A stretch of 64,000 bases of DNA from Pseudomonas sp. FP2335 (GTDB taxonomy: Bacteria; Pseudomonadota; Gammaproteobacteria; Pseudomonadales; Pseudomonadaceae), in NCBI RefSeq assembly GCF_030687535.1, contig NZ_CP117437.1, forward strand, positions 4,957,501 through 5,021,500, read 5' to 3'. The position numbers and the translations under genes are program-made. Below, in pieces: positions 1 through 64,000 of the stretch (position 1 is the stretch's first letter; each line of letters begins with the position of its first letter). The notes beneath the pieces were generated by a model. That model ran no database searches and was not told the origin of the DNA. It saw nothing but the letters and a program-made list of their open reading frames with translations.

Positions 1-1
1 C

Positions 2-241
2 TTCACCAACAAACGCATCATCGCCGTGAACGTGCAGGGGATTACCGGCAGCAAAAAAGACTTCACGTCGCTGCCGTACAAAAATATCGTCGCCTACTCG
101 GTGGAAACATCCGGGACGTTTGATCTGGATTCGGAGTTGGAGATTTACTTTTCGTCGTTGGGGAAAGTGAAGTTTGAATTCACGGGGAAGACTTCGATTG
201 TTGAAATTTCCCGGTTGATTTCCAAGCATCTGCTGACCTGA
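2..241 (+). CDS. PH domain-containing protein, C-terminal part (5' end outside window)
   Basis: The reading frame is open from the window edge and ends at 241, leaving 79 codons. The visible part, with KKDFTSLPYKNI, a run of short beta strands (FDLDSELEIYF, GKVKFEFTG) and a final helix (TSIVEISRLISKHLL), matches the end of small bacterial pleckstrin-homology proteins of the bPH/YvbH type. These are single-domain proteins of about 125 residues with no established biochemical role. A GTG lies at position 26, but the frame stays open upstream of it and the family is longer, so the true start lies before the window. A hairpin terminator follows 12 bases after the stop. Confidence 0.7.
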   Translation, partial: FTNKRIIAVNVQGITGSKKDFTSLPYKNIVAYSVETSGTFDLDSELEIYFSSLGKVKFEFTGKTSIVEISRLISKHLLT

Positions 242-253
242 TCGGTGGGTAAA

Positions 254-282
254 AAAAGACCTCGGCGCTCCAAGGTCTTTTT
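254..282 (+). terminator. Rho-independent terminator after the PH-domain gene
   Basis: AAAAGACCT (254-262) pairs with AGGTCTTTT (273-281) around a 10-base loop and runs into T residues. It lies directly behind the stop at 241. Confidence 0.75.
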
Positions 283-426
283 GCTGCCTACATCGTTAAA
301 CGGCTGTACCGGATCAAAATGTGGGAGCAACTTGGTGATCATGATGCAGCTCCAATGTTGCGTAATTCAGTTGAGGCCAACGCCAGACGAAATAAACGAA
401 AATCGCAGTATTCGAAACAAAGCTAA

Positions 427-687
427 CTATTTCCGCCCCGTTCTACTCTCCCGAGACTCCGTGCCCCTCTTTAAACAACTGCAATACCAGACCACCCCGC
501 CCACCACCGCTCCCACAACCACCACCCCATTCCCCACCAACCAAAGCCCAAAATTCCGACTCTGATCCGCATCACTGTCATAAAACGGCCCAAAATACGC
601 AGACACCGCCACCACTAACCCGTTAAACACCACAAGCGCTACCGCAACCACCAACACCACAAACCCAATCCCCTTAACCACCGTCAT
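427..687 (-). CDS. Small two-helix membrane protein coupled to the tae4 remnant
   Basis: This 86-residue protein has two hydrophobic helices (about residues 5-30 and 46-66) separated by a polar loop with DSDADQSRN, and a basic, Ser-rich tail. I do not recognise a family. I chose the ATG at 687 because GGAGGG lies four bases before it, whereas the ATG at 705 has no such site. Its ATG overlaps the stop of the tae4 remnant in an ATGA arrangement, so translation was probably coupled to the effector. The position behind an amidase effector suggests an immunity or accessory membrane protein, but the known Tai4 immunity proteins are periplasmic and not of this form. That role is therefore only an inference. 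Confidence 0.6.
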   Translation of the reverse strand: MTVVKGIGFVVLVVAVALVVFNGLVVAVSAYFGPFYDSDADQSRNFGLWLVGNGVVVVGAVVGGVVWYCSCLKRGTESRESRTGRK

Positions 688-1018
688 AAAACCCTCCAAA
701 ACCAAATCTCCGTGGAATCGTGATAACTCGGAAAAGTCCCCTCAATCGAAAAACCCATCTGAATACGCGGGTAGCTCAGCCAATCCGTCAACCGTCGCCC
801 ATTCCACAGGTCGATATGGTCACCACTACGATTTTGGGGTGCTGCCAACAATAGCGCACGCCGACTAAGCGGCTCAGATCGACGCCAGATCTACGCAGCG
901 CCACGCCTAAATTGATCGCGCATTGATCGCTGAAATCTTTGGTGCCGTTGGTTCTGCACGGGGCTGCATCGCCGAAAATTTCGGGGTGGTTTTTCCATAG
1001 GGTGTTGAACGTCAGCAT
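684..1018 (-). pseudogene. tae4: tae4-family type VI amidase effector, broken by internal deletion and frameshift
   Basis: From the ATG at 1018 the frame reads LTFNTLWKNHP, then DQCAINLGVALRRSGVDL and YCWQHP. This is the N-terminal half of Tae4 peptidoglycan amidases, including the catalytic cysteine in QCAI. The frame then stops at 788. The Tae4 C-terminal half lies immediately downstream in another frame. It starts with RSGDHIDLWNGRRLTDWL, which carries the catalytic His-Asp motif, and ends with EIWFWRVL and a stop at 684. About 50-60 central residues expected between CW and GDHIDLWNG are missing, and the two halves are out of frame. The product cannot be an active amidase. Tae4 cuts peptidoglycan crosslinks in rival periplasms after type VI delivery. 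GGA lies eight bases before the ATG. Confidence 0.85.
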
Positions 1019-1299
1019 TTGGTATTTCCATCGCGTTTTTTCGCGCGACCGTAACAAACACCTTGCATTCAAAGAGGGACGCAGACGGAAAACAGATCGG
1101 TCCTACTCGTGTGCAAGTTTTGCCTGAAGTCCAAAGCACACAGCCCCACCCACCCGCAGATGAGAGAACTCAAATACGTACTTTCAACGTCGCGACAAGC
1201 CAGCTGACTTTTCCCACGAAAACCATCGAACAACGCTTATTTCAGCCCCTCGCTTCCCCCCCGTAGCCTCACTCCCCCACACAAGGAAGTGAGCCAGCC
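1019..1299. other. Gap between divergent tae4 remnant and bacteriocin gene
   Basis: No convincing gene is present. The stretch must hold the promoters of the two divergent toxin genes. I looked for a LexA-type CTGT-N8-ACAG site and a pyocin PrtN-type box and saw neither. The only clear signal is AAGGAAGTGAG shortly before the ATG at 1300. Confidence 0.5.
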
Positions 1300-2462
1300 A
1301 TGTCAGAACGCGCCTACCCCATCACCGAAGAAGAACAACTCAAACGCCGCATCCTGACTCCGCAGCCGAAACGGATTCCCTATTCGCCGCCCATCGAATT
1401 GCTCGCCCCTCTCCCTCCTGCAAACCCTGCGCCCACCAAACCTCCCGGCTGCGTATTCCTCAAGCCCTGCCAACTGCCCGACGGGCTCATTCACTACAAC
1501 GATCCATCCGGTTACGTCCCCCTTGAGCTGATCGAGGAATACGGCCACTTCAGCCTTTTGGGCGGCCGTGAGGTGGATGACCAGGGCACGGTGGCCTTGA
1601 GCAAAATCAGCGGCAGTGCATTGCCTGTCGGTTTGGGATCGTTGGCGTTACGTACGGCGGTTGTGGAGTCGGCAGCTGTTGCGGCTGGCACGGTAGCGAG
1701 TGGGTTGCTAGCGGGATTGGTCGGGCTGGCTTGGCCGGCGACGTTGGGCGACAGCGCGCTCTACACCGACGAGCAATTGCGTGCGATGCAACGGGCGCGT
1801 TCGCAGATGCGGTTGCATATCGAGCAGTTGGAGGATGGCACGCTCAAGGGCTATGGCTTTTACACTGGCCGTAACGCCGACTGGCAGATGATCGATGTGG
1901 TGCAGTTCCAAAGCCGTGATGATCGGTTTGTGGCGGATTTGGGTGAGGGTGTGGAGCTGATCTGGATGCCTGCGGTTGATCCGGGGGACACCTTGGGCAT
2001 TCCGGCTTTGGAGGCGGCGCCGCAAGCACCGGTGATCTGGATTTATCCGCCGACGCAGAAGGCTGCGCAGATTTTGGTGACCCCGGTTTATCCGCCGCAG
2101 TATCGGGATTTTATTCTGGTGTTCCCGGTGGAGTCGGGGGTTGGGCCGTTGTATGTGGTGGTTAATCAGCCTCGGAAGGGGATGAAAAACCCGGATTATG
2201 ATTACTTTCCTGCACCAAAAACCGAGGACATCACTGGATTCCCTGGCTTGATAGAACAAAAAGAAAGACACGAAAACGTAATGGCGGCGGCCTGCGAGAG
2301 CTTTGGAAGGACGCCAAAGGAAGGAGGATTTTTGAGTGGGACTCAGAACAAGGTGAACTGGAAGTATATCGATACAGCGACTTGGAGCATCTAGGCTCAT
2401 TTGACCCCTACACCGGCGAACGACGGGGTCCAGCAAAAGACGAAAGACGCATAGAAAAATAA
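1300..2462 (+). pseudogene. Pyocin_S-domain toxin with colicin E3-type rRNase domain, frameshifted
   Basis: The first frame runs from 1300 (364 codons, stop at 2394). It has a proline-rich N-terminus, a block with GCVFLKPCQLPDG and SLLGGREVD, a hydrophobic segment (about 110-150), and an S-type pyocin domain (about 120-300, with GYGFYTGRN and VIWIYPP). After YDYFPAP the colicin E3/cloacin cytotoxic domain should follow. It is there, but in another frame: RKRNGGGL, GRRIFEWDSEQGELEVY, HLGSFDPYTGE, with a stop at 2460-2462. One extra A in the run of five A at 2258-2262 would join the frames into a protein of about 387 residues. E3 enzymes cleave 16S rRNA at the ribosomal A site. Where E3 has the general-base His (DSQHGELE), this protein has Gln. 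No receptor-binding domain is obvious, so delivery may be by type VI or contact (inference). Confidence 0.85.
2258..2262 (+). other. A5 run: likely site of the bacteriocin frameshift
   Basis: Inserting one A here restores the reading GLIEQKRKTRKRNGGG, which continues straight into the E3-type RNase domain. A homopolymer is a typical place for either a real indel or a sequencing error. Confidence 0.7.
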
Positions 2463-2476
2463 CTGGAGACGTTGTT

Positions 2477-2761
2477 ATGACAATGAAAATACGCCTGCAA
2501 TGGTTCAACAAAACAACCGACAACTTGGAAGCAAGCGAACACTCAGCAGACTTTGAAGAAGAGGACAGCATCCTCAACGCGCTCGATTTAAACGAGGAGC
2601 CCCAGATATATGCAGGAGGGTTCGACGTACTACCTAGTTGGATAACGATTCTCCAGCCGTACTTCCAACACGTAATAGCGCCTGGCCTTTTCAACTACCA
2701 AATATCCTTCCGCTACCAAGGCGCCTGGCCACCACCCCCCAAGCAGCCCAAGACCCCATGA
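2477..2761 (+). CDS. Colicin E3-type (cloacin) immunity protein
   Basis: This 94-residue protein matches ImmE3 along most of its length. Recognisable parts are the N-terminal strand MKIRLQWFNKTT, the acidic stretch SADFEEEDSI, the core GGFDVLPSW, and LQPYFQHVI. Immunity proteins of this type bind the E3 nuclease domain tightly and block it in the producing cell. The gene starts 14 bases after the stop of the RNase domain. GGAG eight bases before the ATG at 2477 supports that start over the ATG at 2483. The tail is proline- and lysine-rich (PPPPKQPKTP), which ImmE3 lacks. The gene is intact although its toxin is frameshifted, so it may persist as orphan protection. Confidence 0.88.
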   Translation: MTMKIRLQWFNKTTDNLEASEHSADFEEEDSILNALDLNEEPQIYAGGFDVLPSWITILQPYFQHVIAPGLFNYQISFRYQGAWPPPPKQPKTP

Positions 2762-2769
2762 GGCCGACC

Positions 2770-2982
2770 ATGAAAAAGCCCCTCCTCTACCGCTCCGTCA
2801 ACACCCGTACTCATGGTGTGCGTCACGGCAGTTACTGCGCTTATCGGTACGAGCGAAACCCCAAATTCGATCAGCCCGCTATCACCCGCTTCACCGGGCC
2901 TCGAAAGCTCCCACAGATGATTGGCGGTGCAATCATTTCCCGAGCCTGGCACAGGTCAAAGTGTGGGAGCTGGCTTGCCTGA
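2770..2982 (+). pseudogene. Fragment of a small conserved protein, truncated into a REP element
   Basis: An ATG at 2770 with GAGG six bases upstream starts a 70-codon frame with LYRSVNTRTHGVRHG. From memory this resembles the N-terminus of longer uncharacterised proteins in Pseudomonas and Acinetobacter. After about 40 residues the similarity seems to stop, and the last codons are read from the REP sequence that begins at 2961. It is therefore more likely the stump of a gene cut off by rearrangement than a functional protein. It sits right behind the immunity gene, in the same decaying toxin region. Confidence 0.35.
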
Positions 2983-3054
2983 GAACGCGGGGGCTCAGCC
3001 AGCACTTATATCAGCTGACACGCCGTCTTTGCGGGCAAGCCCGCTCCCACAGGG
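2961..3054. repeat. REPIN with one degenerate arm
   Basis: Two REP palindromes in inverted orientation: GTGTGGGAGCTGGCTTGCC at the left and GGGCAAGCCCGCTCCCAC at the right. The left arm has diverged from the usual GGGAGCGGGCTTGC. The element fills the gap between the fragment at 2770 and the kinase gene end at 3068. Confidence 0.8.
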
Positions 3055-3067
3055 GATTAGTGCTGGG

Positions 3068-4411
3068 TCAGAATTCCAGGCGGGCACACAACCCACCCTG
3101 CTCCAAATTCCGCAACGCCAACCGACTGCCAATCTTGCCAACGATCATCTCCACAATCGCCAACCCCAACCCAGCGCCGTTGGCGTTCCCGCGGCTGTAG
3201 AACCGCTCGAACAATCGCCCTAATTCCGCCTCATCGATCCCCGGCCCCTGGTCCTCGACGCTCAGGCAATTGGCGCCAATCACCACCTTCACTTCGCTGC
3301 CGGCCGGCGAAAAATTCAGCGCATTGGTGACCAGGTTTTGCAATGCAATCGCCAGCGCGACAGGCTCGGTTTCCACCCAAACCTCTTCTTCGCCTTCCAG
3401 CACCAGTTCCACGCCTTTCTCCATGGCCAACGGCGTCAGTTCGGCCAGTTCTTCGCGCACCAACTCGGTCAGTTGCACACGGCTGCGCACCGGGTTATTC
3501 AGTTGCGGTTCGATGCGCGCCATGGTCAGCAGTTGGCTGCCGATGCGGGTGGCGCGGTCGACGCCATTGACCAGAAACTCCAGGGCTTCACGGCGTTGCT
3601 CCGGGGTTTCGGCGCCTTGCGCGTTTTGTGCGTGGATGCGCAGGATCGCCAGGGGCGTGCGCAGTTCGTGGGCGGCGTCGGCGATGAAGCGGCGCTCGCG
3701 CTCCAATAGCTCGTCCACCTGGACCAGCAACCGGTTCAGCGCGGTTTGCATGGGTTCCAGGTCGCTGGGCAGTGGCGCTAAATGCAGCGGTTGCAAGGTA
3801 TCGGTACTGCGTCCGCGAATCGACAGGGCCATGGCGCGCAGCGGTTTGAAGCCCCAACCGATAACCAGCCAGATCAACACCGCCAGCAGTGGTACACCGA
3901 TCAACGTAGGCCAGAGGGTGTGGCGCATGATGCGCTGGATCACGTCCTGGCGAATGTCGTCACGCTCGCCCACCCAGATCAACAGCCCTTGCTGCGGGTC
4001 GGCGAGGAGGAAGGCGCACCAGTCGTTGCCGTTGTCCATCAGGTCATGGGAGCCGAGGGTCGCAGGCGGTGCGGCCAACACCGGCGCTTCGGCGGAGCGC
4101 ACCAGCAGTTGGCCGTCGATGCGCCAGATCTGGAAGGTCAGGCGGGTTTCATAGGGATGGGCCACGCCCTCCTCACCCACGCGGCTCATGGCCTGGTCAA
4201 ACGCCTCGTACAAGCGCTGCCAGTCGGCTTCGCCGGGGTCGCGCTGGCGCAACACGCCTTGCAGCAGGCGCGCGCTTTGGGCGAGTTGGGCGTCGTAGAC
4301 TTCTTCGATTTCGTGGTGGCTGTCGCGCAGCACCAGCCAGCTGATCAACGCGTCGCCGAGCAGGATCAGCACCAGCACGGGGATGAGGATGCGCGCACGA
4401 ACCGAGGTCAT
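3068..4411 (-). CDS. Two-component sensor histidine kinase (TctE/QseC-like)
   Basis: A 447-residue membrane kinase. It has a first membrane helix (about 9-28), a periplasmic sensor domain of the 2CSK_N type (about 30-165, opening with HEIEEVYDAQLAQSARLL), a second helix (168-188), a HAMP-like linker, the phospho-acceptor His248 in ADAAHELRTPLA, and an ATPase domain with NLVTNALNFSP, DQGPGID and GAGLGLAIV. It should phosphorylate the response regulator encoded just upstream, whose stop overlaps this ATG by four bases (ATGA). The ligand is unknown. The pair faces a PepSY protein and a cytochrome b561, an arrangement common in pseudomonads, so it may monitor the envelope, metals or redox state (inference). 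Confidence 0.9.
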   Translation of the reverse strand: MTSVRARILIPVLVLILLGDALISWLVLRDSHHEIEEVYDAQLAQSARLLQGVLRQRDPGEADWQRLYEAFDQAMSRVGEEGVAHPYETRLTFQIWRIDGQLLVRSAEAPVLAAPPATLGSHDLMDNGNDWCAFLLADPQQGLLIWVGERDDIRQDVIQRIMRHTLWPTLIGVPLLAVLIWLVIGWGFKPLRAMALSIRGRSTDTLQPLHLAPLPSDLEPMQTALNRLLVQVDELLERERRFIADAAHELRTPLAILRIHAQNAQGAETPEQRREALEFLVNGVDRATRIGSQLLTMARIEPQLNNPVRSRVQLTELVREELAELTPLAMEKGVELVLEGEEEVWVETEPVALAIALQNLVTNALNFSPAGSEVKVVIGANCLSVEDQGPGIDEAELGRLFERFYSRGNANGAGLGLAIVEMIVGKIGSRLALRNLEQGGLCARLEF

Positions 4412-5070
4412 GGTTTAAGCGCCAGCACATAACCGACACCGCGCACGGTGCGGATCAGCTCTGTGGATAACTTCTTGCGCAGATTATGGATCAGCACTTC
4501 CAGGGTATTGCTCTCGACCCGGTCCTGCCAGCCGTACAACGCGCGGGACAGGCGCTCGCGGGTCACCACTTTGCCGGGGCGCACCATCAGTTGGTGCAGC
4601 AGTTGGTATTCCATCGGCGTCACGATGACCTCCCCATCTTGATAGCGCACTTGCTGGGTGGCCGGGTCGAGGCTGACGCCGGCGTGTTCCAGCAACGGCT
4701 GCGCGCGCCCCAGGCTGCGGCGCAACAAGGCGCGTACGCGGGCCTTGAGTTCTTCGACGTCGAAAGGTTTGACCAGGTAGTCGTCGGCGCCGGCGTCCAG
4801 GCCGGCGATGCGTTCGGCGGTGCCGTCGCGGGCGGTGAGGATCAGCACCGGCAAGTCGTGTTGCTCGGCGCGCAGTTGCTGCAACAGATCAAGGCCGTCG
4901 AGGCGCGGCAGGCCGAGGTCGAGCAGCAATAGATCAAACGACTCCGTACGCAGCGCATGCAGGGCCGCGACGCCATCTTGCAGCCAATCGAGGGTGTAGC
5001 CTTCGGCACCCAAGGCCACGCGAATCCCCTGGCCGAGGGCACGATCATCTTCGACAAGGAGTAGACGCAT
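4408..5070 (-). CDS. OmpR-family response regulator
   Basis: A 220-residue regulator. The receiver domain has acidic residues EDD at 7-9, phospho-acceptor Asp51 in LLLLDLGLPRLDG, the conserved Thr of LILTARD and Lys of DYLVKPF. A winged-helix DNA-binding domain follows (about 125-218, with VTPMEYQLLHQLM and NTLEVLIHNLRKKL). It is first in a two-gene unit with the kinase. An 11-bp-spaced direct repeat in the gap upstream is the obvious candidate binding site. By family it belongs with QseB/TctD/PmrA-like regulators. Confidence 0.92.
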   Translation of the reverse strand: MRLLLVEDDRALGQGIRVALGAEGYTLDWLQDGVAALHALRTESFDLLLLDLGLPRLDGLDLLQQLRAEQHDLPVLILTARDGTAERIAGLDAGADDYLVKPFDVEELKARVRALLRRSLGRAQPLLEHAGVSLDPATQQVRYQDGEVIVTPMEYQLLHQLMVRPGKVVTRERLSRALYGWQDRVESNTLEVLIHNLRKKLSTELIRTVRGVGYVLALKP

Positions 5071-5152
5071 TACTAATTCTCTGTAGGAAACGGCGAAATC
5101 ATGCCGGGTTTTCCAGGCACACCCTTGGCAAAGATGTTACGGCTCGTTGCCA

Positions 5153-5173
5153 ACTAAGGTTGCACTAAGGTTG
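5153..5173. promoter_or_regulatory. Tandem ACTAAGGTTG repeat, candidate response-regulator operator
   Basis: ACTAAGGTTG occurs at 5153-5162 and again at 5164-5173, 11 bp apart, so both copies face the same side of the helix. OmpR/PmrA/QseB-type regulators bind such direct repeats. The site lies between the divergent regulator and PepSY genes, 44-64 bases before the latter. Confidence 0.6.
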
Positions 5174-5216
5174 GTTTTGCACTGTGAAATCTCCCACCTC
5201 TGCAGAGAGCTTTTCC

Positions 5217-5483
5217 ATGCGCAAAATTCTGTTGTTGTCCCTGATCCTCACCAGCCCCCTGGCCCTCGCCGGCCCGCAGTGCACCACCGCCGAACGCTCG
5301 CAATGGCAAGACCAGCAAGCCTTCCAGGACAAGCTCAAGGCCGACGGCTACCAGATCAGCAAATTCAAGGTCACCGACGGCAATTGCTACGAGATCTACG
5401 GTTTCGACAAGGACAAGCGCAAGGTCGAGATCTACCACGACCCGGTGACCGGCAAGGCCGTGAAGACTGAGATCAAAGGCTGA
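5217..5483 (+). CDS. Small periplasmic PepSY-domain protein
   Basis: This 88-residue protein has a signal peptide (MRKILLLSLILTSPLALA, cleavage near residue 18) and a single PepSY fold, visible as FQDKLKADGYQISKFKVTDGNCYEIYGFD with a basic-acidic tail ending AVKTEIKG. Such proteins are typical targets of neighbouring two-component systems, and some of them modulate periplasmic or metal-related stress. I chose the ATG at 5217 because GAGAG precedes it and it starts the signal peptide. The cytochrome b561 gene starts within its stop (TGATG), so the two are one transcript. The direct repeat just upstream suggests control by the divergent response regulator. Confidence 0.85.
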   Translation: MRKILLLSLILTSPLALAGPQCTTAERSQWQDQQAFQDKLKADGYQISKFKVTDGNCYEIYGFDKDKRKVEIYHDPVTGKAVKTEIKG

Positions 5484-6028
5484 TGCCAGGCGAATCCCTG
5501 CGCCTGTGGGACCCGTTGGTGCGGCTGTTTCACCTGTCGATCGCCGGGGTCTTTGTCGCCAATTACTTCTTTAACGAAGCGGGCGACGACTGGCACGTCT
5601 GGCTGGGCTACTACGCCATGGCCTGGCTGCTGGTGCGTTTGGTGTGGGGCTTCGTCGGGCCGCGCAGCGCACGCTGGGCGGACTTTTGGCCGACACCCAA
5701 ACGGCTGAATGCCCACCTGCGTTCGCTGCTCAACCGCCGACCGCAACATCGCCTGGGTCATTCACCGATTGGCGCGCTGGTGATGCTGTTGATGTTGCTT
5801 GCCTTGCTCACCCTTGGCGTCAGCGGCTTCTTGATGCAGGAAGTCGATGCGCTGTGGGGCGCCGACTGGCCGCAACAAATCCACGAGACCGCGGCGAATG
5901 GGCTGCTGGGCCTGGTGTGTATGCATGTGTTGGCCGCGCTGTTTGAAAGTGCACTGGTACGCGACAACTTACCGTTATCCATGCTCACCGGTCGCAGGAA
6001 GCGCCTGCCGGATGAACGTGCGCAGTAA
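5483..6028 (+). CDS. Cytochrome b561-family membrane protein
   Basis: A 181-residue inner-membrane protein with four helices and the b-heme histidine pattern of the Ni-hydrogenase/cytochrome b561 family: WDPLVRLFHLSIAG near the start, DDWHVWLGYYAMAW, and IHETAANGLLGLVCMHVLAAL near the end. It probably passes electrons between quinol and a periplasmic partner, perhaps the PepSY protein with which it is translationally coupled. The partner is not proven. The end (RRKRLPDERAQ) is basic and cytoplasmic. Confidence 0.88.
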   Translation: MPGESLRLWDPLVRLFHLSIAGVFVANYFFNEAGDDWHVWLGYYAMAWLLVRLVWGFVGPRSARWADFWPTPKRLNAHLRSLLNRRPQHRLGHSPIGALVMLLMLLALLTLGVSGFLMQEVDALWGADWPQQIHETAANGLLGLVCMHVLAALFESALVRDNLPLSMLTGRRKRLPDERAQ

Positions 6029-6050
6029 TCCTTTTATCCACAGGTCTCCT

Positions 6051-7319
6051 ATGCGCTGCGTCTTAATGATTTGCGGCCTGCTCGCGGTGTTTCTCGCCGC
6101 CTGGCAAAGCCATCCGCCCCATGTGCTGGCGCCGTTTGCCCAGGCCAGCCCGACGACCGCGAAAGTCGCGGCGGCCCCGCAGTACACCAGCCGGTTCGTG
6201 TCGACACAGTTGACGGATTTTGTGCACTCCTCCTCCGTCACTGCCCTGCCCGGCGGCGACTTGATGGCGGTGTGGTTCGCCGGTTCCCGCGAAGGCGCCG
6301 CCGATGTGCAGGTGCGTACCGCGCGCTTCGACGCCCACAGTGGCGAATGGGGCGCCGAGCAGGTACTGGCCACGCGGGAAAGCACCCGCGACGGCACCCA
6401 GCGCTATATCCGCAAACTCGGCAACCCGGTGATCGCCCTCGCGCCGGACAATCGTCTGTGGATGTTTTACGTGTCGGTGTCAGTCGGTGGTTGGGCCACC
6501 AGTGCGATCAATGTGATGGTCTCGGATGACCTCGGCGCCAGCTGGTCGGCACCGAGGCAACTGGTGACCTCGCCGTTTTTCAATATCAGCACCTTGGTGC
6601 GTGCCGCGCCGGTGTTCCACGCCGACGGTTCCATTGGCCTGCCGGTGTACCACGAGTTCATGGGCAAGTTCGCCGAGTACCTGTACTTGAGCGCCGACGG
6701 TGCCGTGATCGACAAATTCCGCATCAGCCGGGGCAAGCACTCGCTGCAACCGACCATTGTGCCGCTGGACGGCCAGCGCGCCGTGGCGATGTTGCGTTAC
6801 GCCGGCGACACTCACCATCGTGTGCTGGCCAGCCGCACCACCGACGCCGGGCAGACCTGGAGCGAGCCATACCCGCTGGAGCCGGCCAACCCGAATTCCT
6901 CGCTAGCGGCGGTGGGCACCGAAGATGATGGTTTGCTAGTGGCACTCAACGACCTGAAGGACGGCCGCTTCAAGCTCAGCCTCTACGGCACCGACGCCCA
7001 GCTCAGTCAGTGGCGCACCGTGGTGCAACTGGACCAGTCGCCGGACCCGCTGGGCCAGCCGTTCTCCCCCGACGCCTACAAAGAAATCATCGGCGAAGGC
7101 TTCCGCGCCTCCAGCGGCGCAAAACGCCTGCCCCTGGAACAACGTTTCCTGAGCAACCTGGATTACCGCGTGTGCAAACCCCGTGGCTGCGATTTCGAAT
7201 ACGAGTACCCGTATTTCAGCCGCAGCCCGGACGGCACCTACCACTTGGTGTACTCGTGGAATAACACCTTTATCAAACACGTCAGCTTCAACGAAGCCTG
7301 GCTGGCGGAGCGTCTGTGA
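6051..7319 (+). CDS. Exported sialidase-fold (BNR/Asp-box) protein
   Basis: A 422-residue protein with an N-terminal hydrophobic signal or anchor (MRCVLMICGLLAVFLAAW) followed by a six-bladed propeller of the Sialidase_2 type. I see AVWFAGSREGAADVQV and two Asp boxes (SDDLGASWSAP, TDAGQTWSEP), plus KLGNPVIA and KHSLQPTIVPL as further blade motifs. Members hydrolyse or bind acidic sugars, and the substrate here is unknown. An in-frame upstream ATG at 6012 overlaps the previous gene, so I prefer 6051, where the signal peptide starts. The next gene begins inside its stop (TGATG), and an LTA-synthase-like enzyme follows. The three probably act together on an envelope or extracellular glycan (inference). 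Confidence 0.75.
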   Translation: MRCVLMICGLLAVFLAAWQSHPPHVLAPFAQASPTTAKVAAAPQYTSRFVSTQLTDFVHSSSVTALPGGDLMAVWFAGSREGAADVQVRTARFDAHSGEWGAEQVLATRESTRDGTQRYIRKLGNPVIALAPDNRLWMFYVSVSVGGWATSAINVMVSDDLGASWSAPRQLVTSPFFNISTLVRAAPVFHADGSIGLPVYHEFMGKFAEYLYLSADGAVIDKFRISRGKHSLQPTIVPLDGQRAVAMLRYAGDTHHRVLASRTTDAGQTWSEPYPLEPANPNSSLAAVGTEDDGLLVALNDLKDGRFKLSLYGTDAQLSQWRTVVQLDQSPDPLGQPFSPDAYKEIIGEGFRASSGAKRLPLEQRFLSNLDYRVCKPRGCDFEYEYPYFSRSPDGTYHLVYSWNNTFIKHVSFNEAWLAERL

Positions 7320-7930
7320 TGGTTTCCCTGTGGCAGGCCCATTTGAGTTTTGTGTTGCTGGGGTTTGTGGCGCTGTGCGCGCTGCGCTTCACCCAGCCGT
7401 GGCGGCCGTGGTTGCTGCCAGTGTTGGTGGCGACAAGTTTTATCCCGGTCAATGAACTGCCGTTGGCGGCGTATGTGCGCAGTTTTACCGATGATCTGGC
7501 GATCAGCACGCTGGTGTTGCTGGCGTGGGTTGCCTTGAGCCGATTGGGCTTGGTGCAGCCGCTTGCTCGCCCGCAGCGGGTGCAAATGTTGCTGGTGTTC
7601 TGTGTGTTGAGCTTGGTGCTGTACCCGGCGACGCTGGGGCTGACGTATGTCGATCCGTACCGTTGGGGGTTCAACCCGCGGCCGATGATTGTGCTGGTGG
7701 CCGTGGCGGCGCTGTTGATGTTGTGGCTGCGTAATGCGTTGGCCGTGTGGATGCTGGTGCTGGGCACTTTAGCGTTTGCACTGCGGCTGAAAGCGTCGGA
7801 GAACTACTGGGATTATCTGGTGGACCCACTCCTGGCGACCTACTGCGTCATCGCCGGGTTAATGCAATTCAAACTGTGGGAGCGGGCTTGCTCGCGAATG
7901 CGCAGTGTCAGTCACAGCAGCTCTAACTGA
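7319..7930 (+). CDS. Polytopic membrane protein, C-terminus encoded by a REP element
   Basis: This protein of about 203 residues has around six hydrophobic helices and no motif I recognise. It starts inside the stop of the sialidase-fold gene, so it is translationally coupled and very likely part of the same function. The last 19 residues (KLWERACSRMRSVSHSSSN) are the translation of a REPIN that begins at 7875. The ancestral stop has been lost or replaced, and the native C-terminus probably ended near IAGLMQF. Confidence 0.75.
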   Translation: MVSLWQAHLSFVLLGFVALCALRFTQPWRPWLLPVLVATSFIPVNELPLAAYVRSFTDDLAISTLVLLAWVALSRLGLVQPLARPQRVQMLLVFCVLSLVLYPATLGLTYVDPYRWGFNPRPMIVLVAVAALLMLWLRNALAVWMLVLGTLAFALRLKASENYWDYLVDPLLATYCVIAGLMQFKLWERACSRMRSVSHSSSN

Positions 7931-7963
7931 CCCACCGCTTTCGCGAGCAAGCCCGCTCCCACA
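7875..7963. repeat. REPIN overlapping the 3' end of a membrane-protein gene
   Basis: TGTGGGAGCGGGCTTGCTCGCGAA at 7875 is mirrored by TTCGCGAGCAAGCCCGCTCCCACA ending at 7963. The first arm lies inside the reading frame of the preceding gene. Confidence 0.9.
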
Positions 7964-8000
7964 TTTGTCTTGTGGTGTTTATTAGATTGAGTAGAGAGAG

Positions 8001-10025
8001 ATGATGAGTGCGTTGCAATCACGCCGCCTGCGCTACGGCGTAGGCGCGATCGGCTTGGTGTTTGTGTTGCTGGCGGCGTTGCGGCTGGTGTTTGTGCTGG
8101 GTTTTTCCGGCCTGCCGTTAAACACTCCGCAGTTACTGGAAACCCTCGGCATCGGCCTGCGTTTCGACCTGCGCCTGGCGGTGTTGCTGCTACTGCCGCT
8201 GGCGGTGCTGGCGTGGTTGCCGCGCTGGAACCTCATCACCCTGCCCGCCCTGCGCTGGCTCGCGCGCGGTTATCTGGTGATGGCCCTGGCCGCGGTCGGC
8301 CTGGTCTACATCATCGACTTCGGCCACTACGCCTACCTGGGTGTACGTATCAACGCAACCGTGTTGCGCTACCTGCAAGACGCGCAGATTTCACAACAGA
8401 TGGTGTGGGAAACCTACCCCGTGCTGTGGATAACTGCCTGCTGGCTGGCCGCCGTGGCGCTGTGGGTATGGGCGCTGGTGTGCCTGGAACGCCTGACCCT
8501 GGAGCGTCCAGCCCAGCAGATGGGCAAATGGGCAGTGGCGTCAGTCTCGGTGATCGGCGTGGTCGCCGTACTCTTGGCCCTACTCGGTCGCGTCGCCAAT
8601 CTCAACCTGGAAAACCCGGTGCCCCTGCGCTGGAGCGATGCGTTCTTTTCCGGCAACAGCCAAGTCGCCGCCGTGGGCCTGAACCCGGTGCTGTTTTTGT
8701 ACGACACCTTCAAGGTCGGGCAGTCGCAATTCGATGAAAAAAAGGTGCGCGAACACTATTCGCAAATCGCCGATTACCTGGGGGTCGATCAGCCCGACAC
8801 CCAGCAACTGAATTTCATCCGCGAACAAGGCGTGCAGCCCTATCGACTGGCCGGCAAGCGCCCGCCCAATGTGGTGTTCGTGATGCTTGAATCCCTCGGC
8901 ACCAGTGCTGTCGGCGCCTACGGCAACCCGCTGAACCCCACGCCGCACCTCGACAAGCTGGCCACGCAGAGCTGGTTCTTCAAACACTTCTACGTACCTG
9001 TCACCGGCACCGCCAAGACCGTGTGGGCCAGCATCAGCGGCGTGCCGGACGTGACCCGCCAGGAGACCGCCACGCGCAACCCGCTGATCACCCGGCAACA
9101 CACGTTGATCAATGCGTTCGCGGGTTACCAGAAGTTCTACATGATCGGCGGCAATGCCGGCTGGGCGAATATCAACGCCCTGATCCGCCAAAGCATCGAC
9201 GGCGTGCAGCTCTATGACGAAAGCCACTGGCGCTCGCCACGGGTGGATGTGTGGGGCATTTCCGACCTGGACCTGTTCAAGGAAAGCGACCAACTGCTGC
9301 GCGCCGTACCGGAGGCACAACCGTTCTTCGCCTACCTGCAAACTTCCGGCAACCATCGGCCATTCACCATCCCCAAACACAACGATGGGTTCCAGGTCGC
9401 CGAGGTGACTCTGGAGCAAGTCCAGGCCGCCGGGTCGCGCAGCGTCGAGCAATACAACGCGGTGCGCCTGCTGGACTACAACATCGGCCGCCTGATGGAG
9501 ATCGCCAAGGCCGGCGGCTGGTACGACAACAGCATCTTTGTGTTCTTCGGCGACCACAACACGCGCATCAGCCAGATCCCACACATGGCGCCGGCCTTCG
9601 AACAGCTCGGTTTGGAGAGCAATAACGTGCCGCTGCTGATCCACGCCCCTGGCCTGGCGCCACGGGTGATCGAAGACGCGGTGGGGCTGGCGGACCTGTT
9701 GCCGACCGTGGCGGGTATGGCGGGCATGCCGTTTCGCAATGGTGCCCTGGGCCGCGACATCCAGCAGCCGGCGCCCGAAGGCGAACGCGTGGTGCCGCTG
9801 GTGTTGCGTGAAGGCAGCTTCCCGATTATCGGCGGCGTAACCCAACATTTCCTGTTGCAGATGCAGCACGACGGCAGCTCACCGACCCTGCATGACCTGG
9901 CCTCACAAACCCCGCGAGACGACGTGGCCGCGCAGCATCCGCAGGAATTCCAGCGCTTGCAGGGGCTCACGCGCGGGCTGCATGAGAGTGCGCGGTGGAT
10001 GCTGTTCCGGAATGTGCGCGAGTGA
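8001..10025 (+). CDS. LTA synthase-like membrane sulfatase/phosphoglycerol transferase
   Basis: A 674-residue protein with about five N-terminal membrane helices (to about residue 200) and a large periplasmic sulfatase-superfamily domain. Key parts are NVVFVMLESLGTSAVG (metal-binding Glu), the Thr nucleophile region in PVTGTAKTVWAS, SGNHRPFTIP, and IFVFFGDHN, with the metal-binding Asp-His near the end. The family (LtaS, OpgB/MdoB, PetA-like enzymes) moves phosphoglycerol or phosphoethanolamine from phospholipid to an acceptor glycan. The gene lies behind the sialidase-fold and membrane genes, with a REPIN between. The start is either 8001 or 8004 (ATGATG), and the GAGAGAG upstream fits the second better. 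Confidence 0.85.
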   Translation: MMSALQSRRLRYGVGAIGLVFVLLAALRLVFVLGFSGLPLNTPQLLETLGIGLRFDLRLAVLLLLPLAVLAWLPRWNLITLPALRWLARGYLVMALAAVGLVYIIDFGHYAYLGVRINATVLRYLQDAQISQQMVWETYPVLWITACWLAAVALWVWALVCLERLTLERPAQQMGKWAVASVSVIGVVAVLLALLGRVANLNLENPVPLRWSDAFFSGNSQVAAVGLNPVLFLYDTFKVGQSQFDEKKVREHYSQIADYLGVDQPDTQQLNFIREQGVQPYRLAGKRPPNVVFVMLESLGTSAVGAYGNPLNPTPHLDKLATQSWFFKHFYVPVTGTAKTVWASISGVPDVTRQETATRNPLITRQHTLINAFAGYQKFYMIGGNAGWANINALIRQSIDGVQLYDESHWRSPRVDVWGISDLDLFKESDQLLRAVPEAQPFFAYLQTSGNHRPFTIPKHNDGFQVAEVTLEQVQAAGSRSVEQYNAVRLLDYNIGRLMEIAKAGGWYDNSIFVFFGDHNTRISQIPHMAPAFEQLGLESNNVPLLIHAPGLAPRVIEDAVGLADLLPTVAGMAGMPFRNGALGRDIQQPAPEGERVVPLVLREGSFPIIGGVTQHFLLQMQHDGSSPTLHDLASQTPRDDVAAQHPQEFQRLQGLTRGLHESARWMLFRNVRE

Positions 10026-10400
10026 TTATCGGGGCTGGAAGGTTTCGAGGTAGGCCAGGATGTTGTCGATCTTCTCCTGGTCGCTGATGCCCCAGAAGAT
10101 CATCCGTGTGCCGCTCACCACCTTCTTCGGCGCCTCGATATAGGCGGCGAGTTTGTCGCGGGTCCAGACCACGCCGGAGTTTTTCATCGCGTCGGAGTAC
10201 TGGTAGTCGTCCGTGGTACCGGCGGGACGGCCAATGATGCCATTGAGCTGCGGCCCAAACCCGCCCCGCGCGCCTTCGCCAACGCTGTGGCAACCGCCGC
10301 AGGTCTTGGTGAACAGCTTGCCGCCCGCCTCGGCATCGCCGGCCGCGAAGGCGGGGCTGGCGCTGAGGGTCAGGGCGAGGGTGATCAAGGCGTACTTCAT
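10026..10400 (-). CDS. Class I c-type cytochrome, periplasmic
   Basis: This 124-residue protein has a signal peptide (MKYALITLALTLSASPAFA) and one heme site, CGGCH, followed by GFGPQLNGIIGRPAG. The sixth-ligand methionine is probably in GTRMIFWGI, and the C-terminal helix is DNILAYLETF. It is a soluble electron carrier of the cytochrome c2/c550 kind. I chose the ATG at 10400 because it starts the signal peptide and has GGAG six bases upstream. The stop is immediately next to the stop of the convergent sulfatase gene. Confidence 0.9.
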   Translation of the reverse strand: MKYALITLALTLSASPAFAAGDAEAGGKLFTKTCGGCHSVGEGARGGFGPQLNGIIGRPAGTTDDYQYSDAMKNSGVVWTRDKLAAYIEAPKKVVSGTRMIFWGISDQEKIDNILAYLETFQPR

Positions 10401-10441
10401 GGCAAGCTCCATCAGGTGTAGCGGGCGATTATGCCTGTTTG

Positions 10442-10963
10442 TCAGGAACGCATGCCCATCCAGATCACGGCTTCGGTCCACGCCGTGACCACCGGCGTCA
10501 ACCCACGGAACCACGGGTCACGCTGATCAATCTGCGCCGCCGAGTGGTCGTGGTGGTGCTGTTCTTCCTCGACAATCGAGGCAATCGCCGCTACGGCCTG
10601 CGGGTCGATGTCGTGCAAGCTGTGCAGTTGATGGGCCAGGTGGCGCAACACCACGCTTTCCACGGCAACGGTGGTGGCAACGATCGCCTTGCGTCCGCAC
10701 AGGCCAGTGATCAACCCCAGCACCAGGCCACCCAGCCCGCACAACCAATAGCTGCGGCAGCGGCGGTAACCGCGGCGTTGCAGTTCAGCCCTGAACACCT
10801 CGCGATGACGCCGTTCGTGGGACAGGAATTCTTGCAACTCGGCCACCATGCCCGGGACCAACAACCGGGCCATGAACAGTTGGCCGCTGTAGATGCAAAT
10901 CGCGCCATGCTCACCGGCATGGTCGACTTTGATCATGCGGTTGCCCAGATCCGGATCATTCAC
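10442..10963 (-). CDS. COQ7-family diiron hydroxylase (GTG start)
   Basis: A 173-residue protein of the COQ7/CatA diiron family: MIKVDHAGEHGAICIY, SHERRHREVF, then AVESVVLRHL and EEEQHHHDH supply the Glu/His ligands. COQ7 hydroxylates demethoxyubiquinone, the penultimate step of ubiquinone synthesis. The usual Pseudomonas coq7 product has a longer and different N-terminus, so this may be a second, diverged paralogue. That is from memory and not tested. The start codon is GTG at 10963 with AAGGCA eight bases before it. A hydrophobic patch (SYWLCGLGGLVLGLITGLCG) fits membrane association. Confidence 0.8.
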   Translation of the reverse strand: MNDPDLGNRMIKVDHAGEHGAICIYSGQLFMARLLVPGMVAELQEFLSHERRHREVFRAELQRRGYRRCRSYWLCGLGGLVLGLITGLCGRKAIVATTVAVESVVLRHLAHQLHSLHDIDPQAVAAIASIVEEEQHHHDHSAAQIDQRDPWFRGLTPVVTAWTEAVIWMGMRS

Positions 10964-11113
10964 GGTTGACTGCCTTGCGCGAGTGGCCTTGAGGTGCGCG
11001 AGTATCCTGCAACGGCATTCTCATGACCACCCATCACTTCGAACACATCCAATCGAACCTATCCAGTCGTGCTCTACTCCACGTTAATGAACCCTGATGG
11101 TGGAGTAAGGATC

Positions 11114-11479
11114 ATGGCTCAGCCATCGATTTTAGTGTTGGAAGACGACGAGATCATTCGCTCGTTAATGGTGGATGTGCTAGAGGAATTCGGGGCGCTG
11201 GTGACGTCGTTTCCTTCGGCGGATGAAGGAATGATTTACCTGGAACGAGGCGACGAACCGGTGGACCTGATTGTCAGTGATGTTCAGATGCCGGGGTTGC
11301 TCAATGGCTATGACTTGAGCCGGGTGGTGGCCCACCGCTGGCCGAACGTGCCGGTGCTGCTGACGTCCGGTAATACCAAACTGGCGGCGCAATTGGGGGG
11401 CTCGGTGCGTTTTTTGCCCAAACCATGGAGCACTGAACACCTGCTGGAGTCGGTGCAAACCGCACTGACCGGGCACTGA
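11114..11479 (+). CDS. Stand-alone CheY-like response regulator
   Basis: A 121-residue single receiver domain: EDDEII acidic pocket, phospho-acceptor Asp in VDLIVSDVQMPGLLNGYDL, conserved Ser/Thr in VLLTSGN, Lys in FLPKPW. No output domain is present. I chose the ATG at 11114, with GGAG/AAGGA upstream, over in-frame codons further upstream. It lies 210 bases before bphO-bphP in the same direction, so it is a good candidate phosphorelay partner for the bacteriophytochrome (inference from position). Confidence 0.85.
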   Translation: MAQPSILVLEDDEIIRSLMVDVLEEFGALVTSFPSADEGMIYLERGDEPVDLIVSDVQMPGLLNGYDLSRVVAHRWPNVPVLLTSGNTKLAAQLGGSVRFLPKPWSTEHLLESVQTALTGH

Positions 11480-11689
11480 TCGTCCGTGCACTGATAGCTT
11501 CACGACATTACTTAAACCGAACTTCGCGGCAAATAGTGCAGTCATTAATGAGGCATGGAGCGACTTTTCTGATCCGCTGGTCAGCCTATTCGCCTTGTGC
11601 GGACAGTTATCGGCTCTGAGGTGTGTAGAATCGTCGCCCATTTCCACGCGTCATTCATGGCCGACAGGCCCACAGTTCGAGCTAGCTGA

Positions 11690-12304
11690 ATGCACTCAAA
11701 GGCCCATGACGTTGGTCCGCCCACCTTGCTGGAAGCGTTGCGCACAGGCACTGCCCAGCTGCACGTAGCGCTGGAACAGCGCCTGCCGTTTTTCTCTGAA
11801 CGCCTGGAAGCCCATTGGTATGGGCGCTTGCTCCAGGCGTACTACGGCTTTTATCGGCCTATCGAAGCCTCACTGTATGACAACGCCTTGATTCCTGAAG
11901 GCTTCGACTCGGCAATGCGTCTGAAAACACCGACGCTGGTGGACGACCTGCACGCGCTGGGCCTGGACAACCTCGCCATCGACGCCCTCCCCCGCTGCGC
12001 CGAACTCCCGGTCTGCGATACCGCCGCCGCCTGTCTAGGCGCCTTGTATGTGCTCGAAGGCGCAACCTTGGGCGGCCAGGTACTGCGCCGGGAAATGGCC
12101 CAGCGCCTGGGCCTGGATGCCGACAACGGTGGCGCGTTTCTCAATGTGTACGGCGCCGAGACCGGTCGACGCTGGAAGGATTTCCTCGATTACCTGGGCC
12201 GCCTGCCACTGGACGCTGACGCCAAACAGCGCGCGGTGGATGCAGCCCGTTCGACATTCAGCTGCTTTGAGCAATGGCTCGACAGCCAGGAGGTACTGCT
12301 ATGA
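11690..12304 (+). CDS. bphO: Biliverdin-producing heme oxygenase BphO
   Basis: A 204-residue bacterial heme oxygenase. It opens heme to biliverdin, iron and CO, and supplies the chromophore for the phytochrome. The proximal heme histidine is in TAQLHVALEQRLPF, and the distal helix region with the conserved glycines is YVLEGATLGGQVL. The stop overlaps the ATG of bphP (ATGA), so chromophore synthesis and apoprotein are made together. The start at 11690 has only a weak GAG upstream. Confidence 0.92.
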   Translation: MHSKAHDVGPPTLLEALRTGTAQLHVALEQRLPFFSERLEAHWYGRLLQAYYGFYRPIEASLYDNALIPEGFDSAMRLKTPTLVDDLHALGLDNLAIDALPRCAELPVCDTAAACLGALYVLEGATLGGQVLRREMAQRLGLDADNGGAFLNVYGAETGRRWKDFLDYLGRLPLDADAKQRAVDAARSTFSCFEQWLDSQEVLL

Positions 12305-14544
12305 AACCCGACGATTTTGAAAAGCTGCTTGCCAACTGTGCCGACGAGCCCATTCGTTTCCCGGGGGCGATCCAGCCCCACGGCGTGCTGCTGACCTTGT
12401 CCGAACCGGGCCTGGAAATCATCCAGGTCAGCGCCAACATCGGCACTTTGTTCGGCCATGCGCCCGAGGCGCTGCTGGGCCAGCCGCTGCACACGCTGAT
12501 TGGCAGCGAGCAAGCCCAGGCTGTTGCAGCCATGGCCGCAAACAACACGTTTTTCGATGCGCCACCGCTGCACGTCACGTTCAACGGTGCGGAATTCGAG
12601 GGCTTGTTGCATCGCCATCAGAACGTGTTGGTGCTGGAGTTCGAACCGCTGCTCAGGGATTTCCACCCACGGGCGCTGAACGGTCGCACCAGTGACCTGG
12701 GCAAGATGCTGCAGCGTTTGCAGTCGGCGAAAACCCTGCAGGCGCTGTACGAAATCAGCGTGAATGAAATTCAGGCCATGACCGGTTACGACCGTGTGCT
12801 GATCTACCGTTTCGAAGAAGAAGGCCATGGCCAGGTCATCGCCGAAGCATCAGCGCCGTCCATGGAGCTTTTCAACGGGTTGTTCTTCCCCGCGTCCGAC
12901 ATCCCAGAGCAGGCCCGTGAGCTGTATCGCACCAACTGGCTACGCATCATCCCGAACGCAGCCTACGAACCCGTGCCACTGCTGCCCAAGCTGCGCCCGG
13001 ACACCGGCCAACCGCTGGATCTGAGCTTCGCCACCCTGCGCAGCGTGTCGCCGATTCACTGCCAATACATGCAGAACATGGGTGTGTTGTCGTCCATGAG
13101 CATCTCGCTGATGAAGGGCGACAAGCTCTGGGGCCTGATCAGTTGCGGCAACCGCGCGCCGCTGCTGGTGCCGAACGACCTGCGCACCGCCTGCCAGACC
13201 ATCGGCCAGGTGCTGTCGTTGCAGATCAGCGCCATGGAAGCCCTCGACCTGAACCGCCAACGCGAAGAAAAGGTCGAGGCCCTGGCCCTGCTGGATCAAG
13301 CGATGAAGGCGTCCCACGAAAACGTCTTCGACGGCCTGGCCCAGCAAGCCCAGGTGCTGATGAACCTGACCCTGTCCGGCGGCGTGGCGATCATCGAAGA
13401 CAAGCAACTGCACCGCTACGGCAATTGCCCGGAACCGGGGCAGATCCGTGCGCTGCACAAGTGGCTGCAACAAGGCGGCGAGCCGGTGTTTTCCAGCCAC
13501 AACCTGGCCTCGGTGTACCCACCGGCCGTCGACTTCCAACAAGTCGCCAGCGGCGTGTTGGCCATGAGCCTGCCCAAGCCGGTGGACAACGGCGTGCTGT
13601 GGTTCCGCCCGGAAGTGAAAGAGAACATCAATTGGAGTGGCGACCCGAAAAAGCCGCTGGCCCTGGAAAACTCCGACGCAGGCCTGCGCCTTCGCCCACG
13701 CACCTCGTTTGAAATCTGGAAAGTGGAAATGGCCGGCATCTCCACCAAATGGAGCCATGGCGACCGCTTCGCCGCCAACGACCTGCGCCGGTCCGCCCTG
13801 GAAAACGACCTGGCGCGCCAGGTGCTGCGCGAGCAACAAGCGGTGCGCGCACGTGATGAACTGGTGGCGGTGGTGTCCCACGACCTGCGCAACCCGATGA
13901 CTGTCATCTCGATGCTCTGCGGCATGATGCAAAAGGCCTTCAGCTCCGATGGCCCACACACCTCGCGGCGGATTTCCTCGGCCATCGACACCATGCAACA
14001 GGCCGCCGGGCGCATGAACGTGTTGCTGGAGGACCTGCTCGACACCTCTAAAATCGAGGCCGGGCGTTATGTGGTCAAGCCGGTGTCGCTGGACGTCAGC
14101 CAGATCTTTGAGGAGGCCTATTCGCTGCTGGCGCCGCTGGCGATGGAGAAAGGCATCGACCTGTCGTTCAATGCCGAGCCCGGCCTGCAGATCAATGCGG
14201 ACCCGGAGCGCCTGTTCCAGGTGCTGTCGAACCTGATCGGCAATGCCATCAAGTTCACCCCGCGCCAGGGCAATATCGGTATCAGCGCCATGAGCAACGG
14301 TGAAGAGATCGTGTTTTCGGTACGTGACAGCGGTGAAGGCATTGCGCCGGAGCAACTGCCCCACGTGTTTGATCGCTATTGGACAAAGACTGAAAACAAT
14401 CCCACCGGCAGCGGGCTGGGGCTGTACATCACCCAAGGCATCATCCAGGCCCACGGCGGCAAAATTGTTGCTGAAAGCGAGGTGGGGCGTGGCAGCGAGT
14501 TCCGCTTTACGGTGCCCAAGGTACTTGGCGATTCGCATACCTGA
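12301..14544 (+). CDS. bphP: Bacteriophytochrome histidine kinase BphP
   Basis: A 747-residue red/far-red photoreceptor with PAS-GAF-PHY-HisKA-HATPase order. Cys13 in LLANCADEPI is the biliverdin-attachment residue expected near the N-terminus, and FPGAIQPHG follows. The GAF domain carries PASDIP at 197-202 and the SPIHCQYMQNMGV chromophore-pocket motif. The PHY tongue region is near 420-480. The kinase has His527 in VVSHDLRNPM, and the ATP domain has NLIGNAIKFTP and GSGLGLYIT. Light state sets kinase activity towards a receiver protein, plausibly the CheY-like one upstream. I place the start at the ATG inside the bphO stop. Confidence 0.95.
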   Translation: MKPDDFEKLLANCADEPIRFPGAIQPHGVLLTLSEPGLEIIQVSANIGTLFGHAPEALLGQPLHTLIGSEQAQAVAAMAANNTFFDAPPLHVTFNGAEFEGLLHRHQNVLVLEFEPLLRDFHPRALNGRTSDLGKMLQRLQSAKTLQALYEISVNEIQAMTGYDRVLIYRFEEEGHGQVIAEASAPSMELFNGLFFPASDIPEQARELYRTNWLRIIPNAAYEPVPLLPKLRPDTGQPLDLSFATLRSVSPIHCQYMQNMGVLSSMSISLMKGDKLWGLISCGNRAPLLVPNDLRTACQTIGQVLSLQISAMEALDLNRQREEKVEALALLDQAMKASHENVFDGLAQQAQVLMNLTLSGGVAIIEDKQLHRYGNCPEPGQIRALHKWLQQGGEPVFSSHNLASVYPPAVDFQQVASGVLAMSLPKPVDNGVLWFRPEVKENINWSGDPKKPLALENSDAGLRLRPRTSFEIWKVEMAGISTKWSHGDRFAANDLRRSALENDLARQVLREQQAVRARDELVAVVSHDLRNPMTVISMLCGMMQKAFSSDGPHTSRRISSAIDTMQQAAGRMNVLLEDLLDTSKIEAGRYVVKPVSLDVSQIFEEAYSLLAPLAMEKGIDLSFNAEPGLQINADPERLFQVLSNLIGNAIKFTPRQGNIGISAMSNGEEIVFSVRDSGEGIAPEQLPHVFDRYWTKTENNPTGSGLGLYITQGIIQAHGGKIVAESEVGRGSEFRFTVPKVLGDSHT

Positions 14545-14666
14545 ATCTCGCAACGTTTTGAGATGAGGCGTTTATAGGTTTCCCGTCACACGCTCTGTAA
14601 GGTCGGCTCGCGTCGCAGTGCCCATGATGCAGCGCGGCGTGCCCCAACCATTCAGAGGAAAACGCC

Positions 14667-14864
14667 ATGGATATTTTTTTCGGTTCTAGCGCAACGTTCA
14701 TACACAACATTCTGCCGGCCACTTCCACACAGGCAAAAACCACAGCCCCCCGACAACCGCCGCCCACTCCGGACGCCAGCGTTGATTTCAGCGGTAGCAG
14801 AAACCGGCAAGACAACCGGAGCTCTGGCAGCATCGACAGCCTGGGCGGCGGAAGAATCATCTGA
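14667..14864 (+). CDS. Small unknown protein, Ser/Pro-rich tail
   Basis: This is a 65-residue reading frame with GAGGA seven bases before its ATG. The first 20 residues are mildly hydrophobic (IFFGSSATFIHNILPA). The rest is disordered in composition (PRQPPPTPDASVDFSGSRNRQDNRSSGSIDSLGGG). I do not recognise it. It lies between bphP and the phosphatase gene, and the ribosome site is the main support for it being real. A secreted or surface role is possible but not shown. Confidence 0.45.
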   Translation: MDIFFGSSATFIHNILPATSTQAKTTAPRQPPPTPDASVDFSGSRNRQDNRSSGSIDSLGGGRII

Positions 14865-14974
14865 CGCGTTGAGTCAGGGGGCGGTTTAAATACCGTCCTC
14901 TGGGTCGCTTCGACAAAATGCTGACATCCACTGCGTTAATCTGAATATCGTCCTTGAACAGAGCCGTCATACCC

Positions 14975-16858
14975 ATGCGTCAACCTGCTGTCCTCGCTGG
15001 CCCGCTTCTACGGCGGCTGGAACCCCACCGCCTGGTGTTCTGGCTGGTGGGCAGTCGTGAACTGGCGCTGACCCTCAAACTGCACGTTGCCGGGCAGGCC
15101 CGTCTGGTCACCCTGGACCAGGGCCAGTGCCAGGTCGTGCCGGTCGGGCGCCACGCGTTCATCCACCTGATCGACGTGCCGCTGGATGACGCGCTGCCCG
15201 AGGATGTAGAGATTGGTTATGACCTGCTGATCGACGGTCACGGCATCGCCGATTGGGCGCCGCACCTGCTCTATGCCAATGCCCACGGCCCGACGTTCGT
15301 GTTGCACAGTCGCATCCGGCAACTGGTGCACGGCTCCTGCCGCAAACCCCATCACCGTGCCGACGAAGGCTTGTTGTGTGTCGACCGCCTGCTGGCGGGT
15401 GCAGCCACCCCGACAGAACGTCCGGCCTTGCTGATGATGAGCGGCGACCAGATCTACGCAGACGATGTCGCCGGGCCGATGCTGCGGGCGATTCATGCCT
15501 TGGTCGAGCGCCTGGGCCTGTTCGACGAATCCCTTGAAGGTGCGGTGGTGGACGACAGCGCCAGCCTCTATGGGCATCGCGCCAGCTATTACCATCGTGC
15601 CGACCTGCTGCCCGCGCTGGAGAGCAACGAAACCCTGCGCGAACGCTTTTTTGGTGGGGCGAAGAAACCGATTTTCACCAGCAGCACCGCCGACAATCAC
15701 TTGGTGACCTTTGCCGAAGTGATCGCGATGTACCTGCTGGTATGGTCGCCCACGCCGTGGACACTGATCGCGCCGCAACCGCCGCAGTTGAGTGCGGACG
15801 AACAACGGCGGTACGCCCGGGAACAGGTGCAGATCGAACGGTTCCGCGATGGCCTGCCGGGTGTCGCGCGGGTGTTTGCGCACCTGTCCACACTGATGAT
15901 CTTTGACGACCATGACATCACCGACGACTGGAACCTCAGCGCCCAATGGGAAGAAACCGCCTACGGCCACCCGTTTTCCAAACGCATCATCGGCAACGCG
16001 CTGCTCGCCTATCTGCTCTGTCAGGGATGGGGTAACCAGCCGCAGGTGTTCGGTGATCTGCTGAGCCAGACCCAAACGCTCACCGCCCACGCCCTGGACA
16101 ATTGTCTCGATGCGACCAAACAGGATGAATTGCTCGAAACCCTGCTGACATTCCAGCACTGGCACTACGTGCTGCCCACCACTCCGGCCCTGGTGGTGCT
16201 CGACACCCGCACCCGGCGCTGGCGCAGCGAGTTCACCCTCAAGCAACCCTCCGGCCTGCTGGACTGGGAAGCCTTGAGCGAACTGCAACAGGCACTGCTC
16301 GACCACCCCTCGGCCATCATCGTCTCGCCCGCACCGATCTTCGGCGTCAAGCTGATCGAAACCGTGCAAAAGGTCTTCAGCTGGTGCGGTTACCCGCTGC
16401 TGGTGGACGCGGAAAACTGGATGGCCCATCGCGGCGCCGCCCAGGTGATCCTCAATATCTTCCGTCACTCCCGCACGCCGGGTAACTACGTGATCCTCTC
16501 CGGCGACGTGCATTACTCGTTCGTCTACGAAGTGCTGATCCGCCACCGCAACGCCGGCCCGAAAATCTGGCAGATCACCAGCAGCGGCATCAAGAACGAA
16601 TTCCCGCCGCGCCTGCTGGAATGGTTCGACCGCCTCAACCGCTGGCTCTACTCACCGCGCTCCCCGCTCAACTGGTTTACCCGTCGACGCACCATGCAAG
16701 TGGTGCCGCACATCCCCGAACACGCCGAAGCGGGCGAACGGCTATGGAATTCGGCAGGGATCGGCCAGGTGTTTTTCAACGAACAGGGCCAGCCTGAAGC
16801 AATCTACCAGCACAACGCCGATGGGACGCCGCAGACGCGGATGGTGGCGCCGCAGTAA
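14975..16858 (+). CDS. PhoD-like (alkaline phosphatase D family) metallophosphatase
   Basis: A protein of about 627 residues. The metallophosphatase motifs are GSCRKPHH, MMSGDQIYADD, IFDDHDITDDW and LSGDVHYSFVYE, in the order expected for PhoD-type phosphodiesterases or phosphomonoesterases. There is no signal peptide, unlike secreted PhoD, so this is the cytoplasmic type found in many proteobacteria and fungi, with unknown substrate. A TTG 21 bases upstream is also in frame. I prefer the ATG at 14975. Confidence 0.85.
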   Translation: MRQPAVLAGPLLRRLEPHRLVFWLVGSRELALTLKLHVAGQARLVTLDQGQCQVVPVGRHAFIHLIDVPLDDALPEDVEIGYDLLIDGHGIADWAPHLLYANAHGPTFVLHSRIRQLVHGSCRKPHHRADEGLLCVDRLLAGAATPTERPALLMMSGDQIYADDVAGPMLRAIHALVERLGLFDESLEGAVVDDSASLYGHRASYYHRADLLPALESNETLRERFFGGAKKPIFTSSTADNHLVTFAEVIAMYLLVWSPTPWTLIAPQPPQLSADEQRRYAREQVQIERFRDGLPGVARVFAHLSTLMIFDDHDITDDWNLSAQWEETAYGHPFSKRIIGNALLAYLLCQGWGNQPQVFGDLLSQTQTLTAHALDNCLDATKQDELLETLLTFQHWHYVLPTTPALVVLDTRTRRWRSEFTLKQPSGLLDWEALSELQQALLDHPSAIIVSPAPIFGVKLIETVQKVFSWCGYPLLVDAENWMAHRGAAQVILNIFRHSRTPGNYVILSGDVHYSFVYEVLIRHRNAGPKIWQITSSGIKNEFPPRLLEWFDRLNRWLYSPRSPLNWFTRRRTMQVVPHIPEHAEAGERLWNSAGIGQVFFNEQGQPEAIYQHNADGTPQTRMVAPQ

Positions 16859-16951
16859 TCCCCTAACGCCACGCGACTGCAGCCGCCTATTCAAAGCCCA
16901 CAACCTGCGATGTACAGTAGCCCCCAGCCAGCCCATGCAGGAAGCGCGCAA

Positions 16952-17407
16952 ATGGACGATAGATCCAGCAACAAGCCGTTAAAGAACGACTTTTCCGACC
17001 TCACCACCGACATGCTGCATGCGGTCATGGAACTGGTCAGCGACGGGGTCTGGGATTGGAACGCCAATACCGGTTTCGTGTACCGCAGCCCTGGCTGGTA
17101 CGAGATGCTCGGCTACCCCCGCCACTCCCTGGAGAACAGCGTGCTCACCTGGGAAACCGTGATCCACCCCGAGGACTTCCCTCGCGTGATGGCGGCGTTT
17201 GATGACTACATCAGCCAGCGCACAGCCCTTTACCAAACCGAATACCGCTGCCGCAAAGAAGACGGCAGCTACCTTTGGGTCGAGGATCGTGGCTACGTGA
17301 TCGCGCGTAACCCTGACGGCTCGGTGGCGCGCATGGTGGGGGCGCACCGTGATATTCATCTGCGCAAATGTTCCAGCGAAACCGGTGAACAGGCGCCGGG
17401 GAGCTGA
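16952..17407 (+). CDS. PAS-domain-only protein
   Basis: This 151-residue protein consists of one PAS_3 fold: SDGVWDWNANTGFVYRSPGW, WETVIHPEDFPRVMAAF, ETEYRCRKEDGSYLWVEDRG-type core and a final GAHRDI. Nothing follows the PAS domain except a short polar tail, so there is no kinase or cyclase output. It may be a stand-alone sensor or the remaining front of a larger signalling protein. GGAAG seven bases before the ATG at 16952 decides the start over the ATG at 16910. Confidence 0.75.
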   Translation: MDDRSSNKPLKNDFSDLTTDMLHAVMELVSDGVWDWNANTGFVYRSPGWYEMLGYPRHSLENSVLTWETVIHPEDFPRVMAAFDDYISQRTALYQTEYRCRKEDGSYLWVEDRGYVIARNPDGSVARMVGAHRDIHLRKCSSETGEQAPGS

Positions 17408-17443
17408 GGTGGGAAAAGCGCTGCGACTGGCTCCCCGCTGGCA

Positions 17444-17471
17444 GTGGCGGGGGAGCTTGCTCCCTCGCCAC
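17444..17471. repeat. REP of a second sequence class
   Basis: GTGGCGGGGGAGC-TTG-CTCCCTCGCCAC forms a near-perfect palindrome, different in sequence from the TGTGGGAGC elements elsewhere in the window. It lies between two convergent gene ends and may act as a terminator. Confidence 0.75.
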
Positions 17472-17481
17472 AGGTTATTGC

Positions 17482-18510
17482 CTACCTGACTGGCGGCGCG
17501 TATTGAATCCCGCCGTTGTTCCACAACGCATTCAACCCACGCTTGATCTTCAGCACGCTGCCCTGGCCAATGTTGCGCTCAAACACCTCGCCGTAGTTGC
17601 CCACCTGCTTGACGATCTGCACCACCCAATCCTTGCGCAGTTTCAGGTCCTTGCCGTACTCACCGTCTACGCCGAGCAAACGCGCCACATCCGGGTTCTT
17701 GGTGGTCTTGGCCTGCTCTTCGACGTTCTGCGAGGTGATGCCCATTTCCTCGGCATTGAGCATGGCAAACAGGGTCCACTTGACGATGCTGAACCACTCG
17801 TCATCGCCCTTGCGCACCAGCGGGCCCAGGGGTTCCTTGGAGATGATTTCCGGCAGCACCACAAATTCGTCCGGGTGGGCCATCTTGATGCGCTGGGCGT
17901 ACAGGCCCGACTGGTCGGTGGTCAGCACGTCGCAACGGCCGGCTTCCAGGCCCTTGGCGCTTTCATCGGCGGTGTCGAAGGTGATCGGCGTGTACTTCAG
18001 GCCGTGGGTGCGAAAGTAGTCGGAGACATTGAGTTCGGTGGTGGTGCCGGCCTGGATACACACCGTCGCGCCGTCCAGTTGCTTGGCGCTGGTGACGCCC
18101 AGCTTGTTGTTCACCAGAAAGCCGATGCCGTCGTAGTAGGTCACGCCGGTGAACACCAGGCCCATGCCCGAATCCCGCGAACTGGTCCAGGTGGTGTTGC
18201 GCGAGATCAGGTCGATTTCGCCGGACTGCAACGCAGTGAAACGCTCCTTGGCGGTCAACTGGCTGAACTTCACTTTCGACGCATCACCAAACACCGCCGC
18301 CGCGACGGCGTGGCACACGTCCACATCGATGCCGGTCATCTTGCCGTTGCTGTCCGGCACACCAAAGCCTGGCAAGCCGTCGCTGACACCGCACTGGATA
18401 AAGCCTTTCTTCTGGATCGCATCAAGGGTCACGCCCGCCTGGGCGGTGCCGGCCAGGCCCAGTACAGCGCCGGCAACAAGTGCGGCCAAGGTGGTTTTGA
18501 ATGGGGTCAT
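17482..18510 (-). CDS. Periplasmic general amino-acid binding protein (AapJ-like)
   Basis: A 342-residue ABC-transporter solute receptor with a signal peptide (ending AGTAQA near residue 25) and the AapJ signature run: GFIQCGVSDGLPGFG, GIDVDVCHAVAAAVFGD, ISRNTTWTSSRD. AapJ binds a broad set of L-amino acids for AapQMP. No permease or ATPase gene is next to it, so it must work with a transporter encoded elsewhere or has a private substrate. It is divergent from a LysR regulator followed by a class III aminotransferase, so a joint amino-acid use pathway is likely (inference). Confidence 0.9.
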   Translation of the reverse strand: MTPFKTTLAALVAGAVLGLAGTAQAGVTLDAIQKKGFIQCGVSDGLPGFGVPDSNGKMTGIDVDVCHAVAAAVFGDASKVKFSQLTAKERFTALQSGEIDLISRNTTWTSSRDSGMGLVFTGVTYYDGIGFLVNNKLGVTSAKQLDGATVCIQAGTTTELNVSDYFRTHGLKYTPITFDTADESAKGLEAGRCDVLTTDQSGLYAQRIKMAHPDEFVVLPEIISKEPLGPLVRKGDDEWFSIVKWTLFAMLNAEEMGITSQNVEEQAKTTKNPDVARLLGVDGEYGKDLKLRKDWVVQIVKQVGNYGEVFERNIGQGSVLKIKRGLNALWNNGGIQYAPPVR

Positions 18511-18653
18511 GCAAGGCTCTCCCTGTCGTTTTTTTTATTCGGCGCCGCATATCCCGCGCCGGTTTATAGTGCTGGCGGGCAGTATCAACGGCTTTGCGCC
18601 GCTGCCACAAACGACCTTTAGGCAAAGGCTCCTTCCGATTTGGAATGAACTGC

Positions 18654-19550
18654 ATGATTTCAAAACGCTTGACCCCCTCGATGACCGCCCTGCAGTGCTT
18701 CGAAGCCGCTGCCCGCCACCTGAGTTTCACCCGCGCCGCCGAAGAGCTGCACCTGACCCAGAGTGCCGTGAGCAAGCAAGTGGCGCAGTTGGAGGAAATG
18801 CTCTGCCACAACCTCTTCGAACGGGTGCGCCAGCGCTTGTACCTGTCGCCGGCGGGCTCGCTGTACCTGGCCGAAGTGCGCAAGATCCTCACGCAGGTGG
18901 ACATTTCCAGCCGCTACATCCTCACCTACGGTGGCGAGACCGAAGTGCTGCGCATCGCCACCCAACCGACCTTCGGTGACCGCTGGCTGGTGCCCAAGCT
19001 CAAGGACTTCGCGGCGCGCCACCCCAATATCCACCTCGACGTGCGCAACGAACTGGAACCCTTCGATGTGCTGCAGGCCAAGGCCGACATCGCGTTTTTC
19101 TTCGGCCAGGGCTCGTGGCCGGGGGCGACCTGCATCGAGTTGTTTCGTGAAGCGGTGGTACCGGTGTGTGCACCGGGGTTCGTCGCCGAGGGCAGCGACG
19201 CCTCGTCGCGCCATACCTTGCTGCAATGCACCTCGCGCCCGGAGGCCTGGCACGAATGGTTCCTGGAACAGGGCCTGCACTCGCAGAACAGCTACCACGG
19301 GCCGCGTTTCGACACCTTCTACATGTGCATCCGTGCCGCGCAGTCGGGCTACGGCGTAGCGCTGGTGCCACAGTATCTGGTGGCCGAAGAGCTGGCCAAT
19401 GGCAGTTTGATGATTGCGTGGCAGTACGCGATGCCCAGCGCTGGCGCGCACTTTATCGCCCACGCCGAACATGCCGGGGAGATTCCCAAGGTAAAGGCCT
19501 TTCTCAGCTGGATAGTCGAGGTAGCAAAGCAACGTGCTCCAACTGGATAG
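18654..19550 (+). CDS. LysR-family regulator, GcvA-like
   Basis: A 298-residue LysR protein. The winged HTH at the start reads LQCFEAAARHLSFTRAAEEL, then LTQSAVSKQVAQLE, and the substrate domain begins near residue 90. The sequence is of the GcvA/DsdC subgroup, which mostly controls amino-acid metabolism. I chose the ATG at 18654, with GGAAT upstream, over the ATG at 18645, which has no site. It is divergent from the binding-protein gene and 148 bases before the aminotransferase gene, both likely targets. Confidence 0.88.
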   Translation: MISKRLTPSMTALQCFEAAARHLSFTRAAEELHLTQSAVSKQVAQLEEMLCHNLFERVRQRLYLSPAGSLYLAEVRKILTQVDISSRYILTYGGETEVLRIATQPTFGDRWLVPKLKDFAARHPNIHLDVRNELEPFDVLQAKADIAFFFGQGSWPGATCIELFREAVVPVCAPGFVAEGSDASSRHTLLQCTSRPEAWHEWFLEQGLHSQNSYHGPRFDTFYMCIRAAQSGYGVALVPQYLVAEELANGSLMIAWQYAMPSAGAHFIAHAEHAGEIPKVKAFLSWIVEVAKQRAPTG

Positions 19551-19698
19551 GGACGGCTGCACGCCCCGCGGCAGCAAGCGCCCTCGCCACGGCACATCCC
19601 GAATTTTAATAATGACCCGGCGACTTTATTTCGTTTGCGACAAGGCCCGGCGCACGGCTTAGATAAAAAGGTGCCCTCCATTGCCGAGTCCCAGATTC

Positions 19699-20949
19699 AT
19701 GAGCCGCGAAACCATCAGCCAGTCGATTTCCATCGTTCACCCCATCAGCCTCAGCCACGGCAGGAACGCCGAGGTCTGGGACACCACGGGCAAACGGTAT
19801 ATCGATTTTGTCGGCGGCATCGGCGTACTCAACCTCGGCCATTGCCACCCCGGTGTGGTCGCAGCGATTCGCGAACAGGCGACAAAGTTGACCCACTACG
19901 CGTTCAACGCCGCGCCCCACGCGCCCTACATTGAACTGATGACGCGTCTGAGCGCGTTTATCCCAGTGGATTACCCGGTCAGCGGCATGCTCACCAACAG
20001 TGGCGCGGAAGCTGCGGAAAACGCCTTGAAGATCGTGCGCGGCGCCACTGGCCGCACGGCGGTGATCGCGTTTGACGGCGCGTTCCACGGCCGTACCCTG
20101 GCCACGCTCAACCTCAATGGCAAGGTAGCGCCCTACAAGCAAAAGGTCGGCGTACTACCCGGCCCTGTGTACCACTTGCCTTATCCAAGCCCCGATAACG
20201 ACGTGTCCTGCGCCGAGGCCTTGAAGGCCATGGACCGCCTGTTCAGCGTGGAAATCGACGTCAACGACGTAGCCTGCTTCATCATCGAGCCGGTGCAGGG
20301 CGAAGGCGGTTTCCTGGCCCTGGACAGTGAGTTCGCCCAAGCCTTGCGGCAGTTTTGCGATGAAAAGAACATCCTGCTGATCGCCGATGAAATCCAGTCC
20401 GGCTTCGGCCGCACCGGCCAGCGCTTCGCCTTTTCGCGCCTGGGTATTGAGCCGGACCTGATCCTGCTGGGCAAAAGCATCGCCGGTGGCGTACCGCTGG
20501 GTGCGGTGGTCGGGCGCAAGGCGCTGCTCGACAACCTGCCCAAAGGCGGATTGGGCGGCACCTATTCCGGCAACCCGATTGCCTGCGCAGCAGCGTTGGC
20601 CACGCTGGATGCGATGAGCGATGCGCACTTGAACACATGGGGCGCGCAGCAGGAAGAAGCCATCGTCAGCCGCTACAACGCCTGGCGTGCACAAGGCCTG
20701 TCGCCCTACCTCGGCCGCCTGACCGGCGTCGGCGCCATGCGCGGCATCGAGTTGGCCCACGCCGACGGCACGCCAGCGCCCCAGCAACTCACGCAATTGC
20801 TCGGTCTGGCGCGGGATTCAGGCTTGCTGCTGATGCCCAGCGGCAAGTCGCGGCACATCATCCGCTTGCTCGCACCGCTGACGATCGAGCCTGCGGTGCT
20901 GGAGGAAGGCCTGGATATTTTGCAGCGCTGCCTGGCGCAGTTGGTCTGA
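19699..20949 (+). CDS. Class III PLP aminotransferase (4-aminobutyrate aminotransferase-like)
   Basis: A 416-residue omega-aminotransferase: DFVGGIGVLNLGHCHP, SGAEAAENALKIVRG, AFHGRTLATL, the cofactor-binding Asp in LIADEIQSGFGRTG, and the Schiff-base Lys in LLGKSIAGGVPLG. The family moves an amino group from an omega-amino acid or diamine to 2-oxoglutarate. GABA, 5-aminovalerate or ornithine are possible donors, and the sequence alone does not decide. The first in-frame start is TTG at 19681. I prefer the ATG at 19699. The gene follows a LysR regulator in the same direction. Confidence 0.87.
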   Translation: MSRETISQSISIVHPISLSHGRNAEVWDTTGKRYIDFVGGIGVLNLGHCHPGVVAAIREQATKLTHYAFNAAPHAPYIELMTRLSAFIPVDYPVSGMLTNSGAEAAENALKIVRGATGRTAVIAFDGAFHGRTLATLNLNGKVAPYKQKVGVLPGPVYHLPYPSPDNDVSCAEALKAMDRLFSVEIDVNDVACFIIEPVQGEGGFLALDSEFAQALRQFCDEKNILLIADEIQSGFGRTGQRFAFSRLGIEPDLILLGKSIAGGVPLGAVVGRKALLDNLPKGGLGGTYSGNPIACAAALATLDAMSDAHLNTWGAQQEEAIVSRYNAWRAQGLSPYLGRLTGVGAMRGIELAHADGTPAPQQLTQLLGLARDSGLLLMPSGKSRHIIRLLAPLTIEPAVLEEGLDILQRCLAQLV

Positions 20950-21054
20950 TTGCGTCACCTCTGAGCGGGTCGCCCCTCCGAACTGCTGTCAAAGTGCTAT
21001 ACCGTTGTTCTCAGCAGAGAACTCCAGGGTCACATTTTGCGCAGTCATCCCCAT

Positions 21055-21486
21055 ATGGAACCGGAGCGGGCCTTGAATACGGGTGCCCTGACGGCCCGCG
21101 AACAAGCGGTATTGCGATTGATCAGCATGGGCATGGATTGCCAGGCGGTAGCCCTGCACCTGGCCATCAGCCCACTGACCGCGCGTAAACACCGCAGCAA
21201 TATCCTGGCGAAAACCGGGCTCAAGTCTGCGGTTCAACTCGCCACCTTTGCCGTCGAATGGGAATTCCACCCCGGCCGTCGGCGGCTGGCCCTTGCACCA
21301 CCGTTGACACGCCGTGAACGGGAAATTGCCGAATACATCGCCGCCGGGCAAACCAGCAAGCAAATTGCAAAAAACCTCGGCATCAGTGACCTCACCGTGC
21401 GCAAACACCGGGAAAACCTCTACCGTAAACTCGGCATCCAGCGCATGGCGCAACTGGTCCTCTACTGCCTGCAACACCCGCTCTAG
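21055..21486 (+). CDS. Regulator with two tandem LuxR-type HTH domains
   Basis: A 143-residue protein made of two GerE-type DNA-binding domains and nothing else. The first is LTAREQAVLRLISMGMDCQ...SPLTARKHRSNILAKTGL. The second is LTRREREIAEYIAAGQTSKQIAKNLGISDLTVRK. About 20 residues link them. No receiver or ligand domain exists. Such a two-headed layout suggests binding of paired half-sites without a signal-receiving part, or a domain duplication in a small regulator. It lies 171 bases before a kinase/regulator pair in the same direction. The start is the ATG at 21055, and a TTG at 21037 is also in frame. Confidence 0.8.
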   Translation: MEPERALNTGALTAREQAVLRLISMGMDCQAVALHLAISPLTARKHRSNILAKTGLKSAVQLATFAVEWEFHPGRRRLALAPPLTRREREIAEYIAAGQTSKQIAKNLGISDLTVRKHRENLYRKLGIQRMAQLVLYCLQHPL

Positions 21487-21657
21487 ACTGCCATGCCCGC
21501 GTAAAACCTACGCCATCGGCAGTATTGCGCTGCACGCGGCTGGACTCCAATGTTGTGATTCATCCCCCTTTGCAAGGAACATCGGGCAAGTGACACAGCA
21601 ACCTTCAGCACCGCCCTTTTTGTGACGCACTATCCCGATCTATCACGGAGACAAGGA

Positions 21658-22383
21658 ATGTCACGTCAAAAAACCCTGCGTGCCGGGCCACAGACCTTTG
21701 CCCCGCACGCCTCGCCAGCAACGCCTGTGCTTGAACTGTCGCCGCTTGAACAAGAGCGCCGACGCATTTCCCACGAACTGCACGACCAACCGCTGCAAAC
21801 CCTGGCATGGGCGCAACTGCGCCTGGCGGAGTTGAATCGCCACGAGGGCAGCGCCCATATCCGACCGATGATCGAGGACATACGGCGCCTGATTCGTGAC
21901 GTGAGCCAACAACTGCGCCAAGTGATCGACGGCCTGGTGCGCCCCCCCGCGGGCGGCTTGCGCCTGGATGATGCGCTGCGTACCAGCGTGCGCGAAATGC
22001 ACCAGCGTTTCACCGGTTCGCCATCGATTCTGCTCAACCTTCAGGGGCCACGCCTGCCGCTTGCGCCACCGCTGATGGCCGCCGTGTTGCGTGCCGTCCA
22101 GGAGTTGCTGGCCAACCTGCGCAAACACAGCGAGGCGAGCCAGGCGTTCCTGAGTTCTTCGTGCCTTCAGCGCTGCGTTGAAGTGGTGCTGGCCGATTGT
22201 GGCCGTGGCTTTGACCCGACGCTGATAGACCCCTCCCGCGGCTTGGCGAGCATCCGCCAACGCCTGGAAGCGGTCGGTGCCAGGCTAATGATCGACTCGC
22301 GCCCTGGCTTTGGCACATGCGCCCGTGTGGTGATCCCAGTGGCCCCAGCACATCACCGGCGTTTCAGGGTACCTGCGCCGTGA
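21658..22383 (+). CDS. Soluble NarL-type sensor histidine kinase
   Basis: A 241-residue kinase without membrane helices. It has a HisKA_3 dimerisation domain with the phospho-acceptor His in RRRISHELHDQPLQTL and an ATPase domain with RAVQELLANLRKHSEA, LADCGRGFD and GLASIRQRLEAVGA. A sensory domain is absent apart from about 40 N-terminal residues, so the signal must come through a partner protein. GGAG eight bases before the ATG at 21658 sets the start. The next gene overlaps its stop (GTGA). Confidence 0.87.
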   Translation: MSRQKTLRAGPQTFAPHASPATPVLELSPLEQERRRISHELHDQPLQTLAWAQLRLAELNRHEGSAHIRPMIEDIRRLIRDVSQQLRQVIDGLVRPPAGGLRLDDALRTSVREMHQRFTGSPSILLNLQGPRLPLAPPLMAAVLRAVQELLANLRKHSEASQAFLSSSCLQRCVEVVLADCGRGFDPTLIDPSRGLASIRQRLEAVGARLMIDSRPGFGTCARVVIPVAPAHHRRFRVPAP

Positions 22384-23024
22384 GCGGCGCCCCATTGCGG
22401 GTGCTGCTGGTTGACGATCACCAACTGTTTCGCCAGGGCCTGGCCGCCTTGCTCGCCGCCGAGGCGGACATGCACGTTGTCGGCCAGGCAGAAAATGGCC
22501 TGCAGGCGTTGGCGCAGATTGACCTGCTGCGCCCCGAGTTGGTGGTGCTGGATATGGAGATGCCGCTGCTCAACGGTATCGACACGTTGCTTCGCGCCCG
22601 CCAGGCCTACCCCGCGGCACGTTGTCTGTGCGTTTCCGCCCATGGTGAACTGCGCAAGATTGCCCTGGCGCTGGAGTCGGGGGCCTGCGGTTACCTGCTC
22701 AAGGACTGCGCCGCCGAAGAACTGCTCAAGGCCTTGCGCAGTGTGGCCGGCGGGCGCATCTACCTGTCACCGGAGGTGGCCACCGAGATGGTCGCCCATC
22801 AACACCCCAGCCAACGCACCGGGGTCGCTGGAGCCCCCTTGAGCCCGCGCGAAAAACAGATCCTGCAGTTGCTGGTGGAAGGCTGCACCACGCGGGTGAT
22901 TGCCGAACGCATGCACATCAGCAGCAAGACCGTGAGCACCCACCGCGAGCACATCATGAGCAAGCTCAACGTCAAAGGCATCGCCCAACTGACCCGTTAT
23001 GCGCTACGCGAAGGCCTGGTCTGA
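22380..23024 (+). CDS. NarL/FixJ-family response regulator (GTG start)
   Basis: A 214-residue regulator: receiver with VDDHQLF, phospho-acceptor Asp in LVVLDMEMPLLNG, Lys in YLLKDCAAEE, then a LuxR-type HTH (LSPREKQILQLLVEG, SSKTVSTHREHIMSKL). The GTG at 22380 overlaps the kinase stop, which shows that the two are one unit. About 200 bases further lies the gene for the first of the unknown paired proteins, which is therefore the most likely target (inference). Confidence 0.9.
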   Translation: MSGAPLRVLLVDDHQLFRQGLAALLAAEADMHVVGQAENGLQALAQIDLLRPELVVLDMEMPLLNGIDTLLRARQAYPAARCLCVSAHGELRKIALALESGACGYLLKDCAAEELLKALRSVAGGRIYLSPEVATEMVAHQHPSQRTGVAGAPLSPREKQILQLLVEGCTTRVIAERMHISSKTVSTHREHIMSKLNVKGIAQLTRYALREGLV

Positions 23025-23227
23025 CGGCGAGCATCGGTACTTGTACCGATCCGAAAATCAGCATTGCGGAACACGTAAATCAGCATCCGGCACAGTGCCT
23101 CGAACGCCCGCGATGACGAATATGGCCTCCGGCTATCAGTGCCCTTCACCTTTTGCATTGATGGCCTTCGGAGACCGCGGCGGTTGCCCGGTGCTCGGTT
23201 TACTCAACCGATTTGGAGCTTAATGTC

Positions 23228-24586
23228 ATGGCTAACGTTGATACGCTGGACCTGTGGGCAAAATGGATGGGGGCTGTACAAAATCAAGCATTGAGCGGTG
23301 GGCTGGGCGGCGGTCAGCGCTTCAGCGCAGGTTCCACCACGCTGAACGTCGACCTGGGCAACGTCGACCCGACGATCGTCAATTACTACATCCACGGCCT
23401 GGGCGATGTGGTGCCCGCCAACAGCCCGTCGTACTCGCCGGCCGGCGGCCTGCTGACCAGCTACGCGGTGTTTCTGGATTGCATCGACCTGGGCGCGATC
23501 CCCAACCCGAACCTGGCCAGCCAGGTGAACCTTGCCACGTCGGCGTTGAACACCGCGCAAACCGCGTTCAACAACGTCACCACCCAGGCGATCCAGCAGT
23601 ACGTCAACTACAAAGCCATCAACTCTCCACCGTTTGTGCCGTTCTCGACGTGGGTCGTACAAAGCTACCCAAGCTACGTCACCGCCAACAACAACCTGAT
23701 TGGCGCCGCCAATGCCCTCGATTCGTTGATGGTGCAGGCGTATGGCGCCGGGTATGTGCCGTTGCAGCAAGCACGCAGCAAGGTCGGGATCAACGGTGCG
23801 CAGAGCCTCACCGCGCAAAACCCGTTCAACATGGCCGTGACCTCCGGGTCGATCGCAGCGCCGGGTTCACAGCCGGTGGTCGTCGGTGGCACCACTCCAC
23901 CACCGGCCAGTGCGTTGGTATCGTCCTTTGCTCCGTCCTACACCCTGCAAGGATTTTCCACCGCGTATGCAGCCTGGCAAGCCGCTAGCGTCGCCGGGCA
24001 GGTCGGGGCCTCGATCTCGGTCAGCTCCAGCACCGCCAGTTACAGTTTCAGCCAATCCGGCTGGAGTGCTTCGGCGAATGCCAGCCTGTTCGGTGATTTT
24101 TTCAACTTCACCGCCAGCGGTTCCGCCAGTGGCCAGAAAACCAGCATCGACACCTCAAGCAGCGACTTCTCGCTGACCGTCGACTTCACTGGTCTGGGCA
24201 GCTTTATCATCGCTCCGGGCGCCTGGTGGGATAACGGTTCACTGGTGAACACCTTCCAGAACAAACTCAAACCGGGCTCGCCGGCCTTCTTCGGCGAAAA
24301 CGGCTCCCTGGCGGCCGTGCCGACGCAACTGGTGGTCGGCTTTGAGCCAACGGTGAAACTGAAAATGAAGGCCAGCGACTACAGCAACGTGAAAAGCAGC
24401 TGGCAATCCCAGGCCACCGCGTCCATCGGCATCGGCCCGTTCCGCATCGGGTCGGCGACCACGTCCGCCTATGGCAGCAAACAAGACATCCGTTGGGATG
24501 ACGCCTCGGCCACCGTGACCATCGGTCCGATCCACAGCAGCCTGCCGATTCTGTTGGGTGTGGTCAGCCAACAACTGGGCCAGTGA
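23228..24586 (+). CDS. Unknown protein A, first of a related pair
   Basis: This 452-residue protein belongs to no family I recognise. It has no signal peptide and no membrane helix. The first half is rich in Ala, Asn, Pro and Ser. A Ser-rich central part (SASGSASGQKTSIDTSSSD) precedes a C-terminal region with SFIIAPGAWWDNGSL, VVGFEPTVKLKMKASDYSN, IGPFRIGSATTS and, at the end, LPILLGVVSQ. The same order of motifs recurs in the next protein, so the two are distant paralogues. GGAGC nine bases before the ATG at 23228 supports that start. The gene follows the NarL-type two-component pair after 203 bases. Function unknown. Confidence 0.8.
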   Translation: MANVDTLDLWAKWMGAVQNQALSGGLGGGQRFSAGSTTLNVDLGNVDPTIVNYYIHGLGDVVPANSPSYSPAGGLLTSYAVFLDCIDLGAIPNPNLASQVNLATSALNTAQTAFNNVTTQAIQQYVNYKAINSPPFVPFSTWVVQSYPSYVTANNNLIGAANALDSLMVQAYGAGYVPLQQARSKVGINGAQSLTAQNPFNMAVTSGSIAAPGSQPVVVGGTTPPPASALVSSFAPSYTLQGFSTAYAAWQAASVAGQVGASISVSSSTASYSFSQSGWSASANASLFGDFFNFTASGSASGQKTSIDTSSSDFSLTVDFTGLGSFIIAPGAWWDNGSLVNTFQNKLKPGSPAFFGENGSLAAVPTQLVVGFEPTVKLKMKASDYSNVKSSWQSQATASIGIGPFRIGSATTSAYGSKQDIRWDDASATVTIGPIHSSLPILLGVVSQQLGQ

Positions 24587-24593
24587 CAGCCCG

Positions 24594-24618
24594 GCCGGGG
24601 GCCTTCGCGGCTCCCGGC
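24594..24618 (+). other. Strong intercistronic hairpin between the paired unknown genes
   Basis: GCCGGGGGCC (24594-24603) pairs with GGCTCCCGGC (24609-24618) around a five-base loop, with one G-U pair. No T run follows, so it is not a standard terminator. It could set the ratio of the two proteins by processing or partial termination. Confidence 0.6.
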
Positions 24619-24641
24619 TTCATGGCACAGGAGCATCGCGC

Positions 24642-25715
24642 GTGGCAGACCCAACGCTTTGGCAGCTATACGACCAAACCTTGGCCAACCTGGCCCAAGT
24701 AGCACCCGGCGAAGTGTTTTCGATTACCGCGCTCAACACCTACACCGACCTGGGTAGCCCGATTCCGGCCATATGCAACGCCAGCATCTACCAGCTGGGC
24801 AATGGCATTCCCGTGCCCACGGGGACTTATTCGATCCACAGCGGTGTGTTCACCGCTTACTGGATTTACCTCAGCTACTTGCTGGAAGCCGCACAACCGG
24901 CATCTCTGGCGAACGTAAACGCCAGCCCGGTCGACTTTGATCGGTATCGGCAACTGGTGAGCACCTCGACGCCGCCCAATCCCTTGCAGGCCCAACAACT
25001 GAACAGCACACCGCTGTCCCAGACCCATCAACACCTGATGGCAACGCTGGGGCCGAGCGTCCCCGAGATTTGCGCGGCACTCAATCAATGCTGGCTGGCC
25101 ATGCAGCCGGAGAAGGTCGCGACCAACATGTGGGTGCAACTGGCGGCGGGCGCTCCTCAGTACCTGTATCCCGGCTATGCCCTGGAAAACTGGAGCGCCA
25201 CGTTTGCACAGTGGCAAGCACGCGTTGCACCCGTGGCAGTGCTCGATGCCGTCAGCGTCAACGTGCCGGAAAGCGCGCCTGCCTTTATCCAAGTGGATAC
25301 GGCCAGCCTCGCCGCCCTGGAAGACACCACGACGCTGAGCTTGAGCGTGTCGATGCAGGCCTTCGGCACCTTCAGCCTGAGCCCCGCCGCGTGGCTCGCC
25401 CCGAGCTTCTTCGACGCCACCCGTTACCCATTGCCCGCTGGCGCACCGCCCTTTCTGGCGCTCGACGGCCCGCTTGGCCTGCTGCCGCTCAAGGCAGTGC
25501 TGGGCTTTCGCCCGTGCCTGAAACTGCGCGCCAGCACCCTGCAATCGGCCCAGCAATTGGCCAGCAATGTGAGCCGCATCGGCCCGTTCTCGGTGCAGGC
25601 CGGCGCGGTGACGAGCGCGGGCTCGGACCAGTTCGATATTGAGCTTGATTCCACCGACATCGACATACCGGTGTTGCTCGGGGTGATCAGCATCCCGAGC
25701 GCCACGGGTCATTAA
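24642..25715 (+). CDS. Unknown protein B, second of a related pair (GTG start)
   Basis: A 357-residue protein related to protein A through its C-terminal half: TFSLSPAAWLAPSFF corresponds to SFIIAPGAWWDNGSL, AVLGFRPCLKLRAS to VVGFEPTVKLKMKAS, RIGPFSVQAGAVTSAGSDQ to GIGPFRIGSATTSAYGSKQ, and IPVLLGVISI to LPILLGVVSQ. It lacks the Ser-rich middle and has no signal peptide. The start is a GTG at 24642 with AGGAG seven bases upstream. It lies 55 bases after protein A, so the two are co-transcribed. The two may form a hetero-oligomer (inference). Confidence 0.8.
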   Translation: MADPTLWQLYDQTLANLAQVAPGEVFSITALNTYTDLGSPIPAICNASIYQLGNGIPVPTGTYSIHSGVFTAYWIYLSYLLEAAQPASLANVNASPVDFDRYRQLVSTSTPPNPLQAQQLNSTPLSQTHQHLMATLGPSVPEICAALNQCWLAMQPEKVATNMWVQLAAGAPQYLYPGYALENWSATFAQWQARVAPVAVLDAVSVNVPESAPAFIQVDTASLAALEDTTTLSLSVSMQAFGTFSLSPAAWLAPSFFDATRYPLPAGAPPFLALDGPLGLLPLKAVLGFRPCLKLRASTLQSAQQLASNVSRIGPFSVQAGAVTSAGSDQFDIELDSTDIDIPVLLGVISIPSATGH

Positions 25716-25751
25716 GCGTTGTACCGCCATCCACTCAGGGAGAACCCAACC

Positions 25752-25967
25752 ATGGCCAGCTATTGCCAGGAAAAATTCACGAAAGACGGAACCATGACCG
25801 AACTGAAAGTCTGCTGGCGCCAGGACAAGCACGTCCATGACGCGACGCTGATCACCACCATCGCCATCTGGCTGGGCACCACCCAGGGCGGCACGTGGAC
25901 GGTGCGGGCCAACAGTTATGAAAGCAACAAGCAAAGCTGCTCGGTGGGAGCGGTCACCTACCCCTAG
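25752..25967 (+). CDS. 71-residue unknown protein ending the paired-protein operon
   Basis: This small protein has three cysteines (SYCQEKF, KVCWRQD, KQSCSVG) and alternating polar/hydrophobic stretches (DATLITTIAIWLGTT, GTWTVRANSYES), which suggest a small beta-sandwich. I do not recognise a family. GGGAG about ten bases before the ATG and the 36-base gap after protein B place it in the same operon. A strong terminator follows after 10 bases. It may be a partner or chaperone of proteins A and B. Confidence 0.7.
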   Translation: MASYCQEKFTKDGTMTELKVCWRQDKHVHDATLITTIAIWLGTTQGGTWTVRANSYESNKQSCSVGAVTYP

Positions 25968-25977
25968 GCGCCTGCGC

Positions 25978-26002
25978 GGGGAGCCCGGCGGCTCCCCGTT
26001 TT
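25978..26002 (+). terminator. Terminator of the unknown-protein operon
   Basis: GGGGAGCC (25978-25985), loop CGGC, GGCTCCCC (25990-25997), then GTTTT. It lies between convergent genes and defines the end of the operon on the plus strand. Confidence 0.85.
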
Positions 26003-26009
26003 CAGCCCA

Positions 26010-28034
26010 TCAATAACGTGCATCGGCGGGCTTGCCGCCATTGGGCCAATCCTTGACCTTGTCCGGGAAGTCCGGGCGCGGTTGCCCCGAGAAAAACGCC
26101 GCGACATCCACTGCGTCCTGGTCGGACAAACCACCCTGCCCTAGCGGAAATTTCTCGTGAAAGCCTATTGGCATGTTGCGTTTGACGAATGCCGCCGCCG
26201 TATAGGTGCGGGCCATGCCGGCGCCGATATTGAACGATTGCTCGCCCCACAGCGGCGGGTAGATCAGTTCGCCGTCGGCGCGCGCCAGGCCCTGGCCGTT
26301 GTCACCATGGCACACCGCACATTGCTTGGCGTAGACCGCTTGACCATTGAGCAGGTCCGGCTTGATCGCCGGGTCGACCTTGCCCACGCCGCGCCCGGCG
26401 ACTTTGTCTGCGGGGCCGGTGTTGTTTTTCATCCAGTCGAAGTAGGCGACCATCGCTTGCATATCTGCCGATTGCGGCGGCAACGGCTTGCCGTTCATCG
26501 AGCGACGGAAACAGCCGTTGATGCGTTCTTCCAGGCTCACCACCTTGCCCGCACGCGGCGCGTAGCTGGGGAAGAATGCCGACACGCCGACAAAGGGCGA
26601 ACCGTCCGCCACGGTACCGGCGTTGAGATGGCAACTGGTGCAATTGAGCGAGTTGCCGACGTTGTCCGGCAACAATGCCTTGGTTTGCAGATGCAGGCGC
26701 ATGCCGCGCACCACTTGGTCGGCGTTGGGCGCGGCGAGCAGATCGGCCAGGCGCGGGGTTTCAAATGCCGTTGAATCGGTGGTCACCGGGTTGAGCTGGT
26801 CACGCAGCGTTTTGACCTGCGCCGCGCTGATGGGCGTGCCCCCATTGCCCCAGCTCGTGCGCACAAAGCTGAGGATCTCGGCGATTTCCTGATCGGCCAG
26901 GCGGGCGAAACCGGGCATGGTGTAGACCCGTGGGTGAGCGGCCGTTTGCGCGGTTTCCCAACCCGTCAGGGTGATGTGCAGCAGTGACGTCGGGTTGCTG
27001 GAGGCAGTGCCCGGATTGCCCGCCAGCGGCGGGAACAGGCCTTTGACACCGGCGCCGTCGCTGCGATGGCAGTCGCTGCAGAACTGCATGTAACCCAGGC
27101 CGCCACGGCTGGTGAACAGATCCGTCGGCGGCGCAGCGGGTGCCTGGGCCACGGACGGCATTGGCAAATCGTCTTTGCCCGGTGGCAGGGACTTGAGGTA
27201 GCGGGCGATGGCCGTGAGGTCGTCATCGCTGAAATGCTGGGTGCTGTGGTGGATCACATCGGCCATGTTGCCGGCGACCGTGGCGAAGCGGTTTTGCCCG
27301 GTCTTGAGCAATTGCACGGTGTCTTCCACGGTCCACAGGTTGCGCAGGCTCAGGGCGCGCCAATGCTCTACGGTTTCGCCAGCCAGGTAATGCTGGCCAC
27401 TGCGGCCTTCATCACTCAGGGCTTTTTCCTGGAAGGCGATGCCACGCGGCGTGTGGCAGGAACCGCAATGGCCCAGGCCCTGGACGAGGTAGGCGCCGCG
27501 GTTGAGCTGTGCATCCCGCGCCGGGTCCGGCTGGAAGGGCCGCTTGTCGAGAAAGGCGAAATTCCACAGCGCCAGGCCCCAGCGCTGGTTGAACGGGAAA
27601 CCCATGTCGGCTTCACGGTTGGCTTGCTGCACAGGCGCTACGTCTTGCATCAGGTAGGCGTACAAGGCGCGCATATCGTCTTCGCTCATCTTGGCGTAGG
27701 ACGGATATGGCATCGCCGGGTACAGGTTCATACCGCTGGGCGTGACACCTTCGCGCATGACCCGGTCGAATTGCTCGTAGGTGTAGTTGCCGATGCCGGT
27801 GTCACGGTCGGGCGTGATATTGCTGGAAAAGATCGTGCCCATCGGCGTGCTCAGCTCCAGCCCGCCCGCCATCACTTGGCCTTGCTTGGCAGTGTGGCAA
27901 GCGATGCAGTCGCCCAGTTGCGCGACGTACTTGCCATGCTCGATCAGTGGGGTGTCGGGGGCGCTGGCGTGCAGGGGAAGCGCCACGCTCAGCGTCGCCC
28001 CCAGCATGGCCAGGCGTGCAAGAGAAAGCGCCAT
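26010..28034 (-). CDS. Pentaheme c-type cytochrome: dehydrogenase triheme module fused to TsdA-like diheme module
   Basis: A 674-residue exported protein with a signal peptide to about residue 24. Five CXXCH sites are visible: CIACH (43), CGSCH (about 189), CSDCH (about 320), CTSCH (about 464) and CAVCH (about 572). Residues 1-420 match the triheme cytochrome subunit of membrane alcohol or gluconate dehydrogenases (GKYVAQLGDCIACHT, GLGHCGSCHTPRG). Residues 430-670 match the thiosulfate dehydrogenase TsdA/SoxA-like diheme type (NCTSCHLNAGT, LEERINGCFRRSMNGKPLP, CAVCHGDNGQGL). No dehydrogenase flavin or PQQ subunit is adjacent. It may pass electrons from a sulfur compound or an unlinked dehydrogenase to oxidases. 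AAGGAC lies before the ATG. Confidence 0.85.
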   Translation of the reverse strand: MALSLARLAMLGATLSVALPLHASAPDTPLIEHGKYVAQLGDCIACHTAKQGQVMAGGLELSTPMGTIFSSNITPDRDTGIGNYTYEQFDRVMREGVTPSGMNLYPAMPYPSYAKMSEDDMRALYAYLMQDVAPVQQANREADMGFPFNQRWGLALWNFAFLDKRPFQPDPARDAQLNRGAYLVQGLGHCGSCHTPRGIAFQEKALSDEGRSGQHYLAGETVEHWRALSLRNLWTVEDTVQLLKTGQNRFATVAGNMADVIHHSTQHFSDDDLTAIARYLKSLPPGKDDLPMPSVAQAPAAPPTDLFTSRGGLGYMQFCSDCHRSDGAGVKGLFPPLAGNPGTASSNPTSLLHITLTGWETAQTAAHPRVYTMPGFARLADQEIAEILSFVRTSWGNGGTPISAAQVKTLRDQLNPVTTDSTAFETPRLADLLAAPNADQVVRGMRLHLQTKALLPDNVGNSLNCTSCHLNAGTVADGSPFVGVSAFFPSYAPRAGKVVSLEERINGCFRRSMNGKPLPPQSADMQAMVAYFDWMKNNTGPADKVAGRGVGKVDPAIKPDLLNGQAVYAKQCAVCHGDNGQGLARADGELIYPPLWGEQSFNIGAGMARTYTAAAFVKRNMPIGFHEKFPLGQGGLSDQDAVDVAAFFSGQPRPDFPDKVKDWPNGGKPADARY

Positions 28035-28251
28035 CGTGTTAGTCCTTTAATCACCTGGCGTGGGGAGGTCCCCTTGGCGCAGGTCAGTGGTCGTTTTTAT
28101 AGGTTCATCAGGCAGGGTTGTTGTAACGGATATGCGGGCAGGGGGTTTTGATATGGGTCAGGGGCAATGTGCTGCCTTGACCTGATCCCCCCACGCCTTG
28201 AAAATGCGCGACGCTTTTTTGTCTCCCGTTTACTGAAGTAGTGAAATTTCA

Positions 28252-28956
28252 ATGTCTGATTCCCACCACGAAGAATCCGTAGTCGCCTTGCAATCCAAAG
28301 CTGAATACGAAAACGCCATCAATCTTTCACAGCATGTGCCAGCGGCCAAGATCATCAGCGAAATGGTGCTGGACGCGTTTCACACCTCCAAGGAAAGCGA
28401 TCAGATCCGCGAACTGCGCGTGGCGATCCGCCAGGCCCACGACGCTTTCGACGATGACAAGGCCTACGACCTGATGGGCCATCTCAAGCAACTCAAGGAC
28501 GCCGAGGCCGCCGACAACATTGCCCTGGAAGACCTGAGCAGCAAGTTCTCCATCAGCCGCATCCTGTCCAGCTTCAAGGACGACCCCGAGTTCCAGGAGT
28601 TGGTCTACGGCCTGGCGTTGAAGGTGCTGAACCAGAGCCACCAGGCCATCAGCAACCCAAGCGCCGGCAAGAGCAAGGCCTCGCGCCCGAAGAAAGAAGC
28701 CGAAGTGTTTGTGATCAGCAAGGATGGGATCAGCGTCACCCTGCCATTGCGCACACCGCGCTCGAAGCTGAACGTTGACCGCGAGGCGTTTGAATTCCTG
28801 GGCTTCAGCTTTGTAGGTGAAGGGGATGAGGCTGAGTTGGAAGTGGAAAGCTTCGTGGACAACACCGGCGCTGAGCAACCGCTGAGCCGCAAGAGTGTGA
28901 TCACCGCGTTGCAGCAGCAGCGTGCGTTTGACGGTTACAGCATCGTCCAGCAATAA
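28252..28956 (+). CDS. Conserved Pseudomonas protein of unknown function
   Basis: This 234-residue acidic soluble protein has a helical, coiled-coil-like first half (residues 10-130, with many charged residues such as IRELRVAIRQAHDAFDDDKAYDL). A Ser/Lys-rich linker (SAGKSKASRPKKEAE) and a small beta domain (VFVISKDGISVTLPLRT...FEFLGFSFVGEGDEAEL) follow. No signal peptide. I recognise no enzymatic motif. It is divergent from the pentaheme cytochrome gene and ends next to a REP hairpin. Confidence 0.7.
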   Translation: MSDSHHEESVVALQSKAEYENAINLSQHVPAAKIISEMVLDAFHTSKESDQIRELRVAIRQAHDAFDDDKAYDLMGHLKQLKDAEAADNIALEDLSSKFSISRILSSFKDDPEFQELVYGLALKVLNQSHQAISNPSAGKSKASRPKKEAEVFVISKDGISVTLPLRTPRSKLNVDREAFEFLGFSFVGEGDEAELEVESFVDNTGAEQPLSRKSVITALQQQRAFDGYSIVQQ

Positions 28957-28985
28957 CACGTCGCCAGCGACACCGCCGAACTGAA

Positions 28986-29009
28986 TGTGGGAGCAAGCCC
29001 GCTCCCACA
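28986..29009. repeat. Single REP palindrome
   Basis: TGTGGGAGC-AAGCCC-GCTCCCACA between two convergent gene ends. It is a collapsed, short form of the REPIN seen elsewhere. Confidence 0.8.
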
Positions 29010-29025
29010 TCTGTTTCATGCGGGG

Positions 29026-30120
29026 TCAGACAGCCCGCACATCCTGCGCCGCAAACGCCTCACGAAAGCGCTGCATATCCTGCTTGTTCCCCACCGTCAC
29101 CCGCACCCACTGCGGCCAGTTCTTCCACACCCGCCCGATCAACACACCCTGCTCTGCCAGGCGCTCGATAACCTGCTCGGCCGGCTGCTTCACGTCGATC
29201 ATGAAGCAGTTGCTCTGGGACACCGTGCAGGTAAACCCACGCCCCTTCAGCCATGCCACGGTCTCGTCGCGCAGTTGTGCGTTGAGCGCCTTGCGCTGGG
29301 GCAGTAGCTTGATGTCTTCCAGGCTGGCCTTGGCGCCGAGCAGCGCCGAACCGGCCGGGACATTGTCGCCGCCGAACACCGCCAGTTGTTCCAGCAACTT
29401 CGGGTGCCCCACCGCCAGGCCGACGCGGGCACCGGCCATGCCGTAGATTTTCGAGAAGGTGCGCAGCACCAGCAGGTCATCGTGTTCCTTGACCCAACTG
29501 ATCACGCTGGGAGCGTCGGAAAAGTCGATGTAAGCCTCGTCCACCACCAGCACGCTGCCCTTGGGTTTGTTCGCCAGTGCGTGGCGGATCGCCTCGGTGG
29601 GGGTCATGGTGCCGGTGGGGTTGTTGGGGTTGCACAGGTAGAGCATGCCGGCCTGGGGGGCGGCGGCGAGCATGGCGGGCACGTCGTGGGCGTGTTCGGC
29701 GTTGAGGTCGACCTCTTTCACCGGCGCCTTGCGCGATTCGGCCGCCTGGCGCGGGACTTCATAGGACGGCGTGGCCATCACCAGCCCGCGGGTTTCACTG
29801 GTAAACGCCAGGACCGCAAACCGCAGCGCGGCCATGGAGCCGGAAAACACCGCCACCTGGTCCTCGGCAAGCCCTTGCTGCTGGGCGAACAGCCCGGCCA
29901 GTGCGTACATGTGGCCGTAGGGGTACAACCCGGCGCTGGCGATGCCGCGTTGCATCGCCTCACGCGCAGCGCCCGATGGGCCGTAGGGGCTTTCGTTGTA
30001 GTTGAGCCGCACCTTGTCAGACTTTGCCGGCTTCGGGGCCGCTACCGCCCAGTCCAGACGCCCTAACAGCGGCAGGGCTGCGCCCACGGCGAGAAGGGAC
30101 CGACGACTAACGCTGACCAT
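29026..30120 (-). CDS. Tat-exported PLP transaminase, HisC-like; candidate PtaA of pyoverdine maturation
   Basis: A 364-residue fold-type I aminotransferase with a twin-arginine signal peptide (SRRSLLAVGAALPLLGRL, end near AVAA). The catalytic parts are YNESPYGPS, CNPNNPTGT, the Asp in VVDEAYIDFSD and the PLP Lys in RTFSKIYGMAG. Periplasmic transaminases are rare. P. fluorescens has PtaA, which converts the glutamic acid side chain of pyoverdine into alpha-ketoglutarate. The Tat signal and fold fit this, but no pyoverdine gene is near, so the identity is a proposal. A cytoplasmic histidinol-phosphate role is ruled out by the signal peptide. Confidence 0.8.
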   Translation of the reverse strand: MVSVSRRSLLAVGAALPLLGRLDWAVAAPKPAKSDKVRLNYNESPYGPSGAAREAMQRGIASAGLYPYGHMYALAGLFAQQQGLAEDQVAVFSGSMAALRFAVLAFTSETRGLVMATPSYEVPRQAAESRKAPVKEVDLNAEHAHDVPAMLAAAPQAGMLYLCNPNNPTGTMTPTEAIRHALANKPKGSVLVVDEAYIDFSDAPSVISWVKEHDDLLVLRTFSKIYGMAGARVGLAVGHPKLLEQLAVFGGDNVPAGSALLGAKASLEDIKLLPQRKALNAQLRDETVAWLKGRGFTCTVSQSNCFMIDVKQPAEQVIERLAEQGVLIGRVWKNWPQWVRVTVGNKQDMQRFREAFAAQDVRAV

Positions 30121-30210
30121 GTGACAACTCCTTGTAAGGCGGGGGATGGATTCGCACAGCTCGTACTTGAGGGTAAGACGAGAAAAGCCTAGTCCGATTT
30201 AACCGCCCGC

Positions 30211-30252
30211 CCAAGAAAAAGCCCCGCGCTTCTCTCGAAGGCGGGGCTCTTT
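30211..30252 (-). terminator. Terminator of the cyo operon
   Basis: Read on the minus strand, AGCCCCGC-CTTC pairs with GAAG-GCGGGGCT and a run of T with one C follows. It lies 15-50 bases behind the cyoE stop. Confidence 0.85.
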
Positions 30253-30266
30253 CACTGCGCGACCAC

Positions 30267-31154
30267 TCAGTGAGCGTAGGTCAGCAGAAGCTCTTTCGGC
30301 ACTTGGAAATCCAGGGACATCATCACGCTGAGCGCGGTGATGGTGAAGATCGAGAACACGAACAGCTTGCGCGCCCAGACGGTGTCATCCACCGCCTTGT
30401 AGCCGGTCCAGGCCATGTACAACCAGTACATGCCCATGGCGGCGGCGACGGCAAGGTAGCTCATGCCGGCATAGCCACTGAAGGTCAACATCAAGGTCGC
30501 CACGAGGAAGGCCAGGATGTAGAGCAGGATGTGTTTCTTGGCCACCTGGATGCCACGCTTGACCGGCAGAACCGGAATCGACGCAGCCAGGTAGTCATTG
30601 AAGCGGAAAATCGCAATGGCGTAGGAGTGCGGCATCTGCCACAGGCTGAACATCACCAGTAGCGTCAGCGCGGCCATGTCGAAGCTATTGGTCACAGCCA
30701 CATAACCAATCACCGGCGGCATCGCCCCCGACAGACTGCCCACCAGCGTGCCGTGCACCGACTTGCGCTTGAGGTACAGGCTGTAGAGGCCGACGTAGAT
30801 GACAAAACCGATCACGGCGAACAGCGCCGCCAGCGGGTTGGCCACCTTGTACAACAACGCCACACCGGCAACACCGAGGACGGTCGCATAGATCAGTGCC
30901 AGCTTCAGGGAGATGAGGCCCTGGACCAGCACGCGATTCTTGGTGCGCTCCATCTTGATGTCGATGTCACGGTCGATGCAGTTGTTGAACACGCAACCGG
31001 AAGCCACCACCAGGGACGTACCGATCATCGCAGCCAGGAAGATGGCCAGATCGACATGTCCCTTGGAGGCCAGGAAGAAACCGCCCGCCACAGAAAGCAC
31101 GTTACCGAAAATGATCCCCGGTTTGGTGATTTGGATAAAGTGCTTAAGCGACAT
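30267..31154 (-). CDS. cyoE: Protoheme IX farnesyltransferase CyoE (heme O synthase)
   Basis: A 295-residue polytopic UbiA-family prenyltransferase that adds farnesyl to heme B, giving the heme O of the bo3 oxidase. The polyprenyl-diphosphate-binding motif is [18 protein letters not shown], and [14 protein letters not shown] follows. It is the last gene of cyoABCDE, 11 bases after cyoD, and a terminator lies behind it. Confidence 0.96.
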
Positions 31155-31165
31155 CGGGTCTTACC

Positions 31166-31501
31166 TCACTTCGCCATCATGTAGGTGTGGATGCTGAACA
31201 TGATCCACAGCGACAGACCAACCAGCAGAACGATCACCAGGCCTGCGAACACGAACGCAATCACGTTCTCACGCTGGGCCTCGGAACGGTCCAGGTGCAG
31301 GAAGTACACCAGGTGAACCAGAACCTGGATTACCGCGAATGCCAACACGATCATCAAGGTGATCGATTTCGGCAGGGTCGGGTACATCACCAGGCCGAAC
31401 GGGATCAGGGTCAGGATGACCGACAGGATGAAGCCGATAGCGTACGACTTGACGCTGCCGTGGCTTGCATCGTGGCTGTCATGGGAGTGTGCATTAGCCA
31501 T
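31166..31501 (-). CDS. cyoD: Cytochrome bo3 ubiquinol oxidase subunit IV
   Basis: This 111-residue subunit has three membrane helices and a His-rich N-terminus ([16 protein letters not shown]). SYAIGFILSVILTLIPF and VQVLVHLVYFLHLD are typical of CyoD. It starts within the cyoC stop (one-base overlap). It helps assemble the CuB site of subunit I. Confidence 0.95.
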   Translation of the reverse strand: MANAHSHDSHDASHGSVKSYAIGFILSVILTLIPFGLVMYPTLPKSITLMIVLAFAVIQVLVHLVYFLHLDRSEAQRENVIAFVFAGLVIVLLVGLSLWIMFSIHTYMMAK

Positions 31502-32127
31502 TACAGAGTCCCCATCAGGTAGACAACGGTGAATACGCAGATCCAGACCACGTCCAGGAAGTGCCAGAACAGGCTCAGGCAGCTCAGGCGAGTCTTGTTG
31601 GTGTTGGTCAGGCCGTGTTTATTGACCTGATACATCATCACCGCCATCCACAGCAGGCCGGCGGATACGTGCAGACCGTGGGTGCCTACCAGCGTGAAGA
31701 ACGCGGACAGGAAGCCGGAACGGTGCGGGCCGTAACCTTCGGAGATCAGCAGGTGGAACTCGTTGATCTCCATGCCGATGAAGCCCAGGCCGAACAGGAA
31801 GGTCAGTGCCAACCAGCTCAGTACGCCTTTCTTGTTGCCCTTGTAGAAGGCCAACATGGCGAAGCCGTAGGTGATCGAACTGAACAACAGCAAGGCGGTT
31901 TCGCCGAGCACGTAGGGCAGTTCGAAGATGTCGTGGCCCGACGGGCCACCGGCAGTGTTGTTTACCAGTACCGCGTACACCGCGAAGATCGACGCAAACA
32001 AGATGCAGTCGGTCATCAGGTAGAGCCAGAAACCGAAAACGGTCATCGGCCCCGAGTCGTGGTGATGGTCATCGTGCCCATGGTCATCGACATGGGCGTG
32101 TCCAGCATTGGTCACTAAGTTCGACAT
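31501..32127 (-). CDS. cyoC: Cytochrome bo3 ubiquinol oxidase subunit III
   Basis: A 208-residue heme-copper oxidase subunit III with five helices, a His/Asp-rich N-terminus ([15 protein letters not shown]), and [20 protein letters not shown] and [15 protein letters not shown]. It stabilises subunit I. Three bases separate it from cyoB. Confidence 0.96.
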
Positions 32128-32130
32128 GGT

Positions 32131-34149
32131 TTAAGCCTGTTCCAACGAGGTTTCAACACGGTTGGCCGGGATCTTCTTCTCGGCTACCAGGCGAGCGTGC
32201 TGCTCGGCTTCGATGCGTTCGATCTCTTCGACCGGCACCATGTAGCCTTGATCGTCACGGGCTGCGTGAACGATGAAGTAACCGATAGTGCCAACCAGGC
32301 TCACGATTGCCAGCCACCAGATGTGCCAGATCATCGCGAAACCGAACACGGTCAACAGCGCACCCATCACCACGCCAGTGGCGGTGTTGCTTGGCATGTG
32401 GATCGGTTCATATTTGGCCGGTTTCTGGTACGCAGTACCGTCTTCCTTGGCTTCGGTGAACGCATCAATGGTGTTCGCAGTCGGGATCACAGCGAAGTTG
32501 TAGAACGGTGGTGGCGACGAAGTCGACCATTCCAGGGTGTGGCCATTCCATGGGTCGCCGGACTCGCACATGTTCTGCTTGCGATCACGGATACTCACGT
32601 ACAGCTGGATCAGCTGGCAGGCGATACCCACAGCGATCATCACCGCACCGAACATGGCGACGTACAGGTACGGCACCCACTCAGGGTTGGTAGTGGCGTT
32701 CAGACGACGGGTCATGCCCATGAAGCCCAGCGCGTAGAGCGGCATGAACGCGACGAAGAAGCCCGAGATCCAGAACCAGAATGCAGCCTTGCCCCAACCT
32801 TCGTGCAGCTTGAAGCCGAACGCTTTCGGGAAGTAGAAGCTGAAGCCAGCGATGTAACCGAATACCGCACCACCGATGATCACGTTATGGAAGTGCGCGA
32901 TCACGAACAGGCTGTTGTGCAGGACGAAGTCAGCACCCGGGATGGCCAGCAGTACGCCAGTCATGCCGCCGATGGCGAAGGTCACCATGAAGCCCAGGGT
33001 CCACAGGACCTGGCTGGTCATGCGCAGACGACCGTGGTAGATGGTGAACAGCCAGTTGAATAGCTTCACCCCCGTCGGGATGGAAATCAGCATCGTCGCC
33101 AGGCCGAAGAAGGCGTTGACGCTTGCCCCCGAACCCATGGTGAAGAAGTGGTGCAGCCAAACCATGAAGCCCAGTACAGAGATTGCGCCCGATGCGTAAA
33201 CCATCGAGTGGTGACCGAACAGGCGCTTGCCGGTAAAGGTCGAGATCACTTCGGAGAAGATACCGAACGCTGGCAGGATCAGGATGTACACCTCAGGGTG
33301 ACCCCATGCCCAGAACAGGTTCACGTACATCATTGGATTGCCACCAAGTTCATTGGTGAAAATGTGGAAATCCAGGTAACGGTCAAGCGACAGCAGCGCC
33401 ATGGTGGCGGCCAGGATCGGGAACGAAGCCACGATCAGGACGTTGGCCCAGGTGCAGGTCCAGGTGAAGATCGGCATGTCCATCAGTTTCATGCCAGGGG
33501 CGCGCATTTTCAGCACGGTGGCCAGGAAGTTGACCCCCGTCAGCGTCGTCCCGAGTCCTGATAACTGTAGGGCCCAGATGTAGTAGTCCACACCCACGCC
33601 AGGGCTGTACTGAATGCCCGACAGCGGCGGATACGCAACCCAACCGGTCTTGGCGAATTCGCCGACGCCCAGGGATACGTTGATCAGCACCACGCCGGAA
33701 ACCAGCAGCCAGAAGCTCAGGGAGTTCAGGAACGGGTAGGCAACGTCACGCGCGCCGATCTGCAGCGGCACTGCAAGGTTCATCAGGCCGGTGAAGAATG
33801 GCATCGCCATGAAGATGATCATGATCACACCGTGGGCGGTGAAGATCTGGTCATAGTGTTCAGGTGGCAGGTAGCCAGGCGAACCCTCGGTGGCCATGGC
33901 CAACTGGGTACGCATCATGATGGCGTCGGCAAAACCACGCAGCAGCATGACCATGGCCACGATGATGTACATGACGCCGATTTTCTTGTGGTCAACCGAA
34001 GTCAGCCACTCGGTCCACAGGTAGGTCCACTTCTTGAAATAAGTGATTGCCGCGAACAGTGCCAGACCACCCAGCGCGATCATGGCGATGGTAATCATCA
34101 CAATCGGCTCGTGGAACGGGATCGCATCCCAACTTAATTTACCAAACAT
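32131..34149 (-). CDS. cyoB: Cytochrome bo3 ubiquinol oxidase subunit I
   Basis: The 672-residue catalytic subunit reduces O2 to water at the heme o3-CuB centre while pumping protons. Visible ligands are the low-spin heme His in [15 protein letters not shown], the cross-linked His-Tyr in [14 protein letters not shown], the CuB His pair in [11 protein letters not shown], and the two final His in [12 protein letters not shown]. The length matches the E. coli subunit closely. It starts three bases after the cyoA stop. Confidence 0.97.
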
Positions 34150-34152
34150 CGT

Positions 34153-35094
34153 TTACTCCTCTGCCCCAGCAGTTGAATGCGAGCCCGTGTCAGAACCTTC
34201 AACCGCGGCCACTTCTTTCTTCTCGTGCTTGACCGGCTTGCCTGGCTTCATACCTTCGTACTTGTCGACGATTTTCTGAAACAGGTTCGGCTCGTACGTG
34301 GAGTACAGGGCGACTGGGTTGTTCTGGCTTGGTTTGGCCAGGGCGTCGTATTCAGCTTGATCAAGCTGTTTAGGTGCGGCCTTGACTTCGGCTACCCAGG
34401 CGTCGAATTCTTCCTGGCTTGTCGAGATCGCTTTGAATTTCATGCCGGTGAAGCCAGCGCCGCTGTAGTTGGCGGAGATGCCTTCCATTTCAGCTTTCTG
34501 GTTGGCGATCAGGTGCAGCTTGGTCTGCATGCCTGCCATCGCGTAGATCTGGCCGCCCAGGGCTGGGATGAAGAACGAGTTCATCACGGCGTCGGAGGTG
34601 ATCTTGAAGTTCAGCGGAGTGTGTTCCGGGAAGCGGATCTGGTTAACAGTGGCGATACCCAGGTCTGGGTAGATGAACAGCCACTTCCAGTCCAGCGCGA
34701 CGACTTCGATGTTGATCGGCTTGACGTCGGATTCCAGCGGACGGTACGGGTCCAGAGCGTGGGTGGACTTGTAGGTCACATAACCCAGGGCAATGATGAT
34801 GAGGATCGGGACCAGCCACACCGCGATTTCGATCTTGGTGGAGTGCGACCACTTCGGCGCGTAGGTCGCGCTGGTGTTCGACGCGCGATATTTCCAGGCG
34901 AACGCGAAGGTCATGATGATCACAGGGACCACGACCAGCAGCATCAGCAGGGTAGCGGTGATGATCAGGTTTCGTTCATCCAGGCCGACCTGTCCTTTCG
35001 GGTCGAGCAAGGTCCACTTGCAGCCTCCCAGCATTAACATCATGCCAAGCAGCGGCAAAAAGCCTAGTAATCGGGGGTACCTGTTTTTACTCAT
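34153..35094 (-). CDS. cyoA: Cytochrome bo3 ubiquinol oxidase subunit II (lipoprotein)
   Basis: A 313-residue subunit II with a lipoprotein signal (lipobox LGGC, Cys near residue 25), two helices and a periplasmic cupredoxin domain without CuA ligands, as expected for a quinol oxidase (ALDWKWLFIYPDLGIATVN, TSDAVMNSFFIPALGGQIY). I chose the ATG at 35094 because GAGG lies seven bases before it and it begins the signal peptide. The C-terminus is Lys/Glu-rich and ends AGAEE. Confidence 0.95.
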   Translation of the reverse strand: MSKNRYPRLLGFLPLLGMMLMLGGCKWTLLDPKGQVGLDERNLIITATLLMLLVVVPVIIMTFAFAWKYRASNTSATYAPKWSHSTKIEIAVWLVPILIIIALGYVTYKSTHALDPYRPLESDVKPINIEVVALDWKWLFIYPDLGIATVNQIRFPEHTPLNFKITSDAVMNSFFIPALGGQIYAMAGMQTKLHLIANQKAEMEGISANYSGAGFTGMKFKAISTSQEEFDAWVAEVKAAPKQLDQAEYDALAKPSQNNPVALYSTYEPNLFQKIVDKYEGMKPGKPVKHEKKEVAAVEGSDTGSHSTAGAEE

Positions 35095-35838
35095 CTCACG
35101 ACCTCTAAAGCAGCTTGCGCAATGCAGTTGGGTTTTGATCGCCAACACTTCACCCTGCCAAGGGTTGGCATTTCTCTTCGATTGAATAAGAGCCTGCCCA
35201 TCACGCCATTTAACGGCGCGTTTCGCGGACCTGCGGTGAGTTCTTATTCGATTTCGTGGTTAAAGGCCTTGTTACAGACCAATTCCATTTGGTGCGGATA
35301 GTTGAAAGGCTGCCGGAACCTTGGGGTCGCACAGAGCCATCCATCTGCCCCTCGACCGCTCCAGTGCTCAAATATTGAACAGCACCGGACATTCAGTGCG
35401 GGCGATTGTAGTTAGCTAGCGATGTATAAACCATGTCTTATAAAGAAATAATTTTTATCGATTACAGCAACAATCCTTCACCAAAACCGCAAAGGTTCGC
35501 GATCTTATCGTGTTCGATTCTCAACAAAAACCACAAAAATTGCCGTGTTATTGCACAAAGCGTCACAGCCCTTACCCAGTGTAAGGGCACGCTAAACGTA
35601 CCCAACCCCCCAGAAAACAAGGCATTCGGACATCACTCAAAGGCACGGGCGGCGTGAGCTGCGCCGCCTCGTCCAAACCACGAACTGACAGCACAATTTG
35701 CGCGTTTTAGGCAAATTTAACGAGGCAATGAGCGAGTCGGAAACGTCCTGCGGCAGCTTCCGTGTGACAACATGTCGCACGCTGCGCGCACCCGGAATTG
35801 TCCCGCGTCACGCTCTGTTCACAAAACCCTACAAACAA
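35095..35838. other. Long AT-richer upstream region of the cyo operon
   Basis: No gene is convincing here. The stretch is noticeably richer in A and T than its surroundings (for example near 35410-35530), and the short frames in it have coding-unlike composition. It holds the cyo promoter, the palindrome at 35156 and probably further control sites. I saw no Anr-type TTGAT-N4-ATCAA site. Confidence 0.6.
35156..35170. promoter_or_regulatory. Perfect palindrome TGCCAA-GGG-TTGGCA upstream of cyoA
   Basis: The inverted repeat lies 62-76 bases before the cyoA ATG. Its size and symmetry suit a dimeric repressor or activator. The protein that binds it is not known from the sequence. Confidence 0.5.
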
Positions 35839-35877
35839 AAACGCCCCGGACTTCCCTCAAGGAGGACCGGGGCGTTT
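35839..35877 (-). terminator. Terminator of dsbB
   Basis: AAACGCCCCGG (35839-35849) pairs with CCGGGGCGTTT (35867-35877). On the minus strand it runs into TTTTTGTTTG just behind the dsbB stop. Confidence 0.9.
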
Positions 35878-35887
35878 CAGTCAACAC

Positions 35888-36394
35888 TCAGGTGCGGCGT
35901 TGGCGGTTACGGTAAATACCCAGCGGCACCAGGATCACCGTCAGCACGAACGCCACCAGCGCCCATTGCGCCAGGGACAGGCCCAGTATCGGCGGATACG
36001 GCGTGCTGCAGAAACCGTCGACCTGGAAGCCCAGGGGGAACACCTTGGCCAGGGGCAGGTCGTCGACGATCGGTTGCAGCACATCGATGCCGCAACTGAC
36101 CTGGGGGAAGAACTGGGTGTACACATGATGGCCGGCTGCTGCCACGCCGCCGAGGGCGCTGAGCACCACCAGGCCTTCGAACAGCGTCACCGCGCCTTTG
36201 CGGCGCATGGCCGCGCCAAGGAAGGCGAAGACCGCAATCAGCAGCAGCGCATAGCGTTGCAGGATGCACAGCGGGCACGGCGCCTCGCCCAGCACGACCT
36301 GCATATAAAGTGCACCACCGATCAGCGCCAGGCAGATGATGCCCAGCAACACCAGAAAGCGCCGCTCCCTGCCTAAACGCAATTCGTCACTCAT
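35888..36394 (-). CDS. dsbB: Disulfide bond formation protein DsbB
   Basis: This 168-residue inner-membrane protein has four helices. The first periplasmic loop carries the CXXC pair in APCPLCILQRYA, and the second carries the other pair in QVSCGID...VDGFCSTPYPP. It reoxidises DsbA and passes electrons to quinone. The ATG at 36394 starts the expected N-terminus (MSDELRLGRERRFLVLL). Pseudomonads often have two DsbB-type proteins, and this could be either. Confidence 0.92.
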   Translation of the reverse strand: MSDELRLGRERRFLVLLGIICLALIGGALYMQVVLGEAPCPLCILQRYALLLIAVFAFLGAAMRRKGAVTLFEGLVVLSALGGVAAAGHHVYTQFFPQVSCGIDVLQPIVDDLPLAKVFPLGFQVDGFCSTPYPPILGLSLAQWALVAFVLTVILVPLGIYRNRQRRT

Positions 36395-36503
36395 CTCTGT
36401 TTCCCTTTGTCTGGTCATGCCAATGGCCGCAAGTTTACACACAGAGAGAGGTTTAAACAGAAAGGGGTTAACAGGAGATTAATCAGTCGCAATAGCGACC
36501 CCA

Positions 36504-36531
36504 TGTGGGAGCAGGCTTGCCCGCTCCCACA
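36504..36531. repeat. Single REP palindrome
   Basis: TGTGGGAGCAGGC-TT-GCCCGCTCCCACA between the divergently placed dsbB start and the hmp stop. Confidence 0.8.
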
Positions 36532-36545
36532 ATTCGGACAGTGTG

Positions 36546-37727
36546 TTACTCCAATGCCGCAGCCGGACCGAAGAACTCATACCTGCTTTGTTTCTCTGGA
36601 ACCCCCAACGCCTTGAGGTGACGCTTGACCGCCGCCATGAAGCCCTTGGGCCCGAGGAAATACGCATCCACATCACGCTGCTCGGGCAACCACGCCGCCA
36701 GTTGCGCCTGGCTCAACAAGCCCACCTTGTCTGCCGCCGGGCTCACCCCGTCATCCTCGGCGTAGCAATAGAAGCGCTTGAGTTGCGGGTGCTTGGCCGC
36801 CAGGGCATCCACCCAATCGCGGAACGCATGCACCCCGCCATTGCGCGCGCAGTGGATAAAGTGCACCGGGCGCTCGGTCGCCAGCGCGGCTTCGAGCATT
36901 GGCAGGGTCGGTGTGATACCCACCCCGCCGCTGATCAGCACCAGCGGTTTATCACTGGCCGCCAAGGTGAACTCGCCCGCCGGCGGGAACAGGTCGATGG
37001 TCGCGCCAACCTGCAGTTGATCATGCAGGTAGTTGGACACCCGCCCACCGGCTTCGCGCTTGACGCTGATGCGGTACTGGCCGGCATCGCTCAGGGCCGA
37101 CAGAGAATAGTTGCGGCGCACTTCTTCGCCGTCCAGCACCAGCTTCATGCCGATGTACTGGCCGGGCGCAGCCGCGAGGATCGGGCCGTTATCCACAGGT
37201 GCAAAGTAGAAGGACGTGATCTCGGCGCTTTCTTCCACACGCTTGACCAGCGTGAACGCCCGCGCACCGCGCCAACCACCGGGGGCCTGGGCTTTTTCAG
37301 CGTAGATGGCGCTTTCGGCACCGATCAGAATATCCGCCAGTTGGCCGTAGGCCGCGCCCCAGGCATTCATCACTTCAGGGGTAGCGATCTCGCTGCCCAG
37401 CACTTCGGAAATCGCCCGCAGCAGGCAGGCCCCCACGATCGGGTAATGCTCCGGCAGGATCTGCAAGGCCACGTGCTTGTTGATGATCTTCGCCACCAGG
37501 TCACCCAGCTGGTCCAACTGGTCAATGTGTCGCGCATACATCAGCACGCCGTTGGCCAGGGCGCGCGGCTGGTCGCCACTGGCTTGGTGAGCCTGGTTGA
37601 ACAGCGGGCGCACCTCAGGGTACTCGGAGAGCATCATGCGGTAGAAATGGGTGATCAGCGCTTCGCCACCGCTTTCCAGCAGGGGCACAGTGGATTTGAC
37701 GATGGCACGGTCTTGGGCACTAAGCAT
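36546..37727 (-). CDS. hmp: Flavohaemoglobin / nitric oxide dioxygenase Hmp
   Basis: A 393-residue protein. The globin domain (1-140) has the proximal His near residue 85 in IINKHVALQILPEHY. The FAD domain has RNYSLSAL. The NAD domain has ISGGVGITPTLPM, and the end YEFFGPAAALE is the usual C-terminal flavin-contacting motif. It turns NO and O2 into nitrate using NADH. AGGAG precedes the ATG. It is divergent from norR, and a sigma-54-like promoter and two NorR-type boxes lie between, so NO-dependent induction is expected. Confidence 0.96.
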   Translation of the reverse strand: MLSAQDRAIVKSTVPLLESGGEALITHFYRMMLSEYPEVRPLFNQAHQASGDQPRALANGVLMYARHIDQLDQLGDLVAKIINKHVALQILPEHYPIVGACLLRAISEVLGSEIATPEVMNAWGAAYGQLADILIGAESAIYAEKAQAPGGWRGARAFTLVKRVEESAEITSFYFAPVDNGPILAAAPGQYIGMKLVLDGEEVRRNYSLSALSDAGQYRISVKREAGGRVSNYLHDQLQVGATIDLFPPAGEFTLAASDKPLVLISGGVGITPTLPMLEAALATERPVHFIHCARNGGVHAFRDWVDALAAKHPQLKRFYCYAEDDGVSPAADKVGLLSQAQLAAWLPEQRDVDAYFLGPKGFMAAVKRHLKALGVPEKQSRYEFFGPAAALE

Positions 37728-37767
37728 GGCAGACTCCTGGGTCTTTTTACTGATTGCCTTTACCTAC

Positions 37768-37783
37768 TCAGTATTCGTGCCAA
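37768..37783 (-). promoter_or_regulatory. Sigma-54-like promoter of hmp
   Basis: On the minus strand TTGGCAC-GAATAC-TGA resembles the -24/-12 consensus TGGCAC-N5-TTGC. The GG element is perfect and the downstream half is weak (GA for GC). It lies 41-56 bases before the hmp ATG. Confidence 0.5.
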
Positions 37784-37822
37784 CTTATAAATCCTTATAT
37801 TTCAATGAGTTGAATAATATGT

Positions 37823-37835
37823 AGTCAGTATGACT
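37823..37835. promoter_or_regulatory. NorR box 1
   Basis: AGTCA-GTA-TGACT is a perfect inverted repeat and fits the GT-N7-AC core of NorR enhancer sites. It lies 40-55 bases upstream of the sigma-54-like element. Confidence 0.7.
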
Positions 37836-37848
37836 TCCTACACTTTAT

Positions 37849-37861
37849 AGTCATAAGGACT
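37849..37861. promoter_or_regulatory. NorR box 2
   Basis: AGTC-ATAAG-GACT again has the GT-N7-AC core, 26 bases from box 1. It sits next to the norR ribosome site, so NorR may also limit its own synthesis. Confidence 0.65.
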
Positions 37862-37874
37862 ACAAGGAGTCATT

Positions 37875-39398
37875 ATGACTGCACAATCGCTGCTCACCAC
37901 CCTGCTGCCCCTGGTCGCCGACCTGTCCCGTGAACTGCCCGAAGGCGAGCGCTACCGCCGCCTGTTGCAAGCCATGCGTGCCCTGCTGCCGTGTGATGCC
38001 GCCGCGTTGTTGCGCCTGGACGGTGAATGGCTGGTACCACTGGCGGTGGATGGCTTGAGCCCCGATACCCTCGGGCGGCGCTTCAAGGTCAGTGAACACC
38101 CGCGCTTCGCCGTATTGCTCGCCAGCCCCGGCCCGACGCGCTTTGACAGCGACAGCGAATTGCCCGACCCCTACGACGGTCTCGTCGCTGGCATACACGG
38201 GCAGCTGGAAGTCCACGACTGCATGGGCTGCCCGCTGTTTGTCGACGACAGGCCATGGGGCCTGCTGACCCTGGACGCCCTCGACACCGAGCGTTTCGAA
38301 CGGGTCGAACTCGACGCCCTGCAAGCCTTCGCCAGCCTCGCGGCCGCGACCGTCAACGTCGCCGAACGTATCGAACGCCTGACCCTGCGCGCCGAAATCT
38401 ATCGCGAGGCCAGCGGCCAGCAGCACAAGGAAATGATCGGCCAGAGCAAACCCCACAAACGCCTGGTGGAAGAGATCAAGCTGGTGGGCGGCAGCGACCT
38501 CACCGTTCTGATCACCGGCGAAACCGGGGTGGGCAAGGAGTTGGTGGCCCAGGCGATCCATGCTGCGTCAGCCCGTGCCGACAAACCGCTGATCAGCCTC
38601 AACTGCGCCGCTCTGCCGGAAACCCTGGTGGAAAGCGAGCTGTTCGGCCATGTGCGCGGCGCCTTTACCGGCGCGCTGAATGAGCGACGCGGCAAGTTCG
38701 AACTGGCCAACGGCGGCACGCTGTTCCTTGATGAAGTCGGCGAACTGTCCCTGAGCGTGCAGGCCAAACTGCTGCGCGTGCTGCAAAGCGGCCAGTTGCA
38801 GCGACTGGGCTCGGACAAGGAACATCAGGTCGACGTGCGCCTGATCGCCGCCACCAACCGCGACCTCGCCGAAGAGGTGCGCAACGGCCGCTACCGCGCC
38901 GACTTCTACCACCGCCTCAGCGTGTACCCGCTGCAAGTCCCGGCCCTGCGCGAGCGCGGGCGCGATGTGTTGCTGCTGGCGGGTTTCTTCCTGGAGCAGA
39001 ACCGCTCGCGCATGGGCCTGGGCAGCCTGCGCCTGAGCAGCGATGCCCAGGCGGCGCTGCTGGCCTATAACTGGCCGGGCAATGTGCGAGAGCTGGAACA
39101 CTTGATCGGCCGCAGCGCGCTCAAAGCCCTGGGCAACTGCCGCGAGCGGCCGAAGATTCTCAGCCTGAGCGCCCAGGACCTGGACTTGCCTGACGTCAGC
39201 GCGCCGGCCATCGAAGCCCCAGACGACGTGATCCCCGTGGTCACGGGCGACCTGCGCCAGGCCACCGAGCACTTTCAACGCCAGATCATCAGCGCCTGCC
39301 TGGAGCGTCACCAGCACAACTGGGCCAGTGCGGCCCGTGAGCTGGGGTTGGACCGCGCCAACCTGGGGCGCATGGCCAAGCGCCTCGGTCTCAAATAA
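37875..39398 (+). CDS. norR: NO-responsive sigma-54-dependent activator NorR
   Basis: A 507-residue enhancer-binding protein. The N-terminal GAF domain (1-170) holds the NO-sensing iron. The AAA+ domain has Walker A GETGVGKE, the sigma-54 contact loop GAFTGA, and GGTLFLDEVGEL. The C-terminal Fis-type HTH is NWASAARELGLDRANLGRMAKRLGLK. It activates NO detoxification genes, here the divergent hmp. AAGGAG five bases before the ATG gives a clear start. Confidence 0.95.
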   Translation: MTAQSLLTTLLPLVADLSRELPEGERYRRLLQAMRALLPCDAAALLRLDGEWLVPLAVDGLSPDTLGRRFKVSEHPRFAVLLASPGPTRFDSDSELPDPYDGLVAGIHGQLEVHDCMGCPLFVDDRPWGLLTLDALDTERFERVELDALQAFASLAAATVNVAERIERLTLRAEIYREASGQQHKEMIGQSKPHKRLVEEIKLVGGSDLTVLITGETGVGKELVAQAIHAASARADKPLISLNCAALPETLVESELFGHVRGAFTGALNERRGKFELANGGTLFLDEVGELSLSVQAKLLRVLQSGQLQRLGSDKEHQVDVRLIAATNRDLAEEVRNGRYRADFYHRLSVYPLQVPALRERGRDVLLLAGFFLEQNRSRMGLGSLRLSSDAQAALLAYNWPGNVRELEHLIGRSALKALGNCRERPKILSLSAQDLDLPDVSAPAIEAPDDVIPVVTGDLRQATEHFQRQIISACLERHQHNWASAARELGLDRANLGRMAKRLGLK

Positions 39399-39417
39399 CC
39401 CGGTCAACTCGGTCAAA

Positions 39418-39507
39418 TGTGGGAGCGGGCTTGCTCGCGAAGGCGCAGTGTCAGTCGCTAAATCCGTTGACTGACCCACCGCCTTCGCGAGCAAGCCCGC
39501 TCCCACA
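39418..39507. repeat. REPIN between convergent genes
   Basis: Two perfect arms, TGTGGGAGCGGGCTTGCTCG and CGAGCAAGCCCGCTCCCACA, flank a 40-50 base spacer with AGTGTCAGTCG and TGACTGACC. Confidence 0.92.
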
Positions 39508-39519
39508 CAAGCCCCCACA

Positions 39520-40422
39520 TTAGATTTGCTGCGCCTTGAGGATGGGGGTAACGGGCTTGGGTTTTCTGAACACCAACACATTCCCCAACATCACCAGCAC
39601 CAACCCCACCAGCGCCGCCCCGGTCCATTGATAGCCCTCGGCAAACGCCGACACATTCAACGCCACCACCGGGAACAGCACCGTGCAGTACGCCGCCCGC
39701 TCCGGCCCCATGCGTCCGACCAGGGTCAGGTACGCGGTAAACCCGATCACCGAACCTGGGATCACCAGGTACCACAATGCGCCGATATACCGCGCGCTCC
39801 AGTCCATCTCGAACGGAATCCCGCGCACCGCGCAATAGGTCGCCAACATCGCCGAACCATAGGCCATGCCCCAGGCATTGGTGGTCAGCGGCTTGAGCCC
39901 GGCTTTCTGTTGCAGGCTCGACAGCATGTTACCCGCCGAGAAACACATCGTCCCGAGCAGCGCCAAGCCCAGGCCAAGCAGGGTCTGCGGGCTGGCGGTG
40001 TGCCCGACCAGCTCCGGCCAGAACAGAAAGCCCAACCCCAGCAGACCCAGGCCGCCGCCCATCAACACATTGCGCGCCACGCGCTGGCCGAAAAACACCC
40101 GGGCGTTCAGCGCGTTCCACAAGGTCGCCGTGGAAAACACCACGGCCACCAGGCCGCTGGGAATCCACTGGCTAGCCGTCAGGAAGCACATGAAGTTCAC
40201 GCAGAAAAGGCACAAGCCCTGGGCCAGGCAGATCAGATGCCCGCGCCGGTTCATCACCTGCAACCGGCGGCTGAGCAGCAACAACGCAAACAGCACCAGC
40301 GCCGCGAGACCGAAGCGATAGACGATGGACACCGGGATCGCCACCACGCCCAGTTGCCATTTAAGGGCGATCCAGGTGGTGCCCCAGATCAGCACGGTGA
40401 GTAAGTACAGGAAAAGGTTCAT
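39520..40422 (-). CDS. EamA/DMT-family exporter
   Basis: A 300-residue protein with ten predicted helices in two EamA repeats. The first begins YLLTVLIWGTTWIALKWQLG, and the second lies near LGLALLGTMCFSAGN. The family exports amino acids, nucleosides or drugs. The substrate cannot be read from the sequence. I chose the ATG at 40422, with GGAG six bases before it, rather than far-upstream codons in frame. It is divergent from an AraC-family regulator that probably controls it. Confidence 0.88.
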   Translation of the reverse strand: MNLFLYLLTVLIWGTTWIALKWQLGVVAIPVSIVYRFGLAALVLFALLLLSRRLQVMNRRGHLICLAQGLCLFCVNFMCFLTASQWIPSGLVAVVFSTATLWNALNARVFFGQRVARNVLMGGGLGLLGLGFLFWPELVGHTASPQTLLGLGLALLGTMCFSAGNMLSSLQQKAGLKPLTTNAWGMAYGSAMLATYCAVRGIPFEMDWSARYIGALWYLVIPGSVIGFTAYLTLVGRMGPERAAYCTVLFPVVALNVSAFAEGYQWTGAALVGLVLVMLGNVLVFRKPKPVTPILKAQQI

Positions 40423-40561
40423 GACAGGCTCCATCGATTGAGCCCCAGTGTCGCCCCCGCCCCGAGCAAACCGCTTGCAGATTCTTGCGCTTTTGTCGGG
40501 CGGTGGGATCACAGCGTCATCAGCGCAGAGTAGGATGCAAGGCGTCCACAGAGTGCTCGCC

Positions 40562-41437
40562 ATGCCTGATCTGCAATCCCTGCAAGTCTTCCAAGCCCTT
40601 AACCGCTCGCCCAACGCACGCCTCGAAGCCTGCGCCGAGCTCGGTGACGGCTTGTCTGCGGCCTTGTGGAGCAACCATCACGATTCCCAGGATTATCAGG
40701 CGCCGAGCCATCACACCTTGTCCTGCTACGTCGGCGGCGGCACCGGCACGTTTCGCCGCGACCAGCCGGGCACCAAGGGCGGGCCCGACAAGCTGTGCAT
40801 CCTGCCGGCCGAGCATCAGTCGGCCTGGGTGATCAACGGCGAGATCCGCCTGGCCCACGTGTATTTCAGCCCGGAGCAATTTGCCCTGGGCTGCGTCACC
40901 CTGCTCGACCGCGAACCGCGCGCGTTGCAACTGCGCGAAAGCACCTTCCTGGAAGATGCCAGCCAGGCCCGGCGCTTCCACCAGTTGATCGCCCTCAACT
41001 GGCACGAACCGGCCGAACGCCTGCTGACCAGCAGCCTGGCCCACGAAATGCTCAGCCACACCCTGCTCAGCCAGGTCGGCGCACGCGATGGGTTGCGCTT
41101 GAAAGGCGGGCTGGCGGCGTACCAGCGCAGGCGGTTGATGGACTACATCGATCAGCACCTGGAAGACCCCATCAGCCTCGGGCAACTCGCCGGGCTGTGC
41201 GCGCTGTCGGAATACCACTTCGCGCGGATGTTCCGCCAAAGCTTCGGCCTGCCGCCGCACCAATACCTGCTGGCGCGGCGCTTGACCCGCGCCCAGGCAC
41301 TGCTGCGCAGCAGCGCCCTGCCCCTGGGTGAGATCGCCCTGATGTGCGGTTTTTCCAGCGCCAGCCACTTCACCCATCGCTTCCGCCAGGCCATGGGCGC
41401 CACGCCCGGCGAATACCGCCAGGCGTTCAGCGCCTAG
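40562..41437 (+). CDS. AraC-family transcriptional regulator
   Basis: A regulator of about 291 residues. The N-terminal cupin-like sensor domain (to about 170) includes PAEHQSAWVINGEIRLAHVYF. Two HTH units at the C-terminus are ISLGQLAGLCALSEYHFARMFRQSF and LPLGEIALMCGFSSASHFTHRF. No good ribosome site singles out one start: the ATG at 40562, the GTG at 40553 and the ATG at 40535 are all in frame. The likely target is the divergent DMT exporter. Its 3' end overlaps the convergent regulator by four bases. Confidence 0.87.
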   Translation: MPDLQSLQVFQALNRSPNARLEACAELGDGLSAALWSNHHDSQDYQAPSHHTLSCYVGGGTGTFRRDQPGTKGGPDKLCILPAEHQSAWVINGEIRLAHVYFSPEQFALGCVTLLDREPRALQLRESTFLEDASQARRFHQLIALNWHEPAERLLTSSLAHEMLSHTLLSQVGARDGLRLKGGLAAYQRRRLMDYIDQHLEDPISLGQLAGLCALSEYHFARMFRQSFGLPPHQYLLARRLTRAQALLRSSALPLGEIALMCGFSSASHFTHRFRQAMGATPGEYRQAFSA

Positions 41438-43932
41438 ACCATCAGGCCCAACGTCTTCGCCTTGGCCACCGCTTGCGTGCGCCGCTCCACGCCAAGCTTG
41501 CTGTGGATGCGCCGTGCATGGGTCTTGACCGTGTGCAGGGAGATAAACAAACGGTCGGCGATTTCCAGGTTGGAGCTGCCCAGGGCGATCAATTGCAGCA
41601 CTTCCAGTTCGCGCTGGCTCAGGGGATTGTCCGCCGCACCGGCGGGCGACACCTGCGCTTCAAGCCCCACCTCACTCAACAACCCGGGCGAGCGCAAACG
41701 CAGCTCACGAATGGCCTGCTGCACCTGGCAACGTGCGGCCAGCTCCAACCCGGCCTGCAACGACCGTCGCGCCAGGGTCGAGTCGCCGAGTTGCCAGGCC
41801 ACCTCGCCGAGCACCAGGTGCAGTTCGGTTTCCAGGCACAACATGCCGCGCTGCTGGATAGTCGCCAGCAAGGCGCGCAAGCGCTCCAACGGTTGCTCGG
41901 CACGACCCAGTTTCACTTCGGCCAGCACCAGCAGGTATTCCAGACGCGGTATCAACTCCAACGTCGCCGGCGGTGCCTGCTTGGCCTGTGGCCCGCGGAA
42001 GTGACGCAGCACCCGCCGCACCGCTTCCAGCGTCAACTCGGCACGGCCCTGTTGCAACCAGAAGTGCCCACTGACCAACAGCAACACCGCGCGATACACC
42101 GAATCCGGCACCTGACGCTGCTGCATCAGCCGCTCGGCCTCGCGCAGTTGCACAAAGGCCTGGGCGTAATCGCCATGGTTGGCCGCCAGCAACGCCAGGC
42201 CGAGAAAGCCATAGAGCACGCGCTTGTCCTGGCTGTGCAGGCACATCTTCAAGCCGGCATCGAAACACTCGGCGGCCAGCGCATCCTGGCCTTGACGCAA
42301 GGCCAGGTGCCCACGGCGCAAGGCGATGCGCCCGACCAGCGGCCCGGCCTTGAGACGCTGCTTGAGCAACATCGCCTGGACATTTTCCAACAGGCTCTGC
42401 GCCCGGTACGGCGCGCCGCGCTGTTCCAGCAATTGAGCGTGGTCCAACTCCAGCAACGCCTCCAACACCAATGACCCGTGGGCACGGGCCAGGCACAACG
42501 CTTCGCGGCTCAAGGCTTGCGCCACTTCCAGTTCGCCGCGCAGCAAGGCTTGCTGGGTCAACCCCGACAAGCACATCAGGCGCGAGGTCCAAGCGCTGTC
42601 GGGCAAAGCTTGCAGCGCTTCAAGAAAATGTTCGCGGGAACGCTCGGCATCGCCACGCAAATGCAGCAACCAGCCCCATTGCGCCTGCCAGCGCGCCAGC
42701 AGATAGCACTGTTGCGCCGCGCTGGGTTGCGGCGCGAAACGCGCCAGTTGATCGATGCACAACGCCGCCTGTTCGAAGCGCCCGGCGAACAACAAGGCCG
42801 CCGTGACCAACCCCACCAGTTGCGCCGAACCGAGCATCAGCTCATCGCCATGCTGCTCGTGCAGGCGCAACAGCAGCACGGCGTTTTGCTGGCGGAACAG
42901 GTCCTCGAAACTGAAGTGCTGCAACAGGCTGACCGCGATCTCATATTCCTCCGCCAGCAACGCCTGCTCGAACGCCGCCTGCCAATCCCCCTCGGCGGTG
43001 AACCATTGGCAGGCACGCCGATGCCAGGAGCGCTTGGCCGGCCAGGGCTCGTCGCGCAGCAGTTGTGCGAGCGGCGGGAACACCTGCAGCCAGTCGGCGG
43101 CGTCTTCCCACGGCTGGATAAAGGCGCCGAGGGCCTGCAAGTCGCGCAGGTACTGATCACCGTCGCCGGCGCCGAACAGGTGCTCGCACAAGCCGGGGTT
43201 GAAACGCGGCAGATGGGCAAGCACGCGCCAGGCCTCGGCCAGTTCCGCCGGCAAGCTGCTGAACAGTTCGTGTTGCAGGTAGTCGAGCAGGGTTTTGTCC
43301 GGGTGCCCGTCGCCGAGCAGGGCGATCCGCACGCCCGCGCACCAGCCGCCGCTGAACTGCAGGATGCGGTCGACCTCGTGCCCCGGCGCCAGCGCCTGGA
43401 TGTCTGCAGCGCTGAAGGCCAGTTCGCTGCCGCTGCATTCCAGCAGTTCGTCATCAAGCAACAGGCGCGGCCAGTTGCAGATGGGCCGGCGGCGAGCGCC
43501 CAGCCACCAGGTCAACGCCGGGCTGGCGGCGCTGAGCAGGCGGTCGAGCAGTGCGTCCAGTGCGGGCGCAGGCTGGCGGCAGAAATCGTCGAGAAACAGC
43601 CAAGCCGGGGCCTGCCAGCGACCAAGGTCGAGCAGCAAGGTGGCTTCATCGGTAAACGGCAGGCCCAGGTTCAGGGCCAGGCGCTGGCACAACTCCAGCG
43701 GGCTGAGGGTGGCGCCATTGAGCGGCAGCCAATACACCTGGCAAGCGGCCGGTGCCTGCAACGCGCACTCGGCGAGCAAGGCGCTCTTGCCACTGCCACC
43801 GGGGGCGCAGAGCAACCTGACCCGTGCCTGCGCCGCCAGCAAAGGCTCGGCCAGGCGCGGGCGCAGCAGATGGTGGGCGGACAGCCGGGGCATGAATCCA
43901 GGACGGTCCAGGCAGCGTGTCATGGCGGTCAT
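41434..43932 (-). CDS. MalT/AlkS-like large ATP-binding LuxR regulator
   Basis: An 832-residue regulator of the LAL/MalT class. An N-terminal NTPase has the P-loop APGGSGKSALL and Walker B WLFLDDFC. A long helical repeat (TPR-like) sensor region covers about 330-750. A C-terminal LuxR HTH ends it (LSQRELEVLQLIALGSSNLEIADRL, LHTVKTHARRIHSKLGV). Such proteins activate catabolic operons when they bind an inducer. Downstream on the same strand there is nothing, but the DUF1329/DUF1302 cluster lies just upstream and reads the same way, making it the likely target. AGGA before the ATG at 43932 supports the start. Confidence 0.9.
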   Translation of the reverse strand: MTAMTRCLDRPGFMPRLSAHHLLRPRLAEPLLAAQARVRLLCAPGGSGKSALLAECALQAPAACQVYWLPLNGATLSPLELCQRLALNLGLPFTDEATLLLDLGRWQAPAWLFLDDFCRQPAPALDALLDRLLSAASPALTWWLGARRRPICNWPRLLLDDELLECSGSELAFSAADIQALAPGHEVDRILQFSGGWCAGVRIALLGDGHPDKTLLDYLQHELFSSLPAELAEAWRVLAHLPRFNPGLCEHLFGAGDGDQYLRDLQALGAFIQPWEDAADWLQVFPPLAQLLRDEPWPAKRSWHRRACQWFTAEGDWQAAFEQALLAEEYEIAVSLLQHFSFEDLFRQQNAVLLLRLHEQHGDELMLGSAQLVGLVTAALLFAGRFEQAALCIDQLARFAPQPSAAQQCYLLARWQAQWGWLLHLRGDAERSREHFLEALQALPDSAWTSRLMCLSGLTQQALLRGELEVAQALSREALCLARAHGSLVLEALLELDHAQLLEQRGAPYRAQSLLENVQAMLLKQRLKAGPLVGRIALRRGHLALRQGQDALAAECFDAGLKMCLHSQDKRVLYGFLGLALLAANHGDYAQAFVQLREAERLMQQRQVPDSVYRAVLLLVSGHFWLQQGRAELTLEAVRRVLRHFRGPQAKQAPPATLELIPRLEYLLVLAEVKLGRAEQPLERLRALLATIQQRGMLCLETELHLVLGEVAWQLGDSTLARRSLQAGLELAARCQVQQAIRELRLRSPGLLSEVGLEAQVSPAGAADNPLSQRELEVLQLIALGSSNLEIADRLFISLHTVKTHARRIHSKLGVERRTQAVAKAKTLGLMV

Positions 43933-44075
43933 TGCTGCATCCTGCTTTTTTATTGTTATGCAACCTGATGCGTACCCTAGTCCTGTGGTTGGTGGTTGTT
44001 GAAGAAAGATTCAGCGGCGTGATTGGCGGCCATAAAACCCAAGGTGTACACAAACGAATGTGGTAGCAGGGCTTG

Positions 44076-44180
44076 TGTGGGAGCGGGCTTGCTCGCGAAG
44101 GCGGTGGATCAGTCGAAGCATCTTTGACTGACACACTGCATTCGCGAGCAAGCCCGCTCCCACACAAGCCCGCTCCCACA
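44076..44180. repeat. REPIN with an extra half-arm
   Basis: A complete REPIN runs from TGTGGGAGCGGGC to GCCCGCTCCCACA (44076-44164). A second partial copy, AGCCCGCTCCCACA, follows at once and ends at 44180. The gap 43933-44205 contains nothing else I can name. Confidence 0.88.
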
Positions 44181-44205
44181 GTTGGATTGCATTTCACCTC
44201 TGAAA

Positions 44206-45564
44206 TCAGCGTACGCCTTCGGCTCGCAGCGCAGCCGGGGTGTAGTCCGCGGCCTTGGCGTTGAAGCCGAACACGAAGCTGCTCTTCTCCTCGTTCTTCA
44301 TGCCCAGGGCGATGTAGCGCCCGGCGATGATGTCGTACAGGGTTTCCACGGTGTAGGCCGGGGTCTGGTGGTTGTAGTAGAACTGCGCATGCCCTTCGGC
44401 GACCCGCCACAGTTGGCCACGACCGTCATAGTGATCCACCAGCGCCACCTGCCAGCTGTCTTCGTCGATGTACATGTGGCGCTTGGCGTAGATGTGCCGC
44501 TCGCTGGGCTTGACCGTGCCGACCACTTCCCACACCCGGTGCAGTTCGTAGCGGGTCAGGTCCTGGTTGATGTGGCCGGCCTTGATGATGTCATCGTACT
44601 TGAGTGTCGGCTGGTCCAGCTTGTAGCTGTTATAGGGGATGTACATCTCCTTCTTGCCCACCAGTTTCCAGTCGTAGCGGTCGGGTGCACCGGAGAACAT
44701 GTCGAAGTTGTCGGAGGTGCGCAGGCCGTCGGACGCGGTGCCCGGCCCGTCATACGCCACTTGCGGGGCGCGGCGTACGCGGCGTTGGCCGGCGTTGTAG
44801 ATCCACGCCAGGCGCGGCTCTTTCACCTGGTCGAGGGTTTCGTGCACCAGCAGCACGTTGCCCGCCAGGCGTGCCGGCGCGGTCACCGACTGCTTGAAGA
44901 AGGTCAGCACGTTGGCGGCCTTGGCCGGGTCCATGTCGGGGATCAGTTGCGGCACCGCCACCTCTTCTTCGAAGCGGATCGGCGTGTAGCTGCCATTGGT
45001 CTGCGGTGTGGCCTGGGTGATGATGCGGCGCAGGTTGCCACCGTGGTAGCGGGTGATGTGGTTCCACAGCACTTCCACGCCGTTCTTGGGGATCGGGAAC
45101 GCGTAGTAGCGGTTGCCGGTGAAGTTCTCCAGGCCGTTGCCGTCGTTGATTGGCTTGACGTTGAGCGCGCTGCGCTTGATCGACTCGTAGATCTCCGGCG
45201 GCAGGTTGACCGTGCGGTGGCTCGGGTACACCGGGATCTTGTAGGTCTCGGGGTAGCGCTTGAACATCGCCACCTGGCCTTCGGAGAGTTTGTCCTTGTA
45301 CTTGTCGACGGTGGCGGCGGTGATCACGAACAGCGGTTTTTCACTGGCGAACGGGTCGGCGAGGAAGCCTTTGCTGTCCACCGCGCCGGCGTTTTTCGGG
45401 ATGCCGCCGGTCCAGGCCGGGATCGAGCCGTCGGCGTTGCCGGCTTTTTCGGCGCCGATCGGGGTCAGGCTGGTGCCGAGTTTGTCGGCTTCCTGCGGCG
45501 ATACGGCAGCCATGACATTGGCAGCCAGCAAACTCAGAGCCAATACAGCAAGTGTCTTACGCAT
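44206..45564 (-). CDS. DUF1329 exported protein
   Basis: A 452-residue periplasmic protein with a signal peptide (MRKTLAVLALSLLAANVMA) and the DUF1329 core: IPAWTGGIPK, YPSHRTVNLP, RYYAFPIPKNGVEVLWNHI, and YIPYNSYKL. The fold is LolA-like, and the family is found with DUF1302 in operons for breakdown of hydrophobic compounds, where it may carry lipid-like substrates or export a lipid. It follows DUF1302 after 26 bases, so the two are one transcript. Confidence 0.9.
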   Translation of the reverse strand: MRKTLAVLALSLLAANVMAAVSPQEADKLGTSLTPIGAEKAGNADGSIPAWTGGIPKNAGAVDSKGFLADPFASEKPLFVITAATVDKYKDKLSEGQVAMFKRYPETYKIPVYPSHRTVNLPPEIYESIKRSALNVKPINDGNGLENFTGNRYYAFPIPKNGVEVLWNHITRYHGGNLRRIITQATPQTNGSYTPIRFEEEVAVPQLIPDMDPAKAANVLTFFKQSVTAPARLAGNVLLVHETLDQVKEPRLAWIYNAGQRRVRRAPQVAYDGPGTASDGLRTSDNFDMFSGAPDRYDWKLVGKKEMYIPYNSYKLDQPTLKYDDIIKAGHINQDLTRYELHRVWEVVGTVKPSERHIYAKRHMYIDEDSWQVALVDHYDGRGQLWRVAEGHAQFYYNHQTPAYTVETLYDIIAGRYIALGMKNEEKSSFVFGFNAKAADYTPAALRAEGVR

Positions 45565-45590
45565 GGATTCTTGTCCTTCTTTAAGCCAGA

Positions 45591-47381
45591 TCAGAAGTTC
45601 ACGCCAAAGCTGAGGGCGAGGAAGTCACGGTCGGTGAGGGTGTTGTAGTCGCCACCAAAAAAGTCGGTGTAGCTCAGGCTGGCGGTGTAGGTGCTGCGGT
45701 AGTCCGCATCCACGCCGACGCTGATGGCCTTGGCGCCTTTGTTGAACAGGCCGTTGGGGCCGTAGCCGGCGACATCGTGGGACCACGACAGGTTGGGCTT
45801 GAGGTTCACCCCGAACAGCGCGTTGTTGTAGTCAAGGATCGCCCGGGCGCGGTAGCCCCAGGAATTGGCCGTGACAAAACCGTCGGTGTCGCCCTGGAAA
45901 CCGTAGGCGCCGTAGACCGAGTCACGGCCGTAACGCAGCTTGGATTTGTCTTCCAGCCCGGCGACGTGCACGAAGGCCGCCTCGCCCACCAGGGTCAGGC
46001 GTTCGGCGCCCAGCACCTGGTCGAAGAACTGGGTCATGGTGCTTTGGATCTGGGTGATTTCCTTGCGGCGGTAGCCTTTGTTGTCGTCGCCGAAGTTGCT
46101 GCGGATCGGTGAGGCCGCCTGGCCGGCCACCGGGTTGATCAGGGCCAGGGTCAGGTCGGTGGTGTTGAGTTGCACCGGGGCATTCGGGCGGTAGCTGATT
46201 TCGCCGGTCCACGCCGTGCCGGTCGGCAAGGTGGTGGAGAAACTGGCGCCGAACAGACGAATGTCCTCGGGGTAGTCGAGGTAGTACTGACCACGGCCGA
46301 GCATCAGGCTCTGGACCAGGCCCGAGCCAGTGCCGGGCGCGATACCGTTGGCGGCGCCAGCGATGGCGCCGAGCCGGGCCAGCGTGGTGTTGTTGGTGAT
46401 GGTGCCGACGGTCGGGGTACGGCTGTGATAGTTCATGAAATACAGCCCGTACTCGGTGTCATCCCCCAGCCAGCGCAGGGCCGCACCGAACTGGCCGCCG
46501 TCACGCGCATCGCGGTCCCGAGCGCGCTGCACAATCACGCCCTCGCGCGTCACTTCAAAACCCTGCCCGAAGGCTGCGGCCACTGGCTGCAACGGCGCAA
46601 TCGCCGGGTTGCCCACGGTGTAGTTGCCATTACAGCCATGGGCCGCAACGTCGCCACCAAAAAACGTACCGCAGTTATCCAGCACGGTGTTCTGCCAGTT
46701 CAACTGGTAGAAGCCTTCCACCGTCAGCTGGTTGGTCAAGCTCTGGGAAGCGAACAGCATGTTCACCGGGATCAGCCCTTCCTTGATCTCCGCGCCAGGG
46801 CGACGGAAGGCGGAAACGTCGATGGGGTTGATGCTGTTGATGGAGTTGCCGATGAAGGTGCTTTCGCCCCAGCTGACCACCTGCTTGCCCAGGCGCACGT
46901 TGCCCGGCTGATCGCCAATCGAATAGTTGTGATAGACGAAGGCATCGAGCAACTCGTAGCCGGACGAGCGCGCGCCTTCGTCGCGATGGTGGTTGCTGAT
47001 CTGTTTGAATTCGCGGTCTTCGTCCTGCAACTCGAAGTCGTACCAGTACTTGCCGCGCACAAACATGCCGCTGTCACCGTACTTGAGTTCCAGGTCGTGC
47101 AGGCCCTTGAAGATCTTGGAGAAGGTTTCGCCCTTCTTGAAGTTCAGCCGTCCGTCATCCCCGGTAGACGCCTGCCCGGTGCCGCCATTGACGGTGCCGA
47201 CCAGTTTCTTATCGGCATCGCGCATGCCCCAGCTCGCGCCGACCGACAGCGAGGAGTCGAATTGCCCTTCGATCTCGCCAATGTTGAACGAAACAGCCTG
47301 CGCCTGCGCACAGCAACCCAGTGCAACCGCAGCGGCCAGCGCCTGTGGCGTGAAGATGGCGCGCATTGTTGTTTTTGTCAT
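45591..47381 (-). CDS. DUF1302 outer-membrane-type protein
   Basis: This 596-residue protein has a signal peptide (ending near AQAQA), a long series of amphipathic strands and the DUF1302 signature FIGNSINSINPIDVSAFRRPG. The final aromatic strand FLALSFGVNF is typical of outer-membrane barrels. With DUF1329 it probably takes up or senses a hydrophobic growth substrate (inference). I chose the ATG at 47381, which begins the signal peptide and has GGGGAA upstream. Confidence 0.88.
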   Translation of the reverse strand: MTKTTMRAIFTPQALAAAVALGCCAQAQAVSFNIGEIEGQFDSSLSVGASWGMRDADKKLVGTVNGGTGQASTGDDGRLNFKKGETFSKIFKGLHDLELKYGDSGMFVRGKYWYDFELQDEDREFKQISNHHRDEGARSSGYELLDAFVYHNYSIGDQPGNVRLGKQVVSWGESTFIGNSINSINPIDVSAFRRPGAEIKEGLIPVNMLFASQSLTNQLTVEGFYQLNWQNTVLDNCGTFFGGDVAAHGCNGNYTVGNPAIAPLQPVAAAFGQGFEVTREGVIVQRARDRDARDGGQFGAALRWLGDDTEYGLYFMNYHSRTPTVGTITNNTTLARLGAIAGAANGIAPGTGSGLVQSLMLGRGQYYLDYPEDIRLFGASFSTTLPTGTAWTGEISYRPNAPVQLNTTDLTLALINPVAGQAASPIRSNFGDDNKGYRRKEITQIQSTMTQFFDQVLGAERLTLVGEAAFVHVAGLEDKSKLRYGRDSVYGAYGFQGDTDGFVTANSWGYRARAILDYNNALFGVNLKPNLSWSHDVAGYGPNGLFNKGAKAISVGVDADYRSTYTASLSYTDFFGGDYNTLTDRDFLALSFGVNF

Positions 47382-47460
47382 GCGTCTTCCCCGGTGAGTG
47401 ACAGAAGGCCCCACCCTACTGCCGCGCAACAGGAGCGATAAGCGCACCAAGGAGGGATTC

Positions 47461-47736
47461 GTGTTGTCGCTCGAAAGGATTAGCGGCCGCCCAGGCAGCG
47501 GGTTTGGAGGCAGGTATGGATCGAATGGATGGCGGCTTATCAGGCCAATGGATAGCACCCCGGCAACTGTTGCGGTATCGGTAACAGTCCTTGTCCTGAA
47601 GCGCTATTACTCATTCTGTTACAACCGACTATTCTTACCGGGCTTGCAGGGCAAAACGCCCGCTTCCGCTACCGGGAGAAAAGCCAGATTCAATGGGATT
47701 GATGCCTTTTATCAATCTGTTACCGGTGTTCACTGA
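47461..47736 (+). CDS. Possible small gene with strong ribosome site and terminator (uncertain)
   Basis: On the strand opposite to the neighbouring genes, AAGGAGG stands five bases before a GTG that opens 91 codons, and a perfect terminator follows 38 bases after the stop. The protein (with TPATVAVSVTVLVLKRYYSFCYNRL in part) resembles no family I know, and its composition is not typical of genes here. The combination may be chance. The same signals could also belong to a small RNA. Confidence 0.25.
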   Translation: MLSLERISGRPGSGFGGRYGSNGWRLIRPMDSTPATVAVSVTVLVLKRYYSFCYNRLFLPGLQGKTPASATGRKARFNGIDAFYQSVTGVH

Positions 47737-47773
47737 CGTGGATTTGTAGCTCCTTGATCCAACGTCTTACTTC

Positions 47774-47801
47774 GGCCGCTGCCTATGCAGCGGCCTTTTT
47801 T
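47774..47801 (+). terminator. Strong plus-strand terminator without a recognised gene
   Basis: GGCCGCTGC (47774-47782), loop CTAT, GCAGCGGCC (47787-47795), then six T. The T run is only on the plus strand, yet all known genes around it read minus. A plus-strand transcript, perhaps a small RNA, must end here. Confidence 0.85.
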
Positions 47802-47807
47802 ATGCGC

Positions 47808-47838
47808 GCAATAAAACGGGGCGCCCTTGGCGCCCCGC
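47808..47838 (-). terminator. Terminator of the SDR-hydrolase-aldolase operon
   Basis: GGGGCGCC (47818-47825), three-base loop, GGCGCCCC (47829-47836). On the minus strand it leads into GTTTTATT. It lies behind the SDR stop at 47865. Confidence 0.85.
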
Positions 47839-47864
47839 ACGATTCACTGCTGTTGGAGCAATGA

Positions 47865-48776
47865 TCAGAGGCTGTACTTCTGCAAGTTGGCCATCATCTC
47901 CTTCAGCGCCTCGATGTTGTCCTTGGGGTGGGCGGCGCCCTCGAAGTCGCAGATCTGCTGCCAGTGCGCGGCGACGTCATCCGGGGAAAAACCGGCTTCA
48001 GGATCGAACCCCACGCCAAGGCTGCGCTCCCAGCGGGTCTTGCCGATCCAGCCGCCGCCCACTTCAAACAGGCCGGCCGTTTCCTCGCACGCGGCACTGC
48101 CCAGGTACACCACCAGCGGGCTGACCAACTCCGGCTTGAGCCGCTCGAACACCTGCGGCGGAATCAGGCCTTCGGTCATGCGTGTGCCGCCGGTGGGCGC
48201 GATGGCGTTGACCAGGATGTTGTTCTTGCGCCCTTCCAGCGCCAGGGTGCGGGTCAAGCCATACAGGCCGAGCTTGGCCATGCCGTAGTTGGACTGGCCG
48301 AAGTTGCCGTAGATGCCCGAGGTGGACGCGGTGAAGATCACCCGTCCATACCCTTGCTCACGCATGTGCGGCCAGGCAGCGCGGGTGACTTTGTAGGCGC
48401 CTTCGACATGCACCCGGTAAACCAGGTCCCAGTCGCTGTCGTCCATTTTGTGGAAGGTCTTGTCGCGCAGGATGCCGGCGTTGTTGACCACCACATCGAT
48501 GCGGCCAAACACCTCCAGCGCGTGCTGCACGATCTTGTCACCGTCGGTGACAGAGTCGTGGTTGGCTTCGGCAATACCGCCAGCGGCGCGGATTTCGGCA
48601 ACCACGCGGTCGGCCGCCGAGGCGTTGGCACCTTCGCCCTGGGTCGAGCCGCCCAGGTCGTTGACCAGCACCTTGGCCCCGTGGCGGGCGAACAGCAGCG
48701 CATGGGCCCGGCCCAACCCGCCGCCGGCTCCGGTGACGATCACGACCTTATCCTGGAACTGCACTGACTCACTCAT
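47865..48776 (-). CDS. Short-chain dehydrogenase of the MFE-2 (3R-hydroxyacyl-CoA) type
   Basis: A 303-residue SDR: NAD-binding VVIVTGAGGGLGRAHALLFA, LVNDLGGSTQGEG, NNAGILRDKTF, and the catalytic Ser and YxxxK in FTASTSGIYGNFGQSNYGMAK. The sequence resembles the N-terminal domain of peroxisomal multifunctional enzyme 2, which oxidises (3R)-hydroxyacyl-CoA, and is longer than most SDRs. GGAG six bases before the ATG at 48776 sets the start. It is the last gene of the catabolic group on this strand. Confidence 0.87.
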   Translation of the reverse strand: MSESVQFQDKVVIVTGAGGGLGRAHALLFARHGAKVLVNDLGGSTQGEGANASAADRVVAEIRAAGGIAEANHDSVTDGDKIVQHALEVFGRIDVVVNNAGILRDKTFHKMDDSDWDLVYRVHVEGAYKVTRAAWPHMREQGYGRVIFTASTSGIYGNFGQSNYGMAKLGLYGLTRTLALEGRKNNILVNAIAPTGGTRMTEGLIPPQVFERLKPELVSPLVVYLGSAACEETAGLFEVGGGWIGKTRWERSLGVGFDPEAGFSPDDVAAHWQQICDFEGAAHPKDNIEALKEMMANLQKYSL

Positions 48777-48913
48777 ACCGAACTCCGCTGGCGACAATGG
48801 GAATGCCATGAGTGTCAGGCACCCGGCCTCTGGTCACAATAAAGTCGGCCAGGGCTGAATGGTGCGCGATAAGGCTGGGGGATGATGGCCGGTGCGCCGT
48901 GGACGTCAGCTTG

Positions 48914-49019
48914 TGTGGGAGCGGGCTTGTTCGCGAAGGCGGTGTTTCAGTCGACACCTATTTCTCCGATCCACCGCTTTCGCGAGCAAGCCCGCTCCCA
49001 CACAAGCCCGCTGCCACCA
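48914..49019. repeat. REPIN with an extra half-arm
   Basis: TGTGGGAGCGGGCTTGTTCG at the left is mirrored by CGAGCAAGCCCGCTCCCACA at the right. A degenerate extra copy, AAGCCCGCTGCCACCA, follows to 49019. Confidence 0.85.
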
Positions 49020-49038
49020 GTTGTTGAACTGTGTGCCG

Positions 49039-49941
49039 TCAGGAATAAGCCAGATAGGACATCGGGCCGGCGATCCGCTCACGAAACGCCAGGTAATGCT
49101 TGAGCACCTGCACCGGCGCCTCGATCTGCGGGTAGTGGCCGATATTGGCCAGCAGCACCGTATCCGCATGGGGGATCAGCTGCTGATAACGCGCCACCAT
49201 ATGGGCACCGGAAATCGGATCAACCTCGCCGTCGATCACCCGCAGGGGCACCTCATCACGCTGCATCGCTTCCAGCCATCGCTCGCGCAGGCGACGGCGC
49301 TGGGGCACGTAGACGATCAGTTTATGCAGCACCCGCGTGCCATCGTTGCAGCTGATCAACTGCCAGAAATCATCCAGGGCACTTTCGCTGGGACGTGTAT
49401 GCGGACCGAAAATCTGGCCGAAGCTGTCGGACAACGCGCTGCGCCCAAAGGCGCGACCGATCATCCAGCCCAGGGGGCTGAGCAGGAGTTTCTGCACCAG
49501 CGCCAGCCGGTGGGTTTCGGGGAACAAGCCGCCGTTGAGAAACACGCAACTGGCCATCTGGAAACGCGCTTCGTAATGCCGCGCGAGCAGTTCCTGGGCG
49601 ACGCTGTCGCCGTAGTCATGGGCCAGCACGTGCACCGGCTGGTCCACACCCAAATGCTCCAGCAAGGCTTGCTGCAAATCCGCCTGCTCCAAGAGGCAGT
49701 ACTCATGGTCGAGGGGTTTTTCCGATTCGCCAAAGCCGAGCATGTCGCAGGCGATCACCAGGTTGCGCTGGGCCAGGGGTTGCCACAGGTAGTGCCAGTC
49801 CCAGCTGGCGGTGGGGAAGCCGTGGATCAGCAGCAGCGGTTCGCCCTGCCCCGCCACCCAATAACGGATGGTATGGCCACGGAAGACGAAGCTCTGGCCG
49901 CGCTTGTGCCAGGCAGTGAGCGGGATCTCGGCGAGTGGCAT
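49039..49941 (-). CDS. Alpha/beta hydrolase with Asp nucleophile (MEST/haloalkane dehalogenase-like)
   Basis: A 300-residue alpha/beta hydrolase: oxyanion LLLIHGFPTASWDW, nucleophile elbow LAHDYGDSVAQE with Asp109 in place of Ser, DGEVDPIS, and the catalytic His in NIGHYPQIEAP. The Asp elbow is that of epoxide hydrolases and haloalkane dehalogenases. The elbow sequence itself is very close to MEST-type proteins. The chemistry here is unknown. Its start overlaps the aldolase-like stop by one base, so both belong to one transcript. Confidence 0.85.
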   Translation of the reverse strand: MPLAEIPLTAWHKRGQSFVFRGHTIRYWVAGQGEPLLLIHGFPTASWDWHYLWQPLAQRNLVIACDMLGFGESEKPLDHEYCLLEQADLQQALLEHLGVDQPVHVLAHDYGDSVAQELLARHYEARFQMASCVFLNGGLFPETHRLALVQKLLLSPLGWMIGRAFGRSALSDSFGQIFGPHTRPSESALDDFWQLISCNDGTRVLHKLIVYVPQRRRLRERWLEAMQRDEVPLRVIDGEVDPISGAHMVARYQQLIPHADTVLLANIGHYPQIEAPVQVLKHYLAFRERIAGPMSYLAYS

Positions 49942-50723
49942 CAGGTTTTATACCCAGGGTCGAGGCTGTCCAACTTACGCAGCAACGCCGGCCAGGCCAG
50001 CGCGCCCCCCATGCCTTGTGCACTCTTGGTCACGGCCGCCACCATCGCCTTGGCCCCGGCAAGAATCTGCGGGCCGATAGGGATCAACTCGGCCCCGCCG
50101 TTCTGCGCCAGCACCTGGATGTCGCAGGCCCGCTGGAAGGTGAACATCATCAGGAAGGTGTCGGCAATGCTGGCGGCGCAGGTGAGCAGGCCGTGGTTGT
50201 GCAACATCAGGAAATTGTTATCACCGAGGTCGGCCTGCAGGCGGGCCTTCTCTTCATGGTTCAGCGCCACGCCTTCGTAGGCGTGGTAGGCCAGGCTCGA
50301 CAGCACGAAAATCGATTGCTGGCTGATCGGCAGCACGCCCTGCTTCTGCGCCGCCACTGCGACACCGGACGCGGTGTGGGTGTGCAGCACGCAGGTGACG
50401 TCATGGCGGACTTCGTGGATCGCGCTGTGGATGGTGTAGCCCGCCGGGTTGATCTCGTAGGGGCTGTCCATCAGCTTGTTGCCGGCCTGGTCGACCTTGA
50501 CCAGGCTCGACGCAGTGATCTCGTGGAACATCAGCCCATACGGGTTGATCAGGAAGTCATCGGTGCCCGGCACCTTGGCCGAGATGTGGGTAAAGATCAG
50601 GTCATCCCAACCGTGCAACGCCACCAGGCGATAGCAGGCTGCCAGGTCGACACGGGTCTGCCATTCGGCAGCGCTGACCTGGCCTTGGACATTTTGCGGC
50701 GATAGAACCGGGGCTAAGCTCAC
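49941..50723 (-). CDS. Class II aldolase/adducin-domain protein (GTG start)
   Basis: A 260-residue protein with the metal-binding His pair in CVLHTHTASG and the third His in LMLHNHGLLT. These are the zinc ligands of class II aldolases and epimerases. HGWDDLIFTHISAKVPG marks the adducin-like subgroup, whose members are often found with catabolic SDR and hydrolase genes. GGAGG seven bases before a GTG at 50723 makes this start clear. It is first in the group aldolase-hydrolase-SDR. Confidence 0.87.
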   Translation of the reverse strand: MSLAPVLSPQNVQGQVSAAEWQTRVDLAACYRLVALHGWDDLIFTHISAKVPGTDDFLINPYGLMFHEITASSLVKVDQAGNKLMDSPYEINPAGYTIHSAIHEVRHDVTCVLHTHTASGVAVAAQKQGVLPISQQSIFVLSSLAYHAYEGVALNHEEKARLQADLGDNNFLMLHNHGLLTCAASIADTFLMMFTFQRACDIQVLAQNGGAELIPIGPQILAGAKAMVAAVTKSAQGMGGALAWPALLRKLDSLDPGYKT

Positions 50724-50873
50724 GGTGATGACCTCCTTGGCGCACTTTCTTATTGTTTTTTTGAGTGATGGGCCAGTCTAGTCAGACGTCCCAGTCGTCG
50801 TAGTTGCCTTGGCAGCCAGCTTGATGACCGTACGAGTCAGCTTTGAGAATAGTTGAAACCTGCGCAAATGGCG

Positions 50874-51560
50874 TCAGAGAAGCGCCGCCAATAAAGGCGC
50901 GGCAAACAGGTTGAGCAGCCCGGTCAATACCATCACCAAACCGGCGACCGAGCCTTCTTCACCGCCCACTTCATGTGCCCGGCTGACCCCGGCGCCATGG
51001 GCCCCCACACCAAACAATGCGCCACGCGCCAAGGGCGTGCGCAGCGGCAGCCACTTGAGCAACACGCCACCGAGCATCGCACCGAATACGCCGGTGAACA
51101 TCACGAACACGGCGGTGAGTTCCGGCACGCCGCCCAAGTCGGACGACACCGGCATGGCAAACGGTGTGGTGATGGAGCGCGGCACCAGGGACATTGTCAC
51201 CGCGCTGTCCAGCGCCAGCGCTTTGGCCAGGCCGAACGAGGTGCCGATGGAGGCCACGCTGCCGGCGACCATTCCCAGCAGCAACGCCGACCAGTGCCGC
51301 GCCAACAGGCGGCGCTGTTGCCAGATCGGCACGGCGAATGCCACGGTGACCGGCCCCAGCACCAGCATCAGCCAGTGGGTATCGGCAGCGTATTCGGCGT
51401 AGGCGGTGTGCATCGGCACCGCCACCGCCAGCAAGAGCACCGGCACCAGAATCAGCGGCGACAACAGATAGCGCCCGGTGCGCCGGTAGATCCAGCGGCT
51501 GAAGATGTACGCGCCCAGGGTCAGGGCGAGCCAGAACACCGGCATCAGTTCAAGCTTCAT
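50874..51560 (-). CDS. LrgB/CidB-family membrane protein
   Basis: This 228-residue protein has about six helices and the LrgB signature RSITTPFAMPVSSDLGG and FGVGAHGAGVSRAHEVG. With LrgA-type partners it modulates membrane permeability, and in other species it takes part in pyruvate uptake or export and in cell lysis control. GGAGG before the ATG at 51560. The ATG overlaps the end of the LrgA-like gene by 11 bases. Confidence 0.92.
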   Translation of the reverse strand: MKLELMPVFWLALTLGAYIFSRWIYRRTGRYLLSPLILVPVLLLAVAVPMHTAYAEYAADTHWLMLVLGPVTVAFAVPIWQQRRLLARHWSALLLGMVAGSVASIGTSFGLAKALALDSAVTMSLVPRSITTPFAMPVSSDLGGVPELTAVFVMFTGVFGAMLGGVLLKWLPLRTPLARGALFGVGAHGAGVSRAHEVGGEEGSVAGLVMVLTGLLNLFAAPLLAALL

Positions 51561-51921
51561 GGCGCAGCCTCCAGCGGCAGACGATCTCAACGGTGAACGC
51601 CGTCACCAACATCACCGCCAAGGTGCTCACGCCGATCACCAGCAGGATGCGCCAGCCCTCGTTGCGCAGCAGGCCGCCGTAGTCCAGCAAACTCATCAAG
51701 GCCGGAATAAAGAACAGCAGCATCTCGGCCATCAACACGCCAGCGCCCAGCTGCAGGGCGGCGGGCTTGACCAGGCCGCTGGCGAACGTTGCCAGGAGCA
51801 GGCCCAGACCGACGACACCACCAGGGATAGGCCAGGCGAACCACACGGCCAGTTGGCAGCCGAGAAAGTAGATGGCCAACAACACAACCAATTCAATAGA
51901 CAGACGGGTGAAACGTTTCAT
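51550..51921 (-). CDS. LrgA/CidA-family holin-like protein
   Basis: A 123-residue protein with four helices and the CidA/LrgA motif WPIPGGVVGLGLLL. It is the holin-like partner of the LrgB gene behind it. The ATG at 51921 has GAGGA upstream. A divergent LysR gene lies 98 bases away, the order seen for cidR-cidAB. Confidence 0.9.
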   Translation of the reverse strand: MKRFTRLSIELVVLLAIYFLGCQLAVWFAWPIPGGVVGLGLLLATFASGLVKPAALQLGAGVLMAEMLLFFIPALMSLLDYGGLLRNEGWRILLVIGVSTLAVMLVTAFTVEIVCRWRLRHEA

Positions 51922-52019
51922 GGGCTTTGGGTCCTCGCAAGCGCCCATTTTAAAGAGGCCAACCCCATACCCACAGCGAATTGTTAGACTGTCAACTATT
52001 CCAAACCGGAATTGAGAGC

Positions 52020-52916
52020 ATGGAATTCAAACAGCTGCGCAGCTTTGTCGAAGTCATCCACCGGGGCGGTTTTACCCAAGCCGGTAAAACCTTGCACATC
52101 AGCCAATCCGCCGTGAGCAAACAGGTGGCGCAATTGGAGCACAGCCTTGGCACACCGTTGCTTGAGCGCACCGGCTCGCACGTGCGCCTGACCGCCACCG
52201 GCGCCGTGGTATTACAGCGCGCCGAGGCGATGCTGCGCCTGCAAAGCGAGTTGCTCAGTGAGCTGGACGACATGCAGCAACTGGCCCGCGGCGAGCTGCG
52301 CCTGGGCTTGCCGCTGCTGGCGGGGGATACGTTGTTCGCCGGGCTGTTTGCCGAGTATCGCAAGCGTTACCCCAACGTCACTATCCAGTTGCTGGAGGGC
52401 GGCAGCCGCACTATCGAACAGGCGATCCTCAACGGTGAGCTGGATGTCGGTGGCAGCCTGATGCCCAACGACCCGGCCTTCGCCTGGCAAGCCTTTTGCG
52501 ACGAGCCTTTGGACGCCCTGCTGCCGATGGATCACCCGCTGGCGGAAAACGCCCAGGTGCGCCTGGAGGAATTGGCGGACACGCCATTCCTGATGTACCA
52601 GCGCAGTTTTGTGCTGAACGACCGGCTGATGCAGGCGTGCAAGCAAGTGGGTTTTAGCCCGAAGGAAATCGGCCGCAGTGGCCAGGCGGATTTTCTCGTG
52701 GCCTTGGTCGCGGCCGGTCAAGGCGTGGTGCTGCTGCCCAGCGTGGTCGCCCGTGGGCTGGTGCGACCGGGCGTGGTGCGCCTGACGCTCAAGGCGCCGG
52801 ACTTCCTGCGCTGGGACATTGCATTCATCTGGCGTGAGGGCGCCTATCTGTCGAGAGCCGCCCAGGCCTGGCTGGCGTTGTTGCGCGAGTATCCGGTCAG
52901 CCGCGCAGTGCAGTGA
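52020..52916 (+). CDS. LysR-family regulator of lrgAB (CidR-like)
   Basis: A 298-residue LysR protein: HTH with MEFKQLRSFVEVIHRGGFTQ-type start and ISQSAVSKQVAQLEH, and a substrate domain with ELRLGLPLLAGDTLF. It is divergent from the LrgA/LrgB pair and therefore a good candidate for their control. GAGAG precedes the ATG at 52020. Its last 20 bases overlap the end of the convergent flavodoxin gene. Confidence 0.88.
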   Translation: MEFKQLRSFVEVIHRGGFTQAGKTLHISQSAVSKQVAQLEHSLGTPLLERTGSHVRLTATGAVVLQRAEAMLRLQSELLSELDDMQQLARGELRLGLPLLAGDTLFAGLFAEYRKRYPNVTIQLLEGGSRTIEQAILNGELDVGGSLMPNDPAFAWQAFCDEPLDALLPMDHPLAENAQVRLEELADTPFLMYQRSFVLNDRLMQACKQVGFSPKEIGRSGQADFLVALVAAGQGVVLLPSVVARGLVRPGVVRLTLKAPDFLRWDIAFIWREGAYLSRAAQAWLALLREYPVSRAVQ

Positions 52917-53352
52917 CCAGCTCGGCCAACCAGGGCTCGGCGTCGGCCTCGGGGGTGACGCTTTCGCTGGCGTCCAGGCGCAACATCGGCAGCACTTCGC
53001 GCACGCCCAGTTCACCGAACAGTTCACGCATTTGCTCGCCGCCGCCGCAGAAGGTGTCGCCGTAGCTGGCGTCGCCCAGGCCGATCACCGCACCGGGCAG
53101 ACCGCGCAAGGTGGCGGGCAGTTGGTCACGCAGGGCCGAATACAGGGGTTGCAGGTTGTCGGGCAGCTCACCCATGCCGGTGGTGGACGTCACCGCCAGA
53201 AACGCTTCGGGCGCGAAAGCCTGTACGTCCGCCAGGGTGGCGCGCGGGTTGTACCAGGCTTCAAAACCGGCGGCGTTGAGGATACCGGCGGCGTGGCGGG
53301 CGACTTCTTCAGCCGTGCCGTAGACCGAGCCGGAAAGGATGGCGACTTTCAT
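52897..53352 (-). CDS. Short-chain flavodoxin (MioC-like)
   Basis: This 151-residue protein has the FMN phosphate loop SGSVYGTAEEVA near the start, TSTTGMGELPDN and IGLGDASYGDTFCGGG, as in MioC-type flavodoxins. It carries electrons in the cytoplasm. ATG at 53352 with AGGA eight bases upstream, and a TTG just before it is also in frame. Confidence 0.9.
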   Translation of the reverse strand: MKVAILSGSVYGTAEEVARHAAGILNAAGFEAWYNPRATLADVQAFAPEAFLAVTSTTGMGELPDNLQPLYSALRDQLPATLRGLPGAVIGLGDASYGDTFCGGGEQMRELFGELGVREVLPMLRLDASESVTPEADAEPWLAELVTALRG

Positions 53353-53481
53353 CAATCTGATCCTGTAGTTGAGTGAAAAGCTGGGATATTAGCAGTTGTC
53401 ACAAATATTTCAGCGGGCCCGGTGAAACATTCAACCGTTGCCATAAACTCAAAGCTCCCAAAACAAGCCATGGACCGCTCA

Positions 53482-53949
53482 ATGATCAACGCAAAGCTGA
53501 TGCAAATGGTTGTCAACGCTTCCAACGACGGGATTGTCGTCGCCGAGCGCGAAGGCAAGGACAAGCCGATAATCTACGTCAACCCGGCATTCGAGAAGCT
53601 GACCGGCTACCACCTGGATGACATCCTGTACCAGGATTGTCGCTTCCTGCAGTCAGGTGACCGCGACCAGCCGGCGCTGATGGCGATTCGCGAGGCGCTG
53701 GACAGTGGCGGTTCGTGCCGGGAAATCCTGCGCAACTATCGTCAGGACGGCAGTCACTTCTGGAACGAATTGTCGTTGTCGACGGTGTACAACGAGGCCG
53801 ACAAGCAGACTTATTTTGTCGGTGTGCAAAAAGATGTGACCTTGCAGGTCAAGGCCCAGCAGCGCGTCGCCCAGTTGGAAGCCGAACTGGCCCAGGTCAA
53901 GGCAGAGCTGGCCGCGCTAAAGATGACGAGCGGATCTAACAAAATTTAG
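53482..53949 (+). CDS. Short LOV blue-light photoreceptor
   Basis: A 155-residue protein matching the Pseudomonas short LOV family (SBW25-LOV, PpSB1-LOV) in length and sequence. The flavin-binding Cys53 is in LYQDCRFLQ. NASNDGIVVAE, ILRNYRQDG and WNELSLS mark the core, and a C-terminal coiled-coil helix (VAQLEAELAQVKAELAAL) is the dimerising part. No output domain is present. In P. putida a short LOV protein works with a class II LitR regulator, and such a gene lies 670 bases downstream. The start at 53482 follows family length; in-frame ATG codons at 53470 and 53422 also exist. Confidence 0.92.
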   Translation: MINAKLMQMVVNASNDGIVVAEREGKDKPIIYVNPAFEKLTGYHLDDILYQDCRFLQSGDRDQPALMAIREALDSGGSCREILRNYRQDGSHFWNELSLSTVYNEADKQTYFVGVQKDVTLQVKAQQRVAQLEAELAQVKAELAALKMTSGSNKI

Positions 53950-54009
53950 ATAATGCGGTCTGTAGAGCGGATAATGGCATTTTAGTACCCCCTCATTGAG
54001 CAATGATCG

Positions 54010-54615
54010 ATGCGACGCGACGCACTTCTGACCCAGGATGAACTGGATTTCATTCAGAACATGCAGCACACCCCCCAGCTAAACCTGCGGGATGCTTCAT
54101 CGAGCCTGACCGTCAACGGCGGCGCGCAGATCCGCGATTTGCTCACACGCCTGGCCGCCCACGATCACGTCACCATCCAGGCACAGTTCGACAACCAGCA
54201 ACTCACCTTCCCCCTGCATCTGGTGGAGGATGAGTTTCATGCGGTGCATCTGCGTCTGGGGGTGCCGAGCATTTTCGAAGACGGGCCGATGATCCGTCCA
54301 TGGCGCCTGGCCCTCGAGGCACCGGTGGCACTGGAGAACATCAAAGGCACGCCGGGCGCGCTGTGGGTGCACGAAGTGTCATTCAAGGGTGTGCTGGTCG
54401 AGATCCGCGGCCGGGTCAAGGCGCCCAAGACCTTTGCGCTGTGGTTCAGCCCTTCCGGTTACGAACGCATTGCGCTACGCGGCACGTTGGAACGGGTAAC
54501 CGCACGCGGTTTGTTCGCCTACCGCCTGAGCCAGAGCGATGCGGATGAGATCGAGCGCCTGCGCCAATTCATCCTGCATCAACACCGCCTGGTCCACCCG
54601 CACGTACACGCCTGA
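54010..54615 (+). CDS. Unknown protein between LOV and LitR genes
   Basis: This 201-residue soluble protein is of a conserved pseudomonad kind that I cannot assign. The first part (about 30-100) with QIRDLLTRLAAHDHVTIQAQF and FPLHLVEDEFHAVHLRLG is loosely like the N-terminal domain of YcgR/PilZ proteins. No PilZ c-di-GMP motif is clear. It reads with the LOV gene (60 bases after it) and converges on the LitR-like gene. Confidence 0.7.
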   Translation: MRRDALLTQDELDFIQNMQHTPQLNLRDASSSLTVNGGAQIRDLLTRLAAHDHVTIQAQFDNQQLTFPLHLVEDEFHAVHLRLGVPSIFEDGPMIRPWRLALEAPVALENIKGTPGALWVHEVSFKGVLVEIRGRVKAPKTFALWFSPSGYERIALRGTLERVTARGLFAYRLSQSDADEIERLRQFILHQHRLVHPHVHA

Positions 54616-54617
54616 TC

Positions 54618-55577
54618 TCAGGTATCCAGCTGCCCACTGAGAAACTGCTGCAAGCGACGCTGCATCAGGCGTCCTTCATTGCCCAGGCAGCCGATGGAAG
54701 AACCGGCGAGGTCCTTCTCGGCCAGGTCCGACGCGACCCCCGCCAGGAACAACGGGCAATCCAGGGTCAGCGCCAGGCGGCTCAGGCGCCCCGGCAGGTC
54801 ATAACGGTGGGAACGGTTGGAATAGACGATCAGGGCCTGGGGACGGGTCTTTTCACAGACCAGTGTCAGCTCATCAAATGGCTGGCCCATGCCCAGCACC
54901 TTCACCGCCAGGTCGTCGCGCGTCATCAACAGCCCGGCCACCAGCAATTCCAACTTGCGGCATTCGCCGGGCATGGCCGCCAACAGCACCCGGGGGGCCG
55001 ACGACGCGCACGCCACATGCAGACGCGCCAACGCCTGTACCCGCAGGAACGCGTCGAAGAACAGCCACTCACTGGCCTGGCCGAATCGGCCTTGATGGCG
55101 CAGCAGCTCGCTCCACAGGGGCATCAGGATGTCCTGGAACACGATGCTCTGGGGGTAGGTCGCAAAAATCTGGCCGTACACATGCTCCAACTGGCGATCA
55201 TCGAAAGCACTCACGGCCAGCCTCAACCGCGCCTGCCATTGAGCCCACTCGGCGCCCTCGGGCGTGTCGTGCTCGGCACGCACGGCTTGCGCCTGCTGGT
55301 CATCGCGCGCCAGGATCTTGCCGACCTTGCTTACGGCCACGCCGCGCTCGATCCAATCAAGAATGCGATTGACCGTCTCAATATCGGCCTTGGAGTAGAG
55401 CCGGTGCCCGCTTTCGGTGCGCGTCGGCTGTATAAGGCCATAACGCCGCTCCCATGCACGCAGCGTCACTGGATTTATGCCTGTCAATCTCGACACTTCA
55501 CGAATCGGAAAAAACGCCTCGGAATCGGTCGAATCCAGATGTGAAATGCTATCAAGGGGAGCAGTAATTTCGGGCAT
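54618..55577 (-). CDS. MerR-family regulator, class II LitR-like
   Basis: A protein of about 319 residues. The MerR HTH (22-90) reads FPIREVSRLTGINPVTLRAWERRYG. A C-terminal domain of the B12-binding helical/Rossmann type follows, but the cobalamin motif DxHxxG is not present. That is the mark of class II LitR proteins, which take the light signal from a short LOV protein instead of from B12. The start is not certain: the ATG at 55577 has no good ribosome site, and a GTG at 55649 is in frame. It is divergent from the ABM-domain gene and convergent with the LOV-side genes. Confidence 0.87.
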   Translation of the reverse strand: MPEITAPLDSISHLDSTDSEAFFPIREVSRLTGINPVTLRAWERRYGLIQPTRTESGHRLYSKADIETVNRILDWIERGVAVSKVGKILARDDQQAQAVRAEHDTPEGAEWAQWQARLRLAVSAFDDRQLEHVYGQIFATYPQSIVFQDILMPLWSELLRHQGRFGQASEWLFFDAFLRVQALARLHVACASSAPRVLLAAMPGECRKLELLVAGLLMTRDDLAVKVLGMGQPFDELTLVCEKTRPQALIVYSNRSHRYDLPGRLSRLALTLDCPLFLAGVASDLAEKDLAGSSIGCLGNEGRLMQRRLQQFLSGQLDT

Positions 55578-55680
55578 TTGAGACCAAAAAACCAATGGTA
55601 ATTGGGGCAGCCATTTAACGCCTTTAGAGCTGTCTTTTTCAAGGTCCACCCTCTTTAGACCAATGTCACTGGCGTATTTC

Positions 55681-55714
55681 TGTAAAACAGGAATAATCCT
55701 TGCCTGTTTTTACA
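55681..55714. promoter_or_regulatory. Inverted repeat TGTAAAACAGG / CCTGTTTTTACA between litR-like and ABM genes
   Basis: The two arms (55681-55691 and 55703-55714) differ only by one extra T and are separated by 11 bases. The place, in a divergent promoter region of a light-regulator gene, makes it a candidate operator for the MerR protein. Confidence 0.55.
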
Positions 55715-55738
55715 TAGCGGCACTACCCCGCCGCTATG
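55713..55738. promoter_or_regulatory. Perfect inverted repeat CATAGCGGC / GCCGCTATG
   Basis: Two nine-base arms with an eight-base loop overlap the end of the previous repeat. It may be an operator or an mRNA hairpin in the leader of the ABM-domain gene, whose ATG is at 55790. Confidence 0.5.
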
Positions 55739-55789
55739 TTCGTGCGCCACCTACCCGGTCCAGCGCACCCGTTTATTTGGAGATACATA

Positions 55790-56350
55790 ATGTCTACCTC
55801 CCCAGTCACCCTGATGGTTGCGCGTCGCGTGGCCAAAGGTCGCTACGAAGAACTGATGGCCTGGCTGCGCGAAGGCGAGCAATTGGCCACCGACTTCCCC
55901 GGTTACCTGGGTTCAGGCGTGCTCGCACCGCCGCCCAATGACGACGAATTCCAGATCATCTTCCGCTTCGCCGATGAAAAGACCCTGCATGCCTGGGAGT
56001 TTTCCGCGTCCCGCAGTGCCTGGCTGGGCCGTGGCAGCGAGCTGTTTGCCGACCCGTCCGAGCATCGCGTGAGCGGCATCGACGGTTGGTTTGGTGCCGT
56101 GGGGGCACGGCCGCCGCGCTGGAAGCAGGCCGTGGCGATCTGGCTGGCGTTTTTCCCGGTGTCACTGATCTTCAACTTTGTACTGGGCCCGCTGCTCAAT
56201 GAGCTGGAGTTGGTGCCGCGCGTGCTGATCAGCACCCTGGCACTCACGCCGCTGATGGTTTATCTGTTCATTCCACTGTCGACCCACCTGCTGGCCAACT
56301 GGCTGCACCCTGCGCCCACACCACGCAAGGCCACCGAAGCCGCCGCGTGA
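55790..56350 (+). CDS. ABM-domain membrane protein
   Basis: This 186-residue protein has an N-terminal antibiotic-biosynthesis-monooxygenase fold (VTLMVARRVAKGRYEELMAWL, FQIIFRFADEKTLHAWE) and two C-terminal membrane helices (about 115-135 and 148-170). Such fusions are of unknown function. GGAG seven bases before the ATG at 55790. It is first of a run of genes leading to folM-folE-folX. Confidence 0.82.
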   Translation: MSTSPVTLMVARRVAKGRYEELMAWLREGEQLATDFPGYLGSGVLAPPPNDDEFQIIFRFADEKTLHAWEFSASRSAWLGRGSELFADPSEHRVSGIDGWFGAVGARPPRWKQAVAIWLAFFPVSLIFNFVLGPLLNELELVPRVLISTLALTPLMVYLFIPLSTHLLANWLHPAPTPRKATEAAA

Positions 56351-56407
56351 GTACAGGGGGGCCCGCTCGCTGGTATGATTTGAACCTGCCAGCGAAGCGA
56401 GCCCTCC

Positions 56408-57118
56408 ATGACTGCAACACACGCCCCGATCCTGATCACCGGCGCCGGCCAGCGTGTCGGCCTGCATTGCGCCCAGCGCCTGCTGGACGACGGCCATCCG
56501 GTGATTTTCAGCTACCGCAGCGAACGTCCCGGCGTGCAGGCCCTGCGCGAACGTGGTGCGATCGGTGTGTTTGCCGACTTCTCCAGCGAAGCCGGCATCC
56601 TGGCGTTTATCGCCGAGCTGAACACCCACACCCAAAGCCTGCGTGCGATCATCCACAACGCCTCGGCCTGGATCGCAGAGAGTCCCGATGACGAAAGCCG
56701 TGCCTTTACCGACATGTTCAGCGTGCACATGCTTGCGCCTTACCTGATCAACCTGCATTGTTCAGCTTTGCTGCAACGCTCGACACCCGCCGACATCGTG
56801 CACATCAGCGATGACGTGGTGCGCAAGGGCAGCCGCCAGCACATCGCCTATTGCGCCACCAAGGCCGGGCTCGACAGCCTCACGCTGTCGTTTGCCGCGC
56901 AGTTCGCGCCGCTGATCAAGGTCAACGGCGTCGCGCCCGCGATGGTGATGTTCAACGAAGGCGACGCCGCCGCTTATCGCACCCAGGTGCTGGCCAAGTC
57001 CGCACTGGGCATCGAACCCGGGCCCGAGGTGATCTACCAGAGCGTGCGTTACCTGCTGGACAACCCCTATGTCACTGGTACCACCCTGACCGTCAACGGC
57101 GGGCGGCATATCAAGTAA
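56408..57118 (+). CDS. folM: Dihydromonapterin reductase FolM
   Basis: A 236-residue SDR: ILITGAGQRVGLHCAQRLL, HNASAWIAES and the active site YCATKAGLD. FolM reduces dihydromonapterin to tetrahydromonapterin, the cofactor of phenylalanine hydroxylase in pseudomonads, and can reduce dihydrofolate. It is followed at once by folE and folX, which make the substrate, so the three genes form one pathway. Confidence 0.9.
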   Translation: MTATHAPILITGAGQRVGLHCAQRLLDDGHPVIFSYRSERPGVQALRERGAIGVFADFSSEAGILAFIAELNTHTQSLRAIIHNASAWIAESPDDESRAFTDMFSVHMLAPYLINLHCSALLQRSTPADIVHISDDVVRKGSRQHIAYCATKAGLDSLTLSFAAQFAPLIKVNGVAPAMVMFNEGDAAAYRTQVLAKSALGIEPGPEVIYQSVRYLLDNPYVTGTTLTVNGGRHIK

Positions 57119-57138
57119 GCCGTTTGTGAGGATGTTGT

Positions 57139-57699
57139 ATGACCTTATCCCTGCCCCAACACTACCGCGAGATTCTCAAAGGCCTGGGCGAAGACCCGGA
57201 GCGTGAAGGTTTGCTCGACACCCCCAAGCGCGCGGCCAAGGCAATGCAGTACCTGTGCCACGGCTACGAGCAGAACCTTGACGACATCGTCAACGGCGCG
57301 CTGTTTACTTCCGACAATGACGAGATGGTGATCCTCAAGGACATCGAGCTGTACTCGCTATGCGAGCACCACCTGCTGCCCTTCATCGGCAAGGCCCACG
57401 TGGCCTATATTCCGACCGGCAAGGTCCTCGGCCTGTCGAAGCTGGCGCGCATCGTCGACATGTACGCACGGCGCCTGCAGATCCAGGAAAACCTCACGCG
57501 GCAAATCGCTGATGCGATCCAGGACGTGACCCAGGCCGCCGGCGTGGCGGTGGTGATCGAGGCCAAGCACATGTGCATGATGATGCGCGGTGTGGAGAAA
57601 CAGAATTCAACCATGAACACCTCGGTGATGCTCGGCGCGTTCCGCGAGTCGAACACCACGCGCATGGAGTTCCTGCAACTGATCGGACGGAGCAAGTAG
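57139..57699 (+). CDS. folE: GTP cyclohydrolase I FolE
   Basis: A 186-residue enzyme converting GTP to dihydroneopterin triphosphate. Zinc ligands are in [20 protein letters not shown] and the later [24 protein letters not shown] and TNTS-type end motifs fit the type IA family. GAGG lies before the ATG. In pseudomonads several folE copies occur, and this one is tied to monapterin synthesis by its neighbours. Confidence 0.96.
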
Positions 57700-57701
57700 C
57701 A

Positions 57702-58079
57702 ATGCCACAACTTCAACCAGGCATGGCGCGCATCCGGGTCAAGGACCTGTGCCTGCGCACCTACATCGGCATCAACGAGGACGAAATCCTCAACAAGCAG
57801 GATGTGCTGATCAACCTGACCATCCTGTATGCCGCCCAGGAGGCCGTGCGCGACAATGACATCGACCATGCGCTGAACTATCGCACCATCACCAAGGCGA
57901 TCATTGCCCATGTGGAGGGCAACCGTTTTGCCCTGCTGGAGCGCCTGACCCAGGAACTGCTGGATCTGGTGATGAGCAATGAAACAGTGCTGTACGCCGA
58001 AGTCGAAGTGGACAAGCCCCATGCGCTGCGCTTTGCCGAATCGGTGTCGATTACCCTGGCAGCCAGCCGCCAACCCTGA
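57702..58079 (+). CDS. folX: Dihydroneopterin triphosphate 2'-epimerase FolX
   Basis: A 125-residue member of the dihydroneopterin aldolase fold: [29 protein letters not shown] and [15 protein letters not shown]. It epimerises the FolE product to the monapterin form. GGAG ten bases before the ATG, which lies two bases after the folE stop. Confidence 0.93.
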
Positions 58080-58094
58080 ACCTGCGTGAGCCCT

Positions 58095-58391
58095 ATGAAC
58101 GACCAAGAACGCCTCGAACTCGAAGCCGCCGCCTTCCGCCGGCTGGTGGCACACCTGGACAGCCGCAAGGATGTGCAGAACATCGACCTGATGAACCTCG
58201 CAGGCTTCTGCCGCAACTGCTTGTCCAAGTGGTACAAGGCCGAGGCCGATGAGCGCCACATCGAGCTGAGCCTCGATGATGCCCGAGAAGTGGTGTACGG
58301 CATGCCGTACGCCGAGTGGAAAGCCCAATACCAGAAAGAAGCCAGCGCCGATCAACAGGCGGCGTTCGCCAAAGGAAAAACCCATGACTGA
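58095..58391 (+). CDS. DUF1244 protein
   Basis: A 98-residue protein of the DUF1244 family, with AAAFRRLVAHLDSRKDVQNID and a Cys pair in LAGFCRNCLSKWY. Small, helical and conserved, it has no established function. It overlaps the next gene by eight bases. Confidence 0.9.
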   Translation: MNDQERLELEAAAFRRLVAHLDSRKDVQNIDLMNLAGFCRNCLSKWYKAEADERHIELSLDDAREVVYGMPYAEWKAQYQKEASADQQAAFAKGKTHD

Positions 58392-58725
58392 TTTGAACAC
58401 CCTGCGCGCCAGCCTCAACAGCGGCGAACATGCGTTTGCCGACACCTTGGCGTTTATTGCCGCAGGTTATGACTACCAGCCGCAAGCCTTTACCAATGGT
58501 GATGTGGAAAACGCTGCCGGGCAGAACGAAGGCTCCTGCAAGACCCTGGGCCTGGCTGTGCTGGAAGGCTTGAGCGATCAGCAAGCGCTGCTGGCGTTTG
58601 GCGAGCACTACCGTTCGGTGGTGGCGACGCCTGAGGGCAGTGACCATGGCAATATCCGTGCACTTATCGCACACGGCTTGGCGGGTGTGACGTTCACGGC
58701 GCAGCCCCTGACCCGCAGATCCTGA
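58384..58725 (+). CDS. HopJ-family protein
   Basis: This 113-residue protein matches HopJ, first described among type III effectors but present in many bacteria without type III secretion: FADTLAFIAAGYDYQPQAFTNG, NEGSCKTLGLAV and GLSDQQALLAFGEHY. A housekeeping role is more likely. AAGGA eight bases before the ATG. Confidence 0.9.
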   Translation: MTDLNTLRASLNSGEHAFADTLAFIAAGYDYQPQAFTNGDVENAAGQNEGSCKTLGLAVLEGLSDQQALLAFGEHYRSVVATPEGSDHGNIRALIAHGLAGVTFTAQPLTRRS

Positions 58726-58743
58726 GTCAGACACCAATCAAAC

Positions 58744-58833
58744 TGTGGGAGCGGGCTTGCCCGCGAAAGCGGTGGGTCAGTCGCCTAATTCAGTGACTGA
58801 CACTCAGCATTCGCGGGCAAGCCCGCTCCCACA
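58744..58833. repeat. REPIN between hopJ-like and trxB genes
   Basis: Arms TGTGGGAGCGGGCTTGCCCG and CGGGCAAGCCCGCTCCCACA are perfect. The spacer carries TCAGTCGCCTAA and TGACTGACAC, as in the other copies. Confidence 0.92.
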
Positions 58834-58865
58834 TTTGTGCTTTGGTGTCAGTTAAATCGTGGGTG

Positions 58866-58896
58866 TAAAAAAACCGGCCTCTCAGCCGGTTTTTTA
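58866..58896 (-). terminator. Terminator of trxB
   Basis: AAAACCGGC (58870-58878), six-base loop, GCCGGTTTT (58885-58893), with A/T runs on both sides. It can stop transcripts from both directions. Confidence 0.9.
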
Positions 58897-58906
58897 TTGC
58901 TACGGT

Positions 58907-59872
<966 letters not shown>

Positions 59873-60151
59873 TCACTCCTGTCGACCGCCCGGACCACAA
59901 GGCGGCTGGAATAAAAAAGGGACCACGAAGCACTTGGGGAAGGCTTTAACTCGCAGGCCCTGAAAATAATGGGTGCAGCGTATAGAGGGGGGCAAGATTA
60001 AGGAAATACGCATTAACAATCCAGCTCATAGACGGTCCCTATGCAGTCGACCCGGCTGATCGACGGGTTTGTTACGGCTGATGTCGCCGCTTTCGCCCGT
60101 GATACAAAGCCGGTAAGGTCGGCGCGTTCGCCCCTTTGCTCGGAGTTATCC

Positions 60152-60916
60152 ATGCCCGCCCCTGCCCTTTCCGGCCCGCAATACCTGCGTGAAGGCCTCA
60201 AGCTGGTCTTGAGCCCTGGCCTGCGCCTGTTTGTGCTGCTGCCACTGGCGATCAACCTGGTGTTATTCGTCGGCTTGATCTATTTCGCCGGCCATCAGTT
60301 CAGCCTGTGGGTCGACCACCTGATGCCGACGCTGCCGAACTGGCTGAGCTTCCTCAACTACTTGCTATGGCCGCTGTTTGTGGTGTTGGTGGTGCTGATG
60401 GTGTTTTTCACCTTCACCATGCTGGCCAATATCATCGCCGCGCCGTTCAACGGTTTTCTTTCGGAGAAAGTCGAAGTGGTGGTGCGTGGCACCGACGATT
60501 TCCCGGCGTTCAGTTGGGGTGAGTTGATCGCCATGGTGCCGCGCACACTGGCCCGGGAAATGCGCAAACTGGGTTACTTCCTGCCACGGGCCATCGGCTT
60601 GTTTATCCTGTCGTTCATTCCGGTGGTCAACCTGATCGCCGCGCCGTTGTGGCTACTGTTCGGGGTGTGGATGATGGCGATCCAGTACATCGACTACCCG
60701 GCCGACAACCACAAGCTGGGCTGGAACGAGATGCTCGCCTGGCTGCGCCAGAAACGCTGGCAGAGCATGAGCTTCGGCGGCATCGTTTACCTGGTGTTGC
60801 TGGTGCCGGTGGTCAACCTGTTGATGATGCCGGCGGCAGTGGCCGGGGCGACCTTGTTCTGGGTGCGTGAGCAGGGCGCCGAAGCGATGGCGCGACAGAA
60901 CGTGACCACGTCATAA
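60152..60916 (+). CDS. cysZ: Sulfate transporter CysZ
   Basis: A 254-residue inner-membrane protein of the CysZ/EI24 family: [20 protein letters not shown] at the start, [10 protein letters not shown] and [13 protein letters not shown] later, with four hydrophobic helices. It imports sulfate for cysteine synthesis. GGAG seven bases before the ATG at 60152. The place beside trxB is usual in pseudomonads. Confidence 0.92.
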
Positions 60917-60947
60917 ATCCATCATCCCAATGACACAATGACGACAC

Positions 60948-60970
60948 GGCCCACAGTGACACTGTGGGCC
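60948..60970 (+). promoter_or_regulatory. Perfect 10-bp stem hairpin directly before the glycosyltransferase ATG
   Basis: GGCCCACAGT (60948-60957), loop GAC, ACTGTGGGCC (60961-60970), and then the ATG at 60971. No ribosome site is seen. The hairpin may hide or replace one, or may be the terminator-like end of cysZ. Confidence 0.6.
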
Positions 60971-62149
60971 ATGACGACAGCCTCGCTTCACATCACTCTG
61001 ATCACCGAAACCTTCCCGCCCGAAATCAACGGGGTGGCCAATACCCTTGGCCGCCTGTGCGAAGGTCTGCGCGCGCGCGGCCATCAGGTCGAACTGGTGC
61101 GTCCACGCCAGAACGCTGACCAGAGCCGTCCCAGCGACGACGAATTGCTGCTGTGCCGTGGCTGGCCGCTACCGGGCTACCCGGGCCTGCAATGGGGCCA
61201 GTCGTCGATGCACAAATTGCTGCGCCGCTGGACCCGCCAGCGTCCGGATGTGCTGTACATCGCCACCGAGGGCCCGCTGGGCTTATCCGCGCTGCGCGCT
61301 GCCCGGCGCCTGGGGATCAGCGTGGTCAGTGGCTTTCACACCAACTTCCAGCAGTACTCGAACCAATATGGGTTAAGCATGCTGAGCCGGGTAGTCACCC
61401 ATTATCTGCGCTGGTTCCATAACCGCTCGACCTTGACCCTGGTGCCCAGTGCCAGCCAGCGCCTGGAGTTGGAACGCCGCCACTTCGAGCGGCTGGGCAT
61501 GTTGTCGCGGGGCGTCGACAGCCAATTGTTCCATCCGGCCAAGCGCGACAACGTACTGCGTGAGAGCTGGGGCCTGGGCAATGACGACATTGCAGTTTTG
61601 CACGTAGGACGTTTGGCCCAGGAGAAAAACCTGGGTGTACTCAAGCGCTGTTTCGAGTCCCTGCGCAGCACATATCCACAGCGCAGGCTGAAATTGATCA
61701 TCGTCGGCGACGGGCCGCAACGCTCACTGCTGGAACATGACCTGCCCGACGCCGTGTTCTGCGGCACGCAACGCGGCGAAGAACTGGCGCGGCATTACGC
61801 GTCGGGCGATTTGTTCCTGTTTCCCAGCCTCACCGAAACCTTCGGCAACGTGGTGCTGGAAGCCATGGCTTCCGGGTTGGGCGTGGTGGCGTATGACCAG
61901 GCGGCTGCGACCCAGCATATCCGCCATGGCTATAACGGCGTACTGGCGATGCCGGGGGATGAGGAGGCGTTTTGCGATGCGGCCTGCTGGCTGCTCGAAG
62001 AGCGCGAGAGTTTGCGCAGGGCGCGCCTGAATGCACGCCAACATGCCAGCCGCCAGGGTTGGCCGGCGATCATCGAGCAGTTCGAGCACCAGTTACGGGG
62101 TGTGTGCAAGGGAGAGCTTGTCGCTCCGCCGTTACCCTCCACCCGCTGA
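60971..62149 (+). CDS. Glycosyltransferase family 4 (alpha-mannosyltransferase-like)
   Basis: A 392-residue GT-B enzyme: ITLITETFPPEINGVANTLGRL, VSGFHTNFQQYSNQYG, SRGVDSQLFHP, HVGRLAQEKNLGVL, and the donor-binding E-x7-E in SLTETFGNVVLEAMASG. It resembles MgtA/PimB-type GDP-mannose transferases. An alternative ATG at 60938 is in frame, but family proteins begin near the later one. It probably adds a sugar to an envelope lipid. Confidence 0.87.
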   Translation: MTTASLHITLITETFPPEINGVANTLGRLCEGLRARGHQVELVRPRQNADQSRPSDDELLLCRGWPLPGYPGLQWGQSSMHKLLRRWTRQRPDVLYIATEGPLGLSALRAARRLGISVVSGFHTNFQQYSNQYGLSMLSRVVTHYLRWFHNRSTLTLVPSASQRLELERRHFERLGMLSRGVDSQLFHPAKRDNVLRESWGLGNDDIAVLHVGRLAQEKNLGVLKRCFESLRSTYPQRRLKLIIVGDGPQRSLLEHDLPDAVFCGTQRGEELARHYASGDLFLFPSLTETFGNVVLEAMASGLGVVAYDQAAATQHIRHGYNGVLAMPGDEEAFCDAACWLLEERESLRRARLNARQHASRQGWPAIIEQFEHQLRGVCKGELVAPPLPSTR

Positions 62150-62352
62150 TCCGGCGACAGTTTCAGTCATCCACTTCCCCACCCGGCGCCCACAGCCGAC
62201 GGCTTATGGGGCCGCGATTCGGAATAGGCAATAGGCATTGTCTGAATCCCCGCCACCAAACAGGATATTTCGGGAACGTCACTCCGATTATGGCCACCCA
62301 TGACGCACCTGCCTGGTGAAGGTGGGCACCCCATAATCTGAAAGAGTTTTTT
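62150..62352. other. Upstream region of the repeat-protein gene
   Basis: No gene is present on either strand. The stretch holds the hrp-box-like element at 62273 and AAAGAG six bases before the ATG at 62353. Confidence 0.5.
62273..62300 (+). promoter_or_regulatory. hrp-box-like ECF promoter
   Basis: GGAACG (62273-62278), 15 bases, CCACCCA (62294-62300). The HrpL consensus is GGAACC-N15/16-CCACNNA, so one base differs. It lies 52-80 bases before the repeat-protein ATG. Confidence 0.45.
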
Positions 62353-62889
62353 ATGTCGACACACATCAACGGAGCAGCGGCTCACGGTAATTGGCACTTC
62401 AGCGCTCCGGCGGATACGGGCAATCCCTCGCAAAGGCCCGAGACCCATCTTCAGCAACCGTGGTATCGCCCGCGCCCACCCCGGCCGGATAACCAACACA
62501 CCCAGCCGGGCTGGAACCCACCACACCGGCCACAGCCGGATCAGCCATACACCCGGCCAGGCTGGAACCTTCCGTACCAGCCACAGCCGGACCACCAGTA
62601 CACCCGGCCAGGCTGGAACCCTCCGTACCAGCCACAGCCCGACTGCCAGCACACTCGGCCAGGCTGGAACCCTCCGTACCAGCCACAGCCCGACTACCAG
62701 TACACCCGGCCAGGCTGGAACCCTCAGTACCGGCCACAGCCGGATCGCGACTACTCACAACCCGGCTGGGACTTCCGGCAAACCTCGTCAAGGCCTACAC
62801 CGAGGCAGCCCGACCACGATGACGGTTACCGGACGCCCTATGCAGAGCGGCGGCCGGTACAACCACACCATCGTTTGAGCAACCGCTGA
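62353..62889 (+). CDS. Proline-rich protein with 17-residue tandem repeats
   Basis: A 178-residue protein of unusual make-up. Residues 49-133 are five copies of a 17-residue unit, consensus YTRPGWNPPYQPQPDxQ, followed by a partial sixth (YSQPGWDF). Flanks are also rich in Pro, Gln, Arg, His. No signal peptide or membrane helix. The repeats are likely extended, Trp/Tyr-containing modules that could bind peptides, sugars or nucleic acid. I know no family. AAAGAG six bases before the ATG. If the hrp-box-like promoter is real, it could be a secreted type III substrate. Confidence 0.75.
   Translation: MSTHINGAAAHGNWHFSAPADTGNPSQRPETHLQQPWYRPRPPRPDNQHTQPGWNPPHRPQPDQPYTRPGWNLPYQPQPDHQYTRPGWNPPYQPQPDCQHTRPGWNPPYQPQPDYQYTRPGWNPQYRPQPDRDYSQPGWDFRQTSSRPTPRQPDHDDGYRTPYAERRPVQPHHRLSNR
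62497..62775 (+). repeat. 51-bp tandem repeat, five full units plus a partial
   Basis: Units at 62497, 62548, 62599, 62650 and 62701, with a part copy from 62752, inside the proline-rich gene. Neighbouring units differ by only a few bases, so copy number may vary among strains. Confidence 0.85.
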
Positions 62890-62896
62890 AATAAAA

Positions 62897-62922
62897 GGGC
62901 CGGGTATCGACATACCCGGCCC
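62897..62922 (-). terminator. Terminator between repeat-protein and OYE genes
   Basis: GGGCCGGGTAT (62897-62907), loop CGAC, ATACCCGGCCC (62912-62922). On the minus strand it is followed by TTTTATTT. It lies 24 bases behind the stop of the oxidoreductase gene. Confidence 0.9.
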
Positions 62923-62945
62923 CTCTCCAACGCCGAATGGCTTGA

Positions 62946-64000
62946 TCAGACCAATGTGGTCAACGCCTCGCGACTGAACGGCAGAATGTCGCCCTCGCGA
63001 CCTTCGCGCACCTTCACCGCCCAATCCGGGTCCACCAGCAACGCACGGCCCACGGCAACCAGGTCGAATTCCTCATTGTTGAGGCGTTCCAGCAGCTTCT
63101 CCAGGCTGGCCGGCTGCGCGACCTTGTCGGTGTTGACCATGAATTGCAGGAACTCGCCGTCCAGGCCAACACTGCCTACGGTGATGGTCGGCTTGCCGGT
63201 GAGCTGGCGTGTCCAACCGGCCAGGTTGAGGTCGGAACCTTCGAATTCCGGCTCCCAGAAGCGGCGAGTGGAGCAGTGGAAAATGTCCACACCAGCGTCA
63301 GCCAGCGGCTGCAGGAACTCACCCAGCGCCTCGGGGGTTTGCACCAGGCGTGCGGTGTAGTCCTGCTGTTTCCACTGGGAGAAACGGAAGATGATCGGAA
63401 AGTCCGCGCCAACCGCGGCGCGGGTGGCCTGGATCAACTCGATGGCAAAACGCGAACGGTTGGCCAGGCTGCCACCGTATTCGTCGGTGCGCTGGTTGCT
63501 GCCTTCCCAGAAGAACTGGTCGACCAAGTAACCGTGGGCGCCGTGGATCTCCACACCGTCCATGCCGATGCGTTGGGCATCCTTGGCGGCTTGGGCAAAG
63601 GCATTGATCACGTCTTGGATGTCTTGCCGGGTCATGCCATGGACAACGACATTGCCGTCCTTGAGTTTTTCCATTGGGCCGTAGGCCGGCACACTGGCAT
63701 CCGGCTCGGTGCCGATGCGCCGCACACTGCCCACATGCCACAGCTGCGGGACGATCTTGCCGCCCTCGGCATGCACGGCGTCGACCACTTTTTTCCAGCC
63801 AGCCAGAGCGGCCTCACCGTAAAAATGCGGGACGTTGGGATAGCCGTTGGACGCTGGGTGGCCGACCACCGTGCCTTCAGTGATGATCAGGCCCACACCG
63901 GCAGCGGCGCGGCGGCGGTAGTACTCGATGACTTGAGCGTTGGGTACGCCGCCCGGCGAGAACGAACGGGTCATCGGCGCCATGACTACACGGGTCGACA
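62946..64000 (-). CDS. Old Yellow Enzyme-family NADH:flavin oxidoreductase, 5' end outside window
   Basis: At least 351 residues. The frame stays open beyond the ATG at 63983 (STRVV before MAPMTRSF), so the N-terminus lies past the window. Motifs: APMTRSFSPGG, LWHVGSV, the substrate-binding HGAHGYLVDQF, and the FMN-phosphate-binding end FDLVAVGRALLVDPDW. OYE proteins reduce activated C=C bonds or nitro compounds with NAD(P)H, and the physiological substrate is unknown. The length fits the classical subfamily (about 365-370). Confidence 0.92.
   Translation of the reverse strand, partial: STRVVMAPMTRSFSPGGVPNAQVIEYYRRRAAAGVGLIITEGTVVGHPASNGYPNVPHFYGEAALAGWKKVVDAVHAEGGKIVPQLWHVGSVRRIGTEPDASVPAYGPMEKLKDGNVVVHGMTRQDIQDVINAFAQAAKDAQRIGMDGVEIHGAHGYLVDQFFWEGSNQRTDEYGGSLANRSRFAIELIQATRAAVGADFPIIFRFSQWKQQDYTARLVQTPEALGEFLQPLADAGVDIFHCSTRRFWEPEFEGSDLNLAGWTRQLTGKPTITVGSVGLDGEFLQFMVNTDKVAQPASLEKLLERLNNEEFDLVAVGRALLVDPDWAVKVREGREGDILPFSREALTTLV

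Follow-up and report, generated by a model that had tools for sequence, protein, structure and literature searches.

Gene content, insertion site and distribution

We analysed a six-gene cassette within a 64,000-nucleotide stretch of Pseudomonas sp. FP2335 DNA (the window), in which genes for a tandem helix-turn-helix (HTH) regulator, a histidine kinase (HK) and a response regulator (RR) are followed by those for proteins A, B and C (Table 1). All six genes were found where a sequence-only reading of this DNA had placed them. Judging from gene spacing alone, A, B and C are probably co-transcribed. The operon had also been read as ending in a terminator, and the hairpin after C agrees with this, though a consensus terminator scan, which needs five T in eight, did not list it.

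Table 1. Features of the cassette, in window coordinates
Feature	Position	Strand	Details
Whole insertion	20950..26009	.	5,060 bp
Tandem LuxR/GerE HTH regulator, 143 aa	21055..21486	+	ATG start; Pfam GerE, two stretches, E 2e-32
Soluble sensor HK, UhpB/NarX kind, 253 aa	21622..22383	+	GTG start; HisKA_3 E 1.5e-9, HATPase_c E 7.7e-6
NarL-type RR, 214 aa	22380..23024	+	GTG start overlaps HK stop; Response_reg E 1.8e-24, GerE E 4.2e-21
Perfect palindrome ATCGGTAC-TT-GTACCGAT	23033..23050	.	ATCGGTA-N4-TACCGAT at one genome place
Operator-like direct repeat AATCAG-N16-AATCAG	23056..23083	+	Repeat starts 22 bp apart
Protein A, 452 aa, proposed pore-inserting subunit	23228..24586	+	AlphaFold model pLDDT 84.1, pTM 0.82
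A residues 94-186, helical-hairpin (coiled-coil) insert	23507..23785	+	Model helices 94-131, 139-146, 148-186
A residues 259-314, proposed hairpin 1, S/T/A-rich, aromatic tip	24002..24169	+	Beta-moment mostly raised
A residues 385-432, proposed hairpin 2	24380..24523	+	Invariant columns, including G403-P404
RNA hairpin between A and B	24593..24619	+	11-bp stem, no U tract; MFE -27.5 kcal/mol, z -2.65
Protein B, 357 aa, A paralogue, proposed docking/platform subunit	24642..25715	+	GTG start; model pLDDT 82.5, pTM 0.83
Protein C, 71 aa, small third gene, three Cys	25752..25967	+	Relatives in 7/16 loci
Intrinsic-terminator-like hairpin after C	25976..26002	+	10-bp stem + UUUU; MFE -26.3 kcal/mol, z -2.64

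The whole insertion is missing from one of the nine relatives compared, L060: there the flanking genes, with 89% and 88% identity to those of the window, overlap by 7 bp at their coding ends. A cytochrome-like gene was not found in the other eight, within the 1.5 kb of sequence examined.

The cassette is rare, and its carriers are some soil bacteria. The loci found lay mostly in Pseudomonas and Burkholderiales, and members were seen in Pseudomonas, Cupriavidus, Janthinobacterium relatives and Bacteroidota. The matches listed for A comprised 63 proteins, A itself counted, and those bearing a name were nearly all called 'hypothetical protein'. A and B adjoin in 14 of the 16 genome loci (L007, whose B reads in two frames, was counted as present, and L055, whose match was not recovered by ORF calling, entered no count); a lack of linkage in other genomes, which would have refuted the earlier reading, was not seen. 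The dN value was lower than dS for A and B in comparison with L005 and L006, and for C in comparison with L005, L008 and L012; near-identical L004 offered too few changes in the three genes. No match was found in 50,697 phage records, no relative among 19 pattern stretches in viral contigs and no convincing match among viral structures.

The three cysteines of C vary among its relatives. Its single Pfam row, Virul_Fac (E 0.038, 12.6 bits against a cut-off of 28.1), was weak and was taken as chance. In other lineages, the slot of C is filled by other small proteins or by enzymes; by hhalign, C showed no kinship to the third-slot small proteins of L057, L008 and L017, and those of L008 and L017 gave no BLASTP match to each other.

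Sensor, regulators and DNA elements upstream of A

HK and RR form a NarL-type two-component pair, with a HisKA_3 kinase and a receiver-GerE regulator, as in NarX/NarL and UhpB/UhpA. In contrast to these systems, the cassette kinase has no membrane segment (by hydropathy, no TM-like segment, with a highest 19-residue KD mean of 1.26), a tandem-GerE protein without a receiver domain accompanies the pair, and the genome holds one operator-like site. The HK matched the UhpB model with E 3.7e-17, below the cut-off of that model, and its next match in the genome had E 5.3e-15 at 29% identity. Across L004-L012, the RR is 64-99% identical. The sole other genome match of the tandem-HTH regulator at E <= 1e-8 was the RR of the same cassette. 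This regulator occupies a single reading frame in the window but is divided between two frames in the majority of relatives: both HTH halves lie near A in 10 of the 16 loci; only in L004 are they fused, eight loci have them in +1-related frames, and L017 has an in-frame stop between them.

The AATCAG repeat upstream of A has one exact match in the 6.06 Mb genome (the reversed-pattern control gave none), and because this operator-like repeat occurs once, the control of the cassette looks dedicated. Within one locus set, AATCAG-N16-AWTCAG was present in 9/9 loci with this RR and in 0/7 without it; L023 differs. The RR may bind to this repeat. The adjacent palindrome is kept in some Pseudomonas loci only. 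It is an unproven candidate for the binding site of the tandem-HTH protein, with two counter-observations: L006-L009 and L012 have the gene without the palindrome, and L010/L011 have the palindrome without the gene.

Kinship and predicted folds of A and B

BLASTP aligned A with B in collinear parts (E 8e-14 plus 7e-7) that only flank the helical-hairpin insert of A, and an hhalign comparison of 16 A-type with 14 B-type proteins gave a probability of 99.8 and E 1.3e-29 over 375 columns. These scores indicate that the ordered motifs shared by A and B, already pointed out from the sequence, reflect homology and not chance, confirming the two as paralogues.

The statement that A and B fit no known family was likewise upheld: A, B and C had no match above cut-off in Pfam or NCBIfam and no row whatever in PHROGs or PADLOC. 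Against PDB by sequence, the profiles of A, B and C gave no match; A alone gave chance-level proteasome rows and B alone no row. PF01289 (Thiol_cytolysin; gathering score 25 bits), the criterion for CDCL proteins in PMC11169675, was absent from A and B at E <= 1 and from 42 and 22 relatives at E <= 0.1. PF01823 (MACPF) matched neither A and B nor their relatives, and PF04598 (gasdermin) matched neither A nor B nor, at E <= 1, anything in three genomes with relatives. Single-member family rows at E 0.005-0.1 among relatives were taken as chance, save for a Thiol_cytolys_C row of the B-type protein P0062. A description of the A/B family was not found in the literature on R-bodies, gasdermins, insecticidal proteins and CDC-like proteins, in a search that covered few subscription papers. 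As far as tested, the view of an undescribed system of two related subunits and a small one under dedicated control therefore holds, given the lack of a family match, the paralogy and the single repeat. The absence of a signal peptide was borne out by hydropathy, with no hydrophobic N-terminus or TM-like segment in A or B.

The C-terminal half is beta-rich in the models of both A and B, and shorter helices occupy the position of A's insert in B. In the first proposed hairpin of A, residues 281-300 had low model confidence, and an aromatic doublet was found in 36 of 39 A-type proteins; in the second, the beta-moment was 0.31-0.45 at residues 385-402 and near average at 403-432. Structure matches were below significance. 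Coiled coils took up the VIA list of A, which was uninformative on the rest of this protein. The weak matches of B were led by bacterial gasdermins (PDB 7n50, 7n51, 7n52 and 9a84) over its whole length. P0062 carries a tail resembling domain 4 of CDC proteins, the membrane-binding module of these pore formers; A and B of the window gave no match to this domain.

The gasdermin matches, together with the lack of a secretion signal, could mean that A and B form a gasdermin-like pore in the producer's own membrane, for programmed death, defence or product-releasing lysis. Certain neighbours are consistent with this: lysozyme-type folds adjoin some members (GH25 in L014, Rv2525c-like in L016), and in L014 (Woodsholea) the gene after a lone A has trypsin-like motifs seen by eye and a weak Nal1_C match below cut-off. 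However, gasdermins are known for an activating protease encoded beside them, and the six genes of the window include none; neither A (MANVDTL...) nor B (VADPTLW...) has a cysteine in its first 10 residues, and PADLOC matched none of A, B and C. To our knowledge, bacterial gasdermins do not occur as paralogous pairs, nor is a kinase-regulator pair a usual phage sensor. We therefore regard an own-membrane pore as unlikely.

We give still less credence to a non-pore assembly, such as a filament, shell or storage inclusion, R-body-like in spirit, with the helical hairpin of A as the assembly element. Paired proteins without an export signal, accompanied by a small partner, and structure matches below significance would suit such an assembly, but no known assembly family appeared in the Pfam and NCBIfam rows, and neither the recurrent gasdermin rows nor the fusion to a CDC domain 4-like tail would be expected of it. 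An R-body proper was considered in view of the LuxR-type regulators and the small cytoplasmic proteins; Pfam and NCBIfam, whose Reb coverage is uncertain, gave no Reb row for the three proteins, and none of four regulator terms occurred in an R-body paper (PMC13430693).

The beta-rich C-terminal half and the enzyme-like neighbours in L016 and L081 would also fit surface or matrix binding proteins that present partner enzymes, for example glycoside hydrolase-like ones, and form no pores. This seems very improbable: hydropathy shows no signal peptide in A or B, an enzyme is absent from the cassette of the window, and CDC domain 4 belongs to pore formers.

A putative two-component pore former

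A multi-subunit pore, shell or toxin-like complex had been suggested for A, B and C. Among these options, the evidence leans towards a pore former, based on the weak gasdermin-like fold, the amphipathic stretches and the one CDC domain 4-like fusion; a single assembly of A, B and C, or a pore, remains putative. Our favoured reading, which we hold to be probable, is that the cassette encodes an undescribed family of two-component membrane-pore formers, controlled by a signal and working like CDCL, MACPF and gasdermin proteins.

Among the closest parallels are the CDCL-L/CDCL-S pairs of Bacteroidota (PMC11169675, PMC11952106), which share with A and B adjacent paralogous subunit genes, a patchy distribution and unequal subunits (about 365 and 500 aa in one published type, 452 and 357 aa here); the long CDCL carries domain 4, which the tail of the B-type protein P0062 resembles. 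In contrast, CDCL pairs are defined by PF01289 and a lipoprotein signal (PMC11169675), both lacking in A and B (the signal by hydropathy only); in the A/B cassette, the larger gene comes first, a dedicated kinase/regulator set and a single operator-like site are present, and the loci lie mostly in Pseudomonas and Burkholderiales. Bacterial gasdermins share with the cassette the weak fold match of B and the lack of a secretion signal. According to PMC10999458, a gasdermin is one protein that bears an inhibitory tail and is palmitoylated on an N-terminal cysteine, located at Cys3-Cys7 in bacterial and fungal members, whereas A and B are two paralogues without such a cysteine or a cassette protease, under their own transcription circuit. 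As described in PMC5787824, the Pseudomonas mosselii insecticidal protein PIP-47Aa is likewise a Pseudomonas protein without a Pfam match, purified from cell pellets; it is a single 295-aa protein, unlike A/B, and the likeness is a descriptive one.

In the proposed mechanism, a signal would activate the soluble HK, which would phosphorylate the RR; the RR would then bind to the paired AATCAG sites and switch on A, B and C, with the tandem-HTH protein as a possible co-regulator. A and B would build up as soluble proteins and, having no Sec signal, would either act within the cell or leave it through lysis or some other route. B may dock on the target membrane and recruit copies of A, which would insert two amphipathic beta-hairpins to form a beta-barrel pore. 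C could be an accessory, protective or cargo protein, whose place is taken in other lineages by enzymes or different small proteins.

More tentatively, and with considerable doubt, these loci may represent multi-part pore or delivery systems of a new class that spans phyla, with inserting and docking paralogues and a swappable last-gene module (C, other 70-90-aa proteins, a papain-fold peptidase or a glycoside hydrolase-like protein), carried, protected against or helped by the pore. Such cassettes would move horizontally, taking along a single operator, their own sensor and a regulator that many lineages may produce by +1 frameshifting.

If the pore-former reading is true, A and B would stand beside the CDCLs as a second bacterial lineage of two-component pore formers and would help to place in bacteria the source of the MACPF/CDC/gasdermin fold. 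Induction of the cassette is directly testable, since its private kinase-regulator-operator circuit has one genomic site.

Gene content and genomic setting of the cassette

Gene reading and matches to family libraries bore out all six genes of the sequence-only reading, which lie on the + strand, and a hairpin with a UUUU tail lies directly 3' of C. Its remark that A and B fit no known family also held: A, B and C gave nothing above cut-off in Pfam or NCBIfam and zero rows in PHROGs and PADLOC, and family-library rows in 42 A-type and 22 B-type relatives were single-member only, at E 0.005 or weaker. For A and B (versus loci L005 and L006), as for C (versus L005, L008 and L012), dN was lower than dS.

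Features of the cassette and its control region in the window
Feature	Position	Strand	Basis or remark
Six-gene cassette	21055-25967	+	Gene reading and family-library matches
Tandem-GerE regulator (tandem-HTH)	21055-21486	+	First cassette gene
Soluble HisKA_3 kinase	Between tandem-GerE gene and RR	+	Cassette gene
NarL-type regulator (RR)	Between kinase and A	+	Cassette gene; GTG start overlapping kinase stop
A (452 aa), B (357 aa), C (71 aa)	Last three cassette genes	+	Gene reading
Direct repeat AATCAG-N16-AATCAG	23056-23083, upstream of A		Conserved in alignment

The flanking genes, named by sequence reading, are an aminotransferase-like gene (end at 20949) and a multihaem-cytochrome-like gene (stop at 26010-26012); the 5,060 bp between them contain the six genes and control regions. 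At L060, in genome G004, the same two genes (protein identity 89% and 88%) overlap by 7 bp. This cassette-free junction was found in one of the nine relatives fetched besides the window's own locus; the cytochrome-like gene was not found within the 1.5 kb examined in the other eight.

Paralogy, linkage and spread of A and B

Judged by sequence comparison, A and B are paralogues along their entire length, in agreement with the relatedness first noticed by eye. BLASTP aligned their C-terminal (E 8e-14) and N-terminal (E 7e-7) parts collinearly, and the profile-profile comparison of A-type with B-type proteins gave E 1.3e-29 over 375 columns. The main difference from B is a helical-hairpin insert at A residues 94-186 of the predicted model. 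A stable hairpin without a U tract separates the two genes (24593-24619 of the window) and may determine the ratio of A to B.

A single scan of genome contigs yielded 16 loci, in which gene presence was scored from tblastn and blastp matches and from the reading frames: six from Pseudomonas and three from Cupriavidus (L004-L012), and the remainder from Gemmatimonadetes, Woodsholea, Rubrivivax, Pseudoduganella, Janthinobacterium, Methylotenera and Lewinella. A B-type gene directly follows A in 14 of the 16, so that the linkage in other genomes set as a test by the sequence-only reading was found; the exceptions are L013 and L014, the B-type gene of L007, which reads in two frames, is counted as present, and L004 is almost identical to the window and not an independent case. 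RR is present in nine loci, the kinase in eight, C in seven, and both HTH halves in ten (3.7 kb away from A in L015).

Two related proteins in tandem were also detected at five distant loci (L057, L076, L082, L083 and L085), with within-pair E values from 6.8e-79 to 0.001 (weakest, L083), and one relative at L039, L040, L056, L079, L080, L081 and L084, most of which covered about 1.5 kb on either side. Counting the centre genome each time, relatives occurred in 7 of 398 sampled genomes of the window's genus and 1 of 398 phylum-wide (the own genome alone). Samples from the family of L017, the class of L014 and the phylum of L019 gave 5 of 392, 2 of 376 and 8 of 380 genomes, respectively; 5 of 72,556 plasmid records had relatives, three being Cupriavidus megaplasmids. 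The two-paralogue layout is old and rare, with the patchy spread to be expected of genes that move horizontally.

At other loci, different genes take the place of C or accompany it: an additional 85-87-aa gene ahead of C in Cupriavidus, an 89-aa gene with an Rv2525c-like glycoside-hydrolase-fold gene in L016 (by Pfam) and L017 (by eye), and two further small ORFs in L018. In L081, a lone A relative is followed by a 141-aa gene and a C58-type papain-fold peptidase. No kinship was found among the third-slot small proteins compared, and the products of this slot may be cargo, helpers or protective proteins.

Several neighbours were recorded in addition. The papain-fold protein of L081 (2543-3052) matches Peptidase_C58 at 26 bits (cut-off 23). 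The lone A of Woodsholea L014 has a divergent GH25 lysozyme-like gene on one side (9117-9863) and, on the other (11440-12483), a gene with trypsin-like motifs and a weak Nal1_C match below cut-off. L009 carries two diverged C copies in tandem (12776-13289), then a 705-aa ORF without a Pfam match. In Klebsiella michiganensis, a conjugative IncFII plasmid carries L039 (7128-8928), where a single, distant relative of A precedes a TRL-family gene.

A proposed control circuit of the cassette

In an alignment of the window with seven loci, a short repeat is kept upstream of A inside an otherwise diverged stretch. This AATCAG repeat lies 172 bp before the A start, with half-sites 22 bp apart, about two helical turns, and its exact form occurs once in the 6.06-Mb genome (reversed control, 0). 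AATCAG-N16-AWTCAG was found upstream of A in all nine RR-bearing loci of the 16-locus scan and in none of its seven RR-less loci. It is also present in L041, which has the complete gene set, and in L020, L021, L022, L024 and L025, some conspecific with L005, L006 and L011; in L023, where the RR shows only 49% identity, ATTCAG-N17-AATCAG takes its place. On the simplest reading, the cassette's RR would bind these putative sites and have this as its one target.

No close second copy of the kinase or tandem-HTH protein was found in the genome; another kinase-like stretch, with one internal TAA, lies outside the window (G000:C1:5420164-5420781). A perfect palindrome, ATCGGTAC-TT-GTACCGAT (23033-23050), found at a single place in the genome, ends 5 bp upstream of the direct repeat; it is kept in some Pseudomonas loci only and is not tied to the tandem-HTH gene. 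Beside the Bacteroidota A relative of L079, histidine-kinase-like (268-1053) and receiver-plus-LuxR-type (2998-3681) ORFs were read from the sequence, possibly an independent link of the A/B family to such regulators.

The tandem-HTH gene is a single frame in the window and L004. In eight of the ten two-half loci (L005-L009, L012, L015 and L016), which share descent, and in L023, the second HTH is in the +1 frame relative to the first, with open frames overlapping by 29-245 nt; an in-frame stop divides the halves in L017. Either two overlapping genes or programmed +1 frameshifting may explain this arrangement. Seven of the nine +1-related loci have a start codon before the second HTH match, and L006 and L016 have no ATG, GTG or TTG ahead of it. 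Eight of the nine contain an in-frame TTT then C inside the overlap, a possible place for a +1 slip (TTT to TTC); TTT accounts for 59 of 217 Phe codons in sampled RR, A and B genes.

Relation of A and B to pore-forming proteins

By Pfam, A and B are neither gasdermins nor MACPF proteins, and the gasdermin N-terminal cysteine is absent from both. By the published criteria they are not CDC-like proteins (CDCLs) either, having neither PF01289 nor a lipoprotein signal.

The pore-like reading gains further support from the hairpin-like stretches of A, the tail of the relative P0062 and the CDCL-type plan. In A, two S/T/G/A-rich stretches adjoin long strands (315-330 and 363-379). Beta-moment values are elevated over most of 259-324 and 367-402, dip at 271-276 and are about average at 403-432. 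Excerpts of PMC11952106 describe each protomer of MACPF/CDC and gasdermin proteins as a twisted core sheet that bears two membrane hairpins, and we infer that the stretches of A are their equivalents. An aromatic doublet in the first stretch is present in 36 of 39 A-type versus 3 of 20 B-type proteins (from sets of 42 and 22, P0061-P0063 excluded), the segments being located with a simple motif that was misplaced in P0017 at least.

Residues 1-397 of P0062 are B-type (41% to the second gene of L017), and the tail that follows is CDC domain 4-like (PF17440, E 5.3e-4, 20.5 bits, cut-off 23). This tail matched seven PDB sequences at E <= 10, every one a CDC; the best match has E 0.0067 over residues 6-96 and the others E 0.13-1.4, five spanning about 27 residues. 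No other protein of the 115 fetched has such a tail. Two-component CDCLs, in the excerpts of PMC11952106, are adjacent paralogues with a fourth, C-terminal domain on the long one, which, in those of PMC11169675, serves as a membrane platform and recruits the short one. A and B share the plan of adjacent paralogues; the domain 4-like tail is on the B-type P0062. By analogy with these pairs, A would be the inserting and B the docking subunit. We regard it as more probable than not that A and B work like CDCL, gasdermin and MACPF proteins. Should the pore reading fail, what still stands is a two-subunit system that is conserved, has no name and comes with a regulatory circuit of its own.
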